From an uncultured Lachnospiraceae bacterium (GTDB lineage Bacteria; Bacillota; Clostridia; Lachnospirales; Lachnospiraceae), in NCBI GenBank assembly GCA_947591245.1, contig CANQCY010000003.1, positions 54,840-118,839 of the forward strand: a stretch of DNA of 64,000 bases, read 5' to 3'. Positions 1 to 64,000 of this stretch are shown in pieces (within the stretch, counting starts at the first letter, position 1; every line of letters starts with the position of its first letter). The notes under the pieces were generated by a model. The model was given only the letters and a program-made list of their open reading frames with translations. It searched no databases and had not been told where the DNA came from. Both the position numbers and the translations under genes were made by a program.

Positions 1-512
1 GCGCTCATCTCCATTCTCAGGCGAATCGTAATCCATGCCGTAAAAGACGCCGTATACACAGATAGCACGTGCAGCACAAGCGCCATCACATCATCCGAAT
101 TGGCAAGAGGAATCGTTTTTACAATAAATCCGTGGTATATAAATAAGAAATTGGAGACAACCATCCCGAGGTCGACGATGCGGGTACTGCTGAATATGCT
201 CAGAAGAATGATCAGACCAGCCATAACGGGAATGATCGAGATAAAATTGTTCGTGTGAAGGGCAAAAATGACGAAATTCATCCACGACATGACAGAAATA
301 AAAACAGAACGGTCATCATAACTGCGAAACCGCTTGACGCACATTATCCAGCTGGCCGCTATGGACATGAAAATCAGCTCTTTTACATAAACGCTCCACC
401 CCGACAGCTGCGCTGTAATAAGCAGGGCGACAGCATAACAGGTAAATACGATCATCACAGTGATTTCCAGTTTTTTTTGCGTTTTTTCATCGTTATAATA
501 TTTGTCTTCCAA
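1..512 (-). CDS. Polytopic membrane protein, N-terminal part (runs off window)
   Basis: The reading frame continues past the window start, and about 170 residues are visible. It was not given as a usable ORF in the track. It begins at a TTG with an in-frame TAA three codons upstream and AAGGAAGGG before that, so TTG is the most upstream start possible. The protein starts LEDKYYNDEKTQKKLE and then has about six hydrophobic segments separated by short loops (for example MIVFTCYAVALLITAQ and MVVSNFLFIYHGFIV). This resembles the membrane sensor part of a histidine kinase or GGDEF/HD protein, but no output domain is inside the window. It lies 46 bp downstream of the HD-GYP response regulator on the same strand, so a co-transcribed sensor for that regulator is plausible. 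Function is not established. Confidence 0.6.
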   Translation of the reverse strand, partial: MEDKYYNDEKTQKKLEITVMIVFTCYAVALLITAQLSGWSVYVKELIFMSIAASWIMCVKRFRSYDDRSVFISVMSWMNFVIFALHTNNFISIIPVMAGLIILLSIFSSTRIVDLGMVVSNFLFIYHGFIVKTIPLANSDDVMALVLHVLSVYTASFTAWITIRLRMEMS

Positions 513-558
513 TGTGAATTACCGTCCCTTCCTTAAAAATAAGCATCCGGCGCAGCAT

Positions 559-1626
559 CTATTCCAGATTTAATTTCTCTTTCATTTGCGGAATCATTTC
601 CATAAACACATCGATAATAGTCGGATCAAACTGCGTTCCCCTGCCCTCCATCATAATCTGCCAAATCCGTTCAAGCGGGCGGATCGGCGGTTTATAAACA
701 CGCTCTTCATACAGGGCGTCAAATACGTCGGCCACGGACATAATCCTCGCTGCCAGCGGGATGTTTTCGCCTTCCAGTCCGGTCGGGTAACCGCTCCCAT
801 CCCAGCGCTCATGGTGATACATGGCGATATCCTGAACGATTTTTACATAATCGTCATCTTCGACGTCGCCCAGAATCATTTTGATAATCTTCCGGCTTTG
901 CGTGGTATGCGTCTTCATCGTTTCAAATTCTTCGTCCGTCAGCTTTCCCGGTTTCATAAGAACGGCGTCCGGAACCTTAATCTTTCCAACGTCATGAAGC
1001 GGCGCCGCCTTTCTTAGATCTTCGATAAAGTCCGCTGTCAGCTCATCCGGAAAAAGATGGCGCTTATACAGTTCTTCCGCGATCATTTTCACATAAATCT
1101 GGGTATTTTTGACATGCTTTCCCGTACTTCCGTCACGGCTCTCGATCAGATTCGCCATACCGATAATGACGGAGTCCTGAATACCGCTGATCCTTCTGGC
1201 ATCCTCCATCAGCATTTCCGTCTGTTCCTGAACCATTTTCTCCAAATTTCTCTGATAGCGCTGCAGCTCAATCGTCTTGCTCACGCGGCTCAAAAGCACA
1301 TCCGGTATAAACGGCTTTGCGACAAAATCCACCGCCCCCATCTGAAAGCACCGTATCTCTGTCTCCGCCTGATTGTCCGCAGTCAAAAAAATAACGGGTA
1401 TCGACGCAGTGTCCGTGTTTTGCAAAATATGCTCCATCACCTCAAAACCATCCATTTCGGGCATGTTAATATCCAGCAAAATCAAATCCGGATGATTATT
1501 TTCCAGATATTTAAGAGCAGCCATGCCGGAATTAGTAGCAGCGATACGGTAATCCGGCAAAAGAATTTTCTGCGCCAGTGTCAGATTCGTTTTGTCATCA
1601 TCCACAACTAATATAATGTTCTTCAT
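559..1626 (-). CDS. Response regulator with HD-GYP c-di-GMP phosphodiesterase domain
   Basis: 355 aa. Residues 1-120 form a receiver domain: acidic pocket VVDDD, phospho-acceptor Asp in LLDINMPEMDG, and a KPF motif near 112. A short helical linker (RNLEKMVQEQTEMLMEDARR) leads to an HD-GYP domain at about 155-345 with HDVGKIKVP and HHERWDGSGYP. HD-GYP domains of this kind usually hydrolyse cyclic di-GMP, here under control of a sensor kinase. The ORF track starts nine codons upstream; I chose the ATG preceding KNIILVVDDD because the protein family starts there and AGAGGAAG lies just before it. The next gene downstream is the truncated membrane protein, possibly its kinase. Other c-di-GMP proteins in the window are an HD-GYP protein near 31 kb and a GGDEF protein near 56 kb. 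Confidence 0.9.
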   Translation of the reverse strand: MKNIILVVDDDKTNLTLAQKILLPDYRIAATNSGMAALKYLENNHPDLILLDINMPEMDGFEVMEHILQNTDTASIPVIFLTADNQAETEIRCFQMGAVDFVAKPFIPDVLLSRVSKTIELQRYQRNLEKMVQEQTEMLMEDARRISGIQDSVIIGMANLIESRDGSTGKHVKNTQIYVKMIAEELYKRHLFPDELTADFIEDLRKAAPLHDVGKIKVPDAVLMKPGKLTDEEFETMKTHTTQSRKIIKMILGDVEDDDYVKIVQDIAMYHHERWDGSGYPTGLEGENIPLAARIMSVADVFDALYEERVYKPPIRPLERIWQIMMEGRGTQFDPTIIDVFMEMIPQMKEKLNLE

Positions 1627-1683
1627 TCGCTTCCTCTCCCGCTCGAAAATCAATGTTTACTACAAGGACGCCATATAGACAAA

Positions 1684-1738
1684 ATGATAGTGCAACCGTA
1701 CATTCACCAACAGACATCCGGTTCACTATCATTTTTTC
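1684..1738 (-). terminator. Probable rpsO terminator (long-loop dyad)
   Basis: AATGATAGTG and CACTATCATT are perfect complements about 30 nt apart, just past the rpsO stop. The minus strand ends in TTTT and the plus strand in TTTTTT, so the element could end transcripts from either side. The long loop makes this less certain than a compact terminator. Confidence 0.5.
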
Positions 1739-1764
1739 ACTGTTTTGCCGTTGCCAACACAGCC

Positions 1765-2031
1765 TTACTTTCTCAATCCAAGTTTCGCAATCAAAGCGCG
1801 GTAACCTTCAAGATCCGTTCTCTTGAGATAATCAAGAAGTCCGCGTCTTTTACCGACCATTTTCAAAAGCCCGCGGCGTGAGTGGTGGTCTTTCTTATTC
1901 TCCTTCAAATGCTCCGTAAGTACGTTGATCCTCTCTGTCAAAAGGGCAACCTGCACTTCCGGTGATCCCGTGTCATTCGGCGTCCTGCCGTATTCCTTGA
2001 TAATCTCTGCTTTCCTTTCCGTCGCAATCAT
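1765..2031 (-). CDS. rpsO: 30S ribosomal protein S15
   Basis: 88 aa, the standard S15 length. S15 binds the central domain of 16S rRNA early in 30S assembly. The sequence is typical along its whole length: [26 protein letters not shown], then [36 protein letters not shown] lies about 10 nt before the ATG. It is a single-gene unit with its own extended -10 promoter and an 89-nt leader able to form a pseudoknot, which fits the known habit of S15 of repressing its own translation. It is divergent from ktrB. Confidence 0.98.
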
Positions 2032-2120
2032 CTTTGACGTACCTCCATAAAAATATTATAAACGCCAATCACTAAGAACCGGCCGGAGTGATCCTGGTTC
2101 TGAGCGCTGGTTCGTTTTTC
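2032..2120 (-). promoter_or_regulatory. rpsO leader with predicted H-type pseudoknot (S15 autoregulatory candidate)
   Basis: On the RNA strand, AGAACC pairs with GGTTCT. The loop between them carries GATCACT, which can pair with AGTGATT directly 3' of the first stem; the two stems interleave as in an H-type pseudoknot. A second GAACC copy just upstream can compete for the same GGTTC. The ribosome site follows about 25 nt later. Several bacterial phyla use unrelated S15-binding leaders; assignment here is from pairing only. Confidence 0.55.
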
Positions 2121-2126
2121 ATAACT

Positions 2127-2155
2127 ATATTATCATAAAAAGCCTGTAATGTAAA
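2127..2155 (-). promoter_or_regulatory. rpsO promoter
   Basis: TTTACA, 17-nt spacer, TAATAT, with an extended -10 TG one base upstream of the -10 hexamer. The predicted start is near 2120, giving an 89-nt leader before rpsO. Confidence 0.7.
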
Positions 2156-2213
2156 GAATTTATTTTTATCGCTTCGGATTGCATCAAATTCAATCGGCCG
2201 CCCGAAAAAAGGA

Positions 2214-2242
2214 TTGATTTTGAACAACGTTTCATGTATCAT
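2214..2242 (+). promoter_or_regulatory. ktrBA promoter
   Basis: TTGATT, 17-nt spacer, TATCAT, ending about 33 nt before the ktrB start codon. A GCAGGAGG ribosome site follows. Confidence 0.55.
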
Positions 2243-2274
2243 AATAGAAAAAAGCAGGAGGTCGCACATCGGAT

Positions 2275-3618
2275 ATGCTATACAAATGGCTATATAAAAT
2301 CAGCCCCACCAGAATCATCGCGCTCAGCTTTATCGCAGTTATACTGACCGGAACCATCCTGCTCTCTCTTCCGGCAGCGTCCCGGACAGGACAATGGACA
2401 AGTCCGCTTGACGCGCTGTTTACTTCGACGAGCGCCACATGCGTGACCGGATTAATTGTTGCCGATACGTTTACAAAGTGGTCTCTTTTCGGACAGCTTG
2501 TCATTCTTACCATGATACAGATCGGCGGAATCGGGCTGATGACTGTCATCTCCATGGTATTTATCCTTCTGAAAAGAAAACTCAATATGCAGGAACGAAA
2601 AGTCCTGATGCAGGCAGCGGGAAATATTCAGGTGGGCGGCATGGTGAGGCTGATCCAACGGATTTTCGCGGGAACGGCTATCATTGAAGGCATGGGGGCA
2701 GCTCTGCTCTCCATCCGATTCATTCCGAAACTCGGGTGGGCGGAAGGGATCTATTATGCTATTTTCCACTCCATCTCCGCTTTTTGCAATGCCGGTTTTG
2801 ACCTGATGGGACAGTTTCATGCCTTTTCCTCATTTACGGACTGGCAGGACGACTGGCTCGTCAACCTCACTCTGGCGTCGCTTATTATCATTGGAGGGAT
2901 CGGTTTCCTCGTATGGGAAGATATTTTAAAAAACAAATTCAAATTCTCTCGTTATACCCTGCATTCCAAACTCATACTAATCGCAGCAGGCATTCTTCTG
3001 ATAGCGGGCGCTGCCGGGTACTTTATCTTTGAATCCAGTTACACGATGAAAGGCGATGGCATCGCAGAACGGCTTTTGAAATCATTTTTCGCATCCGCTA
3101 CGATGCGGACGGCAGGGTTCAATACGATTGATTACAGCCGAATGTCCCCCTCTTCCATTCTCCTGTCCGACGTCCTTATGCTGATCGGCGGCAGCCCGGG
3201 GTCTACGGCAGGCGGGATTAAGACAACGACGATCACGGTCATATTCATTGCCATGGCGTCCATGGCCCACGGCAATTCCGACATCACCATTTTCAGAAAA
3301 CGCCTGGGAAAAGACCTTGTCAAACAGGCAGCAGTCATCCTTGTCGTATATCTGACTTACATTATGCTGGGTACGATGCTCATCTGCCATCTTGAGGGCA
3401 TCGATCTGTCCACTGTAGTATTTGAAGTAACTTCCGCCGTCTGCACTGTCGGCGTGACAATGGGCATCACCCCCGCCCTCGGCACGGTATCCCGCATTTT
3501 ACTTATCGTACTGATGTACAGCGGGCGCATCGGCGGATTTTCGCTAATGCTTGTATTTGGTGAATTAGATAAAAAAACGCCGTTAAAAAGACCAAAGGAA
3601 AAAATATTAATCGGCTGA
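2275..3618 (+). CDS. ktrB: KtrB/TrkH-type potassium-transporting subunit
   Basis: 447 aa, the usual KtrB length. It is the ion-conducting membrane subunit of a Ktr (Na-dependent) potassium uptake system. Four repeated membrane-pore-membrane units are visible with selectivity-filter sequences near TSATCVTG, ISAFCNAGF, ATMRTAGFNT and TSAVCTVG. LLIGGSPGSTAGGIKTTT, the gating-loop region typical of TrkH/KtrB, lies near residue 310. GCAGGAGG precedes the ATG with a rather long 13-nt gap. The regulatory subunit gene ktrA follows after a very short gap, so the two form one operon from the promoter at 2214. Confidence 0.95.
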   Translation: MLYKWLYKISPTRIIALSFIAVILTGTILLSLPAASRTGQWTSPLDALFTSTSATCVTGLIVADTFTKWSLFGQLVILTMIQIGGIGLMTVISMVFILLKRKLNMQERKVLMQAAGNIQVGGMVRLIQRIFAGTAIIEGMGAALLSIRFIPKLGWAEGIYYAIFHSISAFCNAGFDLMGQFHAFSSFTDWQDDWLVNLTLASLIIIGGIGFLVWEDILKNKFKFSRYTLHSKLILIAAGILLIAGAAGYFIFESSYTMKGDGIAERLLKSFFASATMRTAGFNTIDYSRMSPSSILLSDVLMLIGGSPGSTAGGIKTTTITVIFIAMASMAHGNSDITIFRKRLGKDLVKQAAVILVVYLTYIMLGTMLICHLEGIDLSTVVFEVTSAVCTVGVTMGITPALGTVSRILLIVLMYSGRIGGFSLMLVFGELDKKTPLKRPKEKILIG

Positions 3619-3634
3619 TATTGTGGAGGTAAAT

Positions 3635-4291
3635 ATGAAATCTATTTTAGTCGTCGGCATGGGTACTCTCGGGAGATGCCTTGCCCAGAAAATGCAGGAA
3701 TTAGGTAACGATGTAATGATTATTGACAAAGACGAAGATCTCATTCAGGAACTGTCGTCGGTTTTTGACGATGCGGTTGCCGGAGACTGCACCAATCCGG
3801 ACGTCTTAAAGAGCATCGGCGTAAACAATTTTGATATTTGTTTTGTCGCAATCGGGGAAAATTTCTACTCGTCACTGGAAATCACTTCCCTTTTAAAGGA
3901 ATTAGGGGCCGCTTACGTCGTATCCAAAGCAAAACAGGCGAGGCAGGCGGATTTTCTGAAAAAGATCGGAGCGGATGAAGTCTTTTTCCCAGAACGGGAA
4001 ATCGCTGAAAAACTGGCAATCCGTTATAATGCCACCAATATTTTTGACTATATCGAGCTGACCTCAGACTGTTCTATTTTTGAAATACCGATTATTCCGG
4101 AGTGGGTAGGCAAATCCATTATAGAAATTAATGTCCGTCAGAAATATAATGTCAATATTATCGCCATAAAAAGCGGACAAAGCATAGATCCCTTGCCCGG
4201 AGGCGATTACCGCTTTCAAAATGACGACCATATCGTAGTGATCGGGAAGTCAAAAGACGTTTTCGAATTATCTGCTAAGACCATAAGGTAA
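3635..4291 (+). CDS. ktrA: KtrA/TrkA-type potassium uptake regulatory subunit (RCK)
   Basis: 218 aa. The N-terminal Rossmann RCK_N domain has VVGMGTLG and the acidic IIDKDE that ends the second strand of the nucleotide fold; the C-terminal part (about residues 135-218) is an RCK_C domain (WVGKSIIEINVR, DHIVVIGKSKDV). It forms the cytoplasmic ring that gates KtrB in response to ATP/ADP; RCK_C domains of the Ktr family often also bind cyclic di-AMP. The track ORF starts at an upstream GTG; I use the ATG that has GGAGG five bases before it. It is translated from the ktrB transcript and followed by a strong terminator. Confidence 0.94.
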   Translation: MKSILVVGMGTLGRCLAQKMQELGNDVMIIDKDEDLIQELSSVFDDAVAGDCTNPDVLKSIGVNNFDICFVAIGENFYSSLEITSLLKELGAAYVVSKAKQARQADFLKKIGADEVFFPEREIAEKLAIRYNATNIFDYIELTSDCSIFEIPIIPEWVGKSIIEINVRQKYNVNIIAIKSGQSIDPLPGGDYRFQNDDHIVVIGKSKDVFELSAKTIR

Positions 4292-4311
4292 AAAGGCGCC
4301 CGCGGCGCTTT

Positions 4312-4346
4312 AAATCCCCCGAAATCATAGAGCTTTCGGGGGATTT
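4312..4346. terminator. Bidirectional terminator between ktrA and the ABC permease
   Basis: AAATCCCCCGAAA and TTTCGGGGGATTT form a perfect 13-bp stem with a 9-nt loop. It lies between convergent genes and A/T runs on both sides suit either direction. Confidence 0.85.
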
Positions 4347-4353
4347 CGCTTTC

Positions 4354-5499
4354 TCACGCGCTTCTTTTCATTCTCAGGCATGCCAGTCCGGCACAGATGA
4401 CGGCAATTCCGAACAATAGATCGATTCCCATAAATCCCATAACCGGCGCCACGGAGTCGCCGGAGGCGTACCCGTCGATCCACTCGCATGCCCTGACATA
4501 CCAATAGGATGGGATAAAGTGCGCGGCACAAACGATCCCGTCCCCCATCAGCCGCAGCGGGACAAACACGCCGCCAAGGAAGCTGAATCCCAGACCGACG
4601 ACGTTTGCGGTCATGGAAATAATATTCTGGTTCGCCGCCAGTTGCCCGATCAAAAATGTAATTCCGAGCGCAGTCACAAGAAAACAGATTTCATTGGCGG
4701 CAAATAACAGTCCCCGCATCGAAAAAACGTCCAGACGCAATGCCGTCAAAAGCAGGCTGTGCAGTACGACGAGCCCGAGACCCGCCGTAACCATGCCGCC
4801 ATACAATTCGAGGTTCATTTTCCCCATCGGATATGGCGAGCTCTGAATCCTGTCCCTGACGTCTTTTTGGCGAAACACGATAAGAATCGGCCCGATTGCT
4901 CCAATGCAGATGGCAAGATAAATGTACGGCAGCAGCTGGTAATAGTAATACTCTTTTGAATGCGCGCCGCCGCTCCGGCTGTCAGCCAGCGTAACATCAA
5001 CTTCTTTTTCCAGAGCGCTCTCCGTTTTCTCCACCGCCTCAGTCTCGGAAAATCCGCCAGCGGTATAACTGCGAAAAATCCTCACATAACCGTTCGCCTG
5101 ATTTTCAAACAGCTCGCCGTATACCGTTCCCGGCACGGCTGTGATTTCCAGCAGCCGCACGTCCCTTCCATCCCGAACCGCCTCGCCGAATCCCTTTTTA
5201 ATGCGGATGGCGCAAGTGAGGTTTCGTTCATAAATTTCATCCTGTATCAGCTCCGGGTCATCCTCCATCTCTTTTTTTTCGTTGCCCTTTGACAGATATT
5301 CGATTATGCTCCCGCTCACCACGGAATTATCTTCATCAAATACAGCGAAACTGCACGATGAAGCTTCAAACATAGCTTCGTCGGGATCCTTGCCCTGTGA
5401 TGAAATAAGCGTGGAAATGGTCATAAAAATGGCAAGATACATGATTACCGTACCCTTCCGTTTGTTTAATATCCGAAAAAAGCTTTTATAAACTTGCAT
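4354..5499 (-). CDS. ABC-2 type exporter permease, second subunit
   Basis: 381 aa. One membrane helix at the N-terminus (about 18-36) is followed by a roughly 170-residue extracytoplasmic domain, then about five helices from residue 190 on (YIYLAICIGAIGPILIVF, GLVVLHSLLLTALRL, GLGFSFLGGVFVPLRLMG, final helix near 350). This is the ABC2_membrane_3 topology found in LnrM/LnrN-like exporters. It overlaps the 3' end of the first permease gene by 14 nt, so the two are translationally coupled and probably form a heterodimer with the ATPase encoded upstream. The substrate cannot be read from the sequence; an amphiphilic antibiotic or lipid-like compound would fit the family. Confidence 0.85.
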   Translation of the reverse strand: MQVYKSFFRILNKRKGTVIMYLAIFMTISTLISSQGKDPDEAMFEASSCSFAVFDEDNSVVSGSIIEYLSKGNEKKEMEDDPELIQDEIYERNLTCAIRIKKGFGEAVRDGRDVRLLEITAVPGTVYGELFENQANGYVRIFRSYTAGGFSETEAVEKTESALEKEVDVTLADSRSGGAHSKEYYYYQLLPYIYLAICIGAIGPILIVFRQKDVRDRIQSSPYPMGKMNLELYGGMVTAGLGLVVLHSLLLTALRLDVFSMRGLLFAANEICFLVTALGITFLIGQLAANQNIISMTANVVGLGFSFLGGVFVPLRLMGDGIVCAAHFIPSYWYVRACEWIDGYASGDSVAPVMGFMGIDLLFGIAVICAGLACLRMKRSA

Positions 5500-6610
5500 A
5501 CTTGCTCCTCCTTACCATCAGAAAGCTCACAACTGCCAGAACAAGCGTCATCGCCGCCAGTATCGTCATATTTTCCATAAAACGGTCATATGTGCCGTAC
5601 ACATTCAGCGCATAAAAAGAATCACAGATCAGCGCCGCCGGATTGACGTCGTTGGCGATCGGAATATGCCGTTCAATCCAGTTCCGGATGCCCGAAACCA
5701 TCAGATCGCTGCATGCGCTGAAAAACAGGCTTACGCCGACCAGCATACTGATCTTTACGCCCTGACTGACCCTTGGCAGCGAACCGGCCAGCACGCCGAT
5801 GATCGTCCCCAGACTGCTTCCAAGCAGTAAAAGCAGAAGCATAGCGGCATATTTATCTCCCACGTTGATTTTAAGAACAAATTTCATGTACGCAAGCAGC
5901 AGGCTGACAATGATAAACTGCAGGCATTCACTGACAAGAAATTCAGTTATAATAATGGCCATCTTCCGCGTCGGCGTAACTCCCCTTCTCTGTCCAAGGG
6001 CGCATACGTCAGCTTGCACCTTGCAGACACGGTCACAGCTGGCGAACGACCCGAACAGGCAGGTCATGGCAAATATTGCGTAAAAATAACTGACTACGTT
6101 GTCCTGATTGCCGGAACCGCATGATTTCCGTATGCAACACTGAACCTCATCGTTCAAGCTGTCCGCCGCCTGCCGCATATGTTCCGGATGCTCGGCCGCA
6201 ACATCGCTGACCGCTATCCCGTTTTGCTGAACCTGCTGTAATATCATCTTCAAAATGGTCTCATCCATGCCGTTCTCCTTTACTTTCAAATGCATGTCTG
6301 CGCCATAAACAATCCCTTTCACCGTCCCGTCCGCCAGAAGGCGTTCAGCCTCATCCTCTTCTACCCAGTACGCCTGAATGACCTGTTCCCCACCCTCTTC
6401 CGACAATGCCGAAAATACCTGTTTCATTACAGAGCTCTCTGACACAATCGCTGTCGGAATGGCATGAAACTTTTCCGTGGCCTCAAAAATATCGCCAAAG
6501 GCAAGGTACATAAATGTAGACAGGGCAAATGGAAAAATAAAGCTCCAAAATATAATTTCTTTCGTCCTGACGACAGACTTTACCCCATACCTAAACAAAT
6601 GCCCGAACAT
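5486..6610 (-). CDS. ABC-2 type exporter permease, first subunit
   Basis: 374 aa. The N-terminal helix (IIFWSFIFPFALSTFMYLAF) is followed by an extracytoplasmic domain to about residue 165 and five or six C-terminal helices (VVSYFYAIFAMTCLFGSFA, FIIVSLLLAYMKFVL, AAMLLLLLLGSSLGTIIGVL, MTLVLAVVSFLMV). The fold matches its downstream partner. GAAGGGGGA precedes the ATG, and the gene starts 13 bp after the ATPase stop. Together with the ATPase and second permease it should form one exporter regulated by the adjacent two-component system. Confidence 0.85.
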   Translation of the reverse strand: MFGHLFRYGVKSVVRTKEIIFWSFIFPFALSTFMYLAFGDIFEATEKFHAIPTAIVSESSVMKQVFSALSEEGGEQVIQAYWVEEDEAERLLADGTVKGIVYGADMHLKVKENGMDETILKMILQQVQQNGIAVSDVAAEHPEHMRQAADSLNDEVQCCIRKSCGSGNQDNVVSYFYAIFAMTCLFGSFASCDRVCKVQADVCALGQRRGVTPTRKMAIIITEFLVSECLQFIIVSLLLAYMKFVLKINVGDKYAAMLLLLLLGSSLGTIIGVLAGSLPRVSQGVKISMLVGVSLFFSACSDLMVSGIRNWIERHIPIANDVNPAALICDSFYALNVYGTYDRFMENMTILAAMTLVLAVVSFLMVRRSKYASL

Positions 6611-6623
6611 ACAAATCCCCCTT

Positions 6624-7562
6624 CTAATCCCGCAGCCCTTTTCCGGTAATTTCCAGAAACACGTCGTTGAGCGTTGGCATTTCCGTATAGACGGCGCCGT
6701 ATGCGATGTTATTTTCGTTCATAAAATGGAGTACGCTGATGAGATTCTGCGTTCCCCCGCTGAAGTATATTTTCAGCTGCCCGTCTTCGTATGCCGCCTT
6801 ATAGACATGCGGGATTTCACGCAACCTTTCGATCTGTTCCTCCGGGCAATCCAACACTTCAAGCGTGACCGTTTCCGTATTTTTAATCATCCTCTTCAGC
6901 TCTTCTTTTGTTCCGACCGCAATAATTTTTCCCTTGTCCATAATCGCGATTCGGGTACAGATCTGCTCTACCTCTTCCATGTAATGCGAGGTATAAATAA
7001 TTGTCGCCCCCTGGCCTCTAAGCTCGACAATGCCCTCCAGAATCCGGTTTCTGCTCTGAGGGTCGACTGCCACAGTCGGCTCGTCAAAAAAAATCAATTT
7101 GGGCTTATGGGCAATACCGCAAGCGATATTGAGCCGCCGAAGCAGACCGCCGGACAGTTTTTTCGGATAAAATTTGCGGAATTCCTCCAGCCTTACGAAT
7201 GCAATCGCTTCTTCTACATATTTTTTCCGGAGTTCTTTATCCCTGATATAGAGTCCGCAGAAATAATCAATATTTTCATATACGGTAAGTTCGTCGAAAA
7301 CGGCGACGTTCTGCAGAACCACGCCGATATCCTTTTTAATATCATACGAATCCGGTTTCATTTCCTTTCCGAACACGCATATGCTTCCTTTGTCATATTT
7401 TAACAGCGACAGGATGCAGTTGATCGTCGTCGTTTTTCCAGAGCCATTCGGCCCAAGAAGCCCGAATATCTCCCCTTCCTCAATCTCCAGATTGAAGTGG
7501 TCGAGGGCGACAAGCTCTTTGTACCGCTTCACAAGATTTTTTACTTCTATCACCGCTCCCAT
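6624..7562 (-). CDS. ABC transporter ATP-binding protein
   Basis: 312 aa. Walker A GPNGSGKTTT, Q-loop VVLQN, signature LSGGLLRR (in place of LSGGQ), Walker B LIFFDEPTVAVDP and an H-loop in IYTSHYMEEVE. The C-terminal ~80 residues are the accessory domain common to drug-exporting ABC ATPases. The track ORF begins 40 codons upstream; the chosen ATG has GGAGG five bases before it and starts MGAVIEVKNLVKRY as expected for the family. It is the first gene of a three-gene exporter operon, divergent from a histidine kinase. Layout ATPase-permease-permease beside NarL-type kinase and regulator is like Bacillus LnrLMN/LnrJK. Confidence 0.93.
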   Translation of the reverse strand: MGAVIEVKNLVKRYKELVALDHFNLEIEEGEIFGLLGPNGSGKTTTINCILSLLKYDKGSICVFGKEMKPDSYDIKKDIGVVLQNVAVFDELTVYENIDYFCGLYIRDKELRKKYVEEAIAFVRLEEFRKFYPKKLSGGLLRRLNIACGIAHKPKLIFFDEPTVAVDPQSRNRILEGIVELRGQGATIIYTSHYMEEVEQICTRIAIMDKGKIIAVGTKEELKRMIKNTETVTLEVLDCPEEQIERLREIPHVYKAAYEDGQLKIYFSGGTQNLISVLHFMNENNIAYGAVYTEMPTLNDVFLEITGKGLRD

Positions 7563-7659
7563 AATTTCCTCCGTTCCGGAGCATCCGCTCCACTTTGAAT
7601 TCGTATTCATGATATCAAATCCCCGTCGGATTGAACAGTGAAAATACTCACGGATTTTC

Positions 7660-7673
7660 ATGACATTTGTCAT
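7660..7673. promoter_or_regulatory. 14-bp palindrome, probable response-regulator operator
   Basis: ATGACATTTGTCAT is a perfect inverted repeat (ATGACA/TGTCAT) just upstream of the -35 of the kinase-regulator promoter, with a third TGTCAT half-site overlapping that -35. Its position between divergent exporter and two-component genes suits binding by the NarL-type regulator. No binding evidence. Confidence 0.5.
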
Positions 7674-7675
7674 TC

Positions 7676-7704
7676 TTGTCATTTAAGCCAGAATGGGATA
7701 TACT
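7676..7704 (+). promoter_or_regulatory. Promoter of the two-component system genes
   Basis: TTGTCA, 17-nt spacer, TATACT, about 50 nt before the kinase start codon. The adjacent palindrome sits two bases upstream of the -35, a common place for an activator. Confidence 0.65.
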
Positions 7705-7753
7705 TGTCTAAAGGATTGCACGGAAAAATTCTTTTGGAAAAGGAGGACGGCAG

Positions 7754-8836
7754 ATGAAACATCTGGGAAACAAAGCGCTGGTTTATCTTTTATGCGCCAC
7801 ATTGCTGAACGGGCTTTCCGATTACACGATTGCCGCCGTTGCCTGCATGTCTGCGGTCGCCGCTGCCTGTCTCGGCACTTTCTTTCATGCCCCGAAACCA
7901 TTTTTCTGCCTTTGCCTCGCATATTGTGCCGCAGCGCCGTTCTTTCCCGTTTTCTCTATCTTCCTGCCCGTTTTTTTCTATGACGCCGCCGGCCGCGCGA
8001 TGGGCTCCAAAGCTTCTGTCGCCTGCATACTGGCCGCAATGCTTCTTTCGCTCCACGCCCAGCCTCTTTCCACCGCCATAAGCCTTTTGATCTTCTCTGC
8101 CATCTCTTATGTATTGCAATATAACTGCTCCAAGTTAGACGAACTGACAAAACAGTTTCACCGCTACCAGGACGACAGCTCCGAATCATTTCTTTCTCTC
8201 CGGCAGAAAAACCAGGCGCTCATTGCGAAACAGGATTATGAAATCAATCTGGCAACCCTGTCCGAGCGGAACCGTATTGCGAGGGAAATCCATGACAATG
8301 TCGGACATATGCTAACCCGGTCGATTCTTCAAACCGGAGTGCTTGAGGTCATCAACAAAGACAAGGCCCTCTCCGGTCCGCTCAAGGACTTACACGCAAC
8401 TCTGGATTCCGCCATGACAAGCATCCGGAACAGCGTCCACGATCTCCACGACGAAGCCGTAAATTTACAATTTGCGCTCTCCCATATCGCAAAAACGGCT
8501 TCCATCAACGTCCATCTGGATTACGACGTGGAAACGGATATGCCGAAAGAGATGAAATACGCTTTTATCGCCATCGTCAGGGAAGCGGTCAATAATACGC
8601 AGAAACACAGCGACGCCGACCGGATCAGGATCATTGTCAAAGAACATCCCGCACTGTATCAGCTTTCAATCGAGGACAACGGAACCTGTCCCGATGAAAC
8701 AGGGAGGCAGCCGGCGCCGGACGCATCGTGCGGTATCGGTCTTGCAAATATGGAGGAACGGATCTGCGCATTAAACGGAAATATCCGGTTCTCATGGGAA
8801 CATGGCTTCCGGATCTTTATTTCCATTATGAAATGA
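7754..8836 (+). CDS. Sensor histidine kinase (HisKA_3/NarX-DegS type)
   Basis: 360 aa. The first ~115 residues contain about four hydrophobic helices and no large external loop, as in intramembrane-sensing kinases. A coiled stretch (LDELTKQFHRYQDDS) leads to the dimerisation and phospho-acceptor motif ERNRIAREIHDNVGHMLT near residue 180; the HATPase domain follows with REAVNNTQKHSDA (N box) and CGIGLANMEERI (G box). AAAAGGAGG precedes the ATG. The partner regulator follows 19 bp downstream. Being divergent from the ABC exporter, it probably senses the exported compound or membrane damage and raises exporter expression. Confidence 0.92.
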   Translation: MKHLGNKALVYLLCATLLNGLSDYTIAAVACMSAVAAACLGTFFHAPKPFFCLCLAYCAAAPFFPVFSIFLPVFFYDAAGRAMGSKASVACILAAMLLSLHAQPLSTAISLLIFSAISYVLQYNCSKLDELTKQFHRYQDDSSESFLSLRQKNQALIAKQDYEINLATLSERNRIAREIHDNVGHMLTRSILQTGVLEVINKDKALSGPLKDLHATLDSAMTSIRNSVHDLHDEAVNLQFALSHIAKTASINVHLDYDVETDMPKEMKYAFIAIVREAVNNTQKHSDADRIRIIVKEHPALYQLSIEDNGTCPDETGRQPAPDASCGIGLANMEERICALNGNIRFSWEHGFRIFISIMK

Positions 8837-8855
8837 TAGGGAGGTAATTTAACCG

Positions 8856-9479
8856 ATGAAAATATGTATTGTAGATGACGACCAGCTCGTTGCCCTCTCG
8901 CTAAAAACAATTTTAGAAGCAAGCGGTCAGGTGGAAATTGCAGGAATAGGAAACAGCGGTGAAGAGGCGATTCGCCTTTACGATGAACAGAGCCCGGACG
9001 TCCTTTTGATGGATATCCGCATGAAAAACATGACTGGCCTGGAGGCAGCCATGGATATCTTAAACCGGCATCCACAGGCAAAGATCCTTCTTCTCACAAC
9101 ATTTTCAGATGACGAATACATTGTAAAAGCATTACATATCGGAGTTAAGGGATATATCCTGAAACAGGATTTTGAGAGCATCCTGCCCGCCCTCATCGCC
9201 GTACAGAACGGACAGACCGTCTTTGGAAACGAAATCACGTCCCGTCTGCCGGAACTGATGAAAACGCCTCCGTCTGCAGATCTCTCCCGTTACCGCATCA
9301 CAGAGAAAGAACTGCAGATCATTCGCAAGGTAGCGGATGGATACAACAACCGTGAAATCGCAGACCAGTTGTATTTAAGCGAAGGAACCGTGAGAAACTA
9401 CCTGAGCCAGATCCTTGAAAAGCTCGATCTGAGGGATCGAACCCAGTTGGCAGTTTTCTACTTTAAACAAATGTTGTAG
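8856..9479 (+). CDS. NarL/LuxR-type response regulator
   Basis: 207 aa. Receiver domain with acidic pair VDDD at 6-8, phospho-acceptor Asp in LLMDIRMKNMTG, and conserved Lys in GYILKQD; C-terminal LuxR helix-turn-helix ITEKELQIIRKVADGYNNREIADQLYLSEGTVRNYLSQILEKL. GGGAGG lies upstream of the ATG. Likely phosphorylated by the preceding kinase. The palindrome at 7660 is the most obvious candidate target, controlling both its own operon and the divergent exporter. Confidence 0.94.
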   Translation: MKICIVDDDQLVALSLKTILEASGQVEIAGIGNSGEEAIRLYDEQSPDVLLMDIRMKNMTGLEAAMDILNRHPQAKILLLTTFSDDEYIVKALHIGVKGYILKQDFESILPALIAVQNGQTVFGNEITSRLPELMKTPPSADLSRYRITEKELQIIRKVADGYNNREIADQLYLSEGTVRNYLSQILEKLDLRDRTQLAVFYFKQML

Positions 9480-9548
9480 GAAATCCTGCTTTCGTATATT
9501 CTAAAGTTCTCTTTCAATAATGTTTCATAACATGACTGAACAATTCGC

Positions 9549-9607
9549 GATGGAAAACTATTCTCGCTATATATTGTAACTTGCCCGCAATGAAATAGTT
9601 CTCCATC
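9549..9607. other. Imperfect dyad downstream of the response regulator
   Basis: GATGGAAAACTATT pairs with AATAGTTCTCCATC across about 30 nt with one mismatch. It lies 70 bp after the regulator stop and lacks a T tract, so it is not a standard terminator. Role unknown. Confidence 0.4.
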
Positions 9608-9646
9608 ACAACTTATCACAACTAAAACTGCTTCTATCTCGACCAG

Positions 9647-9826
9647 TCAGCTGCCGCCTAGTATTCCCAGGAGCAATAGCACAAACAAAATAATGAAGAA
9701 CCAACCAAATCCTCCACATCCCGGTCCGCCACCTGAACCCAACTTATCTCCACCGGACATTTTATAATTGATATATCCGTCCGGCCCTGTCTTGCTTGTA
9801 GGATCAAAATATATTATTCCATCCAT
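9647..9826 (-). CDS. Small glycine-rich single-pass membrane protein (59 aa)
   Basis: Too short for the ORF track. It starts ATG with GGAGG 10 nt upstream and reads MDGIIYFDPTSKTGPDGYI, then a glycine-rich stretch KLGSGGGPGCGGFG and one helix WFFIILFVLLLLGILGG at the C-terminus, ending in Ser. The Gly-rich patch followed by a strongly hydrophobic tail resembles the small YjcZ-like membrane proteins of Firmicutes in general style, but I cannot assign a family. No neighbour on the same strand overlaps it; the SIR2-like gene is 160 bp upstream on this strand. Coding nature is inferred from the ribosome site, uninterrupted frame and coherent protein. Confidence 0.55.
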   Translation of the reverse strand: MDGIIYFDPTSKTGPDGYINYKMSGGDKLGSGGGPGCGGFGWFFIILFVLLLLGILGGS

Positions 9827-9898
9827 CGCAGTGCAGCCTCCAAAATTAAATCTCTTTGTGGTCGTTATTCAAATTGCATCCATTCAGATCTTCTATGA

Positions 9899-9990
9899 TC
9901 ATTTATAGATTGGCGCAGTCCGCTTTTTCGTTACCTCAAATGCCGACAGATCGAGCGCCTTAAGAAGCGCCAGGGAGATCGGAAATACGA
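9899..9990 (-). pseudogene. Possible C-terminal remnant of a lost gene
   Basis: Directly after the SIR2-like stop, a different minus-strand frame reads VFPISLALLKALDLSAFEVT and ends KKRTAPIYK-stop. It has no start codon or ribosome site. The hydrophobic-then-basic composition looks like the end of a membrane protein. If so, the SIR2-like gene was joined to a truncated resident gene. The call rests on composition only. Confidence 0.25.
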
Positions 9991-10926
9991 TTATGTACGT
10001 AGGGTTTTATTATGCTGCATCATCTCTCTAATATGGGAAATAGCCTCACTATAATAAGTATTCCACATTTTGCTTTCAGTGATCTTCATAACTTCCACAA
10101 CATTCACATCTAAAATTTTTAGTAATTCATTACGTTCCCGCTCTCTCTTCCTTTCGTCTTCTTCACTTGAGATTGGCGTATAGAACCATACATTTCCATG
10201 ATCAGCCTTTTCGCGCTTTTTCCTGTTCAGAAGCCACCAAAGATCGAACTCAGAAAAATCCATTCCAAAACCGAGTATATAAACATCTCCCAGTATAAAG
10301 TCATCCACCCAACTCTTTACTTTGAATACTTCGCCCTTATTTAAGGCACGATAATCATCCGCACGCAAATCCAAGTATTCCATAATTCTTTTTAGGAGAA
10401 ATGCATAATAATAATGTCCAAGAATCATGCTATCTGGTTTTCTCGCCTCTCCATGGATATGCCATATGCGATATAGCGCATCAGCGTTTGGTACAATGTT
10501 GCAAGTGCTGAGCAAATATTTTGCCTCAGCCCTCTTACCCGGGATAATATTTTTGCTGAAGCTTTTAATGATATTATCCGACAATTTTTCCTTATCCTTG
10601 ACTGCCATTTCCAGTTCGTAGCTATAATTTGTCGTCAGGATATCGTCAAAGCCAAGACTGAGCAGTTCCTTTAATCGGCTGCGGATCTCAGGGTCATTAA
10701 GTTCTCCAAAAAAATCTTCTTTATTCTCACGAAGTTTCACGTTGATGCTGTCATTTGTGAGATATACCGCTCGCAACGGCATTGGCAGCAGTAAATCATC
10801 CGCATTCTCACCTGGCCTTACTGCAAAAGAATCAAGTAGATTACACCAGCTTTTTCCTTTTTCCCCTCTCACTATACCATTGCCAAGCAAAAGGATTTGT
10901 GGGAAGCGATTGTCTTTAATAATCAT
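9991..10926 (-). CDS. SIR2-like domain protein (candidate defence NADase)
   Basis: 311 aa. SIR2-fold motifs appear in order: LLGNGIVRG near the N-terminus, LGFDDILTTNYSYELE (the TTNYD-like motif, with Ser for Asp), RIWHIHGEARKPDSMILGH (HxHG carrying the expected catalytic His), and DVYILGFGMDFSEFDLWWLL. SIR2_2-type proteins of this kind occur in bacterial defence systems, where they destroy NAD on infection, and also as uncharacterised single genes. I used the ATG eight codons inside the track ORF, with AGGAAGG upstream. No helicase, Argonaute, TIR or other defence partner is adjacent; the neighbourhood is small or decayed accessory DNA. Defence function is inference from family and context. 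Confidence 0.7.
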   Translation of the reverse strand: MIIKDNRFPQILLLGNGIVRGEKGKSWCNLLDSFAVRPGENADDLLLPMPLRAVYLTNDSINVKLRENKEDFFGELNDPEIRSRLKELLSLGFDDILTTNYSYELEMAVKDKEKLSDNIIKSFSKNIIPGKRAEAKYLLSTCNIVPNADALYRIWHIHGEARKPDSMILGHYYYAFLLKRIMEYLDLRADDYRALNKGEVFKVKSWVDDFILGDVYILGFGMDFSEFDLWWLLNRKKREKADHGNVWFYTPISSEEDERKRERERNELLKILDVNVVEVMKITESKMWNTYYSEAISHIREMMQHNKTLRT

Positions 10927-11407
10927 GAAATCATCCTTCCTGTCCAAAAATTATCCCGAACAGCTAATTAGCATTGTAGATGTTGTCCAAATCTATCCTC
11001 GTCCGCCACAGTCCATCTTGTTTTACTGTAATATTACCACAATTCGTTACATTAATAAATAATAATTAATTTTTTTATTCTTCTTTTTCTTTTTGCTGTA
11101 ATTGAAAGAGCTTCTTTTGAGTTTCAATCTAAACCAATACCTCGGTCGCACTTCCCCACCGCAGCAGGAAATCGACAAACAGCCTAATACCCGCCCCACT
11201 TCCCTATGATCCGGCGCATCAAAAAGGGTGTACCGCACAGAAGTTTTATACTTCCATGCGGTACACCTTGCTCTGCGTGGTATTCCGTCAGCGTATATGT
11301 CCCATATTCTCTACTCTCTGGTATTTTTTGTCTTAATCTCATTGTGTATTTCAATGTAATTCACTCCTGTTAATGTGTAATGCAGACTATTATGGAGGTG
11401 AATTGCA
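10927..11407. other. Intergenic accessory DNA without a supported gene
   Basis: About 480 bp between the SIR2-like gene and the broken XRE gene. It holds an A/T-rich tract near 11060-11095 and an orphan terminator at 11226. The 63-aa minus ORF at 11047-11238 has no recognisable protein and starts inside the terminator. Confidence 0.5.
11226..11268 (-). terminator. Orphan intrinsic terminator (minus strand)
   Basis: GGTGTACCGCA and its complement TGCGGTACACC form a long stem, extended by GGAAG/CTTC around a 7-nt loop; on the minus strand it ends CCTTTTTG. No minus-strand gene lies upstream now, so it may belong to a deleted gene. Confidence 0.6.
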
Positions 11408-11650
11408 ATGCAGTATATGAAAGAAAATCTTGCCCATCTTGTACGGGAAGCCCGCATGGGGCTTGGACTGTCCCAGGAAAAGCTGGCTGAAATCTTGGGT
11501 TTCGATTCCCGAACGATCCTCAACATTTAGGCGGGGCGTGGAAACCCGAAATTTGACAATCTCTGCTCCCTTGTCAAATACCTGAACCTGTCTGCCGACG
11601 ATATATTTTATCCGGACAGCGCAGGGGAAAAACCAAGCATACAAAAACTT
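11408..11650 (+). pseudogene. XRE-family helix-turn-helix regulator, broken by an amber stop
   Basis: GGAGG and ATG at 11408 open a Cro/C1-type frame: HLVREARMGLGLSQEKLAEI, then DSRTILNI followed by TAG at 11528. The same frame continues as AGRGNPKFDNLCSLVKYLNL, the expected second half of the HTH domain, and SADDIFYPDSAGEKPSIQKL. The family normally has Glu at the stop position (NIEAGRGNPKF), so one G-to-T change explains the break. After about 11645 the sequence becomes an unrelated permease fragment on the other strand. Such regulators are common in Clostridia mobile elements. Confidence 0.75.
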
Positions 11651-11941
11651 TCCCCTCGTTTGCCTTCCCGAACAGGGCGGCGAATTTGTCCGCAGGGACA
11701 TACCGCTGGAACAGAGCGGAAAGCAGTACGCCCAGCAGGAAGTACAGCCCCGTCGCTTTGATGCTCCTGCCGAGATTAAAGAGAAACCTCAGGAACAGGT
11801 TCGGGTGGGTGTCGTGGCTCGCTCTCGGTTCGAAGCCTTCAAAATTAAAAAACGGCTTGTCCTTGTAGAAAATATGTACCACGATGCCCGCGACAATCCC
11901 GCAGACCGTGCAGGACACAATACGGATCACCAGTATTGTCA
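11650..11941 (-). pseudogene. Permease fragment (YraQ/DUF318-like)
   Basis: The minus frame reads a hydrophobic N-part (IRIVSCTVCGIVAGIVVHIF) and RFLFNLGRSIKATGLYFLLGVLLSAL, then YVPADKFAALFG, which resembles the large membrane permease family related to YraQ. The true protein is about 300 aa or more; only about 95 residues remain. The right edge abuts the IS110 fragment at its stop codon, and the left edge runs into the XRE remnant. Confidence 0.5.
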
Positions 11942-12421
11942 TGCCTGTTGCTGCTTATGCTCCTTATCATATTTCAGCTTGGCAAGCCCTTTTAGCGACT
12001 GGCTCTCCTTGTAGGCTGCTTTATGCGGCTCATAGGATTTGCACTTGATTGCAGCAAGCGCACACTGAACCATCATAGGTTTTAGATATTCGCCGGCTTT
12101 TGCAATACGCGTGGACTTCTTTTTCCCAGCAGATTCGTTGTTAGCTGGAACAAGACCACACCAGGAACATAAATGAGCCGAATCGTCGAAGGCAGACATA
12201 TCGACACCGGTTTCGGCCAGTACGATCGTGGAACTGAGTTCAGTCATGCCCGGCATGGCGCTTACAAATTCGACGAACTCAAAGTAAGGCTTGATGCGGA
12301 CGTACAATTCCACCTCAGTCTGCGTGATCATCTCCTCAAGATATTCGAGATGATCGTGTGCAAGCTCATATTTTTTAGCCTGATCCGGATCTGACAGGAC
12401 ACTGGCAATCCATTTGGAATC
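11939..12421 (-). pseudogene. IS110-family transposase fragment
   Basis: The C-terminal IS116/IS110/IS902 domain is recognisable: FVSAMPGMTELSSTIVLAET, DMSAFDDSAHLCSWCGLVP, then NNESAGKKKSTRIAKAGEYL and KPMMVQCALAAIK. The N-terminal DEDD catalytic half is absent. Upstream of DSKWIASVLSDPDQ the ORF track joins unrelated sequence (MKILLCLSSTLFII...). The last ~30 residues (YEPHKAAYKESQSLKGLAKL...) differ from usual IS110 ends and may be another fused fragment. The element cannot move by itself. Confidence 0.7.
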
Positions 12422-12567
12422 CTTTCTATGCGGGGTCGAAAAACTTCGCCACCTCTTCTCCCGTGTTCTGTAGTGTATTGCTATTCCTAAGGCTATTATA
12501 AACAAAGTAGAGGAGAGACACAACAAGATTTTCATGCCTTGTTTGTGCCTTGAGCGGAGCGAAAGGA

Positions 12568-12750
12568 ATGGTTAAAGATATGAACAACAAACCGTACAAA
12601 GTAAAAGTCAGCGTTTCTCTTGATGAAGATATTATAGAAAAGTGCAAATACCTTGCAGAAAAAGATGACAGGTCATTTAGTCAATATATCAACCTTGTAT
12701 TAAGAAAATGGATAAAAGAAACAGATAATAAAGATTACAAAAACCGGTAA
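12568..12750 (+). CDS. Small ribbon-helix-helix DNA-binding protein
   Basis: 60 aa from the ATG at 12568; an internal ATG four codons later is an alternative, and the track's TTG start is unlikely. The core KVKVSVSLDEDIIEKCKYLA followed by EKDDRSFSQYINLVLRKWIKE has the strand-helix-helix pattern of Arc/CopG-type repressors. Such short proteins are frequent in integrative elements of Clostridia, agreeing with the transposase and XRE remnants beside it. The stop codon lies inside the 5' arm of a terminator. Confidence 0.6.
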   Translation: MVKDMNNKPYKVKVSVSLDEDIIEKCKYLAEKDDRSFSQYINLVLRKWIKETDNKDYKNR

Positions 12751-12773
12751 GAATCTCAATTCCTACCGGTTTT
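12741..12773. terminator. Bidirectional terminator between the RHH gene and lysS
   Basis: AAACCGGTA and TACCGGTTT form a 9-bp stem around 14 nt, with T runs on both strands (TTTTA plus, TTTTTG minus). It ends the RHH transcript and probably also reads from lysS. Confidence 0.75.
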
Positions 12774-12866
12774 ACAGTCAACTTTCCGTCATTTCTCGAA
12801 AATTGGGTTTAAGTTGGGTTTGATTCTATTGTCTTTACAGCCCGCAATCCCCTATTTTACGCCATT

Positions 12867-14336
12867 CTACTTATCCAAGCTCTTCAGCGTCGGGAACAAT
12901 AGCACATCCCTGATCGCTGCTGAATCCGTCAAAAGCATCACCATACGGTCAATTCCGAAACCGATTCCGCCCGTCGGGGGCATGCCGTATTCCAGCGCAC
13001 AGATAAAGTCTTCGTCCAGATGATGCGCCTCTTCGTCCCCCGCAGCAAACATTTCTTCCTGCTTCATGAAACGCTCCTTCTGGTCGATCGGGTCATTTAA
13101 TTCTGAAAATGCATTGCACATCTCGCGCTTCGTGATAAAAAGCTCGAAGCGCTCCGTGTAATCCGGGTTGTCCGGCTTCTTCTTGGCGAGTGGGGAAATC
13201 TCCACCGGATGATCCATGATAAACGTGGGCTGGTCAAGCTTCTCCTCCACAAATTCTTCAAAGAAAAGATTGAGGATGTCGCCTTTGGCGTGCCGTTCCT
13301 CGTATTCGATATGGCGCTCTTTTGCGGCGGCACGCGCTTCTTCCACGCCGGATATCGCATCAAAATCCACGCCGGCATATTTTTTCACTGCCTCTACCAT
13401 CGTCAGGCGCTCAAATGGTTTTGCGAAGTCGATCTCAACTCCCTCGTAAGAAATCTTCGTTGTGCCAAGCACGTTCTGACACACTTGGCGATACATATTT
13501 TCCGCCAGATCCATCATGCCATAATAATCCGTGAATGCCTGATAGCACTCCAAGAGCGTAAATTCCGGATTGTGGCGTACCGACAGCCCTTCATTTCTAA
13601 ATACCCTGCCGATTTCATATACTCTCTCCAGACCGCCGACGATCAGGCGCTTTAAGTACAGCTCCAACGAAATACGGAGGTTTAAGTCTTCATCCAGCGT
13701 ATTGTGGTGCGTAATGAACGGACGCGCCGCCGCCCCGCCCGCCATCGGCACAAGCACGGGCGTCTCCACTTCCAAAAAGCCCCGGTCGTCCAAAAATCTT
13801 CTTATTTCGCTAATAATTTTCGTACGCTTCATAAACGTATCCCGCACTTCCGGATTGACGATCAAATCCACATACCGCTGGCGGTAACGGATGTCCGTAT
13901 CCTTAAGCCCGTGAAATTTTTCCGGGAGGATCTGAAGGCTCTTGCTCAGAAGGCGGATGCCTTTTGCGTGAATTGATATCTCTCCCATCTTCGTCGTAAA
14001 TACCTCGCCCTCCAGCAAAACGATGTCCCCGATATCAAATTTCTTGAAATCCTTGTACGCGTCTTCGCCGACTTCATCTCTCGCCACATATCCCTGAATC
14101 GAACCGTCGCGGTCCAAAACATTGCAAAAAGAAGCTTTTCCCATCACACGTTTCGACATAAGCCGTCCGGCGACCGAAACGCTGCTTCCTTCCAATTCGT
14201 CATAATGATCCTTTATTTCCTGCGAATGATGCGAAACCTCGCACTTCGTAATCTCAAACGGATTCTTTCCCTCTTCCTGCAAAACTTCCAGTTTTTCTCT
14301 TCTGACCTTCATTAACTGATTAATATCTTCTGCCAC
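12867..14336 (-). CDS. lysS: Lysyl-tRNA synthetase, class II
   Basis: 489 aa, standard for class II LysRS. N-terminal OB-fold anticodon-binding domain (about 60-140: [19 protein letters not shown]), then the catalytic core with motif 1, motif 2 ([22 protein letters not shown]) and motif 3 ([14 protein letters not shown]). It charges tRNA-Lys with lysine. The start is GTG with AAGGAGAG upstream. It lies 24 bp after greA on the same strand, so greA-lysS is an operon. The 3' end borders the accessory patch. Confidence 0.98.
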
Positions 14337-14360
14337 GTTGCTCTCTCCTTCTGCACTAAG

Positions 14361-14843
14361 TTAATTTTTCGTAATTTCCAAAATCTGATAATTAACCACA
14401 CCGGACGGCGTCTCCACTTCGACTTTCTGTCCTGCCTTTGCGCCGATCAGCGCCTTCCCTACCGGTGACTCGTTGGAAATTTTTCCTTTCAAGCTGTTCG
14501 CCTCCGTCGATCCCACTATTTTATATTCCATTTCCTCATCAAACTCCAGATCTTTAATCCGCACGGTACAGCCGATATTGATCACGCTGGCGTCCACGTC
14601 GTCATCTGTAACAAGCTCTGCGTTTTTGAGTATTTTATCAATTTCCTCAATCCTAAGTTCAATGTCCCTCTGTTCCTCTTTCGCAGCGTCATACTCTGCA
14701 TTTTCGGACAAGTCCCCCTGTTCTCTGGCCTCTTTAATTTTTTGCGCAACTTCCTTTCGGCGGTATACTTTCAAATCCTGCAGTTCATCCTCTAATGCCT
14801 TCAAGCCCTCTTCCGTCAAAATGTTTTTCTTCATTTCAGCCAT
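14361..14843 (-). CDS. greA: Transcription elongation factor GreA
   Basis: 160 aa. Coiled-coil N-terminal domain with the acidic tip (ALEDELQDLKVYRRKEVAQKIKEAREQGDLSENAEYDAAKEEQ) and a C-terminal FKBP-like domain (NSLKGKISNESPVGKALIGAKAGQKVEV). GreA stimulates RNA cleavage by stalled RNA polymerase. The track start is 23 codons too long; the chosen ATG has GGAGG nine bases upstream. A strong promoter lies 41 nt further up. It leads the greA-lysS operon. Confidence 0.97.
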   Translation of the reverse strand: MAEMKKNILTEEGLKALEDELQDLKVYRRKEVAQKIKEAREQGDLSENAEYDAAKEEQRDIELRIEEIDKILKNAELVTDDDVDASVINIGCTVRIKDLEFDEEMEYKIVGSTEANSLKGKISNESPVGKALIGAKAGQKVEVETPSGVVNYQILEITKN

Positions 14844-14883
14844 ATGTTTTTTCCTCCATTCTGAACTATGTGCTATCTGCACC

Positions 14884-14912
14884 ATTATAACGTAGTAAAG
14901 TGGGATTGTCAA
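14884..14912 (-). promoter_or_regulatory. greA-lysS promoter
   Basis: Consensus TTGACA and TATAAT with a 17-nt spacer. The -35 and most of the spacer lie inside the hairpin at 14897-14928. Confidence 0.85.
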
Positions 14913-14928
14913 TCGGCAACCCCACTTT
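14897..14928. terminator. 12-bp hairpin overlapping the greA promoter
   Basis: On the minus strand AAAGTGGGGTTG pairs with CAATCCCACTTT (one G-U) around an 8-nt loop. It ends the upstream secreted beta-helix gene only weakly by T-tract standards (CTTTACTACG), and the same bases carry the greA -35. Confidence 0.55.
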
Positions 14929-14964
14929 GCTATATCTAACCTGGCATTTACAGCTTACCTGTTA

Positions 14965-17352
14965 TCAGCCTTTATTATCCACCGCTGCTGTTTCCGTATT
15001 CGGAGATTCCTCCACCGGTTCGTCCGTACTGTTGTCCTCGCCGTCGCTTGCATCTGCCGCATTGTTGAACATGCATTCTTTATGGTCGCGGTCGCTTCCG
15101 TCCTCATTCACAATCCGGAAATATTTGTAGCACCCCTCGCCTACCGTATTATCCCTTAAATCAATAATATTTTGTTCCGTGATCTGGCTATATGAATCCG
15201 CATACCCCGCGTTTATCGCCGCCTGAATCTCTGTAGACGATTTCATGTCGATGCGGACAGCGCAGTTTCTCTTTGTTCCGCCTTTGCTGAACGTATTGCC
15301 CTTGATCGTTGGGTTGACGACGCCCTTTGCCAGTATGCATACATATTTGTATCCTTTGTTATCCTGCAAGGCCTGGATTCCGTCAAAAACATTGTCCTTA
15401 ATTACGGCGTTGCGCCAGTTCATCATCCTGACGGCAGCATTATATGTCTGATTCACCTTGCAATTCTGAATCGTCACATTTTCATGGTAAATCTGCTGAT
15501 TTGATGTGCTGACCGAATACGTATGGCTGCCTACCGCCGCCCCCATATTATTAAATGTACAGCTTTGGATATTTACCGTATCGCATGCCGTCCGGTCGTG
15601 CGCAGACCAGTCATAATTGAAACCGTTGTTGTTTGAGTCCGTCGTATCGATATTGATCGCTTCTTTGTGGCTCTTATTGTTGTAAATGCGAAAATCCGTA
15701 AACGAGCAGTTCTCAACGGTTACATTTTTAGAAGAATTCAATTCTATAAAATGGGAGCCGTATTCATTTGTAAATGCAATATTCCGTATCGTTACATTCT
15801 GGGCATGTCCCATAATAATTGCCATGGAGTTCAAAACGTTATCGCAGTCAATCGTCACATTTGCATCCCCCTGCAGCGTAACGTTCTGGGAACCGTTGTA
15901 GCCGCTGACAGAATTTTTTACCCCCTCTTTAGACGGAGGAACGATCTCAAACATCGTTTTATTGATGGCAAGCGAAGTATTCGCCGCTTTCACCTTCTGA
16001 ATCTTGACGCCGCTCTGAAAATTCACGGTTACGTTGGACGGAATGCATACTGCATGGCTCAGCTTATATGTTCCAGGCGCCACTGTGATCGTACCGCCGC
16101 CCGCATATTCAAGCTGTTCCATATACGAACGGAACACAAAATATGCCTTCGCCTGGGAACTGTTTGCCGTATAATCCGCCAGATCATTGTAATGCTCCCG
16201 GTATGGCTCTGAATCCGGCGTAATCGTAAACGTCCTGTCGGCTTTTGTCTGAAAATAAAACAGACGGACCGTAGAGTCATTCTTACACGGCACATAATAA
16301 TGCCTCAGGCTGCTGACCGTATTTGTCTTCATATCCTGCGTGCTTGCGGACGATATCGAATTATTGACGCCGGAAACGCGGGCAATATTAATCGCATAGC
16401 CGCAGTTGCTGATCTTGTTCTTCGATACGTTCGGCTCCTTAACACTGTACAATTTTACGGCAGAGGACGTGGAAGCCGCAGACTTCGTGCACTTCACGGT
16501 ATTGGATACGATCGCGGGACTGTCCCACATTTTTCCCTTCACCGCCGCCTCGCCCATATTGGTAAAGGTGTTCTTCTTGATCGATACCTTTGTCGAATAC
16601 GCTTCTTTTTTGCATTTCGTCGTAGCAATTCCATTTTCCAGCTTCGTAAATTTATTGGATGTGATCCGGACGTTCTGGCACGGGAGAGACGCCGCTGAAT
16701 TGAGCGTGATCGCCGCCTTATAACTGTCGCCCGAGCTTTCCGAGCCGTTTTTGAAATTGCAGTTTTCCACCTTGACCCGTTTGCTTCCCGAAATATTGAT
16801 ATAAGTACCGCCCTTTTTCCCTTTAAAATCCAACTTGGAAACCGTAATGTAATAATTGTGCCCCAAATCGATTCCGACGGCGCCCTTTACCTTGCCGAGG
16901 TCAATCGTTGCGTTCTTCGCGCCTTTAAACGTAACCTTTTTCGTCCCCTTATACTGCTTCGCCTTCTTGCCGCTCAGCTGAAAGAGCGTCTTCGACGGTT
17001 TCAGGGACGAGCTTCCCGTTTCATATGTCTTCTTAATTTTTGCACCGCTTTTTAACTGAATGGTCACATTTGAAGGTACTACAAGGGTAGAACACACCTT
17101 GTATGTGCCTTTTTTGAGAACAAGAGTACCTCCCCCCTGACTCTCCAGACGTTCAAGATACGATTTAATCGTATAATAATTTCTCGTCTTGCTATTGTAT
17201 GCCGGCAGCTTGCGATACTTACTGTCGCACGGCTGCGTCGATTTTGAAATCGTAAATTTGCCTGCCGCCTGAGAATCCTGTGAATTTCCGGCCATGCCGC
17301 AAACTGCTGCGCATGCAAGCAGAGCTCCGGCTGCCGCCAATGTTCTTTTCAT
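14965..17352 (-). CDS. Secreted tandem right-handed beta-helix protein
   Basis: 795 aa. Signal peptide MKRTLAAAGALLACAAVCGMAG, then two homologous halves. Each has a pectate-lyase-like entry block: first LERLESQGGGTLVLKKGTYK and VPSNVTIQLKSGAKI, second MEQLEYAGGGTITVAPGTYK and IPSNVTVNFQSGVKI. Each continues with parallel beta-helix coils (VKVENCNF and VTVENCSF). The C-terminus is an acidic low-complexity tail (DASDGEDNSTDEPVEESPN). Start chosen at the Met of the signal peptide with GTGAGG upstream, 18 codons inside the track ORF. The fold suggests a polysaccharide lyase, hydrolase or epimerase, but no catalytic set can be named. Not in an obvious operon. Confidence 0.8.
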   Translation of the reverse strand: MKRTLAAAGALLACAAVCGMAGNSQDSQAAGKFTISKSTQPCDSKYRKLPAYNSKTRNYYTIKSYLERLESQGGGTLVLKKGTYKVCSTLVVPSNVTIQLKSGAKIKKTYETGSSSLKPSKTLFQLSGKKAKQYKGTKKVTFKGAKNATIDLGKVKGAVGIDLGHNYYITVSKLDFKGKKGGTYINISGSKRVKVENCNFKNGSESSGDSYKAAITLNSAASLPCQNVRITSNKFTKLENGIATTKCKKEAYSTKVSIKKNTFTNMGEAAVKGKMWDSPAIVSNTVKCTKSAASTSSAVKLYSVKEPNVSKNKISNCGYAINIARVSGVNNSISSASTQDMKTNTVSSLRHYYVPCKNDSTVRLFYFQTKADRTFTITPDSEPYREHYNDLADYTANSSQAKAYFVFRSYMEQLEYAGGGTITVAPGTYKLSHAVCIPSNVTVNFQSGVKIQKVKAANTSLAINKTMFEIVPPSKEGVKNSVSGYNGSQNVTLQGDANVTIDCDNVLNSMAIIMGHAQNVTIRNIAFTNEYGSHFIELNSSKNVTVENCSFTDFRIYNNKSHKEAINIDTTDSNNNGFNYDWSAHDRTACDTVNIQSCTFNNMGAAVGSHTYSVSTSNQQIYHENVTIQNCKVNQTYNAAVRMMNWRNAVIKDNVFDGIQALQDNKGYKYVCILAKGVVNPTIKGNTFSKGGTKRNCAVRIDMKSSTEIQAAINAGYADSYSQITEQNIIDLRDNTVGEGCYKYFRIVNEDGSDRDHKECMFNNAADASDGEDNSTDEPVEESPNTETAAVDNKG

Positions 17353-17471
17353 ATGCAAAGCCCTCACCTTTTCTTTTTTTCTTTTATCGTTATATCGTAA
17401 AATCAAGGCAAAAGAATGACACGGCTCTTAAAATTTGGAAACAACCGCCGCTATTCCCTTCCGCCTTCCTT

Positions 17472-17978
17472 TCACGCCCCGATCTCCGTTTTATCCGGAT
17501 ATTTTGAATGAATCATATTGAGCATTTTGGGGGATGGTTCAAATACAAGAACAGACTTTTCCTCCCTGCCCTCTTCGCGGATCGCAATACCGTACGCTTT
17601 TGCGTCAGCATTCAAGGAAGAAAAATTTCTCACCGGCAAATGCCGGTATCCATCCAGCTTATGCGAATCCATCGGAGCGATGGCGTCCGCATTTTGCAGA
17701 TCCACGCGCAGCATCGTCTTCCGGCTCTGACCGCCCTGGATTCGGTCAAAATCAAGCTGTCCGTCGCAAAATACATACTCCCATTCCACTTTAAACCGCG
17801 GCCAGTACCAGACCAGTAAAATAATCGCCGCCACGCCGAGCAGGCTAACCATCCTGCTTTGCAAAAAAAATCCGGCGCCGAATAATAAAACAATACCGAT
17901 TATGAGAAGCGCTTTCAGAGCCGCCGCCTTCAATGTAGTTTTCTGTTTTACGCATGTCTCTGCATATAATTGTTCCAT
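17472..17978 (-). CDS. Membrane protein with cytoplasmic domain (DUF6106-like)
   Basis: 168 aa. Two close helices (LKALLIIGIVLLFGAGFFLQ and MVSLLGVAAIILLVWYW) followed by a soluble ~110-residue domain (KVEWEYVFCDGQLDFDRIQG...) that ends KYPDKTEIGA. The pattern matches a conserved uncharacterised family of Lachnospiraceae that I know as DUF6106; function unknown. The ATG with GGAG seven bases before it replaces the track's TTG. It lies between carB (upstream on the same strand, 83 bp) and the beta-helix gene, and might be read through from carB. Confidence 0.7.
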   Translation of the reverse strand: MEQLYAETCVKQKTTLKAAALKALLIIGIVLLFGAGFFLQSRMVSLLGVAAIILLVWYWPRFKVEWEYVFCDGQLDFDRIQGGQSRKTMLRVDLQNADAIAPMDSHKLDGYRHLPVRNFSSLNADAKAYGIAIREEGREEKSVLVFEPSPKMLNMIHSKYPDKTEIGA

Positions 17979-18061
17979 ATCCGTTCTCCTATCCAAAGTC
18001 GAGTAAAAATCCTATGCCCATTATACTCATTTATCCAATTTTTTGCAAGACAAAAAATTAC

Positions 18062-21000
18062 TTACCGATCGGATACGGGATTGTATTCCACTTCCGCTAT
18101 ATTGATGAGCGACATCTCCTCTTTTTCTACATTTTCCAGACTCGTCAGGAGCGCATTTGCCGTGTCTAACGAAGTCAGGCAGGTTACGCCGGTCTCAATC
18201 GACACGCGCCGGATCAAAAAACCGTCGTGCGAGTTCTCGCCCTGTCTGGGAATATCGATCACGAGATCAATTTCGTGCCCCAGAAGAAGATCCATAAGCG
18301 TCGGCGCCTCATTCTCAATCTTATTGATCCGGTTTACTTCCACGCCTTCTCTCGCAAGCGCCCTCTGTGTTCCGCATGTGGCGTAAATCTCATAGCCGAG
18401 CGCCAAAAACCGCTTTGCCACCGAAACAGCCGCCGGGTGTTCCTCCCGCCTGACCGTGAGTATCATCTTCCTGTGTTTCGGAAGATCAATGCCCGCACCG
18501 AGAAACGCCTTAGACAGCGCCTCGTTAAATGTGGGGGCAACGCCCAGACACTCGCCCGTCGACTTCATCTCCGGCCCTAAACTGATCTCCGCCCCCCGCA
18601 GCTTCTCAAAAGAAAATACCGGCATCTTAATCGTGATATAGTCCGCCTCTCGCGCCAGCCCCGTTCCATAGCCAAGGTCTTTCAGCTTTTCGCCTAAGAT
18701 CACCCGCGACGCCAGCTTCACAATCGGAATTCCCGTAACCTTGCTTATATACGGCACCGTGCGCGATGAACGCGGATTTACCTCAATGACATATACCTCG
18801 TTCTCATATACGATAAACTGGATATTAATGAGTCCGATCACATGCAGCGACCTCGCCAGCCTTTTTGTGTATTCTACAATTGTCTCCTGCGTTTCCGGCA
18901 AAATGCTCTGCGCCGGATAGACCGAAATGCTGTCGCCGGAATGAATGCCGGCGCGTTCAATATGCTCCATAATACCGGGTATGAGTATCTGTTCGCCGTC
19001 GCATACGGCGTCCACTTCAACCTCTTTTCCCATCAGATATTTGTCTACCAGTATTGGATGCTCCTGCACATGCCTGTTGATGATAGACATAAATTCTATG
19101 ATATCCTCATCGTGTATGGCGATCTGCATCCCCTGCCCGCCAAGTACGTAGGACGGACGCACAAGTACCGGATACCCCAGTTCATTGGCGGCCTCCAGCG
19201 CTTCCTCGGTTGTGAAGACTGTCGTTCCCTTCGGTCTGGGAATCCCGCACTCTTCCAGAATTTCATCAAATTTCTCCCTGTCCTCCGCAGCGTCTACATT
19301 CTCTGCGCTTGTACCGAAAATCGGCACATCCATGTTACGGAGCGCTTCCGTCAGCTTGATCGCCGTCTGTCCGCCAAACTGCACGACTGCACCGTCCGGT
19401 TTTTCCAAATCCACGATATTTGCTACGTCTTCCGGCGTGAGCGGCTCAAAATACAGCTTATTTGCCACATCAAAATCCGTACTCACCGTTTCCGGATTAT
19501 TATTTATGATAATGGTCTCAAACCCGCTTTTCTCTAACGACCATGCACTGTGCACCGAACAGAAATCAAACTCGATCCCTTGTCCGATCCGGATCGGGCC
19601 GGAACCCAGCACGAGCACCTTTTTCTTCGCACCCGCCCCGCAATCATTCCCTTTTGCCTCTAACGCTTCCCTCACTTCACATTCGCTGCCAAAACAGCTG
19701 TAATAATACGGCGTCGCCGCCTCAAACTCCGCCGCGCATGTATCCACCATCTTGAATGCCGCCGTGACGCCGTTTGCAAGACGCATTTCGCGAACCTCGC
19801 CCTCTGTGATTCCGGCATATCCGGCGATTACCCGATCCGGAAACTCGATGCGTTTTGCCTCGGCGAGAAGTTCCGGCGTGAGCGGTTCGGATTTCAGGCG
19901 CTGCTCCATCTCTACGAGAATGGAGATTTTATCAATAAACCAGTAGTCGATCTGCGTTATTTCATGAATCTCTTCATACGACGCTCCCTTCCTCAAAAGC
20001 TCGGCAATGATGAAAATGCGCCGGTCATCTACGATCCGGACGCGTTCCAAAAGCTGCTCTTTCGAGCGGTCCGCGTATCGGCCAATATCCAGACTGTCTA
20101 TGTGCTGCTCCAGCGAGCGGAGCGCTTTCATGAGCGCGCCTTCAAAATTCGTGCAAATGCTCATAACCTCTCCGGTCGCTTTCATCTGCGTCGTCAGTGT
20201 TCTCTTTGCCTTGATAAATTTATCAAACGGAAGCCTCGGTATTTTTACAACGCAGTAATCAAGCGCCGGTTCAAAGCTGGCGTACGTCTTTCCGGTGACC
20301 GCATTCGGTATCTCATCCAGCATGTAGCCGAGAGCAATCTTCGCCGCAACCTTCGCGATCGGATATCCCGTCGCCTTTGACGCCAGCGCCGATGAACGGC
20401 TCACCCTCGGATTGACCTCGATTACACAGTATTCAAAAGACTCCGGATGAAGGGCAAACTGTACGTTGCATCCGCCCGTAATGCCCAATTCAGTAATAAT
20501 ATTAAGCGCAGAGGAGCGAAGCATCTGGTACTCCTTGTCCGAGAGCGTCTGAGACGGGGCGACGACGATGCTGTCGCCGGTGTGCACGCCGACCGGATCC
20601 AGATTTTCCATATTGCAGACCGTGATGCAGTTGCCGCCCGCATCGCGCATGACCTCGTACTCGATTTCCTTCCATCCGGCGATACACCGCTCGATCAGGC
20701 ACTGCCCGACGCGCGAGAGGCGGAGCCCGTTTGCGCAGATCTCCCGCAGCTCCTCTTCACTGCCGGCGATACCGCCGCCGCTTCCTCCCAGCGTATAGGC
20801 GGGACGGATCACGACCGGATAGCCGATCGTATTCGCAAAATCCACCGCTCCTTCCACGGTATCCACGACTTCGCTGGCGGCGATCGGCTCCCCGATCTTC
20901 TCCATCGTGGTTTTAAATTCCAACCGGTCCTCCGCTTTCTTAATCGTCATAGAAGTCGTGCCGATCAGACGCACTCCCTGCTCCCTCAAAAATCCGCACT

Positions 21001-21310
21001 CCTCCAATTCCATTGCGATATTTAACGCCGCCTGTCCGCCGAGCGTCGGAAGAATACTGTCCGGCCTCTCCTTTTTCAGCAGATGCTTCACGACGTCGAC
21101 AGTGAGAGGCTCTATGTATACTTTGTCCGCAATATCTTTATCTGTCATGATCGTGGCCGGGTTGGAGTTGATGAGAACGACCTCAATTCCCTCTTCTTTC
21201 AGCGAACGGCATGCCTGTGTTCCCGCATAATCAAATTCCGCCGCCTGTCCGATCACGATCGGTCCTGAACCAATGACCAATACCTTCTTTATTTCTTTTA
21301 TTTTTGGCAT
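18062..21310 (-). CDS. carB: Carbamoyl-phosphate synthase, large subunit
   Basis: 1082 aa, full length. Two homologous ATP-grasp halves: KVLVIGSGPIVIGQAAEFDY opens the first and KVLVLGSGPIRIGQGIEFDF the second, with RPAYTLGGSGGG and RPSYVLGGQGMQ loops, and a C-terminal MGS-like allosteric domain (about 935-1082). It makes carbamoyl phosphate from bicarbonate, ATP and ammonia passed on from CarA, feeding arginine and pyrimidine synthesis. GGAGG precedes the ATG and carA ends 13 bp upstream. It is the last gene of the gltB operon, so carbamoyl phosphate synthesis is tied to nitrogen assimilation here. Confidence 0.98.
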   Translation of the reverse strand: MPKIKEIKKVLVIGSGPIVIGQAAEFDYAGTQACRSLKEEGIEVVLINSNPATIMTDKDIADKVYIEPLTVDVVKHLLKKERPDSILPTLGGQAALNIAMELEECGFLREQGVRLIGTTSMTIKKAEDRLEFKTTMEKIGEPIAASEVVDTVEGAVDFANTIGYPVVIRPAYTLGGSGGGIAGSEEELREICANGLRLSRVGQCLIERCIAGWKEIEYEVMRDAGGNCITVCNMENLDPVGVHTGDSIVVAPSQTLSDKEYQMLRSSALNIITELGITGGCNVQFALHPESFEYCVIEVNPRVSRSSALASKATGYPIAKVAAKIALGYMLDEIPNAVTGKTYASFEPALDYCVVKIPRLPFDKFIKAKRTLTTQMKATGEVMSICTNFEGALMKALRSLEQHIDSLDIGRYADRSKEQLLERVRIVDDRRIFIIAELLRKGASYEEIHEITQIDYWFIDKISILVEMEQRLKSEPLTPELLAEAKRIEFPDRVIAGYAGITEGEVREMRLANGVTAAFKMVDTCAAEFEAATPYYYSCFGSECEVREALEAKGNDCGAGAKKKVLVLGSGPIRIGQGIEFDFCSVHSAWSLEKSGFETIIINNNPETVSTDFDVANKLYFEPLTPEDVANIVDLEKPDGAVVQFGGQTAIKLTEALRNMDVPIFGTSAENVDAAEDREKFDEILEECGIPRPKGTTVFTTEEALEAANELGYPVLVRPSYVLGGQGMQIAIHDEDIIEFMSIINRHVQEHPILVDKYLMGKEVEVDAVCDGEQILIPGIMEHIERAGIHSGDSISVYPAQSILPETQETIVEYTKRLARSLHVIGLINIQFIVYENEVYVIEVNPRSSRTVPYISKVTGIPIVKLASRVILGEKLKDLGYGTGLAREADYITIKMPVFSFEKLRGAEISLGPEMKSTGECLGVAPTFNEALSKAFLGAGIDLPKHRKMILTVRREEHPAAVSVAKRFLALGYEIYATCGTQRALAREGVEVNRINKIENEAPTLMDLLLGHEIDLVIDIPRQGENSHDGFLIRRVSIETGVTCLTSLDTANALLTSLENVEKEEMSLINIAEVEYNPVSDR

Positions 21311-21323
21311 ATCGTTTCCTCCG

Positions 21324-22421
21324 TTATCTCTCCATCATTTTCATAAACCGGTCAAACAAAATTTCGGAATCTCTCGGCCCGGCGCATGCTTCCGGATGAA
21401 ACTGCACTGTAAAGACAGGCTTATCCTTATACCGCAGCCCCTCGACCGTCCCATCGTTCACGTTAATAAATGCGATTTCCGCCACGCCTTCCGGAATCGA
21501 ATCCGCTCTGACAACGTACCCGTGGTTTTGCGACGAAATATAAACCTTTCCTGTTTTCACATCCTTTACCGGATGGTTCGCGCCGCGGTGTCCGTACTTC
21601 ATCTTTTCCGTGTCCGCCCCATTTGCCAGCGCCATCAGCTGGTGTCCGAGGCAGATCGCAAAGATCGGCACGCCGGAGGCATACAGCCTCTTTATATTGC
21701 CTATCGTTTCCCCGCAGTCTTTCGGGTCTCCTGGTCCGTTTGTGATCATGATGCCGTCCGGATCGGCAGAAAGAATCTCCTCCGCTTTCGTGCGCGCCGG
21801 ATAAACCGTGACCTCGCACCCCCTGTTTAGCAGGCATCGCACAATATTATATTTTGTTCCAACGTCAAGAATAGCAACCCTTTCCGTCACCGGAATGCTG
21901 CTATCCGTATCAAAATCTCCCGGCCGGAATGAAACCGCCTGTTTTGCCGTCACTTTATCGACAACGCCGGAAACCCTATATTTTTTTAATTTCTCCATCA
22001 CGGAATCTAAATCAAAAGCCCCGTCCCTCGTAATCATGCCGTTCATCGTTCCTTTTTCCCGCAGCCGCTTCGTAAGGGCCCGGGTATCGATGCCCGCAAT
22101 GCCCGGAATATCCTGTTCGGCGAGAAACTCCTGAATACTCTGTTCCTTCCGGAAATTGCTCCCCAAACGGGATAATTCGCGGACGATAAAACCGTCCACG
22201 CTCGCTTTTTTTGATTCCAAATCCTTTGTACAGATACCGTAATTGCCGATCAGGGGATATGTCATCGCCACTGCCTGTCCCGCATAACTCGGATCAGTCA
22301 GCACCTCCGGATACCCCGTCATAGAAGTATTAAATACAATCTCGCTTATGACCTCTCTTTCGCTTCCGATACCCGTCCCGGTAAACACCGTTCCGTCCTC
22401 CAGAATTAAATAGGCTTTCAT
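21324..22421 (-). CDS. carA: Carbamoyl-phosphate synthase, small (glutaminase) subunit
   Basis: 365 aa. The N-terminal CPSase domain (MKAYLILEDGTVFTGTGIGS) is followed by a class I glutamine amidotransferase with nucleophile Cys in IFAICLGHQLMALA and catalytic His/Glu in VQFHPEACAGP. It releases ammonia from glutamine for CarB. It starts about 20 bp after the ANTAR gene and couples to carB, so it belongs to the nitrogen operon. Confidence 0.98.
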   Translation of the reverse strand: MKAYLILEDGTVFTGTGIGSEREVISEIVFNTSMTGYPEVLTDPSYAGQAVAMTYPLIGNYGICTKDLESKKASVDGFIVRELSRLGSNFRKEQSIQEFLAEQDIPGIAGIDTRALTKRLREKGTMNGMITRDGAFDLDSVMEKLKKYRVSGVVDKVTAKQAVSFRPGDFDTDSSIPVTERVAILDVGTKYNIVRCLLNRGCEVTVYPARTKAEEILSADPDGIMITNGPGDPKDCGETIGNIKRLYASGVPIFAICLGHQLMALANGADTEKMKYGHRGANHPVKDVKTGKVYISSQNHGYVVRADSIPEGVAEIAFINVNDGTVEGLRYKDKPVFTVQFHPEACAGPRDSEILFDRFMKMMER

Positions 22422-22442
22422 GGCTGCTCCTTTCTCTACGTT

Positions 22443-22985
22443 TCATTCAAATGCCAAAATCATTTCCGCCGTTTCCACCAGATTATTCCCGCTGTCCATA
22501 CTGAGCTTCTGTATATATTTGTGCGCTTCTTCTTCCGTCATCGAATTTCGTTCGATCAGAAGCGCCTTTGCCGAATTGATAATCTGCCGTTCTTCTTCCG
22601 TCCGTTTTTTCGGCAGACTCTTTTTCCTTCGTTTAAGCTCCTTCTGAATATCCATCGTCATCATGAAAACGGTACTGATAAATTCCTGCGTGCGAAACGG
22701 CATCGCAAGGCAGACGATCTCATGACTGCAGCAGTCCGCGAGCTTCGGCGGGCTCGCCACCAAAAGCATAGAAAATTCTCTGGGCAGATATCCAAAAAGC
22801 TCACTGTAGTGCATATCCGTCAGCCGGTAGCCGCACACGACGATTCCTCCGTCAGACTCGTTCGCCCCCCGGATCACCTGATATGCGCTATTACATGTTA
22901 GTATATCATCAAAACCATTACGGTTCAAAACAATTTTTAAATTCTTTGCATCCTCCAGTTTCAGAAATGCAACAATGATACGCAT
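22443..22985 (-). CDS. ANTAR-domain RNA-binding antiterminator with pseudo-receiver
   Basis: 180 aa. Residues 1-110 have a receiver-like fold, but the phospho-acceptor strand reads IVVCGYRLTDMH with no Asp at the usual place, and the usual KP motif is CLAMPF. A helical linker (KELKRRKKSLPKKRTEEER) leads to a C-terminal ANTAR domain: QIINSAKALLIERNSMTEEE and AHKYIQKLSMDSGNNLVETA. ANTAR proteins bind paired small hairpins in leader RNA and prevent intrinsic termination, often for nitrogen genes. Without a phosphorylation site it resembles AmiR and NasT, which are controlled by a partner protein. AAAGGAGG precedes the ATG. It sits between the glnA-like gene and carA in one operon. Confidence 0.92.
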   Translation of the reverse strand: MRIIVAFLKLEDAKNLKIVLNRNGFDDILTCNSAYQVIRGANESDGGIVVCGYRLTDMHYSELFGYLPREFSMLLVASPPKLADCCSHEIVCLAMPFRTQEFISTVFMMTMDIQKELKRRKKSLPKKRTEEERQIINSAKALLIERNSMTEEEAHKYIQKLSMDSGNNLVETAEMILAFE

Positions 22986-23038
22986 TTTGGATATTCACCT
23001 CCTTTGTATAGCATGCTCTCTCCGTTCACGGGTAAATA

Positions 23039-24352
23039 TCAAACGCGATCCAGATACTTTTCGACCTCCCATGCCGTGACCTGGCGAGAAAACTCCTCCC
23101 ATTCTTCTTCTTTTTCGTTGATGATAATATGCGAAAGCGTTTCGCCGAATACCTCTTTTAAAAACGCGTCCTGTTCAAACGCGCGGACTGCCTCATGCAG
23201 GTTGCGGGGAAGTATATCGAATTTGACGTCCGGATCCCCCGCCGCCGCCTCCATGCTCACCGGCAGCTCGATTTCTTTTTTCAGCCCTTCCAGTCCCGCC
23301 GCCAGACACCCGGCAAGTACAAGATACGGATTGCTCGCTCCGTCCGGACTGCGCAAAACGATGCGGGAACCGGTCGCGCCAACGTCCGTGATGCGTATGA
23401 GGGGCGCGCGGCTCGTCCGAGACCATGTGATATCCACCGGCGCATTGTAGCCCGGCACCAGTCGTTTATATGAATTTACAATCGGATTGTTGATGAGCGT
23501 AAGTCCTTTGATATGCTTCATAATGCCGCCCATGAAATGATACGCCTCCCGGCTCATGCCGTGCGTTGCCTGCTCATCACTGAAAATATTTTTGCCGTTC
23601 CGACACAAAAACATATTTAAAATCATGCCGGAACCCTTGATCCCGTATTTCGGTTTCGGCATGAAGGTAGCGTGAAGTCCGTGGCGCCTCGCCACCGTCC
23701 GGACCGTCAGCTTAAATGTCATAATATTATCCGCCGTACTGAGCGCCTCGTCATACATGAAGTTAATGCAGTGCTGCGCTACCTCCTTAGAATGATAGGA
23801 GCTTTCCATGACAAATCCCATCTCTTCCAACGACAGTACCATATCGCGTCTCGCATTTTCGCCGGAATCAAGCGGGCCGATATCAAAAAAACCGCCCTTC
23901 TCGCCCGTCTCTGTCGTCGGCTGCCCGTCTTCGTCCGTATCAAAAAGGAAAAACTGGTTCTCCGGTCCCACATGAAATGTATAGCCCTGCTGCTCGGCCT
24001 CGGCGAGAACCTTCTTCAAAATATACCGCGAATCCGCCTCATACGGCGTTCCATCCGGATTCCACACATCGCATATAAAACGCGCCACCTTTCCCCGCTG
24101 CGGACGCCACGGGAAAATAGTAAACGTATCGAGATCCGGCGCCAGAATAAATTCGGATAAATCATTTGTTGCATATCCCTGAATCGCAGCGCCGTCAAAC
24201 ACGCACTCATTGTTTAAAATCCTGTCAAGATGATCGCTCGTCATCGCCACATTTTTCAATGCGCCAAAACTGTCAGCAAACTGAAGACGGATAAAGCCGA
24301 CGTCTTCCTCTTTTACTAAACGGACAATATCCTCTCTCGTGTACTTCGCCAT
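23039..24352 (-). CDS. Glutamine synthetase-like protein lacking catalytic metal ligands (pseudo-GS)
   Basis: 437 aa, the GSI length, and collinear with Bacillus GlnA from MAKYTREDIVRLVKEEDVGF to the C-terminus (HGLHATFMPKP and NSYKRLVPGY retained). By manual comparison the active-site residues are changed: GPEPEFFLF is GPENQFFLF; EASHHEVAPGQHEIDF is ESSYHSKEVAQHCINF, losing two Glu; GSGMHCN is GSGMILN, losing the metal/ATP His; the flap GYEAP is GYNAP; RVEVRS is RIVLRS; and SSIEG is AAIQG. Only Glu of GPE and several Arg remain. Ammonia-ligase activity is therefore unlikely. The gene is intact. Position between gltD and an ANTAR regulator suggests a glutamine or nitrogen sensor, which is inference. 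The ATG with AGGAG eight bases upstream is preferred to the track start. Confidence 0.88.
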   Translation of the reverse strand: MAKYTREDIVRLVKEEDVGFIRLQFADSFGALKNVAMTSDHLDRILNNECVFDGAAIQGYATNDLSEFILAPDLDTFTIFPWRPQRGKVARFICDVWNPDGTPYEADSRYILKKVLAEAEQQGYTFHVGPENQFFLFDTDEDGQPTTETGEKGGFFDIGPLDSGENARRDMVLSLEEMGFVMESSYHSKEVAQHCINFMYDEALSTADNIMTFKLTVRTVARRHGLHATFMPKPKYGIKGSGMILNMFLCRNGKNIFSDEQATHGMSREAYHFMGGIMKHIKGLTLINNPIVNSYKRLVPGYNAPVDITWSRTSRAPLIRITDVGATGSRIVLRSPDGASNPYLVLAGCLAAGLEGLKKEIELPVSMEAAAGDPDVKFDILPRNLHEAVRAFEQDAFLKEVFGETLSHIIINEKEEEWEEFSRQVTAWEVEKYLDRV

Positions 24353-24384
24353 CCTCATGTCTCCTTCCTTTCATCTTTCATTTG

Positions 24385-25866
24385 CTAATTCAGATTTGAA
24401 TATCCCATCAGATCCCTGTCCACTTCTTTCGCCGCCTCCCTGCCCTCGCGGATCGCCCAGACGACAAGCGACTGTCCGCGGTGCATATCGCCCGCAGTAA
24501 ATACGCGGTCGACGCTTGTTTTGTACCCGCCCGGCTTTGTAAGCACATTTGTCCGGTTGTCAAGCTCCAGTTCAAAATCTTTTGCGACATACTCCTGCGT
24601 TCCGAGAAATCCCGCTGCAATAAATACGAGATCCGCATCGATCAGGTACTCGCTTCCCGGCGCTTCGCTCATCGCCATTCGTCCGGTCTCCTCATCCTTC
24701 TCCCATGCCAGCTTCACCGCTTTTACTTTCGTAAGCTTTCCCTTTTCGTCCTTAATAAATTCCTTCACTGTCGTCTCATAAATGCGCGGATCGCTGCCAA
24801 ATACCGCGATCGCCTCCTGCTGGCCATAATCGGTCTTTAACACCTTGGGCCACTCTGGCCACGGATTGTTGTCTGCCCGTTCTTCGGGCGGTTTCGGCAT
24901 CATCTCGAGCTGTACGACGCTTTTCGCCCCCTGCCGGATCGAAGAACCAACGCAGTCGTTTCCGGTATCGCCGCCCCCGATCACGAGAACGTTTTTGCCC
25001 TTTGCGTCAATATAATCTTTATAGTCCGGATCCATCACGTGTTTTGTCACGCGCGTCAGATAATCCACGGCGAAATATATCCCGTCCGCATCCCTGCCCG
25101 GCGCCTTGATATCACGCGGATTGGAGGAGCCGCAGGTGAGAACAATCCGGTCAAACTGCTGCAAAAGCTCCCCTGCTTTTATGTCAGCGCCGACATTCAC
25201 GCCCGTCTTAAATACGATCCCCTCTTCGGTAAGTATTTTTATCTTTCTCTCAACCACGGATTTTTCCAGTTTCATATTCGGAATGCCGTACATCAAAAGC
25301 CCGCCCGCACGATCCGAACGCTCAAAAACCGTAACGCTGTGGCCGCGCTTGTTTAACTGGTCTGCCGCCGCCAGCCCGGATGGGCCGGAACCCACGACCG
25401 CCACCTTTTTGCCGGTGCGCACTTTCGGCGGTCTCGCCTCCATAAGTCCGTTTTCATAACCAAATTCAATAATCGCATTTTCATTTTCCTTAATCGTCAC
25501 CGCTTCATCATTAAGTCCGCACGTACATGCCGCCTCGCACGGCGCCGGACATACTCTTGACGTAAACTCCGGGAAATTATTCGTTTTGAGAAGCCGCCCA
25601 AGCGCCTCCGCATAATTGTCAAGGTAAATGAGATCGTTCCACTCGGGGCACATATTATTTAACGGACACCCGGACGCCATACCCCCGATCATCATACCGG
25701 ACTGGCAAAATGGCACGCCGCAGTCCATACATCTCGCCGCCTGGCGCTTTCGGTCTTTTTCCGGCATCGGAACATGGAATTCATCAAAATTCTTAATCCT
25801 CTCCAATGGTGCGATCTCCGTATTTACATTACGTTCATATTCTAAAAATCCGGTCGGTTTTCCCAT
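24385..25866 (-). CDS. gltD: Glutamate synthase, small subunit
   Basis: 493 aa. The N-terminal ferredoxin-like cysteine region (CMDCGVPFCQSG, CPLNNMCPEW, CPAPCEAACTCGL) binds two 4Fe-4S clusters; then an FAD site (VAVVGSGPSGLAAADQL) and an NAD(P)H site (VLVIGGGDTGNDC). It passes electrons from NAD(P)H to GltB for reductive conversion of glutamine and 2-oxoglutarate into two glutamates. It follows gltB by 49 bp and precedes the glnA-like gene by 32 bp in the same operon. Confidence 0.98.
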   Translation of the reverse strand: MGKPTGFLEYERNVNTEIAPLERIKNFDEFHVPMPEKDRKRQAARCMDCGVPFCQSGMMIGGMASGCPLNNMCPEWNDLIYLDNYAEALGRLLKTNNFPEFTSRVCPAPCEAACTCGLNDEAVTIKENENAIIEFGYENGLMEARPPKVRTGKKVAVVGSGPSGLAAADQLNKRGHSVTVFERSDRAGGLLMYGIPNMKLEKSVVERKIKILTEEGIVFKTGVNVGADIKAGELLQQFDRIVLTCGSSNPRDIKAPGRDADGIYFAVDYLTRVTKHVMDPDYKDYIDAKGKNVLVIGGGDTGNDCVGSSIRQGAKSVVQLEMMPKPPEERADNNPWPEWPKVLKTDYGQQEAIAVFGSDPRIYETTVKEFIKDEKGKLTKVKAVKLAWEKDEETGRMAMSEAPGSEYLIDADLVFIAAGFLGTQEYVAKDFELELDNRTNVLTKPGGYKTSVDRVFTAGDMHRGQSLVVWAIREGREAAKEVDRDLMGYSNLN

Positions 25867-25915
25867 CGATTTTCAACCCTTTCTGTTTATATTATGATTT
25901 CTGTTTCCAAACCGC

Positions 25916-28900
25916 TTACGAAATCTGTTTCTGCGTCTCATAAAATGCCTCGATCAACGCCTGCTCATTGCTCAGCCCCTTCTCTTCCATAGCTGCAATC
26001 TTCTGCATCATGTTCTGGTAATCGTGAGGGATGATCTTCTTGAATTTGGGAAGATAATCCTTAAAGTTTTCAAGAATCTCCTTTCCCTTGTTCGATCCCG
26101 TCGCCTCTACATGAGCGCGGATCATATCCTTCAGCTGCATGACGTCATATTTATTCGTCACGGCTTCTGACGAGACGAGCTCTTTATTCAACTTAAGGTA
26201 AAGATTGCGGTCCTCGTCGAGCACATAGGCGATACCGCCGCTCATGCCCGCCGCGAAATTCTTGCCCGTATAACCGAGCACGACAACGCAGCCGCCGGTC
26301 ATATATTCACAGCCATGTTCGCCGACGCCCTCGACAACGGCATTTACGCCGGAATTCCTGACACAGAAACGCTCGCCCGCAACGCCGCTTATATACGCCG
26401 TTCCGCTTGTCGCACCGTAAAGAGCCACATTGCCGACGACAATATTTTCATCCGAGCGGTATTTCGCATCCTTAGGCGGGTATACAATGAGCTTTCCGCC
26501 CGACAGCCCCTTTCCGAAGTAATCGTTGCTGTCGCCCTCCAATTCGAGCGTGAGCCCTTTCGGAATAAAGGCCCCAAAGCTCTGTCCGCCGCTGCCGGTG
26601 CACTTAACGGTAAACGTATCGTCTTCCAGATCATCTCCCAGGCGCTTCGTGATCTCTGACCCCAAAATCGTTCCCAAAGACCGGTCCGTATTTGTAACCT
26701 TCGCTGAAATCGTCTTCTTTTCTCCGGTTTCTAAGCTCTCGCCGAATTTTTTCAAAAAGACCTTCTCGTCAATCGTTTTATTTAACTTAAAGTCATACCT
26801 ATCCTTGGCGTTAAACTTATTCTTCTTTTCATGAATAAACGGATTGTTGATAATCGCCGACAGATCAAGCTTGCCTGCCCGCTCACTGTCGATATTATCC
26901 TTCACCTTCAAAAGATCCGAGCGCCCGATCAGTTCATCCAGCGTACTCGCGCCGAATTTCGCCATCAGCTCGCGCACCTCTTCGGCGACAAAGCGCATGA
27001 AGTTCTCGACATACTCCGGTTTTCCCTTGAAGCGTTTGCGAAGCTCCGGATTTTGTGTAGCAACGCCGACGGGACACGTATCCAGATTGCATACGCGCAT
27101 CATCACGCAGCCCATCGTCACGAGAGGCGCTGTAGCAAACCCAAACTCCTCCGCGCCAAGGAGCGCCGCGATCATGACGTCGCGTCCGTTCATCAGCTTG
27201 CCATCCGTCTCAATAACCACCTTAGAACGCAGCCCGTTCATCAGGAGCGTCTGGTGCGTCTCTGCAAGTCCGAGTTCCCATGGAAGCCCGGCATTGTGGA
27301 TCGAGCTGCCCGGAGCCGCTCCTGTCCCGCCGTCATAACCGGAAATCAGCACGACTCCCGCACCCGCTTTCGCTACGCCTGCCGCTACTGTGCCAACGCC
27401 CGCTTCCGAAACGAGCTTGACGGAAATGCGCGCATCTTTATTTGAATTTTTCAAGTCGTAAATAAGCTGTGCAAGATCTTCTATCGAATAAATATCGTGA
27501 TGCGGCGGAGGGGAAATCAGCGATACGCCCGGTGTGGAATGCCTTGTTTTGGCAATCCACGGATATACCTTCTTTCCGGGCAGATGGCCGCCCTCGCCTG
27601 GTTTCGCCCCCTGAGCCATCTTAATCTGAATCTCTTTGGCACTCACAAGGTATCTGGACGTCACGCCGAACCGTCCCGACGCCACCTGTTTGATCGCCGA
27701 GCAGCGGTTTAATCCGTCTTCGCCGATCTCAAGCCTCTCAAGGCTCTCGCCGCCCTCTCCGCTGTTTGACTTTCCGTGAAGGCGGTTCATTGCAATCGCC
27801 AGCGTCTCATGCGCCTCCTGCGAAATTGACCCGTAGGACATGGCTCCCGTCTTAAACCGTTTCACAATCTCATCCACGCTCTCTACTTTTGAAAGCGGAA
27901 TACCCTTCTTCGGGAAATTAAAATCAAGCAGGCTTCTCAAGTTCACGTAAAGGTTCTCACGGTTAATTTCACTTGAATACTCCTTGAACATCTTATAGTC
28001 TCCGGTTCTTGCAGACTCCTGAAGAAGATGAATCGTCTTCGGATTGTACAGATGCTCTTCTTTTCCGCTCCTGCTCTTGTGGTTTCCGATACTATCTAAC
28101 GTAATGTCCGTTCCGAGTTCAAGCGGATCGAACGCCTTGTCATGAAGCATTTCAACCTGTGCCTGAATATCCTCAATATCCAGTCCGCCGATACGCGAAA
28201 CCGTACCGGTAAAGTAATTCTCAATAAACGCTGCGGACAGCCCGATCGCCTCAAATATTTTGGCGCCCTGATAAGACTGTATCGTCGAAATGCCCATCTT
28301 AGAGGCAATTTTTACGATTCCATGAAGAACCGCAGAATTGTAATCATCCACTGCCACATAATAATCCTTATCCAGCATGCCGCCCTCGATCAGACCGTGA
28401 ATCGTATCCAGCGCGAGGTACGGGTTGACTGCCGTTGCGCCGAAACCGAGCAGAGTCGCAAAATGATGCACTTCCCTCGGCTCCGCGCTCTCCAAAATCA
28501 TGGACAGGGAGGTGCGTTTTTTCGTCGTAATAAGATGGTGCTGCATCGCCGATACCGCCAGAAGCGCCGGAATCGCCACATGGTTTTCATCCACGCCCCG
28601 GTCAGACAAAATTAGAATATTCGCCCCGTCTTTATAGGCGCGGTCAGCTTCCAGATACAGCCGGTCGATCGCCTTTTTCAGCGATGTATTTTTGTAATAG
28701 GTAATCGGAATCACCGCTACCTTAAAGCCCTTTACGTTCATGGACTTTATTTTCAAAAGATCGGTATTTGTCAGAATCGGATTATCAATCTTCAACGAAT
28801 GGCAGTTCTCCGCCGTTTCCTCCAGTAAGTTGCCGGAATCCCCGATATAGACCGTAGTGGACGTGACAACCTCTTCGCGTATGGCGTCAATCGGGGGATT

Positions 28901-30478
28901 CGTCACCTGCGCAAACCGTTGTTTAAAATAATTGTACAACGGCTGCGGCTGGCTGCTCAGCGCTGCAAGGGGCGTGTCGTGCCCCATCGCGGCGATCGGT
29001 TCGCTGCCGTTTTGCGCCATGGGAAGAATCGAGTTTCTCACTTCTTCATACGTATAACCAAACGCCTTCTGAAGGCGAAGGCTCTCGTCATGGTCATAGG
29101 AGTCGATGCGTTTATTAGGAATCGTCAGATCCCTTAAATTGACAAGATTTGTATCCAGCCATTCACCGTACGGCTGCCTGGATGCATATGCCTCTTTCAG
29201 TTCATCATCATCGATAAGCTCTCCCTTTACCGTATCCACCAGAAGCATCTTTCCCGGGCGAAGCCTGTCCTTTTTCACGACATGGCTGTCGCTGATCGGC
29301 ATAACGCCTACCTCGGACGAAAGAATGAGCTGGTCATCATCCGTGATATAGTATCTGGATGGGCGAAGTCCGTTGCGGTCGAGCACCGCCCCCATGATAT
29401 CCCCGTCAGAAAACAGAATGGACGCCGGGCCGTCCCAAGGCTCCATCATCGTCGCATAATATTGATAAAAATCTTTTTTCCTGTCGCTTATATACCGGTT
29501 ATTTGCCCACGGTTCCGGAATCGTGATCATCACGGCAAGCGGAAGATCCATTCCGCTCATTACGAGAAATTCCAGCGTATTGTCAAGCATCGCCGAGTCC
29601 GACCCCTCGGTATTGACAACCGGAAGCACCTTGTGCAGCTCCCCGCTCAGATGGCTGGACTCCATTGTCTCCTCGCGCGCAAGCATCTTATCCGCATTAC
29701 CGCGTATCGTATTGATCTCGCCATTGTGGACGATCAGGCGGTTCGGATGGGCGCGCTGCCAGCTCGGCTGCGTATTCGTGCTGAAACGGGAATGGACAAC
29801 GGCGATCGCCGACTCATAATCGACGTCCTGAAGATCATCAAAGAACAGCCGCAGCTGGGAAACGAGAAACATTCCCTTGTAGACGATCGTACGGCTGGAA
29901 AGGGAGACGACGTATGTATTTTCATTGGACTGTTCAAAGACGCGGCGGGCAATATAAAGCCTGCGGTCAAACGCCAGCCCTTTTTCCACATCAGACGGTT
30001 TTCGGATAAAGCACTGCATGATATACGGCATGCACTCGACGGCCGCCTTTCCCAGTATGCCCGGTGCGATCGGCACCTCGCGCCAGCCGAGGAACTCCAG
30101 CCCCTCCTTATCGACGATCGTCTCAAACATCTTCTTCGCCTGATTCCGCTTTAATTCGTCCTGTGGGAAAAAGAACATGCCGATGCCGTATTCCCTCTCC
30201 CCGCCGAGATCAATCCCCATTTTCGCCGCCACTTTGCCAAAAAATTTATGGGAGATCTGAAGCAGAATGCCGACGCCGTCTCCGGTCTTCCCCTCGCCGT
30301 CCTTGCCGGCGCGGTGCTCCAAATGCGCCACGATTTCAAGCGCATTTTTCACGGTATCATGAGTCTTCCTCCCCTTTATATTTACGATTGCCCCGATTCC
30401 GCAATTGTCATGTTCAAAATCGGGATTATACATTCCTATCGCTTTTCGCTTTGCCTCTTCTGCATAGTTGCCACTCAT
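25916..30478 (-). CDS. gltB: Glutamate synthase, large subunit
   Basis: 1520 aa, full length. The class II glutamine amidotransferase begins at Cys26 (HDNCGIGAIV) after a short propeptide; central domain; FMN-binding synthase domain with PGEGGHLPGKK and the 3Fe-4S cysteines in CVMMRVCNLDTCPVG; and a C-terminal GXGXG beta-helix (FCVRNSGVNAVVEGVGEHGCEYMTGG). The chosen ATG has GGAGG six bases upstream, 11 codons inside the track ORF. It is the first gene of the nitrogen operon, behind a promoter and a leader with an intrinsic terminator. Confidence 0.98.
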   Translation of the reverse strand: MSGNYAEEAKRKAIGMYNPDFEHDNCGIGAIVNIKGRKTHDTVKNALEIVAHLEHRAGKDGEGKTGDGVGILLQISHKFFGKVAAKMGIDLGGEREYGIGMFFFPQDELKRNQAKKMFETIVDKEGLEFLGWREVPIAPGILGKAAVECMPYIMQCFIRKPSDVEKGLAFDRRLYIARRVFEQSNENTYVVSLSSRTIVYKGMFLVSQLRLFFDDLQDVDYESAIAVVHSRFSTNTQPSWQRAHPNRLIVHNGEINTIRGNADKMLAREETMESSHLSGELHKVLPVVNTEGSDSAMLDNTLEFLVMSGMDLPLAVMITIPEPWANNRYISDRKKDFYQYYATMMEPWDGPASILFSDGDIMGAVLDRNGLRPSRYYITDDDQLILSSEVGVMPISDSHVVKKDRLRPGKMLLVDTVKGELIDDDELKEAYASRQPYGEWLDTNLVNLRDLTIPNKRIDSYDHDESLRLQKAFGYTYEEVRNSILPMAQNGSEPIAAMGHDTPLAALSSQPQPLYNYFKQRFAQVTNPPIDAIREEVVTSTTVYIGDSGNLLEETAENCHSLKIDNPILTNTDLLKIKSMNVKGFKVAVIPITYYKNTSLKKAIDRLYLEADRAYKDGANILILSDRGVDENHVAIPALLAVSAMQHHLITTKKRTSLSMILESAEPREVHHFATLLGFGATAVNPYLALDTIHGLIEGGMLDKDYYVAVDDYNSAVLHGIVKIASKMGISTIQSYQGAKIFEAIGLSAAFIENYFTGTVSRIGGLDIEDIQAQVEMLHDKAFDPLELGTDITLDSIGNHKSRSGKEEHLYNPKTIHLLQESARTGDYKMFKEYSSEINRENLYVNLRSLLDFNFPKKGIPLSKVESVDEIVKRFKTGAMSYGSISQEAHETLAIAMNRLHGKSNSGEGGESLERLEIGEDGLNRCSAIKQVASGRFGVTSRYLVSAKEIQIKMAQGAKPGEGGHLPGKKVYPWIAKTRHSTPGVSLISPPPHHDIYSIEDLAQLIYDLKNSNKDARISVKLVSEAGVGTVAAGVAKAGAGVVLISGYDGGTGAAPGSSIHNAGLPWELGLAETHQTLLMNGLRSKVVIETDGKLMNGRDVMIAALLGAEEFGFATAPLVTMGCVMMRVCNLDTCPVGVATQNPELRKRFKGKPEYVENFMRFVAEEVRELMAKFGASTLDELIGRSDLLKVKDNIDSERAGKLDLSAIINNPFIHEKKNKFNAKDRYDFKLNKTIDEKVFLKKFGESLETGEKKTISAKVTNTDRSLGTILGSEITKRLGDDLEDDTFTVKCTGSGGQSFGAFIPKGLTLELEGDSNDYFGKGLSGGKLIVYPPKDAKYRSDENIVVGNVALYGATSGTAYISGVAGERFCVRNSGVNAVVEGVGEHGCEYMTGGCVVVLGYTGKNFAAGMSGGIAYVLDEDRNLYLKLNKELVSSEAVTNKYDVMQLKDMIRAHVEATGSNKGKEILENFKDYLPKFKKIIPHDYQNMMQKIAAMEEKGLSNEQALIEAFYETQKQIS

Positions 30479-30557
30479 ACAAATCCTCCATTCCTGCGCG
30501 GGATCGCACATACTATCATTTTAGAAGCCAAAATGGCTTCGCCGTGGGAGATTCCCT

Positions 30558-30611
30558 AAAAAAAGATGTCAGAAAAAACACCCTGCGCGGCATTTCTCTT
30601 CTGACATCTTT
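30558..30611 (-). terminator. Intrinsic terminator in the gltB leader (attenuator)
   Basis: On the RNA strand AAAGATGTCAGAA pairs with TTCTGACATCTTT (13 bp) around a 24-nt loop, followed by a T7 run. It lies between the promoter and gltB, so most transcripts would stop here unless antitermination occurs. Inside the loop, AATGCC and GGTGTT can form a separate small hairpin with a 6-nt loop. Confidence 0.8.
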
Positions 30612-30616
30612 GTCTG
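30601..30616 (-). promoter_or_regulatory. Small hairpin with AAAGAT hexaloop, candidate ANTAR site
   Basis: CAGACAAAGATGTCAG folds as GAC/GTC (plus an outer C-G) around AAAGAT, which has A at loop position 1 and G at 4, as described for ANTAR target hairpins. Its 3' arm is part of the terminator's 5' arm, so the two exclude one another. The stem is short and the second hairpin's loop (GCGCAG) does not fit the rule. Confidence 0.45.
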
Positions 30617-30622
30617 AAAAAC

Positions 30623-30651
30623 ATTATATAACACAATTTCAAAATACGCAA
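30623..30651 (-). promoter_or_regulatory. gltB operon promoter
   Basis: TTGCGT, 17-nt spacer, TATAAT. The predicted start falls at or just before the hexaloop hairpin, so the leader is about 140 nt to gltB. Confidence 0.75.
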
Positions 30652-30756
30652 GTATTTTTTTATTGGGCAAAGGCTTCATGATTCTGTAGAATTTGTCGAT
30701 ATACAATATTATGGCGCCTTTTAAATAATTGTAAAAAAAATACTGGTGGTGATATA

Positions 30757-31860
30757 TTGATAAAACGATATTTCGTACGTATTGGCGCCCTTCGCGAAGG
30801 GATGAAAATAAGCCAGACGATTAAAGACAGAATGGACCGAACCCTGATCGCCCGCGGCACGCTGCTGGATGAATTTATGATAGACAGCTTAAAAAAGCGC
30901 GGGGTAAGCGGCGTTTATATACAGGAAGGGGAAGAGGATCCGGAACCGAAGAAAAAAGAAGACCCGCTGCCCCCAGTCGTGCAAAAAAATATTGAAAAAC
31001 TCAGAACACAGGATCCTGCCAAGGTAAAGCTCTCTGAAAGCGTAAAAAAACGGGTTTCCGAAGGAATTCAATATCTGTACAACAATGCGGATTCCAAACA
31101 GTTTTCCGACACTTCAAATAAAATCACAACCGACCTGATGAAAGCGATCAACGACAATGACGCGCTCGCCGTCGATATCAGCGCTCTCAAAACAAGTGAT
31201 GAATATACGTTTAAACACAGCGTCGATGTCGCCACCCTGTCCATGATCGTTGCCAGAAATCAGGGATTGCCGGAAAAGGATATATATAATATCGGTATTA
31301 CCGGACTCCTTCACGATATGGGCAAATCAAAAATCCCACTGGAAATATTAAATAAGCCGGGTAAGCTCACAGATGAAGAGTTTGCATTAATGAAGCAGCA
31401 TTCGATACTCGGCTATGAAATATTAAAGGACAAGGAAGAATTTAATGCCGCCATTTCTCTGGGCGTGCTGCAGCACCACGAAAAAATGAACGGAAAGGGA
31501 TACCCTCTCGGCTACAGTTCGGAAAAAATCTGCCCGTACGCCAAGATCCTCTCCGTCACCGATGTGTATGACGCGCTGGTCACAGAGCGTCCGTACAAAA
31601 AATCATTTTCACAGCGGACCGCAGTTGAGATGATCATGTCAATGACGGATGAGCTCGACATTGCCAATATGAAAGTATTTCTGGAAAGCGTCATCCTATA
31701 TCCTGTCGATTCTACCGTACAGTTAAGCAACGGCGAAAAGGCGAGGGTTGTCAAAAACAACAAAGGCTCCGTTCTGAGGCCGACGGTAGTCGGGCTGACG
31801 ACAGGAAAAGTGTACGACTTGACGCATGACCTCGACTGTACGAGCATCATTATCCTATAA
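30757..31860 (+). CDS. HD-GYP c-di-GMP phosphodiesterase, stand-alone
   Basis: 367 aa. The N-terminal ~65 residues are a DUF3391-like region (VRIGALREGMKISQTI). A charged linker (EEDPEPKKKEDPLPPVV) follows, then an HD-GYP domain with HSVDVATLSMIVA, LLHDMGKSKIP and HHEKMNGKGYPLGY, all metal and HD-GYP residues present. The last ~50 residues (SNGEKARVVKNNKGSVLRPTV) form a small beta domain often found after HD-GYP in Clostridia. It probably hydrolyses cyclic di-GMP in the cytoplasm. The start is TTG preceded by GGTGGTG. It is a single-gene unit ended by a strong terminator. Confidence 0.92.
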   Translation: MIKRYFVRIGALREGMKISQTIKDRMDRTLIARGTLLDEFMIDSLKKRGVSGVYIQEGEEDPEPKKKEDPLPPVVQKNIEKLRTQDPAKVKLSESVKKRVSEGIQYLYNNADSKQFSDTSNKITTDLMKAINDNDALAVDISALKTSDEYTFKHSVDVATLSMIVARNQGLPEKDIYNIGITGLLHDMGKSKIPLEILNKPGKLTDEEFALMKQHSILGYEILKDKEEFNAAISLGVLQHHEKMNGKGYPLGYSSEKICPYAKILSVTDVYDALVTERPYKKSFSQRTAVEMIMSMTDELDIANMKVFLESVILYPVDSTVQLSNGEKARVVKNNKGSVLRPTVVGLTTGKVYDLTHDLDCTSIIIL

Positions 31861-31865
31861 GGCAC

Positions 31866-31908
31866 AAAAAAAGCGCCCCCATCGGTCAGATGGGAACGGC
31901 GCTTTTTT
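31866..31908. terminator. Nested-stem terminator after the HD-GYP gene
   Basis: AAAAAAGCGCC and GGCGCTTTTTT form the outer stem; CCCATC and GATGGG form an inner one. A and T runs on both sides make it usable from either direction. Confidence 0.85.
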
Positions 31909-31940
31909 ATGCGAAAACCTTATCGCAGTCTGTCAGACAG

Positions 31941-31981
31941 CGGGAAATCCACTTATAAATGCTGTAAAGTGCCAGTATAAG
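31941..31981 (+). repeat. Left copy of a 41-nt inverted repeat flanking the CBM9 gene
   Basis: The core TTATAAATGCTGTAAAGTGC (31953-31972) is identical, on the opposite strand, to 33921-33940. About 34 of 41 flanking positions agree by eye, starting at CGGG and ending TAG/AAG. Confidence 0.8.
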
Positions 31982-32002
31982 TTTCTCCCACCCTAAAAAG
32001 CA

Positions 32003-33877
32003 TTATTCGCCAAGTTCAAGCGTTCCGAACGTGTCATTAAGATTCCAGTAGCTTAACGCAACATCCGTCTTTCTGAGATAGATTTCTGCAGCCCTCTTAT
32101 CTCCCGTGCAATCTTGGACAATGATGTCAAATCCCACACGGTCTCCGGCCTTCTTGGCAGCCTTGAAAGGAATCTTAAACTCTACAACATATCCATCGCC
32201 AGTGATTGAATATGCCGTCTCAATTCCTGCATAATCAGCCTTTGCATCGGCGCTTCCGCCTTTAATTTCATCCGTCAGGGCAGCCTTCACTCCATCGCCG
32301 TCCTTTTCAAGCCCCGTCACCCTATACTGGAATGCATCCTTGTTAGCTTCAAAAGTTTTGTCCATGCTGTAATCCTCATCGAGGAAGAATTCAACGCCGT
32401 CTCTTTCATGATCCAGTGTTGAGCCAAGGGAAACATTAGGATCGGTAACCCTGACAAGTCCGTAAAGGTTATTCTCATCCCATGCAATCTTCGCAGCTGC
32501 CGTGGAAGCCGTCTCTACCTCTGCACCGCAAAGCACTACGTTTTCGATCGCAAGCTCCGGAACATCCTTCCATGCATCATCATTTCCGTCACCGTCTACC
32601 GCTATGGAAGCGCCGGAAGCTATTTTTGCAGCCGTAAAGTCCGGTGCAGGCTTATCGTCAGGATTCGGGCTCGGCGATTCATCAGGATTCGGGCTCGGCG
32701 ATTCGTCAGGATCCGGGCTCGGCGATTCGTCAGGATCCGGGCTCGGCGACGCCGTAAGCTTGTCATAGGCGTCCTTATCCTTATATGCCTTTATTGACGT
32801 AACCGTAATAGGTCCCGCCTTGGTACTGGAAGCGTCGCCCAGGCTGTAGATCTCGAAAGCGGCAACATTTACGCGGTTATCCTTCTCAAGATTGAACTTA
32901 ATCGGGAAGTACATGTTGTCCTGTGTTTCTATTTCAAGAAGCCCGCCGTGGGACGCATGGTCAAGAGCATCGAGGAACTGGGCGCTGAGGTCATGCCCCT
33001 TTTTCTTATCAGGGTTGCCTTCTACAGCTTCAAGCTTAACGCCTTCCTGATTCACGCCCTCTACTACGACATAGGTGTATTTTTCAAGATTCAGAGGCTT
33101 CCTTACCCCTCTCGTTACCTGTTCGCCATTCTCATCCGTTACCGTTTCCTTTTTGTCCCCGTCAACAAAATACCATCTTGCGCCTTTATAGGATGTTCCG
33201 GTAAAATCTAACGTTACAGAGCCGTCTTCATTATCTGTTTTCTTAACTCCCTCAGCTATGTCAAGTTCGCTGATCGCCATTACATCCAAAACCTCATCCT
33301 TAGGCTCCTCTGCCTTTGGCTTTTCAGTCGGGGTAGGTTTCGGCGTCGAAGGCTTCTTTGTAGGTTTGCTGGTCGGCTCCGACGTCGCCGGCTGATTCGT
33401 CACATCAGGAACTGATGTAACATCAGACCCCGGCGCCGATGTCGCATCGGAACCCGGCGTCGCCGTTACAGCTGGCGTCGCCGTTACAACCGGCGGCTGC
33501 GTTGCAGCTGTCGACGTCGGATTCTTGCTTTTTACATTAACCGTAACCTTTGCCTTAGCCTTCTTGTTTGACTTTGATGTTACGGTAATGATAGCTTTAC
33601 CGACCTTCTTGCCTTTGACAACGCCTTTCTTTGATACAGATGCAATCTTTTTGTCGCTCGACTTATACTTAACTGCCTTGCTTGCTTTCTTAGGCGTAAC
33701 CTTCTTTACCTTTAGCGTAATCTTTTTGCCAACTGTTATGCTGACTTTCTTTTTGTTCATTGTAATCTTCTTAGCCTTTACTGCAGCCTGCGCATCGTTT
33801 CCGCCGCAGCAAACGCTCGTTACAACGAGTGCAGCCGCAAGCGTTAAGCTTGCAGCCTTTTTCATGTTAGGTTTCAT
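32003..33877 (-). CDS. Secreted Ig-like (Big_2) and CBM9-type carbohydrate-binding protein
   Basis: 624 aa. Signal peptide (MKKAASLTLAAALVVTSVCC...AQA), a very Lys-rich Big_2-like domain (about 33-118; KVSITVGKKITLKVKKVTPK), a Thr/Pro linker, an all-beta domain (about 205-370), a four-unit SPSPDPDE repeat, and a C-terminal CBM9-like domain (SIAVDGDGNDDAWKDVPELA; DENNLYGLVRVTD). No catalytic domain is visible, so it likely binds plant or host glycan at the cell surface. The cysteine pair CCGG near the signal end is not a clear lipobox. A three-nucleotide-codon mini-frame ATG-AAA-TGA overlaps the start. The gene lies alone between inverted repeats. Confidence 0.8.
   Translation of the reverse strand: MKPNMKKAASLTLAAALVVTSVCCGGNDAQAAVKAKKITMNKKKVSITVGKKITLKVKKVTPKKASKAVKYKSSDKKIASVSKKGVVKGKKVGKAIITVTSKSNKKAKAKVTVNVKSKNPTSTAATQPPVVTATPAVTATPGSDATSAPGSDVTSVPDVTNQPATSEPTSKPTKKPSTPKPTPTEKPKAEEPKDEVLDVMAISELDIAEGVKKTDNEDGSVTLDFTGTSYKGARWYFVDGDKKETVTDENGEQVTRGVRKPLNLEKYTYVVVEGVNQEGVKLEAVEGNPDKKKGHDLSAQFLDALDHASHGGLLEIETQDNMYFPIKFNLEKDNRVNVAAFEIYSLGDASSTKAGPITVTSIKAYKDKDAYDKLTASPSPDPDESPSPDPDESPSPNPDESPSPNPDDKPAPDFTAAKIASGASIAVDGDGNDDAWKDVPELAIENVVLCGAEVETASTAAAKIAWDENNLYGLVRVTDPNVSLGSTLDHERDGVEFFLDEDYSMDKTFEANKDAFQYRVTGLEKDGDGVKAALTDEIKGGSADAKADYAGIETAYSITGDGYVVEFKIPFKAAKKAGDRVGFDIIVQDCTGDKRAAEIYLRKTDVALSYWNLNDTFGTLELGE
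32657..32750 (-). repeat. Four tandem 24-bp units coding for SPSPDPDE/SPSPNPDE
   Basis: Units of 24 bp differ by one or two bases (GGATCCGGG versus GGATTCGGG); each adds eight residues to the linker between two domains. Copy-number change would stay in frame. Confidence 0.85.
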
Positions 33878-33911
33878 TTCATTGATCCTCCTTTTTTAGT
33901 ACCGCCTTGCA

Positions 33912-33952
33912 CTAAAACCAGCACTTTACAGCATTTATAAATGAATTCCCCG
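33912..33952 (-). repeat. Right copy of the inverted repeat, in the leader of the CBM9 gene
   Basis: This is the reverse complement of 31941-31981 with a perfect 20-nt core. It lies 35 nt upstream of the CBM9 start codon, just outside a 7-bp hairpin (TTTTAGT/ACTAAAA) that adjoins the ribosome site. Confidence 0.8.
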
Positions 33953-33995
33953 CTGCGCATAACTCTTTAAGAAAGAATAAGATATATATCTTATT

Positions 33996-36900
33996 TTATT
34001 TTATTTCCGTTTTCGGCAGCAGCGGTACAAGCGTATCCGCCTCCCACAAAAATACGGAAGAGCTCGCCGCTTCACCCTGCCATCCGGCGGGAATGGAAAG
34101 CTTTTTGTACTCATTGGCGCCCATATCGATAACCTTTTCCGTCATGTCGGACATATCGCCGTTTGCATCATATGCCGTCCATACTGCACGTATTTTCTTT
34201 GCCTGCGCATTATTGGACACATACAGATCTAACGCGCCGCCAGACGCCTTGGCATATGCCATAAAGGGTTCCTCCGCAAGGGATCCCGCCTCATTCGCTG
34301 ATACGCTGAGTATCAGGTCGTTGGATACAAGCGCGCCGTCTGCTGACGCTGCTGTGATCTTTATCATCTTTCCCTTCGCGCTCTCCGGAATAGTCAATGC
34401 GCCGTCTTCGGAAACGGACGCGCCTTCAATCGCGCTGCCGTCCGCCGCATTCGCCACTGTCCAGCTGATTGTGCTCTCTTCTTCAGAATCCGTCTTATAA
34501 TCCGCCGTAAGCGAAATCGTATCTCCTGCATGCACGCGCTGCTCCGTATCTGCAGTCGTAGAAGCGATAATCCTGTCTCCCAGCGTAAATTCTACCGTCA
34601 CGGATTCGCCCTGATTCAGCTCAAACTCTACATATGGCTTATACTGCTTATTGTAACGCACCTGCTGTTCAGCTCCGTTGGCATAAGCCTTATTCCATGA
34701 CGTGCCGCAGGAAAGGGCAATCGTATTATTGTTCTGATCCGAAGTCACGGTAACTGACGCGCGGTTCTCATTTACATCCCATGCGATACGATTGACTTCC
34801 GCATTGCATCTCGCCCGCAGTCCGGTTATGCTCCCGCTCCCGATCGTCTTTAACAGAGCCGGAAGAATCTCAATCTCGCCCGTATTGGAATAGAGAAGCG
34901 ACTCATTGACCGCACCCATGATGCCGAATGCAGAATCCGTACAATACGTGGAATTGTGATGATCGTTATGCGACGTCATCATGGAACTGTACTGATAGTC
35001 ATTCGTCAGGAGGTAACGCAAAACGGAATCCAGACTGTCTGAATCTTTCAGACGGGCAGCTACGAGCGCTTTGTGCGTCGGGCCGTGCGACTCTCCCGCC
35101 TCCTGCCCGCCGTACGCTTCTGAACGGTATTTCATAGCATTTAAGATGCCGATACGCAGCTCCTCATCCGTTTGGGTCTCATAACCAGGCCACGCCGGAT
35201 ACGCATGGCTGACATGTCTGTGATGGTGGTACTCCTGCAGATTGTTTGTGGCCCACTCCTTCAATTCGCCCGACTCCGCATACACGTATTCCGGAATCTT
35301 GCTTTCAAAGTCGCTCCATTTTTCCAGCTTCGAGGCAGCGTCCAGCGGTTTTACCTGGTCTAAGATCGCCCTCGCCATAAATAATGTATCATGGGACGCC
35401 GAAATGTCCATCGTCGTATTGTATGCAAGCGCATAAATTGTATTTTCGCCATTTCCCGCCGGCGTATTCTCCGGTGAATATCCCGGTGAGAACAAATATT
35501 TCGCATCCTTATCCCCGGCGGCGATCGCCCCTGACAACGTCGTCCCGTCATCCAGGTGGATCTTTCCGTCTCCATCGGTATAATACCGGTCATCAACATA
35601 TTGGAGCCAGAAATTCATGGTCTTGTCAAGCATCGGATAGAGAATGTCCTCCACAAGCCTCATCTTTCCCGTACTTCTGATTCGCTCGATATCCTCATCT
35701 GACCAGTCCAGCACATCCCGGTTCCTCTCAAGATCGATATCCTTCCCAAGCGGGATCTCCCTGTCGCCGTAGCACTGCCAGTACTCAAAGATCGGGATAA
35801 TAAGCCAGTCCGTAATACCATTTACATAAAGGTGCGGATATCCGTCTATAAAGTGATAGCTTCCCGCCTGTCCGGTTCCGTCGACGCGGGGCGGCGCCTT
35901 AATCGCATCTTCCATGCCGTATACATTTGCCGCATCCTTTTCCCAGTCTGCCACCATGCGGACGATAAAGTTAATATAACCGTCCCCGGCTCCCGACATA
36001 TTTCCGGTATTCATACCGGATACCTGAAGGTTTGTATTGGCATCCAGCGTAAAATCACCACTCCAGTCCGGCATCCATGCGCCATTCCAGATCGCGCCGA
36101 GGCGGGTCGTATGATATCCGCTCGCGCAGATCAGGCCAAAACGTCCGTTGTTGTATATACGCTCCAGAAACGCCTTATTGATTTTCGTCTTATCGCTGTT
36201 CTGCTTGCTGATCAGCTGCGTATTTGTCAGCTCGCGGTCTGCCTTTTCTTCCTCTGTCTCACACAGGTCAATGCGCACATTGTCAAACATTCCGCCATGA
36301 ATTTTCACATGCGGCTCCAGCAGCTTCTGATAAGAGTCGCCTGTATTTTTCACGCCGTATTTTGAAATCACCCCGTCGATGTCGCTGACCATGCGGTCAT
36401 ACAGCAGGCTCTTCACGTCCTCCGTATTGGTGCAGCCGTCGTCCTGCCTGTCGACTTTCGTAACAAGCATAACGGATTTTGTTCCCGTGATCGTAAGCTT
36501 TGGATCGTTTACATCACGAAGCGATGCGCCGTTAAAACCATTGGAATTCTCAATCGTGCGCTTATCCGCCTCATATTCCACGGTTCCATCTGTAACGACG
36601 CGCGTTGCCGAAGCCCATCCGCCCTCGGCAAATAATGTTTTCTCGCGGTTTTTGCTTCCCTTACGGTACTGATCCGCATATTTTGCTACCATACCGATCG
36701 TATAACCGTTGTCGTCCTCGGTAACGATATAGTCCGAGTCGGGACAGCCGTAAACCGTACCCTGATTTCTCATCTCAACGATATGGTCAAGACTGATCGT
36801 AATGTCCAGATCTTTATTGTCCGGAGCCTCGATATACGTCACGATCACGTCGTCGCTGCGCGAAGCAAAAGAGCGGCGGTTCCACTCATTGCCGTCAGCA

Positions 36901-37475
36901 TCCTTCCACTGCGCGCCGACCTCGCCTGTCTCATAATTTGTATATCGGTTATAGTTGCTCTTATTTTCATCCGTAAAGCTGTTATTTTTGATGCGGTACT
37001 GGCTCGCCGGCTGATAAGGACGGGACCATGTCGTTCCCCAGCCCGTTCCGTAAGTATCCTGCGCATACCTGTTCACTGCGCTGGTCCACGGAAAATCAGC
37101 CGCACTCTGACGATTTACCGCGCCTTTTCTCTGTTCATCCAAGATGCCGCTTACTACAGGCGTCTCATAAATATCCGTGCCATCTGTAACAATTTTTGTA
37201 TTATTGAAGATAAATACATCCTCGTCCGGGTCGCAGCTCTCAATAAACGCGATCTCGCCGTTCGCCGTCACAGAACCCTCGCGCCATGCATTCGTTGCCG
37301 TACTCTTTTCTATCGTTGCATACGTGTCCTCATTAAATCCGATCGCCCCGCCAAGACCATATTTCCACTGTGCGGATTCTGCATGAGCATCCCTCAACGC
37401 AACAAAAGAGGCTGTCATCAGGGAAGCGGCAGCCAAAACGGCGCTCCCCAGCAATATTTTAGAAATACGTTTCAT
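33996..37475 (-). CDS. Secreted GH95-family glycoside hydrolase (alpha-L-fucosidase or galactosidase type)
   Basis: 1159 aa. Signal peptide MKRISKILLGSAVLAAASLMTASFVALRDAHA. GH95 landmarks occur in order: IWNGAWMPDWSGDFTLDANT, SPGYSPEN (general-acid Glu region), YHHHRHVSHAYPAWPG, and CTDSAFGIMGAVNESLL with the Asp of QIDGNFG. The usual catalytic Asn-x-Asn reads Asp-Ala-Asn here. A C-terminal Ig-like and beta-rich extension follows from about residue 960. The family removes alpha-1,2-L-fucose or L-galactose from plant and host glycans. Two Met start choices three bases apart; the second has better GGAGG spacing. It follows the Fn3-like gene by 14 bp in an operon. Confidence 0.85.
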   Translation of the reverse strand: MKRISKILLGSAVLAAASLMTASFVALRDAHAESAQWKYGLGGAIGFNEDTYATIEKSTATNAWREGSVTANGEIAFIESCDPDEDVFIFNNTKIVTDGTDIYETPVVSGILDEQRKGAVNRQSAADFPWTSAVNRYAQDTYGTGWGTTWSRPYQPASQYRIKNNSFTDENKSNYNRYTNYETGEVGAQWKDADGNEWNRRSFASRSDDVIVTYIEAPDNKDLDITISLDHIVEMRNQGTVYGCPDSDYIVTEDDNGYTIGMVAKYADQYRKGSKNREKTLFAEGGWASATRVVTDGTVEYEADKRTIENSNGFNGASLRDVNDPKLTITGTKSVMLVTKVDRQDDGCTNTEDVKSLLYDRMVSDIDGVISKYGVKNTGDSYQKLLEPHVKIHGGMFDNVRIDLCETEEEKADRELTNTQLISKQNSDKTKINKAFLERIYNNGRFGLICASGYHTTRLGAIWNGAWMPDWSGDFTLDANTNLQVSGMNTGNMSGAGDGYINFIVRMVADWEKDAANVYGMEDAIKAPPRVDGTGQAGSYHFIDGYPHLYVNGITDWLIIPIFEYWQCYGDREIPLGKDIDLERNRDVLDWSDEDIERIRSTGKMRLVEDILYPMLDKTMNFWLQYVDDRYYTDGDGKIHLDDGTTLSGAIAAGDKDAKYLFSPGYSPENTPAGNGENTIYALAYNTTMDISASHDTLFMARAILDQVKPLDAASKLEKWSDFESKIPEYVYAESGELKEWATNNLQEYHHHRHVSHAYPAWPGYETQTDEELRIGILNAMKYRSEAYGGQEAGESHGPTHKALVAARLKDSDSLDSVLRYLLTNDYQYSSMMTSHNDHHNSTYCTDSAFGIMGAVNESLLYSNTGEIEILPALLKTIGSGSITGLRARCNAEVNRIAWDVNENRASVTVTSDQNNNTIALSCGTSWNKAYANGAEQQVRYNKQYKPYVEFELNQGESVTVEFTLGDRIIASTTADTEQRVHAGDTISLTADYKTDSEEESTISWTVANAADGSAIEGASVSEDGALTIPESAKGKMIKITAASADGALVSNDLILSVSANEAGSLAEEPFMAYAKASGGALDLYVSNNAQAKKIRAVWTAYDANGDMSDMTEKVIDMGANEYKKLSIPAGWQGEAASSSVFLWEADTLVPLLPKTEIK

Positions 37476-37489
37476 CATTTTCCTCCTTA

Positions 37490-38245
37490 TCAGCGAACCT
37501 TCGCTTTAACTGCCTTGGAATTTTTGCCTGCCACCTTCTTCTTGCCTGAAGTATCATATGCGCTCACTTTAATGTAATATGTCTTTTTGCTCTTCAAGCC
37601 CTTTAGCACGGCCTTTTTCTTAGATCCGCCTTTCACCGTAAGCTTCACCTTATACTTGCCGTTCTTTTTCGTGGAAATGCTGACAAAATAACCCTTCGCA
37701 TTTTTCACCTTTTTCCATGTGACCGTCACCTTCTTTTTGGCAGTTGATTTTGCCTTTACACCCTTAGGCGCTTTGAGCTTTTTCGCCGCTCTGTTTGAAA
37801 CGGTCGGAGCGGACGCCCCCTGTGGCGTTGCCGCGCCCGGCCCGGCAGTCTGGTCTGGCTTGTCTTCAACCATCCTGAACTTCGTTATCTCCTGTCCCTT
37901 TTCAGATGAGACAACAAGCGTATACTCTCCTGCCGCCGGCTGTTTTTTTACATGAAACGTAAAGGAAACTGTTCCGTTCACCGTATACTGGTTCATATAC
38001 GCGATAAAGCTTTTATTTGCCGTCAGGTCGTTTACCGCCCCCGTCACGCCCGGCTCATAACAAATCACGGAAATATCCTTTCCGTTTAACTCCGCATCGG
38101 AAACAGACACCGCCACCGTCCCGCTCGCCGGATTCGGCGTTACCGTCACGGCGGTACTGCCCGCCTTCATGGCAGGTGCAGAAAGAAATCCCGCCGCTGC
38201 CAGACAGATCAGGGCAAATAAATACCATCCTGTTCTTCGCCGCAT
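37490..38245 (-). CDS. Secreted protein with lysine-rich Fn3-like domain
   Basis: 251 aa. Signal peptide (WYLFALICLAAAGFLSAPAMKA), an N-terminal beta domain (about 30-125; TVTPNPASGTVAVSVSDAEL), a short Ala/Pro linker, and a C-terminal Fn3-like domain with very many lysines (KKKVTVTWKKVKNAKGYFVS, KKTYYIKVSAYDTSGKKKV). The same Fn3-like module ends the GH43 protein at 42403. No enzyme domain is present. It may be a wall-associated accessory for the GH95 enzyme with which it is co-transcribed. The fourth codon ATG is preferred as start because GGAGG is 10 bases before it and only one base before the first. Confidence 0.7.
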   Translation of the reverse strand: MRRRTGWYLFALICLAAAGFLSAPAMKAGSTAVTVTPNPASGTVAVSVSDAELNGKDISVICYEPGVTGAVNDLTANKSFIAYMNQYTVNGTVSFTFHVKKQPAAGEYTLVVSSEKGQEITKFRMVEDKPDQTAGPGAATPQGASAPTVSNRAAKKLKAPKGVKAKSTAKKKVTVTWKKVKNAKGYFVSISTKKNGKYKVKLTVKGGSKKKAVLKGLKSKKTYYIKVSAYDTSGKKKVAGKNSKAVKAKVR

Positions 38246-38405
38246 AAGTTTCATTCCTCCTTCTACTTGTTTAATATCATAATTGTATCAAATATTCTTA
38301 TAAACCGCCATGACTTATTACGAAAAAAGAAATGATACATTCTGTTTGCTCCGCATCAGCGGACTTTCCTGTAAACTTAGAAACGCGCGCCGCCGGGCGC
38401 ACCAC

Positions 38406-38446
38406 TAAAAAACAACCGCCTGACCATAGGCCAGACAGTTGTTTTT
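38406..38446 (-). terminator. Terminator of the 38463 gene
   Basis: On the minus strand AAAAACAACTGTCTGGCC pairs with GGTCAGGCGGTTGTTTTT (with G-U pairs) and ends in a T6 run. Confidence 0.85.
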
Positions 38447-38462
38447 GTTTGCCATAAATTTC

Positions 38463-40607
38463 TTACTTATTGGTAAATTCATCTACAATGCGGTATGAGA
38501 TGGATGTAAATACGGCGTTTACTACCGTATTAGCGCCGCCCGGAATCCCACCGGAATAAGTATAAGCTTTCAGCGCCATCTTGTTCGTTGTCTGTCCCGC
38601 CATCTCGCCTTCTCCCTGCGTCAGGTTGCAGATGAAATCGAAATCTCCTCCCTTACCGTCGGTTGCAAAGGTACCAAACATACCCTTATCCCAAGTAGCT
38701 ATCGTCGATGTACGGCTATTAGCAGCGCCGCCAGCCCAACAACGGAACAGAGAGCCGCCATTGTCTTTACCGACAAACCTCACTTCAACGTTTCCTGCAG
38801 CCGGAATACTATCGGGCAGTTCCAATTCAATAGCCTCAGCATTAACCGTCAATGTTCCCGCCGCCTTATCAAACATACCGCCTTGTACTTTAGACATATC
38901 TATGTCCGTCCAAGCAGGACCCTGATCTTCCTCTCCGGTTCCCGGCTCTTCGCTGCCCGGCTCTTTTTCGCTGAACACAATCGACTTAATCTTAAGTGTC
39001 GCTTCTCCTCCCATGTTGAAGATCTGAATTCCCTTAAATGATCCTTTGGAGAAATCGTATGCACCCAAGTCATTCCCTTCCTGACTTGTGTTGTGGAATT
39101 CATCTGTTACGGCATACGTAACCACATTCCACTCTTCTGCTTCCGGGAACTTACCTTCTCCCTTTACAACATGCTTTGTCGTACTTCCTCTGGAGGTATC
39201 CGGATCACTCACATTCGTATTCTCATCGAACATTTCAACCATCATGCCGCCGGTTGACTGGTATGTGATCGTTACATATTTGTAAGCATCCGAGTCCTTA
39301 TCCTCCGGCAACACAAATACGAATCCGGTAAACTGCGGCATTGTGAATGTCGTAACTCCATCTGCCGCTTCCTTAGTCGATTCCACACCCTCAATACCAG
39401 TAGTATGAATTATCTTATCCTTCTCAAAGTCTACCGCGTATGAGTTCGTCTCATCAGAAGTTTCAACTGGCGCTGTGTCAATCGGTGGAGTTATCGGTTC
39501 ATCTTCATTTCCAATGTCGTCACCATAACGAACCCAGATACCGGTAATCGTGATTCCATCAAGGGTACCGCCATACACAGACGCCTTTAACAACAGTTTT
39601 GTTGCAACGATATCCTCAACATCATCCTTGTTAATGTGTTCAAGAACTCTCTGAACCTGGAAGTCGCCGGCCTTAAATGCCGCAGGATCAAGATCTCCTT
39701 GCGGATCCCCCGCATTTCCCTCCTCATCCTTTTCATCTGCTTTTCTCGGATCCTCAACGCCTTCACCAAAGATCGAGTAATGGCCCAACGTAGTCATCGT
39801 TCTTGCGCCGTCATTTGCCAGCCAGTAACGGAAACCTTGCGATCCTTCCGGAACAGAACCACGGATCAGCACCTCGATCTTATCTCCGATGTTCTCAAGG
39901 CTTGTCGGAATCGGTACTGTCACAAGGTCAACTCCTTTCAGCACGATTTGTCCGCCTGTCTCGAGGTAATTTTCACTGCTTCCGCCCTGCCACTGGGAAA
40001 GATCCAGTTTCTGCCAGCCTTTTCCTGTCGGAGTATATGGGTCCGCAGTCGGGGTCGGCTTTACAGTCGGAGTCGGAGTCGGAGGCTTAGGAGTAACCGG
40101 TCTCGGTGATTTCGTTGGCCTCTCCGTCGGAACCGTCGGTTCATCTGTAACAACCGGTACATCTGTCGGATTAGCTGCCCCGCCCTGTCCGGCATCCGAT
40201 GCCGCCGGTGGCGCCGGGGTTATCGGGGTCGTTGGAGCCGTTGGGTTCGGCTTCTTAACCGTGCTTCTTTTCACGGTGACCTTTACATTGCCGAGCTTAC
40301 GTGTTTTCTTTCCTAACTTCTCCTTAACGGTAATGCTTGTACTGCCGGCTTTCTTCGCAGTAACTACGCCCTTTTTGCTGACTTTGGCAATCGAGGCTTT
40401 TTTGACTTTAAACGTGTACTTAGCCTTCTTTGCCTTATTTTTGATCTTGATGGTTTTCTTTTTACCAACATTGATCGTTAGCTTTGTCTTAGCTAATTTG
40501 GCCTTCTTCGCTGCCTGGGCGTCGGCGCCCGGAATACTGGCCACAACAAGCGCAAACGCCATAACAACCGCCATGCGCTTACCCCATTTAGTTTTTTTAC
40601 TACTCAT
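38463..40607 (-). CDS. Secreted Big_2 protein with three jelly-roll-like domains
   Basis: 714 aa. Signal peptide (RMAVVMAFALVVASIPGADAQA), a Lys-rich Big_2-like domain (about 33-115), a long Thr/Pro linker (TPKPPTPTPTVKPTPT), then three beta domains. The first (WQKLDLSQWQGGSSENYLET) and third (WTDIDMSKVQGGMFDKAAGT) are related, each with a fully spelled XYGG/TYSGG end (ASVYGGTLDGITITGIWVRYG; YTYSGGIPGGANTVVNAVF). The middle one resembles a galactose-binding fold (NTSQEGNDLGAYDFSKGSFKG). No catalytic motif is recognised, so it is probably a multi-domain carbohydrate-binding protein. A four-codon mini-frame overlaps its start. It has its own terminator, and a TATAAT-like -10 lies about 40 nt upstream of the start. 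Confidence 0.7.
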   Translation of the reverse strand: MSSKKTKWGKRMAVVMAFALVVASIPGADAQAAKKAKLAKTKLTINVGKKKTIKIKNKAKKAKYTFKVKKASIAKVSKKGVVTAKKAGSTSITVKEKLGKKTRKLGNVKVTVKRSTVKKPNPTAPTTPITPAPPAASDAGQGGAANPTDVPVVTDEPTVPTERPTKSPRPVTPKPPTPTPTVKPTPTADPYTPTGKGWQKLDLSQWQGGSSENYLETGGQIVLKGVDLVTVPIPTSLENIGDKIEVLIRGSVPEGSQGFRYWLANDGARTMTTLGHYSIFGEGVEDPRKADEKDEEGNAGDPQGDLDPAAFKAGDFQVQRVLEHINKDDVEDIVATKLLLKASVYGGTLDGITITGIWVRYGDDIGNEDEPITPPIDTAPVETSDETNSYAVDFEKDKIIHTTGIEGVESTKEAADGVTTFTMPQFTGFVFVLPEDKDSDAYKYVTITYQSTGGMMVEMFDENTNVSDPDTSRGSTTKHVVKGEGKFPEAEEWNVVTYAVTDEFHNTSQEGNDLGAYDFSKGSFKGIQIFNMGGEATLKIKSIVFSEKEPGSEEPGTGEEDQGPAWTDIDMSKVQGGMFDKAAGTLTVNAEAIELELPDSIPAAGNVEVRFVGKDNGGSLFRCWAGGAANSRTSTIATWDKGMFGTFATDGKGGDFDFICNLTQGEGEMAGQTTNKMALKAYTYSGGIPGGANTVVNAVFTSISYRIVDEFTNK

Positions 40608-40691
40608 ACTGCATACTACCTCCTCTGGTATTTTTTATTACTCATTATAATAACACAAAATCAACTTAAATGCAATCTGAAATATTAGGAA

Positions 40692-42389
40692 CTAAACGTT
40701 TCTATCCACAACAACATTGAGCCTGATCCTGCGGTATTCTTCCCTGACGTCCCGTTCATAGCTCATGTTCAGCAAAGGTTCTCCCTCGCTGTTAAAATGC
40801 ACCCGGTGGATCGCCGTGCTCCGCGGGGATTGATATGGAGCGGCCTCCCCGTGAAAGGCGATATATGCATCTCCATCCGTATCTGTGAAAAACGAATTGT
40901 GTCCCGGACCGTAAATGCCTTCAAGGTCAGAGGTTGAAAGCGCAGGACACGTGCTTTTTTCCCAGCTGTCCGGACTCAGGAGATCCGACTGGCGGCCCGC
41001 ACGCAGAAACCCGACAGTATATGTCCAGTCGCATGCGCCGCCACCCGAGTAGGCAATATAAATATACTTGTCCGTGACCAGCGGATACGGGCCCTCGTTA
41101 TTGATCGTACCGGCGACATTCTCCCAGCCATAAAGAGGTCTGGACAATCTCACCGGCTCGCTTACGAGCCGATCCGGCTGCTCCGGATTTGTCTCCGCGA
41201 TATACAGCATAGAGCCCGTGTCGCCTTCCGCCATGCAGTTAAGCCGGTAGGACCAGACAAGATAGGATCTGCCGTTATTTTCAAAATGCGTCATATCAAG
41301 GGTGATCCCTTCCTCTGTCAGAAAAGCTCCGTCCGGTTTTTTGACGCGAATCGGATCCTCCCAGTCTTCGGCGTTTATGATGGATCCGTTTTCTTTCAGG
41401 CGCATCATATGGCACTGCGGGCCAAACTCATCTCCGCTCACGGCAAATAAGATATACAGCCTGCCGCCGATCACATGAAACTCCGGCGCCCAGAATGTCT
41501 GTATCAGCTTCTTTTCCGTATCTTTGTCCAGAATCAGATGCTGCTCTGCGTCCGGTGCAAATAAATCTGCCGCACGATCCGCCTCCCGTACCCAGAATCC
41601 GATGTCGCCGGCATTATCATTGGTAGAAATATAATAATACTTTCTCTGCCACAAAAAAACGACCGGATCCGCGAAACCGACAGCAAGGGGAAAATCATAT
41701 CCTTTCTGGCGGATATCCGCCGTCACCTCATATGTTCCCGGACAGTTAAAGTCAATGCGGGACAATTCTTCGTCCGGTATATCATACTTCTTTTGTGACG
41801 TGGAACCGTCAGAATAATGTGCCGTCAACGCAATCTCTTTCACATCGTCCGCACAGGAAGCAAAAATCTGCTCCGGTATAGATGTGTGCGTATGCCTGAC
41901 CGGCATATATTTTTGCAAAAGCTTTTCATAGGCCTCATCCGCAATATCAATGCTGCTTCCCGCAATCACATCGCCAAACGGATATTCTGTCAGATCATTC
42001 CCTGTATGTAACCGGATTTCTTTTAGCTGGGGATGATTTGTTATATCTGTCATGCCGCATTCCCGGAATGACATAAAATCCTTTGTCATCCAGACAAGCC
42101 TCTCGTTTTCAGGGCTGCCGTCCGGCGCCCCGTCCTTCCCTGTTCGCTTTGCCAGTATCGCATAATCTCCATCCGGCAGGCGGTAAATCTCCGGCTGCGC
42201 CAGTTCCTTTTCCACGATCTGGTCTGCCTCGCTGATTTCCGCCTTCGCATAGAGAATCCCCCTGTTCTGATTCAGGGGAATAAAAGTTTTTCCATTTTCG
42301 GAAACAGCAAAATGAATGCTGTTTCCGAACGCCGGAGGGCAAAACTTATCATCTGAGGTTCTCGTATAGATAAAAAGCTTTTTTCCCAT
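40692..42389 (-). CDS. GH43-family glycosidase without signal peptide
   Basis: 565 aa. The five-bladed propeller catalytic residues are present: Asp in GFADPVVFLWQRKYYYIS, Asp in ITLDMTHFENNGRSYLVWSY, and Glu in NNEGPYPLVTDKYIYI. An N-terminal ~170 residues (another propeller-like or unknown part with YTRTSDDKFCPPAFGNSIHF) precede an Ig-like insert (EIALTAHYSDGSTSQKKYDI). GH43 enzymes release arabinose or xylose. No signal peptide, so it should work inside the cell on imported oligosaccharides. GGAGG lies six bases before the ATG; it starts 13 bp after the secreted GH43 gene. Confidence 0.85.
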   Translation of the reverse strand: MGKKLFIYTRTSDDKFCPPAFGNSIHFAVSENGKTFIPLNQNRGILYAKAEISEADQIVEKELAQPEIYRLPDGDYAILAKRTGKDGAPDGSPENERLVWMTKDFMSFRECGMTDITNHPQLKEIRLHTGNDLTEYPFGDVIAGSSIDIADEAYEKLLQKYMPVRHTHTSIPEQIFASCADDVKEIALTAHYSDGSTSQKKYDIPDEELSRIDFNCPGTYEVTADIRQKGYDFPLAVGFADPVVFLWQRKYYYISTNDNAGDIGFWVREADRAADLFAPDAEQHLILDKDTEKKLIQTFWAPEFHVIGGRLYILFAVSGDEFGPQCHMMRLKENGSIINAEDWEDPIRVKKPDGAFLTEEGITLDMTHFENNGRSYLVWSYRLNCMAEGDTGSMLYIAETNPEQPDRLVSEPVRLSRPLYGWENVAGTINNEGPYPLVTDKYIYIAYSGGGACDWTYTVGFLRAGRQSDLLSPDSWEKSTCPALSTSDLEGIYGPGHNSFFTDTDGDAYIAFHGEAAPYQSPRSTAIHRVHFNSEGEPLLNMSYERDVREEYRRIRLNVVVDRNV

Positions 42390-42402
42390 TTTATTCCTCC
42401 GT

Positions 42403-44367
42403 TTATGCTTTAAATTTCTTTACCGCGCTATAGCCGCCATATACCTTCTTTCTGTTTTTGTCCTTCTTGTATGCCTGTACCTTTACATAGTATTTCTTCC
42501 CTCCGGACAATTTTTTCAGCGTATAAGATGTCTTAGACGTACTCGCCTTTTTCACGGATTTTTTCAGCTTCTTATCGGTCGAATAAACAATCCGGTAACC
42601 GTCGGCGCCTTTCACCTTTTTCCAGGAAAGCTTCGCCTTATTGCCCTTCTGCTTCTTCGCTGATACGCCTTTCACCTTGCCGACCGAAATATCATCATCC
42701 TTCTGCACGTCTGCATGCGGCGTCACGGAAGCGGACGGCGGCTGTACTGTCGGAGCGGATGGAGCGGACGGTTCCGTTGGAGCGGACGGCGCTGCCGATT
42801 CTGCCGGCGCCGATGGCGCCGATGGCTCAGCCGGACCTTGCGTCTGTTCCGGTTCCGGCTCTTTCTCAAACTGCCAGTAATCAAACTTAAACAGCGTACT
42901 GCTATCCTCTGACCCTTCCCCGGTAAATACGAGATACAGGTCATGCTCGCCCGTCGCGCCGGACACGTCTGCAGACAGTGTTTTGTACTCGTCTTCTCCA
43001 CCGGTATTGGCCAGATCCAGCTGTCCGATCTGCGTTCCGTCCACCGAATCCAGATAAAGCCCGATCGCCGCCTTGCCGTCATCGCCCTTTGCCACTGAAG
43101 CGTTGAATTTAATCGCACCTTTCTCGCCAAAGTCTACATTTTTTACTTTTACGTAGCTTCCGTCTTTTATATCGCACAGATTGATCCGTCCGTCCCAGTT
43201 TTCTTCACGCGGGCCGCCTTCGGTCTCGACATTTTCCTCCCATGCGATCGTCTCCGCCTCTGTTTTCTCATACGGATTCAACGGGCGGACTGCTTCCGGT
43301 CCCTCCCGCGTCATGACAGATTGCGGAATTGTGCCGTCCTCTTCATTATAACTGAACTCATCCACGCATACGGAACGACGGAACGATTGGCCGCCCGGAA
43401 GCGCCTGATTATGGTAAAACAAATAGGAATGATCCATATAATCTGCAACGCCCGGATGATTGGTATAGCTTATACCGGTATCGCCGAGCCCCTGCGAATC
43501 CATGAGGACGCCCTTATACTCCCACGGTCCTTCCGGCGAATCGCTCATCGAATAGGCAAAATGCTCCGCACCGCCTTGCGGCGCAAATGCCGGGTATACC
43601 ATGTAGTAGTGATTATTGCGTTTGTAAAACCAAGGTCCCTCCGCATAAGAGCACGGCCTTGTATCCTCTGGCTTTGCACCGGGTATTTCCGGTCCAAATG
43701 CTTCTTCCGTCATTGCCACCCGCACAACTCCCTTTTGCACGGTATACCCCAAATCCACCAGTTCATCACTCAGTTCAGGCTCTTCATCATAGGAAATCAT
43801 ATCCTCGTTCAGCTTGACATATCTCAAATTCGGATTTCCGAAATACAGGTACGCCTGCCCGTCGTCATCCACATACACCGTCGGATCGATGTCATTCCAA
43901 TCCCCCTCGTCAACCAGCGGCGCGCCAATCGCATCCACAAACGGACCGGTCGGACTGTCGCTCACGCCGACGCCGATCACGATACCGCCGTTATTCTTAC
44001 GCAGGGGACAGTACAGATAAAACTTGCCGTCCCTCTCCACGCATTGCGGCGCCCACGCTCTCGGTTCCTCCGGATACGTCCATGAAAAATCCAGATACGA
44101 CATAACCGTCCCGTGGTCGGTCCAGTTCACCATATCGGTAGACGAATAACACTTCCAGTCCAGCATATTGTAAAAACCGTTCAACTCATCCTCATCATGC
44201 GACGTAAACAGATACATCGTGCCATTATAAACCATCGGCGACGGATCTGCCGTATAATTCGTCTGGATGATGGGATTGTCCGCACGTGCCGGAATCGGGG
44301 AAATGCATACTGCCATGCATATGCCGAGCGCCCCGGCAAGCGCTTTTGCAAAAAACTTTTTCCTCAT
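42403..44367 (-). CDS. Secreted GH43 glycosidase with CBM6-like and Fn3-like domains
   Basis: 654 aa. Signal peptide (KALAGALGICMAVCISPIPARA). Catalytic GH43 propeller at about 30-340: base Asp in NYTADPSPMVYNGTMYLF, second Asp in WNDIDPTVYVDDDGQAYLYF, acid Glu in YAEGPWFYKRNNHYYMVYPA. A CBM6-like domain follows (about 370-490; YEKTEAETIAWEENVETEGG), then an Ala/Pro/Ser linker and a Lys-rich Fn3-like domain (KAKLSWKKVKGADGYRIVYS). It likely trims arabinose or xylose side chains outside the cell. It follows the beta-helix gene by 24 bp. Confidence 0.9.
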   Translation of the reverse strand: MRKKFFAKALAGALGICMAVCISPIPARADNPIIQTNYTADPSPMVYNGTMYLFTSHDEDELNGFYNMLDWKCYSSTDMVNWTDHGTVMSYLDFSWTYPEEPRAWAPQCVERDGKFYLYCPLRKNNGGIVIGVGVSDSPTGPFVDAIGAPLVDEGDWNDIDPTVYVDDDGQAYLYFGNPNLRYVKLNEDMISYDEEPELSDELVDLGYTVQKGVVRVAMTEEAFGPEIPGAKPEDTRPCSYAEGPWFYKRNNHYYMVYPAFAPQGGAEHFAYSMSDSPEGPWEYKGVLMDSQGLGDTGISYTNHPGVADYMDHSYLFYHNQALPGGQSFRRSVCVDEFSYNEEDGTIPQSVMTREGPEAVRPLNPYEKTEAETIAWEENVETEGGPREENWDGRINLCDIKDGSYVKVKNVDFGEKGAIKFNASVAKGDDGKAAIGLYLDSVDGTQIGQLDLANTGGEDEYKTLSADVSGATGEHDLYLVFTGEGSEDSSTLFKFDYWQFEKEPEPEQTQGPAEPSAPSAPAESAAPSAPTEPSAPSAPTVQPPSASVTPHADVQKDDDISVGKVKGVSAKKQKGNKAKLSWKKVKGADGYRIVYSTDKKLKKSVKKASTSKTSYTLKKLSGGKKYYVKVQAYKKDKNRKKVYGGYSAVKKFKA

Positions 44368-44391
44368 AATTTACTTCATCCTTTCTAAAAT

Positions 44392-47300
44392 CTATTCTAC
44401 TGTTACCTTTGCATCGGACTGGCTGACGATATCGCCATCCGCTCCGACTACAGTCAAAATATAAACTCCCGGCTGTACCGGCGCATTCATGGAGCTGCTG
44501 TTTCCCGCCGCCTTTGACATCGTAGGATCATTCTCATCGAAGGCGGACAGTCCGGACGGCGCAAGCCAGATCGTCTTGCCCGCATCCGACAGCACATTGG
44601 AAAAGGTTACGGTTCCCCCGCTTCCTACAGTCACATTATCCTCCAGAAGCTGGTTTGCCTCTGTCACTGTGGTGGAAAATGTGATCTCCGTCTCCTCCGA
44701 CGTGCTCCGGTCTGTTATTTTTAATGTCCACGTACCCGACGTATCAATTGTGCCGCCGTTCGATACGTCCTTTCCATTCAGAGCGTAACGGTACGCATCA
44801 TCCTTCAGCTCGAGCGTGAGCGGGTTCAGTTTCGATACATTGTAATTTCCGCCCTCTGCTACATTGGCAGCGTCCGTACTTTCACCGACATATAATGTGA
44901 ATGTAGAAGCGCTTGACACGCCGCCGTCCGCATACCGGATATAGAGCTTGTATTCACCCGGTACTTCCGGAACATCTATCGTTTTTTCATCTCCGGCCGC
45001 TTTCGTCATGTCCGGTCCTTCGGCAAACGCCGTCGTGCCCTCTTCCGCCAGCCACACCTCATCCTCTTTTGAGAGAAGGCCCCGGCGCGGAAGCTTCTGC
45101 CCTGCCGCCAGCCGTACGTTTGCCGCCAGTTCATAATCCGTATCCCGGATATCCTCCGGATCCACCATATAGACATATTTATCTTCCAGACCGGAATAGA
45201 GAACGGTCTCATATCCTTTGAGAGGCCATATATACTGTTCGTTGACGTACTGCTCCAGCGTGCAGTTCGGCGCCGTCGTCTCGGATCTGTCCGTATTGGA
45301 AAAGCCGTTCGTCACTATCATGTCGTGTTTCCTGCGCCAGTCGTTCAATTCATACACGTTTCGGATGGTGTTTGTCACGACATTGCTGTCAAATTTGATG
45401 TAAGCGCTTCCCTCGTCGGGATGGAATCCGTTGACCATCCTGCTTCCGTTCGCCACCTGCGGCTCGCGTTTCGCATTGATGTAGTTAAAACTCATCTCCG
45501 AATATTCTGTCCAGTCATCATTTCCCTGCTGTCCCAGCGTATAAATACCGCCGGCGTCCTGAAGCAGGGAGCAGATTTCCTCCACCCTGTTATAATTGAC
45601 ATGGTTATTCCTTGACGTCGTCGTCGGCACTCCCGGCAGCTGCGTATCTCCTTTATCTGCGCTCGCACCGTCAAAATTGCACCATCCCCATCCGATGCTC
45701 ATGCCGCTGTATGAACATTTATACACGAAATTATGCAGCGCCTGCATGTTGTATGTATAAAAACTCGTGAGCGGCGAATGCCCCGGGAAGAAATAACAGT
45801 TCTCATACATATAATTATTCGTAATCAATATGTTTTTCGGAACAGCTTCCGTTCCATTCTTGAATTTCTCTTTGTCCGGCCCCGCCGCATTGGCTGCTTT
45901 CGTCTGGTGAATCTCCGTATCATTTTCATATACATGCTGCGGATGGCCGATCACGATCCCCGCTCCGCCCGTTTTGGCGACATAGTTTCCGGTAATCTCG
46001 CAGTCTGTCACGGCGTTTTCCATATGGATGCCAAGGCAGCCCGTATGGCGGATTTCCCCATCCAGGAAACGGACGTTTTTCGCCGTATTGACATGTACAG
46101 CCGCAGATGGCACGTCATACGTGCGGTAAATATCGTCATGCTGGTTGATCAGTCCGAAATTCTTCATCATAATCGCACCCTGAACCGATGCATAGCCGTG
46201 CGACCCCTCCAGCTCATAGAGCTGGCAGTCGGAATATGCGAAACTCAGCCCCTCAAACACAATATTTTCCACATATTTTTTATGCTCTGCATCTCCCGCG
46301 ATCTCAAGAATCGTATTCTTATCCGGAACGACTACTTCCGCCTCGTTCATATCCTCTCCGTCCCGCGGTATGTAATAAAGCATGCTGCCAGCCTGGTCAA
46401 AATAAAACTCACCCGGATTTTCCAGCCATTCAAATACATTGGCAACGTCGTTATCCACGCTGCCCGTCGGGTTATACTCGGTATTCCATCCCAAGTTTTG
46501 CGCCAGCGCCCCATACGGCATCTGCAGCGCTACTTCGGTATCCCCGTCCGCCGTCTCGGTAAGCGTCTCGGCGCACACAAGCTGCTTTGCCCATCTCGAA
46601 CCGGATTCCAGTTCGATATTCTGAGGATTCCTCGTATCTGCCGACAATCCGAGGCTTGCCGGAAGTACGGTGCCCGTATACAAAGTCGTCGTACTCGGCG
46701 CCCACGCCCAGTCCGCCTGATCTTTTGCAACCGTATAGCTTCCCACCGCTCTTACAGGTTTGACGGTTTTCATCGTCATCGACGCGCGCTCCCCATTTAC
46801 ATACACTGCGCGCAGCTTTTCGTTTCGCGTAAGCGGCGTCTTATACGCCTTCCTGCCGCCGGACAGCCAGTCCACATCCTCTGCTTCCTGCCATGCCGAC
46901 TCGATTTTCTCTCCGCCGCTCAACACCGGTTTCGCCCCCGCCGCCGCGCGGTAAGTAATCGTACAGTTTTCCGTGCCGGAGTCCTCTTCGCTAAAGACGA
47001 TCGTCTCATCTGAGGTATAAAAGCCGTCTGCAATCTCGACAACGATATCGCCTTTTGATTTATCCATTGCCCTGACTGCCTCTTTCGCTTTATTTAGCGT
47101 CCTGAACGGCTGTGATTTGGAACCGTCCGCGCTGTCGCTCCCTGTCGTCGAAACATACAGTCTGCGTATGCCGTCCGCCGCCTCTGTCGGCTGCGGCGCC
47201 GGCGTTGTTCCTGAAGGCCCCGCCGTCTGCGTTCCCGGCGCAGAAGCGGCTGCTGCCGGCGCAGTCTGCAACTCCTTTGCAGGAGCATCCTTTTTCTTTT

Positions 47301-47649
47301 TCACCGTCACTGTAACCTTCCCTACTTTAACCGTTTTTTTCTTTTTCTTCGCCTTATATGTTTCCTTTACGGTAATAACCGCCTTTCCCGCCTTTTTTGC
47401 CTTGACGGTCCCGCTTTTTGAGACCGTGGCGATCTTCTTTTTGTTCGTAGAGAAAACATATTTGCGTTTGCTGTTTTTATTTTTGATGACGATCTTTTTC
47501 GATGCGCCCTCAAACAGCGTGAATTTTTTCTGCTTCACAGATGCTTTCTTTTTTGCAGCCTCTGCGTCCGCCCCCGGCGCGCATGCGCAAACAAACAGAG
47601 CCGCCGTTACGGCAAGCGCAACGCCGCTGCGTACTAATTTCCCCTGCAT
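44392..47649 (-). CDS. Secreted Big_2 plus GH141-like parallel beta-helix enzyme
   Basis: 1085 aa. Signal peptide (GVALAVTAALFVCACAPGADA), Lys-rich Big_2-like domain (about 32-118), linker, then a large right-handed beta-helix beginning RRLYVSTTGSDSADGSKSQP and FSEEDSGTENCTITYRAAAG, the entry typical of GH141-type proteins (some are alpha-L-fucosidases or xylanases), with coils such as VTDCEITGNYVAKTGGAGIV. The last ~250 residues are two repeated beta domains (WLAEEGTTAFAEGPDMTKAAGD and WLAPSGLSAFDENDPTMSKA). The GH141 call is by resemblance. Start chosen at the ATG six bases after GGAGG, next to the TTG used by the track. First gene of the GH43 operon, divergent from an AraC regulator. Confidence 0.75.
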   Translation of the reverse strand: MQGKLVRSGVALAVTAALFVCACAPGADAEAAKKKASVKQKKFTLFEGASKKIVIKNKNSKRKYVFSTNKKKIATVSKSGTVKAKKAGKAVITVKETYKAKKKKKTVKVGKVTVTVKKKKDAPAKELQTAPAAAASAPGTQTAGPSGTTPAPQPTEAADGIRRLYVSTTGSDSADGSKSQPFRTLNKAKEAVRAMDKSKGDIVVEIADGFYTSDETIVFSEEDSGTENCTITYRAAAGAKPVLSGGEKIESAWQEAEDVDWLSGGRKAYKTPLTRNEKLRAVYVNGERASMTMKTVKPVRAVGSYTVAKDQADWAWAPSTTTLYTGTVLPASLGLSADTRNPQNIELESGSRWAKQLVCAETLTETADGDTEVALQMPYGALAQNLGWNTEYNPTGSVDNDVANVFEWLENPGEFYFDQAGSMLYYIPRDGEDMNEAEVVVPDKNTILEIAGDAEHKKYVENIVFEGLSFAYSDCQLYELEGSHGYASVQGAIMMKNFGLINQHDDIYRTYDVPSAAVHVNTAKNVRFLDGEIRHTGCLGIHMENAVTDCEITGNYVAKTGGAGIVIGHPQHVYENDTEIHQTKAANAAGPDKEKFKNGTEAVPKNILITNNYMYENCYFFPGHSPLTSFYTYNMQALHNFVYKCSYSGMSIGWGWCNFDGASADKGDTQLPGVPTTTSRNNHVNYNRVEEICSLLQDAGGIYTLGQQGNDDWTEYSEMSFNYINAKREPQVANGSRMVNGFHPDEGSAYIKFDSNVVTNTIRNVYELNDWRRKHDMIVTNGFSNTDRSETTAPNCTLEQYVNEQYIWPLKGYETVLYSGLEDKYVYMVDPEDIRDTDYELAANVRLAAGQKLPRRGLLSKEDEVWLAEEGTTAFAEGPDMTKAAGDEKTIDVPEVPGEYKLYIRYADGGVSSASTFTLYVGESTDAANVAEGGNYNVSKLNPLTLELKDDAYRYALNGKDVSNGGTIDTSGTWTLKITDRSTSEETEITFSTTVTEANQLLEDNVTVGSGGTVTFSNVLSDAGKTIWLAPSGLSAFDENDPTMSKAAGNSSSMNAPVQPGVYILTVVGADGDIVSQSDAKVTVE

Positions 47650-47797
47650 CAAAACCCTCCTCGCATAATTGTAGTTGCTTTTATTTTAGCTTTGTCATTT
47701 TAGGATTGCTATGACTGATTGTGGTAACTTTCATGATCTTTTGAGACTTTCTAAAATTGGAAATCGCCCCTTTCTTTTCCAAATAAATTTTTTCACA

Positions 47798-47826
47798 TTG
47801 ATTTTTTCACGCTTTTTTATTATACT
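47798..47826 (+). promoter_or_regulatory. Promoter of the AraC-family regulator
   Basis: TTGATT, 17-nt spacer, TATACT, ending about 30 nt before the preferred start codon. Confidence 0.65.
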
Positions 47827-47857
47827 TATAATATCGGGATCAAAAGGCAACGGTGAA

Positions 47858-48655
47858 ATGGAGAAAAAAATGATAGAAATTGAATTTGCGCAATGCAAAA
47901 CCTCGCACCCTGCCGGCTTTGTATATAAAGCCGACCAAAAGCATAAATGGTGGCTGCTCATCCAGACGCATGTCCAGACCTATTTTATCATTGACGGCAA
48001 GCGGCTTGTCATGCCCGCCCATACGGCGATTCTGTATCCGCCGTTTTCTCTGATCGAATACGGTGAAGTCGAAAAAAAACCGTACAGCGACGACTGGATT
48101 CGCTTCTATACGGACGAGCCTTTCATTTGCATGGGAAACATCCCATTTGAAACGCCGTTTCAGACATTGGAATACAATTTTATCAGCAGCCTGTTTCATC
48201 TTCTGGCGTCTGAGAATTTCTTTAACCACCAGTATAAAACTTTTACAATCCAGTCGCTGTTTCAGATTCTGTTCTCCAAGCTGCATGAATCGATATCAAA
48301 CAGTTCGGATAATTTCAGGGAGATGGAATTGCAGCAGCTTCGCATGAACATAAAAAACAACCCTTCTTCCCCTTGGAGCGTCCCCGAAATGGCGAAACAG
48401 CTCCACATCTGCCCGAGGCACCTGCAGAAAATATACCAGAAACGGTTCGGAATCTCCTGTATGGATGATGTGATTCAGAACCGCCTTCTTCTCGCCAAGG
48501 ACAAACTGGAGCGTTCAAGCAGCCCGGTTTATCAAATTGCCGAACAGTGCGGGTATCCTAACACGGAACATTTCAGCCGCCAGTTCAAAAAGCATTTCGG
48601 AGTCTCGCCTCAGGCGTACCGCAAAGCGTCTCAGGCCGGGCGCAGCACGCCATGA
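47858..48655 (+). CDS. AraC-family transcriptional regulator
   Basis: 265 aa. N-terminal cupin-like sensing domain (CKTSHPAGFVYKADQKHKWW; MPAHTAILYPPFSLIEYGEV) and a C-terminal double helix-turn-helix: MAKQLHICPRHLQKIYQKRF and IAEQCGYPNTEHFSRQFKKHFGVSPQAYRK. The track ORF runs 49 codons too far upstream through the promoter. I give the first ATG of MEKKMIEIEF; the second ATG four codons on has GGAG six bases before it and is equally possible. Divergent from the GH141-like/GH43 operon, it probably activates the glycan locus in response to a sugar. Confidence 0.9.
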   Translation: MEKKMIEIEFAQCKTSHPAGFVYKADQKHKWWLLIQTHVQTYFIIDGKRLVMPAHTAILYPPFSLIEYGEVEKKPYSDDWIRFYTDEPFICMGNIPFETPFQTLEYNFISSLFHLLASENFFNHQYKTFTIQSLFQILFSKLHESISNSSDNFREMELQQLRMNIKNNPSSPWSVPEMAKQLHICPRHLQKIYQKRFGISCMDDVIQNRLLLAKDKLERSSSPVYQIAEQCGYPNTEHFSRQFKKHFGVSPQAYRKASQAGRSTP

Positions 48656-48688
48656 CCGATGATACGTCAAGGCAAAAACCCCTTTTCC

Positions 48689-50323
48689 TCATCCCATATT
48701 CTGCTGCTCGACCAGATGCTCCGCACCGTATTTTCTGCGAAGCGCGGGCTTTTCAATCTTTCCGGTCGCATTTCTCGGCACCTCTGCAAAAATAATGCGC
48801 TTCGGGCGTTTATATCTGGGAAGCTTCCTGCAAAATTCATTGATTTCATCCTCCGTACACTCCATGCCCTCCTTCAGCGCAATGACCGCTCCCGCGATCT
48901 CGCCGAGGCGCGCATCCGGCAGCCCGATCACCGCCACATCCTGAATTTTATCATGCGTACTTAGAAAGTTTTCGATCTGTACCGGATAAATATTTTCCCC
49001 GCCGCTCACAATCACGTCTTTTTTCCTGTCCACAAGAAAATAGAAACCGTCCTCGTCCATCATCGCCATGTCGCCGGTAAACAGCCAGCCGTCTTTGAGC
49101 GCTTCTGCTGTCGCTTCCGGGTCGTTATAATAGCACGACATGACGCCCGGGCCTTTCACGCACAGCTCGCCGACGCTGCCCGGCGGCAGTTCATTGCCGC
49201 TCTCGTTTACGATCTTGCACTTCCAGCGGTATCCCGGAACGCCGATCGCGCCTACTTTATGGATGTTTTCTATGCCGAGATGAACGCACCCCGGTCCCGT
49301 CGATTCAGACAGGCCATAATTGGTATCATATAAATGCTTTGGAAAATATTGCTTCCAGTGCCGAATCAGGGACGGCGGCACCGGCTGCGCCCCGATATGC
49401 ATTAACCTCCACTGATCCAGCTCATAATCCTCCAGATGAATATCGCCCCGGTCAAGCGCAGTCAGAATATCCTGCGCCCACGGCACCAAAAGCCATACAA
49501 TCGTACAATGCTCCTTCGATATGGCGTCCAGAATAATCTCCGGCGTCGTTCCCTTCAAGAGCACCGCCCTGCTCCCCGCACACAGGCTTCCCATCCAATG
49601 GAACTTCGCTCCGGTATGGTACAGCGGCGGTATGCACAAAAATACGTCGTTCCGGTTCGTCAGATGATGCTTCTGCTCCATCTGCGCCGCCTGCAGAAGA
49701 CTCTCGTGATTATGTAGGATCGCTTTCGGGAAGCCGGTCGTTCCTGACGAAAAATAAATAGCGGCATCATCCTCATCCTCCAGGCGCACGAGGGGCGCCT
49801 GGCTGGAACAGTCCGCCACGAGCTCCCGATAGCACTCGGCAAATGTCGGACAGCCGTCTCCTACATAAATAAGCAATCTCCCATTGCTTAACTCATCTTC
49901 TATTGATTCAATACGCCCGATAAATTCCGGTCCGAAAAACAAGATATGAACCTGCGCAAGATCCGCACAATACTGTATCTCATCCGCGGAAAAGCGAAAA
50001 TTGAACGGCACCGCGATCGCTCCGGTTTTTAATATCCCAAAGTAAATCGGCAGCCACTCGAGGCAGTTAAACATCAGAATCGCCACCCGGTCTCCCTTCT
50101 GTATTCCGCGCTCCAAAAGCATGTTTGCCACCCGGTTTGCTTTTTCATCAAAAACTCCCCATGTGATCTCTCGCCGGTACGGTTCCGCAGACGTCTGCTG
50201 AACCAGATCATATTCCTTCCACGTCGTTTTTCTTGTATCCTGAACAAGCGGATTAAGCTCTACCAGAGCCACTTCCTCGCTGTACAGCTTGCAATTTCTC
50301 TCAAGCAGATCGGTAACAGGCAT
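48689..50323 (-). CDS. AMP-forming acyl-CoA synthetase
   Basis: 544 aa. ANL-family motifs: P-loop AAIYFSSGTTGFPKAILHN, YDTNYGLSESTGPG, WLFTGDMAMMDEDGFYFLVDRKKDVIVSGGENIYP, and catalytic Lys in PRNATGKIEKPAL. It activates a carboxylic acid through an adenylate to a CoA thioester; substrate is not readable, with aryl or medium-chain acids likely given the adjacent paaK/iorAB genes. AAGGAGT precedes the ATG. It is divergent from the amidohydrolase across 110 bp. Confidence 0.92.
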   Translation of the reverse strand: MPVTDLLERNCKLYSEEVALVELNPLVQDTRKTTWKEYDLVQQTSAEPYRREITWGVFDEKANRVANMLLERGIQKGDRVAILMFNCLEWLPIYFGILKTGAIAVPFNFRFSADEIQYCADLAQVHILFFGPEFIGRIESIEDELSNGRLLIYVGDGCPTFAECYRELVADCSSQAPLVRLEDEDDAAIYFSSGTTGFPKAILHNHESLLQAAQMEQKHHLTNRNDVFLCIPPLYHTGAKFHWMGSLCAGSRAVLLKGTTPEIILDAISKEHCTIVWLLVPWAQDILTALDRGDIHLEDYELDQWRLMHIGAQPVPPSLIRHWKQYFPKHLYDTNYGLSESTGPGCVHLGIENIHKVGAIGVPGYRWKCKIVNESGNELPPGSVGELCVKGPGVMSCYYNDPEATAEALKDGWLFTGDMAMMDEDGFYFLVDRKKDVIVSGGENIYPVQIENFLSTHDKIQDVAVIGLPDARLGEIAGAVIALKEGMECTEDEINEFCRKLPRYKRPKRIIFAEVPRNATGKIEKPALRRKYGAEHLVEQQNMG

Positions 50324-50434
50324 AATATAATACTCCTTTCATTTTTCGCCATTGAAATATTGACAACCCTTGCATTTTATTTTACCATATTCCTTGATTA
50401 TTTAAAAGTATTAAATTCAAGAATGGAGGGTCCT

Positions 50435-51286
50435 ATGATAATCGATTTTCACACTCATACCTTTCCCGACGCCATATCGGAAAGAGTCCTTGCCAAGCTG
50501 AGCCGCGCCTCCCGCACCGCTTATTTTACCAACGGCTCCACCGCCGGACTTCTGGCGTCTATGGAAGAAGCGGGCATTTCATATTCGGTAAATCTCCCTG
50601 TCATGACAGACGCCGGACAGGTTGAAAAAATAAACAGCTCTCTTGCCGAACAAAGAGAACTGCTATTTCATAAAGGAATTATTACATTCGGGGGCATGCA
50701 TCCGGATTATGCGGACTGCAAATCGGAGCTCAGCCGTTTAAAGGAAAATGGAATCAAGGGAATTAAACTCCATCCCGCTTACCAGAAAACGGATCTCGAT
50801 GATATAAAAATGATGCGCGTGATCGACTGCGCCTCCGATCTGGGGCTGATCGTCCTCATCCACGCCGGTATCGACATCGGAATCTGCGACCGCAATTATT
50901 CTTCCGTCAGCCAAATTCTGAAAATAATTGATGAAATCCATCCGGCAAAATTTGTTTTGGCGCACATGGGCGGCTGGGGATGCTGGGAGGACGTGGAACG
51001 AGATCTCGCCGGAGCCCCCGTCTGGCTGGACACCGCTTTTTCCATCGGCGCCGTCACGCCCAGCCCGGACGCAGACAAAGCCCCCTGCCTCTCCTGCAAT
51101 TTATCGGATGAAGCTTTTGTCCGCCTCGTGAGAAAACACGGCTCCGACAAAATTTTATTTGCCACCGACTCTCCGTGGGAATCCCAAAAAGAATATGTGA
51201 AACGGTTACAAAACATGCCGCTCACGGAGGCGGAAAAAAATCAGATTTTTTCTGAAAACGCCGCACGGCTTCTGCCGCTCATATAA
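50435..51286 (+). CDS. Amidohydrolase-2 family metal-dependent hydrolase
   Basis: 283 aa. TIM-barrel metal ligands: HTHTF at residues 5-7, HP in GIKLHPAYQ, His in LIVLIHAGID, His in FVLAHMGGWG, and Asp in KILFATDSPWES. Relatives include ACMSD-like decarboxylases and hydrolases of aromatic or lactone compounds; the exact reaction is not clear. GGAGG lies five bases before the ATG, 25 codons inside the track ORF. It converges with paaK. Confidence 0.88.
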   Translation: MIIDFHTHTFPDAISERVLAKLSRASRTAYFTNGSTAGLLASMEEAGISYSVNLPVMTDAGQVEKINSSLAEQRELLFHKGIITFGGMHPDYADCKSELSRLKENGIKGIKLHPAYQKTDLDDIKMMRVIDCASDLGLIVLIHAGIDIGICDRNYSSVSQILKIIDEIHPAKFVLAHMGGWGCWEDVERDLAGAPVWLDTAFSIGAVTPSPDADKAPCLSCNLSDEAFVRLVRKHGSDKILFATDSPWESQKEYVKRLQNMPLTEAEKNQIFSENAARLLPLI

Positions 51287-51328
51287 TGGCGGCAAACCGT
51301 AAACAGCGCAACATAACCGCCGGCGCGC

Positions 51329-52633
51329 CTATTGGTACAAATGTCTTTTATCAATGACGCGCACCGCTTTTCCCTCGCTTCTCGTAATGCTTTTCGGCTC
51401 CACGACTTTCACGTTTACAGATATCCCGAGCATGGATTTTAAGCCGGATGCAATTTTTTTCTCCCTGGCTTCTACAGTCGTAGAACCATTCTCTGCCATC
51501 TCCGCCGTCATCTCTACCTGAACCTCGATTGTATCACGGTTTCCGACGCGGTCGACTACGATCTGATAGTTTGCCTGATATCCCTGATTCAACAGCACGG
51601 CTTCGATCTGCGACGGCCAGACATTAACTCCTTTCACCACCATCATATCGTCGCTTCTGCCTTTCGGCTTCATCATGCGCACATGCGTCCGGCCGCAGGA
51701 GCATTTTTTCCTTGTAAGGCGGCACAGGTCGCGAGTGCGGTAACGAAGGAGGGGAAACGCCTTTTTCGTGATGCACGTGAATACAAGCTCGCCGACTTCG
51801 CCTTCCGGAAGAACCTCGCCCGTCTCAGGATCGATGATTTCCGCAATGAAGTGATCCTCCTGAATGTGCATGCCCGCCTGTTCCTCGCATTCAAACGACA
51901 CGCCGGGTCCGGAAATCTCTGTCAGTCCGTAGATATCATATGCCTTTATGCCCAGCGCCTCTTCTATGTTATGGCGCATTTCTTCCGTCCAGGGCTCCGC
52001 GCCGAAAATGCCCGCTTTTAATTTTATCTGATCCTTTAACCCGCGCTCATTGATCGCCTCGCCCAGATTTGCGGCATAAGATGGCGTGCAGCACAGAATG
52101 GTCGAACCGAGGTCTGTCATAAACTGCAGCTGGCGGTCTGTATTTCCGGAAGACATCGGAAGCGTCAGGCAGCCGACCTTGTGAGAACCTCCGTTTAATC
52201 CGGGCCCTCCGGTGAACAGCCCGTATCCGTAGCAGACATGGCATACGTCGTCCTTGGTTCCCCCTGCCGCCACGATCGCCCGCGCGCAGCACTCATCCCA
52301 GATATCAATATCCTCCTGCGTATAAAAGGCAACCACGCGCCGTCCCGTCGTTCCGCTCGTAGACTGGATGCGCACGCAGTCTGAGAGCGGCACTCCCAAA
52401 AGACCGTACGGATACTGATCGCGGAGATCATCCTTCGTGATAAACGGGAGCTTGTGCAGATCGCCGATTCCTTTCACGTCCTCTGGTTTTACGCCGGCCT
52501 CATCCATTCTGTCACGATAAAATTTGACGTTGCCGTACACAAACCGCACCTGCTCTGCCAGCCTCTCGCTTTGAAGCGCCTGAAGCTGCTCCAACGGCAT
52601 CGTCTCGATTTCCGGTTGATAATAATTTTTCAC
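51329..52633 (-). CDS. paaK: Phenylacetate-CoA ligase family protein
   Basis: 434 aa. Motifs of PaaK: VRIQSTSGTTGRRVVAFYTQ (P-loop), DIYGLTEISGPGVSFEC, and FTCITKKAFPLLRYRTRDLC, plus the C-terminal domain VWPSQIEAVLLNQGYQANYQ. It joins an aryl acid such as phenylacetate or indoleacetate to CoA with ATP, or runs in reverse to make ATP from arylacetyl-CoA. GTG start 10 nt after GGAGG. It follows iorB by about 35 bp, so iorA-iorB-paaK works as a route from aryl-pyruvates to aryl-acids. Confidence 0.94.
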   Translation of the reverse strand: MKNYYQPEIETMPLEQLQALQSERLAEQVRFVYGNVKFYRDRMDEAGVKPEDVKGIGDLHKLPFITKDDLRDQYPYGLLGVPLSDCVRIQSTSGTTGRRVVAFYTQEDIDIWDECCARAIVAAGGTKDDVCHVCYGYGLFTGGPGLNGGSHKVGCLTLPMSSGNTDRQLQFMTDLGSTILCCTPSYAANLGEAINERGLKDQIKLKAGIFGAEPWTEEMRHNIEEALGIKAYDIYGLTEISGPGVSFECEEQAGMHIQEDHFIAEIIDPETGEVLPEGEVGELVFTCITKKAFPLLRYRTRDLCRLTRKKCSCGRTHVRMMKPKGRSDDMMVVKGVNVWPSQIEAVLLNQGYQANYQIVVDRVGNRDTIEVQVEMTAEMAENGSTTVEAREKKIASGLKSMLGISVNVKVVEPKSITRSEGKAVRVIDKRHLYQ

Positions 52634-52668
52634 CTGCTTTTTACCTCCATATTTTCATTCTTTTATTG

Positions 52669-53232
52669 TTATCCGCGTCCCATCATAAACGCCTTCTGAT
52701 TCATCTCGGCAAATTTTTCCGGTACGCATTCCCCGATCGCCTTCTCCCATTTTTCTACGGGAATGTCAAAATATCTGGACAGCCGCCCCATCAGAACAAT
52801 ATTAACGGCTTTCGCCGATCCCGCTTCCTCTGCCAGCGACAGGCAGTCGAATGCGTCTACCTCGATACCGAGCGACTGCATTTTTTCAATAAGATTTTCC
52901 GGATACGCCGCCCCCGCGACCACGGGCATCGGATCGATTTCCTGCGTATTTACGACGATTTTCCCATCTTTTTTCAGATATTCCACATAGCGCGCCGCTT
53001 CCAGCTTTTCAAACGAAACGATAAAATCCGCCTCCCCTTTGTCGATAATCGGAGAATATACTTTTTCGCCGTACCTGACATAGGTTACGACGCTTCCTCC
53101 GCGCTGGCTCATTCCGTGAACTTCCGATACTTTTACGTCATATCCTTCTGACAGAAGCAGATGCCCCAGCAATTTGCTTGCCAACAAAGAACCCTGTCCG
53201 CCTACGCCTACAATCATAATATTTTTAGTCAT
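52669..53232 (-). CDS. iorB: Indolepyruvate:ferredoxin oxidoreductase, beta subunit
   Basis: 187 aa, standard length. The POR-gamma fold begins NIMIVGVGGQGSLLASKLLG and continues EVHGMSQRGGSVVTYVRYGE and ADFIVSFEKLEAARYVEYLK. With IorA it oxidatively decarboxylates aryl-pyruvates to aryl-acyl-CoA and reduces ferredoxin. It lies 21 bp after iorA. Confidence 0.96.
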   Translation of the reverse strand: MTKNIMIVGVGGQGSLLASKLLGHLLLSEGYDVKVSEVHGMSQRGGSVVTYVRYGEKVYSPIIDKGEADFIVSFEKLEAARYVEYLKKDGKIVVNTQEIDPMPVVAGAAYPENLIEKMQSLGIEVDAFDCLSLAEEAGSAKAVNIVLMGRLSRYFDIPVEKWEKAIGECVPEKFAEMNQKAFMMGRG

Positions 53233-53253
53233 TCTTCGTTTCCTCCATTTGCT

Positions 53254-54984
53254 TTACGCCTCCTGCAGGGCATCAAATTTGCACAGCTGGCGGCACACTC
53301 CGCAGCCGGCGCACAGGGTATTGTCAATGACTGCCTTTCCGTCCCTTATGCTGATGGCCGGGCATCCAAGGCGCATGCACGCTTTGCATCCCTTGCAGTT
53401 TTCCGTAATCGCCTTGATCGGCTTATTATGTTTTACATATTTAAGCAAAGCGCACGGACGTCTGCTGATAATAACCGAAGGCGCATCCGCCGCAAGCTCC
53501 TCTCTGATCACCCTCTCGCATTCATCTAACCGATACGGATCCACGACCGCTACGCGCTCAAATCCCATCGAGCGGCACAGGCCTTCCAGATCAATTTTTC
53601 CCGCCGGATCGCCCTTGATATTGAATCCCGTCGTCGGATTCTGCTGATGTCCCGTCATTCCCGTAATCGAATTGTCAAGAATGATCACCGTGGAATTGCT
53701 CTGGTTATAGGCGATATTCGCAAGACCGGTCATGCCGGAATGCATAAATGTGGAATCCCCGATAACCGCTACCGTCTTTTTCTCGCTCTCCGCGCCAAGC
53801 GCCTTATTAAATCCGTGAATCGAACTCACGGAAGCGCCCATGCACAGCGTCATTTCCATCGCATTGAGCGGCGCGGCAGCGCCGAGCGTATAACACCCGA
53901 TATCGCCCAAAACCGTACATTTCTCTTTCGACAGAATGTAAAAAAGACCCCTGTGAGGACAGCCCGCACACATGACTGGCGGCCTCCCCGGCAGCTGCTC
54001 GCCCAAACTCCGGTAATCCGGAACCGCCTCGCCCAGGCTCTTTGCAATCAAATTCTGCGAATACTCCCCTTCTAACGGCAGTATGTCCTTTCCGGTTACG
54101 GCAAGCCCGAGTTTCCGGCAATGGTTCTCGATCACCGGATCCAACTCTTCTACCACAACGAGTTTTTCTACCTTTGCGGCAAAATCCAAAATAAGCTTAT
54201 TGGGCAGCGGATAAACCATCCCAAGCTTTAAAATGCTGGCGTTGCCGCCAAATACCTCTTTCACATACTGGTAGCTTGTGGAAGAAGTGATTATGCCAAT
54301 CCTGGCGTCTCCCATCTCAACTCTGTTCAGTTCGCAATTTTCGGCATATTCCGTCAGCTTCCTTGTCCGCTCCTCCACAAACGGATGTCGGCGGATCGCA
54401 TTTGCCGGCATCATTACATATTTTGCTATGTTTTTTTCATACGAAACCGGCTCCGGCATCACCCGGCCGCCCTTTTCCACAACGCTCTGGGAATGCGCCA
54501 CCCTCGTGCACATCTTGATAATGACCGGCGTATCAAATTTTTCTGAAAGTTCATACGCTTTTTTTGCAAATTCATAAGACTCATGCGAATCGGAAGGCTC
54601 CAGCATCGGCACCTTCGCCGCTTCCGCATAATGGCGCGAATCCTGTTCATTCTGTGAAGAATGCATACCGGCGTCGTCCGCCACGCAGATTACCATACCG
54701 GCATTGACTCCCGTATAGGAGCAGGTAAACAAAGGGTCTGCCGCTACGTTCAACCCCACATGCTTCATTCCGCAAAAGCTTCTCTTTCCCGCCAGCGAAG
54801 CGCCAAAAGCGACTTCCATCGCCACCTTTTCATTCGGGGCCCATTCACAGTAGATTTCATCATATTTTGCCGCCTCTTCCGTCACTTCCGTGCTCGGCGT
54901 CCCCGGGTAGCTGGATACCACGCTGCAGCCAGCCTCATACAATCCTCTTGCAAAAGCCTGATTACCCAACATTAATTGTCCCAT
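53254..54984 (-). CDS. iorA: Indolepyruvate:ferredoxin oxidoreductase, alpha subunit
   Basis: 576 aa. N-terminal pyrimidine-binding region (GCSVVSSYPGTPSTEVTEEA), thiamine-pyrophosphate domain (MCAGCPHRGLFYIL; VIGDSTFMHSGMTGLANIAYNQSN), and two C-terminal 4Fe-4S clusters (CKGCKACMRLGCP and CAGCGVCRQLC). Substrates are indolepyruvate, phenylpyruvate or hydroxyphenylpyruvate from aromatic amino acids. It leads the iorA-iorB-paaK operon with an extended -10 promoter and is divergent from a TetR regulator. Confidence 0.96.
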   Translation of the reverse strand: MGQLMLGNQAFARGLYEAGCSVVSSYPGTPSTEVTEEAAKYDEIYCEWAPNEKVAMEVAFGASLAGKRSFCGMKHVGLNVAADPLFTCSYTGVNAGMVICVADDAGMHSSQNEQDSRHYAEAAKVPMLEPSDSHESYEFAKKAYELSEKFDTPVIIKMCTRVAHSQSVVEKGGRVMPEPVSYEKNIAKYVMMPANAIRRHPFVEERTRKLTEYAENCELNRVEMGDARIGIITSSTSYQYVKEVFGGNASILKLGMVYPLPNKLILDFAAKVEKLVVVEELDPVIENHCRKLGLAVTGKDILPLEGEYSQNLIAKSLGEAVPDYRSLGEQLPGRPPVMCAGCPHRGLFYILSKEKCTVLGDIGCYTLGAAAPLNAMEMTLCMGASVSSIHGFNKALGAESEKKTVAVIGDSTFMHSGMTGLANIAYNQSNSTVIILDNSITGMTGHQQNPTTGFNIKGDPAGKIDLEGLCRSMGFERVAVVDPYRLDECERVIREELAADAPSVIISRRPCALLKYVKHNKPIKAITENCKGCKACMRLGCPAISIRDGKAVIDNTLCAGCGVCRQLCKFDALQEA

Positions 54985-55023
54985 AATAACATCCTTTCCT
55001 TATTTTCTTTTGTCAATATCACA

Positions 55024-55052
55024 AGAATAACATACTATGATGCTTTTTTCAA
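55024..55052 (-). promoter_or_regulatory. iorAB-paaK promoter
   Basis: TTGAAA, 17-nt spacer, TATTCT with an extended -10 TG. It ends about 40 nt before iorA. Confidence 0.65.
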
Positions 55053-55215
55053 ATTATTTTCTTGCAATTTTTCTGTTTATTTCTCATCTGCTTTTATGTT
55101 ATAATAGATTTGATTCAGGGGTCAAAACTGCCGCCGCAAACTTGGTTTATATGACGGCCAGCGACAATCAGGAGACTTAGTGCGCGCAGAAAGCAGCACG
55201 GAAATGAGGATTTTT

Positions 55216-55794
55216 ATGGACGGTGAAAATCAGGACGAGAGATACTATGTCGCGGACGAGGCGATTTACGATGCATTTTTTTTGGCGCTCAAAGAAAAAG
55301 AGCTTGATAAAATAACCGTGACTGACGTAATCAAAAAAGCCGGCGTCGTGCGGAGCACGTTTTATAACCATTATGAAAACATCCCCGCCCTTGTCACGGC
55401 AGTTGAGGATAAAACGATTCGGGACATTTTCTCCCTGATGGAGACCTTCCATCCCGAGAATGACTGGGAACTGTGCCGATCGTTTTTTTTGACAATCTGC
55501 GAATACACGGTGACGAATCCGTTTCTCGCGAGCATTCTCCGCAGCCCGCGGTCGGATCGTTTTTTTTGGAAAGCGATGACGATGTTTCACCGCTATGTAA
55601 CAAATGTGGTGCAAAGCAGACCGGTTTTCGACGATAACAGGGAACAATTCTCCTATATGATCGCCTGTGCGATCGGAAGCACAATCGGCGTGCTTCACAA
55701 ATGGACTGTCGAAGACTGCAGTGTTCCGGCAGAATCCATCGCCGATATTTTGACAACGGTATTTATAAACGGGATGCTGCCCTTTATGTCATAA
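55216..55794 (+). CDS. TetR-family transcriptional regulator
   Basis: 192 aa. The N-terminal HTH reads ELDKITVTDVIKKAGVVRST and FYNHYENIPAL, a TetR_N pattern; the C-terminal helical part resembles TetR_C_33-type regulators. ATG with GAGG six bases upstream is used; a GTG at 55180 with AGGAG six bases before it gives a 12-residue longer protein and cannot be excluded. An extended -10 TATAAT lies near 55110. Being divergent from iorA, it may control the aryl-pyruvate oxidation genes; no clear operator palindrome was found. Confidence 0.85.
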   Translation: MDGENQDERYYVADEAIYDAFFLALKEKELDKITVTDVIKKAGVVRSTFYNHYENIPALVTAVEDKTIRDIFSLMETFHPENDWELCRSFFLTICEYTVTNPFLASILRSPRSDRFFWKAMTMFHRYVTNVVQSRPVFDDNREQFSYMIACAIGSTIGVLHKWTVEDCSVPAESIADILTTVFINGMLPFMS

Positions 55795-55798
55795 TATC

Positions 55799-55838
55799 AG
55801 GGGTCCAAGGCGAAACGCCATTTTCGCCTCGAACCCCT
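55799..55838. other. Dyad between convergent TetR and GGDEF genes
   Basis: AGGGGTCCAAGGCGAAA pairs with TTTCGCCTCGAACCCCT with one mismatch and one wobble around a 6-nt loop. There is no T tract, so it would be a factor-aided or weak bidirectional terminator. Confidence 0.5.
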
Positions 55839-55852
55839 TACTATCGCTGCCG

Positions 55853-56947
55853 TCAATACACAACCCTGTTTCTTCCGCTTTCTTTTCCGGTATACAGCTT
55901 GTCGTCCGCCTTCTTGATTAATTCCGTCACGGATGTGCCGGAAAAATACTCTTCCACTCCAAACGTCATCGTCACCGGCACCTTAACTCCTTCGTATTCA
56001 AGGGCAAGCTTCTCTATTTTTTCACGCATCTCCTGCACATAAATAAATGCGACGTCGCCATTGTCGCGGGAAAACAAAAACAGGAATTCTTCCCCGCCCC
56101 AGCGGCAGACCGTCCCTTTCCCGACCATGAACTTCTTAAAATATTCCGCCACGCTTTTTAGCACATAGTCGCCGCAATTATGCCCCAGCGTGTCATTTAC
56201 ATTTTTAAACAGGTCAATATCTCCCATGGCAATCGTGAATTGGTTATTATTCTGTTCGTTTACCGCCGTCTCCAGCACCTGATACATATAATGCCGGTTA
56301 TACAGCCCCGTCAGGGCGTCCGTCTGCGCCTCATGCTTCAGCTTTTTATTATAATCCGCCAGCTTTTCAAGCGCCGACTGGTTGCTATTGCTGAACTTCA
56401 GACAGATCACAAACATACACAAAAACAATGTGAACGTGCACAAAAACAGCATGGCGTCGCCAACGCCTTCCGGCAGCCGCACTACCGCCTCATGGTCTTT
56501 TCCATATATATACAGCGATATATACAATGCAAACAGCACGATAACATAAACCGCCTTCCCCCTGCGGTTCCTCGGCGTCGCAAAAAATGAAATGACGATG
56601 AGGGGGTACATAAAGTACTGCGCCCCATAATCCCACCCCATAAAATAAACGGAAAACACGACCCATATCAGGATTCCAACAGAAAAAAGATGGAATACTA
56701 CGCGCCTTCGGTACCGGTATGTTCCCAAAAAAGCGATTATGTGGAGCGGAAGCCATGCAAACAGCACCGGCATCTGCCTCCAAAACCCGAAGCCGACAGC
56801 AAAAGCAAGAAAGAACAATATGTATATGGCAGTAATGATGTAATAAATGCGCATCATTACATAAAACTGACTCGCCTCATCCTCAAAAGAAACATCCTTA
56901 TTTATAAATTTCCAGAGTTTCCCCGCTGACAAAAATAATCTACCCAT
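55853..56947 (-). CDS. Membrane-bound diguanylate cyclase (GGDEF)
   Basis: 364 aa. About six N-terminal helices (IIYYIITAIYILFFLAFAVG; FLFICMF-like segments to residue ~190), a short coiled linker, then a GGDEF domain with AMGDIDLFKNVNDTLGHNCG and CRWGGEEFLFLFSR. The active-site GGEEF is intact; the RxxD inhibitory site five residues before it is absent (VGKGTVC). It should make cyclic di-GMP at the membrane. The chosen ATG has GAGG six bases upstream. It may oppose the two HD-GYP proteins encoded in the window. Confidence 0.92.
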   Translation of the reverse strand: MGRLFLSAGKLWKFINKDVSFEDEASQFYVMMRIYYIITAIYILFFLAFAVGFGFWRQMPVLFAWLPLHIIAFLGTYRYRRRVVFHLFSVGILIWVVFSVYFMGWDYGAQYFMYPLIVISFFATPRNRRGKAVYVIVLFALYISLYIYGKDHEAVVRLPEGVGDAMLFLCTFTLFLCMFVICLKFSNSNQSALEKLADYNKKLKHEAQTDALTGLYNRHYMYQVLETAVNEQNNNQFTIAMGDIDLFKNVNDTLGHNCGDYVLKSVAEYFKKFMVGKGTVCRWGGEEFLFLFSRDNGDVAFIYVQEMREKIEKLALEYEGVKVPVTMTFGVEEYFSGTSVTELIKKADDKLYTGKESGRNRVVY

Positions 56948-57013
56948 ACAATACCTCTTTGGTCTATTTATTACAATTGGTGTCTGGAACAAAAAACCAA
57001 TATCCCATATTCC

Positions 57014-57042
57014 ATTATATCACAAAACAAATACATTTTCCA
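57014..57042 (-). promoter_or_regulatory. Promoter of the diguanylate cyclase gene
   Basis: TGGAAA, 17-nt spacer, TATAAT with extended -10 TG. Confidence 0.55.
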
Positions 57043-57048
57043 TATTTT

Positions 57049-57363
57049 TCAATCATTTTCCTCATTAATTTCCCAGCGTATTAAAAAAGTCAGAAGCGCA
57101 CGAAGCAGAATAATGCTTCCTACCGTCCAAATTTCCATCCATTCGCGTACCGCAACAGTACGAAGGATCTCGCTGCCGAGCTTAAATTCCAGACCGAGCT
57201 CCAATCCCCTGCCAAGCTGCAGCCTTGTGCCAGGCATTCTTCTGACATAAGAGCATATCCCTTTCAGGCAGGAAAACAGAATAATTGCCAACCCGGAAAA
57301 TTCAAATAACAAAATACCATACGCCACCGTCTGATCCAGCGCATGATGAAGAAAATCCAGCAT
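57049..57363 (-). CDS. DUF1622-type small membrane protein
   Basis: 104 aa. Three helices: AYGILLFEFSGLAIILFSCL, a middle amphipathic stretch with RLQLGRGLELGLEFKLGSEI typical of DUF1622, and EIWTVGSIILLRALLTFLI. Function of the family is unknown. GGAGG is five bases before the chosen ATG, nine codons inside the track ORF. It is divergent from the PepSY lipoprotein. Confidence 0.85.
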   Translation of the reverse strand: MLDFLHHALDQTVAYGILLFEFSGLAIILFSCLKGICSYVRRMPGTRLQLGRGLELGLEFKLGSEILRTVAVREWMEIWTVGSIILLRALLTFLIRWEINEEND

Positions 57364-57467
57364 AACAGCCTCCATATCCAATAGCAGCATTTCTTCTGAA
57401 TATTATTTACTCGTTCCGTCAATACTATTCACCGGCACAAATATATTATTTCGGAGGAATGATCATA

Positions 57468-57896
57468 ATGAAAAAAATATCTGCTTTTACATTTTTCCTT
57501 ATATTTTCAGCTATCGCATTGACGGCCTGCGGTTCTACGGCGAACGCCCCGTCAAGTACGGACGCCCCAGCCGGCGCGGCCGCCGGCGGAGTCCAGTCGG
57601 ATACGCCGTCCGCCGCCGGCAACAAGGCGCAGGCGGACATTTCCAAACCAAGTGAAGCTGCCGAAAATAACGCGGGCGCAAAGAACACGCTCTCTGAAAA
57701 TGAAGCGAAAGAAATTGCCCTTAAAGACGCCGGCGTAAATGAAACGGCCATATCCAATTACAAGATCAAACTGGATACCGATGACGGAATCAGACAGTAC
57801 GAAATCGATTTCGACGCGGACGGCTTCGAATATGATTATGACATCGACGCCTCATCCGGACAAATACTGGAAAAGGACAAAGAACCTGTCGATTAA
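57468..57896 (+). CDS. PepSY-domain lipoprotein
   Basis: 142 aa. Lipoprotein signal with lipobox IALTACGS, an Ala/Pro/Ser linker, and a C-terminal PepSY domain (LSENEAKEIALKDAGVNETA; YEIDFDADGFEYDYDIDASS). PepSY domains are short extracytoplasmic modules, sometimes inhibiting proteases. The ATG before KKISAFTF is used with GGAGG 10 bases upstream. Confidence 0.88.
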   Translation: MKKISAFTFFLIFSAIALTACGSTANAPSSTDAPAGAAAGGVQSDTPSAAGNKAQADISKPSEAAENNAGAKNTLSENEAKEIALKDAGVNETAISNYKIKLDTDDGIRQYEIDFDADGFEYDYDIDASSGQILEKDKEPVD

Positions 57897-57917
57897 CGGC
57901 GGGTTCTTTGTCCTTTT
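57871..57917 (+). terminator. Terminator of the PepSY gene, partly inside its coding region
   Basis: GGACAAAGAACC pairs perfectly with GGTTCTTTGTCC, flanked by AAAA and TTTT. The 5' arm codes for the last residues (KDKEPVD), so stop codon and loop share the hairpin. Confidence 0.9.
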
Positions 57918-57952
57918 ATCCGATCCATACAGGCGTTTTTCAAAGTCGTATG

Positions 57953-59050
57953 CTACAGATGCAGTTCGCGCATGATATCCGGCACAACAATCCCCTGCGG
58001 ACAATGCTCCGTACAGGCGCCGCAGGCAATGCAGTCCTTCGGTTTCCCTTTTGACTCCACCTTGTCAAGATCATTCAACACCCAGTCGCCATCGGTCTTA
58101 TAACGGTTATACAATTCCATATATTTCGGTATATCAATGTGCGAGGGACAGTCGTCACAGCAGTACCGGCACGCCGTACACGGAACGCTGATCTGGTTCT
58201 TAAACGCCTCGCAGGCGCGGAACAAAATCTCTTCATCCTGATCTGTCATTTCCCCGCTCTCTGAAAAAACAGCTATATTATCCTGAATCTGGTCCATGGA
58301 AGACATCCCGCTCAGGACTACCTGAACGTGCGGAAGGCGTTTGACAAAACGAAGCGCCCATGACGCCGTGCTCCACTGCGGGCGGGCTTCCTTTAAAATA
58401 GCATCCGCGTCGGATGAAAGCGCCGCCAGCCTTCCGCCCCGCACCGGCTCCATCACCATGATCGGAATATTGCGTTCGGCAAGAATTTCGTACTCTTCTT
58501 TCGCCCTCCCGTATTTCCAGTCAAAATAGTTTAACTGGATCTGCGCAAAATCCCATTTCCTGTGATCGGCGAAAATACGCAGATTTTCAGTACTTGCATG
58601 CGAAGAAAAACCAAGATGCCGGATGCGCCCGGCTTTTTTTTGTTCTTCCAGATACTCAATGCAGCCGCATTCCATATACTGTTTGCAAATCTGATCATTG
58701 ATGCCGTGGATCAGATAAAAATCGATATAGTCTGTTTGCAGCCGTTCCAGCTGTTCCTCAAATACCGCTTTGTAATCCGGATTGGCAAAAATCAGGAATT
58801 TTGTCGCCAGATGATAACTTTCACGGGAATATTTTTTGAGCGCCTCTCCCAAAAACTTTTCCGACTCGCCGCTGTGGTAAACATATGCCGTATCAAAATA
58901 ATTGACGCCCCCTTCGATGGCGCAATCAATTATTTCCTGGGCCCGCTCCCTGTCAATCGGCTTCCCCTCCACGTTCTCAAGCACCGGCAGGCGCATATTC
59001 CCCATCCCCAGCGCGGACAGGGAAATATCTTGAAATGGTTTGTAATTCAT
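57953..59050 (-). CDS. Aldo/keto reductase with 4Fe-4S domain
   Basis: 365 aa. TIM-barrel AKR with catalytic Asp/Tyr in YFDTAYVYHSGESEKFLGEA, Lys in LATKFLIF and His in FYLIHGINDQ; the C-terminal 4Fe-4S binding part has CTACRYCCDDCP and CIACGACTEHCPQG. It belongs to the large ferredoxin-linked AKR group of anaerobes, substrate unknown. The ATG overlaps the sigma-like stop codon (ATGA), so it is translated with that gene. Confidence 0.93.
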   Translation of the reverse strand: MNYKPFQDISLSALGMGNMRLPVLENVEGKPIDRERAQEIIDCAIEGGVNYFDTAYVYHSGESEKFLGEALKKYSRESYHLATKFLIFANPDYKAVFEEQLERLQTDYIDFYLIHGINDQICKQYMECGCIEYLEEQKKAGRIRHLGFSSHASTENLRIFADHRKWDFAQIQLNYFDWKYGRAKEEYEILAERNIPIMVMEPVRGGRLAALSSDADAILKEARPQWSTASWALRFVKRLPHVQVVLSGMSSMDQIQDNIAVFSESGEMTDQDEEILFRACEAFKNQISVPCTACRYCCDDCPSHIDIPKYMELYNRYKTDGDWVLNDLDKVESKGKPKDCIACGACTEHCPQGIVVPDIMRELHL

Positions 59051-59853
59051 ACCGTTCCCCCTTCTCTTGTCACCTTAATCTCTTCCAGCGAAAGATCGAT
59101 ATATATCTGAATCTCTTCCTCTGTCATTTTCGTATATTCGGCAAGCTCCGACACCGTTGCCAGCCGCCCCTGTTCTTCCGCCAGCGCCTTTGTCGCTTCA
59201 TGGATCAAATTGGTCTTTGCCACAATCGTATTCTCAAGTCCCCGATCCTCTGCGCGGCTGTCCGCCAGTTCAATCAGCCTTGCCCTCACAGTCCGATCCA
59301 GCTCTTTCCTGACGTCCTTTACGCTATCGTTTCCGCACATCATGTCCACTGCCGTAATCAGCGCAAGATTTCCCTCCTGAATCAGATCTTCCAACGGAAC
59401 GCCCCGGTTTTTATATTTGCCCGCCAGCGTTACCACCCGTTTCAGATGGGATTCAATAACCGGATGAATCGCACCCTCATCCCCGCCGGTCAGACGGACA
59501 TAGAGGCATTCCCTCTCTTCCGGCGTCATCTCCTTTCTCCCCCGCAGTTCGCGGCGGTACAGGCTGAGGTATTTTGAATCCTCCGTGCTGAACCGGTCTT
59601 CTGCCTCATCCGGCGGCAGATTTCCTTCAGAAGCCAAAAAGCCCCCGGCGGCGGCACGTTTTTTCCGGGAATGGCCGGCCACCTCTACATTGTGCTCATC
59701 CAGAAAATCATACACCAGCTTTAACTGCGATTCCGTAAGCCCGAGATCACCGCAAAAATCCGAAACCTGCCGCTTTGTGATTCTGCTGTCATTTGCCTTG
59801 GCAAGCGACAGCAGGTCGTACATCTTCCTCATAAACTCGTTTTGATCGCGCAT
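59047..59853 (-). CDS. Sigma-70-like protein lacking promoter-recognition regions
   Basis: 268 aa. Order of parts: region 1.1-like (ITKRQVSDFCGDLGLTESQL), region 1.2-like (YLSLYRRELRGRKEMTPEER), region 2.1-2.2 core-binding (HLKRVVTLAGKYKNRGVPLE then DLIQEGNLALITAVDMM). Where FSTYATWWIRQAI (2.3-2.4) should be, the sequence reads NDSVKDVRKELDRTVRARLI, with no aromatic melting residues. A region 3-like helix set follows (IHEATKALAEEQGRLATVSE; LAEYTKMTEEEIQIYIDLSLEEI). No region 4 exists. It may bind core RNA polymerase without reading -10/-35 elements. AGGAGGGG precedes the ATG; a hairpin separates it from the alcohol dehydrogenase gene. No frame break. Confidence 0.75.
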   Translation of the reverse strand: MRDQNEFMRKMYDLLSLAKANDSRITKRQVSDFCGDLGLTESQLKLVYDFLDEHNVEVAGHSRKKRAAAGGFLASEGNLPPDEAEDRFSTEDSKYLSLYRRELRGRKEMTPEERECLYVRLTGGDEGAIHPVIESHLKRVVTLAGKYKNRGVPLEDLIQEGNLALITAVDMMCGNDSVKDVRKELDRTVRARLIELADSRAEDRGLENTIVAKTNLIHEATKALAEEQGRLATVSELAEYTKMTEEEIQIYIDLSLEEIKVTREGGTV

Positions 59854-59868
59854 TTGCCCCCTCCTATA

Positions 59869-59894
59869 GGAACGGTTAGCGGATTAACCGTTCC
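59869..59894 (-). repeat. Perfect 10-bp hairpin spanning the alcohol dehydrogenase stop
   Basis: GGAACGGTTA and TAACCGTTCC around GCGGAT. It includes the ADH stop codon and ends six bases before the sigma-like gene's ribosome site. No T tract follows. Confidence 0.8.
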
Positions 59895-61062
59895 TTGTAG
59901 CCGCATAACGATATATCTTTTTTACGTCTTCTGCGGCAAGCTTCACATAATTTCCCTCTGTCTCTTTCCCCGCCAGCAGCTTCTCCGTGAGCCTGTCGAT
60001 ATCCTGTTCCTTTGCGCCGATCTCTGCAAACGTAAGCGGCATGCCGATGGATTTCAAAAACGACTCAAATGCCTCAATCCCTTTTAATGCCGTCTGTTCG
60101 TCGGTCTGCTGCGGCGCAATGTCCCATACGCGCTCGGCAAACTGCACCAGCTTGTGCGGATTGGCGCCCAGCACATACCGCATCCATGCCGGAGCAATCA
60201 CGGCAAGACCGGCTCCATGCGTCACATCATAAAGCGCCGAGAGCTCGTGCTCGATATGATGGCTCGCCCAGTCCTGTACCCGTCCTACACCGCAGACATT
60301 ATTGTGCGCCAGCATGCCCGCCCACATAATATTCGCCCTCGCCTCATAATTGCCGGGGTCGCGGATCACGCGCGGCGTCTCATGGATGATCGTCTTCAAT
60401 ACTGCCTCGCACAGGCGGTCCGTTATCTCTACCTCTTCGGTATTGGAAAAATATCTCTCGCATATGTGTATCATAATATCCGTCGCACCGGCAGCCGTCT
60501 GGTAAGGCGGCAGCGTACATGTCAGCTCCGGATTCATAATCGAAAATCTGGGACGCAGCGCATCCGAACCCGCGCCCTTTTTCACGCCGGTTTTCTCGTT
60601 TGTGATCACAGTATTCGTCGAGCCCTCGGAACCAGCGGCTGCAATCGTCAGCACTGTACCTACCGGCAGCGCGCGTTCAATCGGCGTCCCTTTGTCATAA
60701 AAATCCCAGAAATCGCCGTCGTAGCACATTCCCGCCGCAATGGCTTTCGCAGAATCGATCGTGCTTCCGCCGCCCACGGCAAGAATAAAATCAACTTCAT
60801 TTTTCCTCCCCAGCTCAATGCCTTCATACACGAGGCCGCTGCGCGGATTGGGCTTGACGCCTCCGAGCTCCGCATATGAAATTCCTTCTTCGTCCAAATA
60901 TTTCTTCACCCTGTCATAGAGTCCCGACCGTTTCACCGAACCCCCGCCGTAGTGTAGCAGCGCCTTCGTTCCGCCAAACCGCCGAACCAGCTTTCCTACG
61001 TGCTCTTCTGCATTTCTTCCGAAATCAAAATACGTCGGGGCATAAAATGTAAAATTTTCCAT
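59884..61062 (-). CDS. Iron-containing alcohol dehydrogenase
   Basis: 392 aa. NAD(P)-site GGGSTIDSAKAIA and metal ligands Asp/His in TDIMIHICERYFS, His in WASHHIEHELSAL, His in DVTHGAGLAVIA; most like butanol/aldehyde (BdhA, YqhD) dehydrogenases. It interconverts aldehydes and alcohols during fermentation. GAGG precedes the ATG. First gene of the ADH-sigma-like-AKR operon, after the asnA terminator. Confidence 0.94.
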   Translation of the reverse strand: MENFTFYAPTYFDFGRNAEEHVGKLVRRFGGTKALLHYGGGSVKRSGLYDRVKKYLDEEGISYAELGGVKPNPRSGLVYEGIELGRKNEVDFILAVGGGSTIDSAKAIAAGMCYDGDFWDFYDKGTPIERALPVGTVLTIAAAGSEGSTNTVITNEKTGVKKGAGSDALRPRFSIMNPELTCTLPPYQTAAGATDIMIHICERYFSNTEEVEITDRLCEAVLKTIIHETPRVIRDPGNYEARANIMWAGMLAHNNVCGVGRVQDWASHHIEHELSALYDVTHGAGLAVIAPAWMRYVLGANPHKLVQFAERVWDIAPQQTDEQTALKGIEAFESFLKSIGMPLTFAEIGAKEQDIDRLTEKLLAGKETEGNYVKLAAEDVKKIYRYAATRNG

Positions 61063-61082
61063 AACTTTTCCTCACACTGAAA

Positions 61083-61112
61083 CCAGGTGGACATGAAAAC
61101 ATGCCCACCTGG
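61083..61112 (-). terminator. asnA terminator
   Basis: CCAGGTGG and CCACCTGG with an inner CATG/CATG pair and an A4 loop, directly after asnA. The T tract is short (TTTCAG). Confidence 0.7.
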
Positions 61113-61118
61113 CATTCT

Positions 61119-62126
61119 CTATAATATTTGCAGTCCGGCTTTCTTAGCCGCTTCCATTGTCTCATCGGTCCAGACAGAGGACTGTACCTCCCCGATATGC
61201 GCCTTTTTCAGGAAAAACATACAAATTCTCGACTGTCCGATTCCACCGCCGATCGTGTAGGGAAGCTCGCCTTCCAGTATTGCCTTCTGAAAAGGAAGAT
61301 TTTTTCTATCCTCGCATCCCGCTTTCTCCAACTGCTCTTCCAATGCCTTCTCGTCCACGCGGATTCCCATGGAAGACAGTTCCAGCGCCATGTCAAGCAG
61401 CGGATAATAAACGATAATATCCCCGTTTAACGACCAATCGTCATAATCCGGCGCGCGTCCGTCATGCGGCTCGCCGTTTTTGAGCTTATCCCCGATCTGC
61501 ATGAGGAAAATTGCACCGTGCTCTTTCGCTGCCAGATATTCCCTCTCTTTCGGCGTCTTGTCCGGATGCTTTTCTTCCAGCTCCGACGTCGTGACGAAAT
61601 GAATTTCCTGCGGGAGAGATTTCTTTATGTACGGATATATGTTTGACATATAGTCTTCTGTTTCTTCCAGAGAACGATAGATCCGTTTTACCACATCTTT
61701 TAGCGTGTCCTCGTTTCTCTCGTCCTTACTGATTACGCGCTCCCAGTCCCACTGATCTACAAAAATCGAGTGGACATTGTCGGTATCCTCATCCCGGCGA
61801 ATCGCATTCATATCGGTATAAAGCCCCTCGCCGTGTTTGAACTCATAACGCTTCAATGCATGCCGCTTCCACTTTGCCAGCGAGTGCACGATTTCCAACT
61901 TTCTCTCATTCTGCTCGCGAACGCCGAATTCTACCGGACGCTCGGTTCCGTTGAGATTATCGTTCAGTCCTGTCTCCGGCGGCAGAAAAATTGGGGCGGA
62001 CACCCTTGTCAGATTGAGATTGGCAGACAATGTCCGTTCAAAAAAATCTTTCACCGTCTTGATCGCCGCTTCCGTTTCCCTTATTGACAAAGGAGATTTG
62101 TAGTCCTTTGGTATGTTGATGCTCAT
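61119..62126 (-). CDS. asnA: Ammonia-dependent asparagine synthetase
   Basis: 335 aa, usual AsnA length. Class II synthetase-like fold with ERTLSANLNLTRVSAPIFLP, GLYTDMNAIRRDED and HSIFVDQWDWERVI, and the C-terminal TIGGGIGQSRICMFFL. It makes asparagine from aspartate, ammonia and ATP. It lies 30 bp after asnS on the same strand, forming an asparagine unit. Confidence 0.97.
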   Translation of the reverse strand: MSINIPKDYKSPLSIRETEAAIKTVKDFFERTLSANLNLTRVSAPIFLPPETGLNDNLNGTERPVEFGVREQNERKLEIVHSLAKWKRHALKRYEFKHGEGLYTDMNAIRRDEDTDNVHSIFVDQWDWERVISKDERNEDTLKDVVKRIYRSLEETEDYMSNIYPYIKKSLPQEIHFVTTSELEEKHPDKTPKEREYLAAKEHGAIFLMQIGDKLKNGEPHDGRAPDYDDWSLNGDIIVYYPLLDMALELSSMGIRVDEKALEEQLEKAGCEDRKNLPFQKAILEGELPYTIGGGIGQSRICMFFLKKAHIGEVQSSVWTDETMEAAKKAGLQIL

Positions 62127-62156
62127 ATGCTTTTCTCCATTCTTATTGTTATTATA

Positions 62157-63548
62157 TTATAAATCGCAATTATTAACTGTTCTCGGGAATGGGATCACAT
62201 CCCGGATATTCTGCATTCCCGTCAAATACATAACGCAGCGCTCAAAGCCGAGTCCGAATCCGGCATGCCGCGTAGAGCCGTATTTTCTCAAATCCAGATA
62301 GAAACCGTAGTCCTCTTTATTTAGGCCGCATTCCTCCATCCGCTTTTCCAATGCAGCAAGATCATCCTCGCGCTGGCTTCCGCCTATAATCTCGCCGATG
62401 CCGGGTACAAGGCAGTCCATCGCCGCCACGGTTTTCCCGTCGTCATTCATTTTCATATAAAACGCTTTGATCTCTTTCGGGTAATCCGTCACAAAAACCG
62501 GACGCTTAAATATCTCTTCCGTCAGATGCCTCTCATGCTCGGTCTGCAGATCGGCTCCCCATGAAACTTTATAATCAAACGCATCATTATTTTTTTCAAG
62601 AATTTCCACCGCTTCCGTATAAGTAACATGGGCAAACTCGGAATCCGCAACATGATTCAGCCTCTCGATCAGCCCCTTGTCCACAAAAGAATTGAAAAAA
62701 TCCATCTCCTCCGGCGCATGTTCGAGAACGTACCGGATAATGTATTTAAGCATGTTTTCCGCCAGCGCCATGTCGTCTTTCAAATCTGCAAATGCGATCT
62801 CCGGCTCAATCATCCAAAACTCCGCCGCATGTCTGGTCGTATTGGAGTTTTCCGCGCGGAACGTAGGCCCGAACGTATATATATTTTTAAACGCCTGGGC
62901 AAAAGCCTCTCCGTTGAGCTGGCCGCTGACCGTCAGGTTCGTTTCCTTCCCGAAAAAATCCTGCGAAAAATCAACCATGCCTTTCTCATTTTTGGGAAGA
63001 TTTTCCATATCAAGCGTCGTCACGCGGAACATCTCCCCTGCGCCCTCGCAGTCGCTTCCCGTGATCAGCGGCGTATGCACGTACACGAAATCCCTCTCCT
63101 GAAAAAATTTGTGAATCGCATAGGCGATCAATGAGCGTACGCGGAACACCGCCTGAAAGGTATTGGTTCGCGGGCGCAAATGCGAAATCGTCCGCAGATA
63201 CTCAAAAGAATGGCGTTTTTTCTGGAGAGGGTAATCGCTGGCAGAATTTCCTTCCACCTCCACGCTGTCCGCCTGAATCTCAAACGGCTGTTTTGCTTCC
63301 GGCGTCTCCACCAGTGTTCCTCTCACGACAATCGCCGCTCCTACCTGCAGTTTTGAAATATTGTCAAAGTTGTCAAGCTTATCGCTGTATACGATCTGGA
63401 GCGGTTCAAAAAATGTGCCGTCGTTTATGACGATAAACCCAAACGTCTTTGAATCCCTTATGCTTCGTACCCAACCGCCGGCCGCAACCTGTTTCCCGAC
63501 GTATTCCTCTTTGTTACGGAACAGGCTCCGTATACTGGTAATTTCCAT
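62157..63548 (-). CDS. asnS: Asparaginyl-tRNA synthetase
   Basis: 463 aa. OB-fold anticodon domain ([20 protein letters not shown]) and class IIb catalytic core: motif 2 [23 protein letters not shown], motif 3 [17 protein letters not shown]. It charges tRNA-Asn directly. The ATG with GGAGG nine bases before it replaces the track start. Followed by asnA. Confidence 0.97.
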
Positions 63549-63595
63549 CTGGTTCTTCCTCCACAAAAATTTGTCCTTATTTATTTATACACCAT

Positions 63596-64000
63596 TTAAG
63601 ACATTTGTGCAAGCCTATCATACTTCTCTTTTGCTTCTTTTTCTGATTTTTCAAAAAGTTTCTCCGCCCGTTCCGGATTTGCGCGCATCAGCCGGTTGTA
63701 ACGCACCTCTCCCATCAAAAAGTCGCGATAGCTGCCCGACGGCTGCTTGGAATCAAGAGTAAACGGATTTACGCCCTTTTCCTTATTGTCCGGATTATAG
63801 CGGAACAAATGCCAGTAGCCCGCCTCGACCGCTTTCTTCTCCTCCTGCATGGAATCGCCCATACCCGTACGGATTCCATGATTGATACATGGCGCGTACG
63901 CAATAATCAAGGACGGGCCGTGATAATTTTCAGCTTCCTTAAATGCTCGGACGGTCTGCATCATGTCAGCCCCCATAGCCACCTGCGCTACATAGACGTA
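63596..64000 (-). CDS. nifJ: Pyruvate:ferredoxin (flavodoxin) oxidoreductase, C-terminal end (runs off window)
   Basis: The visible 134 residues (YVYVAQVAMGADMMQTVRAF, LIIAYAPCINHGIRTGMGDS, then FTLDSKQPSGSYRDFLMGEV) match the C-terminus of single-chain PFOR, including the conserved CINHG. The enzyme converts pyruvate to acetyl-CoA and reduces ferredoxin. The 5' part and start are outside. It lies 47 bp upstream of asnS on the same strand without a clear terminator between. Confidence 0.93.
   Translation of the reverse strand, partial: YVYVAQVAMGADMMQTVRAFKEAENYHGPSLIIAYAPCINHGIRTGMGDSMQEEKKAVEAGYWHLFRYNPDNKEKGVNPFTLDSKQPSGSYRDFLMGEVRYNRLMRANPERAEKLFEKSEKEAKEKYDRLAQMS

Follow-up and report, generated by a model that had tools for sequence, protein, structure and literature searches.

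ANTAR control of GS/GOGAT clusters in Clostridium, ANTAR proteins controlled by a partner and binding of a regulator (TnrA) by glutamine synthetase (GS) are already known. NitR of Clostridium saccharobutylicum goes with GS/GOGAT genes according to a secondary citation (Stutz 2007, as cited in PMC6316151), and in C. thermocellum the ANTAR protein Clo1313_2030 is found with GS and GOGAT genes (PMC4676874). We found no statement that GS senses for NitR. ANTAR proteins with an AmiR-like pseudo-receiver are assigned in the literature to a class whose members are controlled through direct contact with another protein that binds the signal (PMC7496416; PMC3369936), and for AmiC-AmiR of P. aeruginosa and NasS-NasT of Paracoccus a ligand-binding partner is encoded beside the ANTAR protein (PMC5424462, PMC3795266).

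Nitrogen control in Lachnospiraceae, which are abundant gut anaerobes, is poorly known. Here, we analysed a stretch of 64,000 nucleotides from an uncultured Lachnospiraceae bacterium (the window), in which a GS-like protein is encoded directly upstream of an ANTAR protein. The loss of its metal site, together with its strict preservation beside an RNA-binding regulator, suggests an enzyme that has turned into a nitrogen sensor controlling transcription.

Results

The GS-like gene is located on the minus strand (23039..24352) and encodes a pseudo-glutamine synthetase (pseudo-GS) of 437 amino acids with a GSI-alpha fold, as judged from Pfam, PDB alignment and an AlphaFold2 model. Its start ATG is at 24352 and its stop at 23039, and a second in-frame ATG is present at 24358. 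The Pfam domains Gln-synt_N (PF03951) and Gln-synt_C (PF00120) span the entire protein, and it aligns with B. subtilis GlnA (4s0r/4lnf) without shift (E about 1e-141). The pseudo-GS has both domains of a type I-alpha GS, and the collinearity over the full length that the sequence-only reading had described is confirmed. The structure model (pLDDT 87) superimposes on GSI structures with TM values of 0.93-0.94, and the closest solved structures belong to the B. subtilis GS-TnrA/GS-GlnR set (4s0r, 7tfa and relatives). The NCBIfam GlnA equivalog model gave 409.7 bits, which is below its cut-off of 429.15.

The protein does not carry the six n1/n2 metal ligands and the flap glutamate of a type I-alpha GS. 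Five of the six ligands are lost (B. subtilis numbering throughout): the glutamate of GPExEFFLF is replaced by glutamine (E134Q), two glutamates are gone from the HHEVAPGQHE block (E189S, E196C), the histidine of GSGMH is an isoleucine (H245I) and the glutamate of RVEVR a valine (E333V). In addition, the flap glutamate of GYEAP is an asparagine (E304N). All of these exchanges had been read from the letters and were confirmed by the alignment. The glutamate of SSIEG is indeed replaced by glutamine, but this change carries no weight since orthologues with an intact site vary at this position (E, D, K). The statement that nearly all catalytic acids were replaced holds for five ligands and the flap; E132 is the sole metal ligand that remains in the window protein, and E134 is retained in 13 of 23 orthologues of the genus. 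Displacement of the catalytic residues into another register was checked and ruled out, as the alignment is ungapped across all motifs. R62 is replaced by threonine (R62T), whereas R298, R316, R321, R331 and R335 are all present. In GS, these five arginines contact the substrate and the phosphate of the nucleotide, and R62 and E304 contribute to the glutamine feedback of the B. subtilis enzyme. These exchanges lead us to infer that the pseudo-GS has lost glutamine-synthesis activity.

Of the 39 genomes of the genus, 24 encode the pseudo-GS (identity 66-81%). One of these 24 members is cut by a contig end and residue counts were therefore made on the 23 complete proteins. In all of them, residue 189 is S or A, residue 304 is N and residue 333 is V, I or A, and both the glutamate of position 196 and the histidine of position 245 are absent. 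New residues have been fixed across these copies as well (E191, Y187, T62), and E191, N304 and Y187 are each present in 23/23. The identity of residues 196 (C, H, Q, Y) and 245 (F, M, I, S) varies. R298, R316 and R321 are kept in every complete copy and R335 in 22 of the 23. When close copies were compared pairwise, the median dN/dS was 0.044 (range 0.021-0.09), and the value for the neighbouring ANTAR gene was higher (0.119). No internal stop was seen among the 24 members, including the one that is cut. Thus, the protein is under strong purifying selection although it lacks the metal sites of GS, and the earlier suggestion of a selective rather than a general loss is borne out. The expectation that orthologues share the substitutions held for the genus (E189, E196, H245, E304 and E333 in the 23 complete proteins), but most other family orthologues keep every metal ligand. 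Four genus members without pseudo-GS (G299, G307, G317, G324) carry a different and shorter GS subfamily of 395-430 amino acids (L067-L070), in which E132 is replaced by K or M and the flap is altered; here, carB is located upstream and an ANTAR gene downstream.

To describe the family, we catalogued 191 GS loci of Lachnospiraceae. No metal ligand was lost at 136 loci, one was lost at 16, two at 7, three at 3, four at 19 and five at 10. Since most family orthologues have a full metal site, the ligand loss is lineage-specific within the family. A GS tree built without the catalytic columns contained a clade without any intact member (22 rows, 11 genera, SH-aLRT 98), in which the flap glutamate is changed in 22/22 and E189 in 21/22. 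Losses of at least three ligands were also seen elsewhere on the tree (L071/L077, L246, L097), and at least six changes are required, three of which are forced by well-supported branches. Because this is a quick tree with some long branches, the exact number of independent losses is uncertain. Among other Clostridia sampled at class level, all 29 GS loci keep the metal ligands and an ANTAR neighbour was present at 18 of them. ANTAR pairing with both intact and dead GS, together with the intact class-level loci, indicates that the pairing likely predates the loss: an active GS would have been paired with ANTAR first, and catalysis would have been lost later within Lachnospiraceae. A search of genome contigs with the pseudo-GS protein alone returned only 10 loci, 5 of which were distant alphaproteobacterial GS-like proteins. 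The pseudo-GS is the dead end of a GS-ANTAR pair that is widespread in Lachnospiraceae and other Clostridia, where the active site of the GS is usually intact.

The adjacent gene (22443..22985, minus strand) encodes an ANTAR antiterminator of 180 amino acids with a pseudo-receiver domain, identified by Pfam, alignment of the partners and a structure model. The ANTAR domain is located at the C-terminus (PF03861, 59 bits at a cut-off of 27.3) and its conserved residues recur across the partners. At the position of the phospho-acceptor aspartate, directly after strand 47-51 of the model, the protein has Gly52, and the acidic pair and the lysine of receivers are also absent. Among 186 ANTAR partners the phospho-acceptor aspartate is absent in 185 and present in one. 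The closest folds to the model (pLDDT 90.6) were EutV and Rv1626, and AmiR was among the matches. A C-terminal ANTAR domain behind a receiver fold without phospho-acceptor aspartate is the AmiR-type architecture. The ANTAR gene lies directly downstream of the GS gene on the same strand at 185/185 assessable loci of this GS lineage, with intact and dead GS alike; assessable means that the downstream side was readable, and two further exceptions are contig ends. At loci of a different GSI lineage of the same family, an ANTAR neighbour was seen in 0/4 cases. This pattern makes GS the only constant candidate for a partner of the ANTAR protein.

In the window, the genes are ordered gltB-gltD-pseudoGS-ANTAR-carA-carB, all on the minus strand. 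gltB (glutamate synthase large subunit, 25916..30511) was assigned from its open reading frame and sequence, with the same gene order in relatives, and its likely start is the ATG at 30478 behind GGAGG. gltD (small subunit, 24385..25866) matched TIGR01317 with 693.7 bits. carA (carbamoyl-phosphate synthase small subunit, 21324..22421) matched NF009475 with 534.7 bits within the same-strand gene run, and carB (large subunit, 18062..21310) is an open reading frame that follows carA in relatives as well. Retention of the protein inside a nitrogen operon, as noted from the sequence alone, is therefore correct for this locus. However, unlike the ANTAR linkage, linkage to gltBD and carAB is limited to some lineages. 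In G309, carA is split into two open reading frames (L114, oriented 10405-11512), through a sequencing error or because the gene itself is broken. Further out on the minus strand (14965-17406 and 32003-37478), the window encodes large secreted-looking proteins, among them repeat-rich proteins, proteins with Ig-like domains and a large putative glycosidase.

Upstream of gltB, we found a -10 element (TATAAT, 30623..30628, minus strand) immediately followed by a putative ANTAR target hairpin, UUUUCAGAC[AAAGAU]GUCAGAAGA (30597..30620, minus strand), which is assigned from its sequence, its conservation in the genus and covariation in its stem. The hexaloop AAAGAU (30611-30606) has A at position 1 and G at position 4, is closed by GAC/GUC and starts 11 nt after TATAAT. 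This A1/G4 loop rule is that of ANTAR target RNAs (PMC3369931, PMC8934654). An intrinsic terminator (30558..30611, minus strand; fold z-score -5.0) uses the 3' half of the hexaloop hairpin as its 5' arm, so that the two structures are mutually exclusive. The gltB leader thus combines an A1/G4 hexaloop with an overlapping terminator, as ANTAR target RNAs do. All 17 leaders of the genus that were readable at gltB carry such a hairpin with a competing terminator. Across the family, hairpin and terminator were detected in 72 of 180 leaders; the reverse strand gave 7 such cases and a set of 360 shuffles gave 2. The hexaloop motif with a T-run was missing from 113 of the 180. A sigma70-like site is present upstream in 64 of 67 hexaloop leaders of the family. 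Since the motif search fixed stem pairs 1 and 2, these pairs were excluded as evidence. Among 63 distinct sequences, 95% can form pair 3 and 70% pair 4, and both values are above those of all 2000 shuffles. For pairs 5 to 8, pairing was not above chance, and covariation past pair 4 was not significant in these 63 sequences. In family leaders, the hexaloop most often starts 10 nt past the -10 box. At this distance, there is no room for another hairpin in front of it, which points to a single-hexaloop design. By eye, we saw no second hexaloop downstream of the first, and the leader does not have the two hexaloops of dual-hexaloop targets. An Rfam scan of the leader gave no family above gathering threshold and the best matches were chance hits to microRNA models. 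Few loci of the short GS subfamily, and few of the remaining lineages with eroded sites, have the element.

In the genome from which the window derives, the same hexaloop-terminator element precedes a gene (L151:1591-3360, C14) for an ammonium transporter with a C-terminal PII domain (Amt-PII fusion). Among the matches inspected in the genus, those that have a terminator at a gene start precede gltB, amt or an aminotransferase-like gene. The latter (L301, G318:C127), identified by eye, is a possible member of the regulon. Genus matches of the pattern without terminator were judged to be chance, and when the pattern was reversed as a control, the number of matches fell to roughly one third. A third match in the window's own genome (C27:16371), behind a pilin-type gene and before a folE-like gene, is doubtful and was excluded from the regulon. 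In some other Clostridia (L306-L309, L313), PII and Amt genes directly follow GS-ANTAR.

The genome also encodes a type III GS that is intact and in which no motif is missing (3o6x, E 6e-199), and a GSIII-type match was obtained in 24/24 genomes with pseudo-GS and in ten further genera of the clade. A second active GSI was not found in this genome, which is 85% complete; only GSIII was present. Judged by its motifs, this enzyme is able to supply glutamine, and its presence allows the GSI copy to lose catalysis.

Discussion

We consider it probable that the pseudo-GS is a catalytically dead GS fold, which has been kept as signal-sensing partner of the adjacent ANTAR antiterminator. The sequence-only reading had assigned no role to the protein; its gene neighbourhood, the pseudo-receiver of the ANTAR protein and the leader RNA point to regulation. 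According to this proposal, the former substrate pocket of the pseudo-GS would bind a nitrogen metabolite, which may be glutamine, glutamate or a nucleotide. Depending on the ligand state, the pseudo-GS would either hold the pseudo-receiver ANTAR protein or release it. The freed ANTAR protein would then bind the hexaloop hairpin with which the gltB transcript begins and block the overlapping terminator, so that gltBD-pseudoGS-ANTAR-carAB, and elsewhere the Amt-PII gene, would be transcribed. Glutamine would come from the separate type III GS. Physical binding of the two proteins, identity of the ligand and direction of control are parts of the model that we infer. The retained substrate arginines argue for an amino acid or a nucleotide as ligand, and with R62 and E304 lost, the Bacillus-type glutamine-feedback signal may not apply. 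Further points speak against this reading: adjacency alone could reflect co-regulation, the leader has one hexaloop instead of the two of the studied ANTAR antiterminators, and the hexaloop was not found before many loci of the family.

The pseudo-GS might act on metabolism instead, as allosteric or scaffold subunit for GOGAT, carbamoyl-phosphate synthetase or GSIII, and its adjacency to ANTAR would then mean co-regulation. Its GSI subunit fold is retained and the genes that surround it in the genus (gltB, gltD, carA, carB) all encode glutamine-using proteins, but these linkages occur in some lineages only, whereas ANTAR is there at every assessable locus, and we consider such a role unlikely. 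It is quite unlikely, in our judgement, that the protein has become an enzyme with changed chemistry, for instance a ligase with other metal ligands or another substrate, in which E191, N304, Y187 and S189 form a new site. The invariance of the first three of these residues in the genus and the retained arginines would suit such an enzyme, and GSI relatives with other substrates do exist, namely the gamma-glutamylpolyamine synthetases (PMC5403932). However, residues 196, 245 and 333 vary in a way that does not resemble a new metal site. Moreover, the altered-substrate GS-like enzymes known so far retain, to our knowledge, the metal acids.

The ANTAR protein could also be driven by another input such as PII, with GS as a mere target or an ancestral passenger. 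The PII domain fused to the Amt of the candidate regulon and the Amt and PII genes next to GS-ANTAR in some Clostridia are consistent with this idea. Nevertheless, we rate it very unlikely, since no PII or Amt gene was seen within the wide loci of the own genus while GS is always there, and a dead GS would have no reason for such conservation. That the pseudo-GS is a neutrally decaying remnant, retained by operon linkage alone, is hardly credible. The loss of the catalytic residues, and the type III GS as a second GS that can replace the function, would fit such decay, but the dN/dS of the pseudo-GS is lower than that of the ANTAR gene and none of the 24 sequences from the genus, of which one is truncated at a contig end, has an internal stop. 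Pseudogene decay was rejected on the dN/dS values.

To a wider claim we give an even chance: a whole Lachnospiraceae clade has turned GS into a dedicated metabolite sensor for ANTAR, with living intermediates of the erosion and with an antiterminator of a single hexaloop, so far undescribed, at the start of nitrogen-gene transcripts, and active GS already senses in most Lachnospiraceae and many Clostridia. If this is true, GS-ANTAR is the nitrogen sensor-effector of Lachnospiraceae and many other Clostridia, and the dead GS separates sensing from catalysis by natural mutation, which makes it a clean tool for GS signalling without synthesis. The active sites at successive stages of erosion are a rare natural record of the way from enzyme to regulator. 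For this clade, the annotation as glutamine synthetase is misleading, as it is for metabolic models based on it.

Comparison with known systems

A search of mainly open-access literature retrieved no GS with ANTAR in Lachnospiraceae and no bacterial pseudo-GS sensor; within the same scope, we found no description of a GS/GOGAT cluster whose GS is dead, of GS as ANTAR partner or of a single-hexaloop leader. The NitR and Clo1313_2030 clusters resemble our locus in that an ANTAR antiterminator is situated amid GS/GOGAT genes and, according to these sources, induces nitrogen assimilation genes on nitrogen limitation. There, the GS is described as the enzyme and we found no dead GS, which distinguishes the clusters from the window. 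AmiR has a pseudo-receiver, as the ANTAR protein of the window does, and is released by ligand. However, AmiC and NasS have binding-protein-like folds, whereas the candidate partner described here has the fold of a glutamine synthetase.

The B. subtilis GS-TnrA and GS-GlnR systems, in which a GSI-alpha oligomer binds a regulator and thereby controls transcription, provide a precedent for our proposal. There, the GS is an active enzyme and the regulator a MerR-type DNA binder; here, the candidate partner is an RNA-binding ANTAR protein. Lengsin (LGSN, 2j9i) shares with the pseudo-GS a glutamine synthetase fold lacking GS catalysis, but it is a vertebrate lens protein and a distant relative (E 8e-15). 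For the RNA, the closest parallel is the EutV target, in which an A1/G4 hexaloop overlaps an intrinsic terminator in the same way as in the gltB leader (PMC3369931, PMC8934654). The EutV target comprises two hexaloop hairpins, whereas the gltB leader has a single one, right where the transcript starts.
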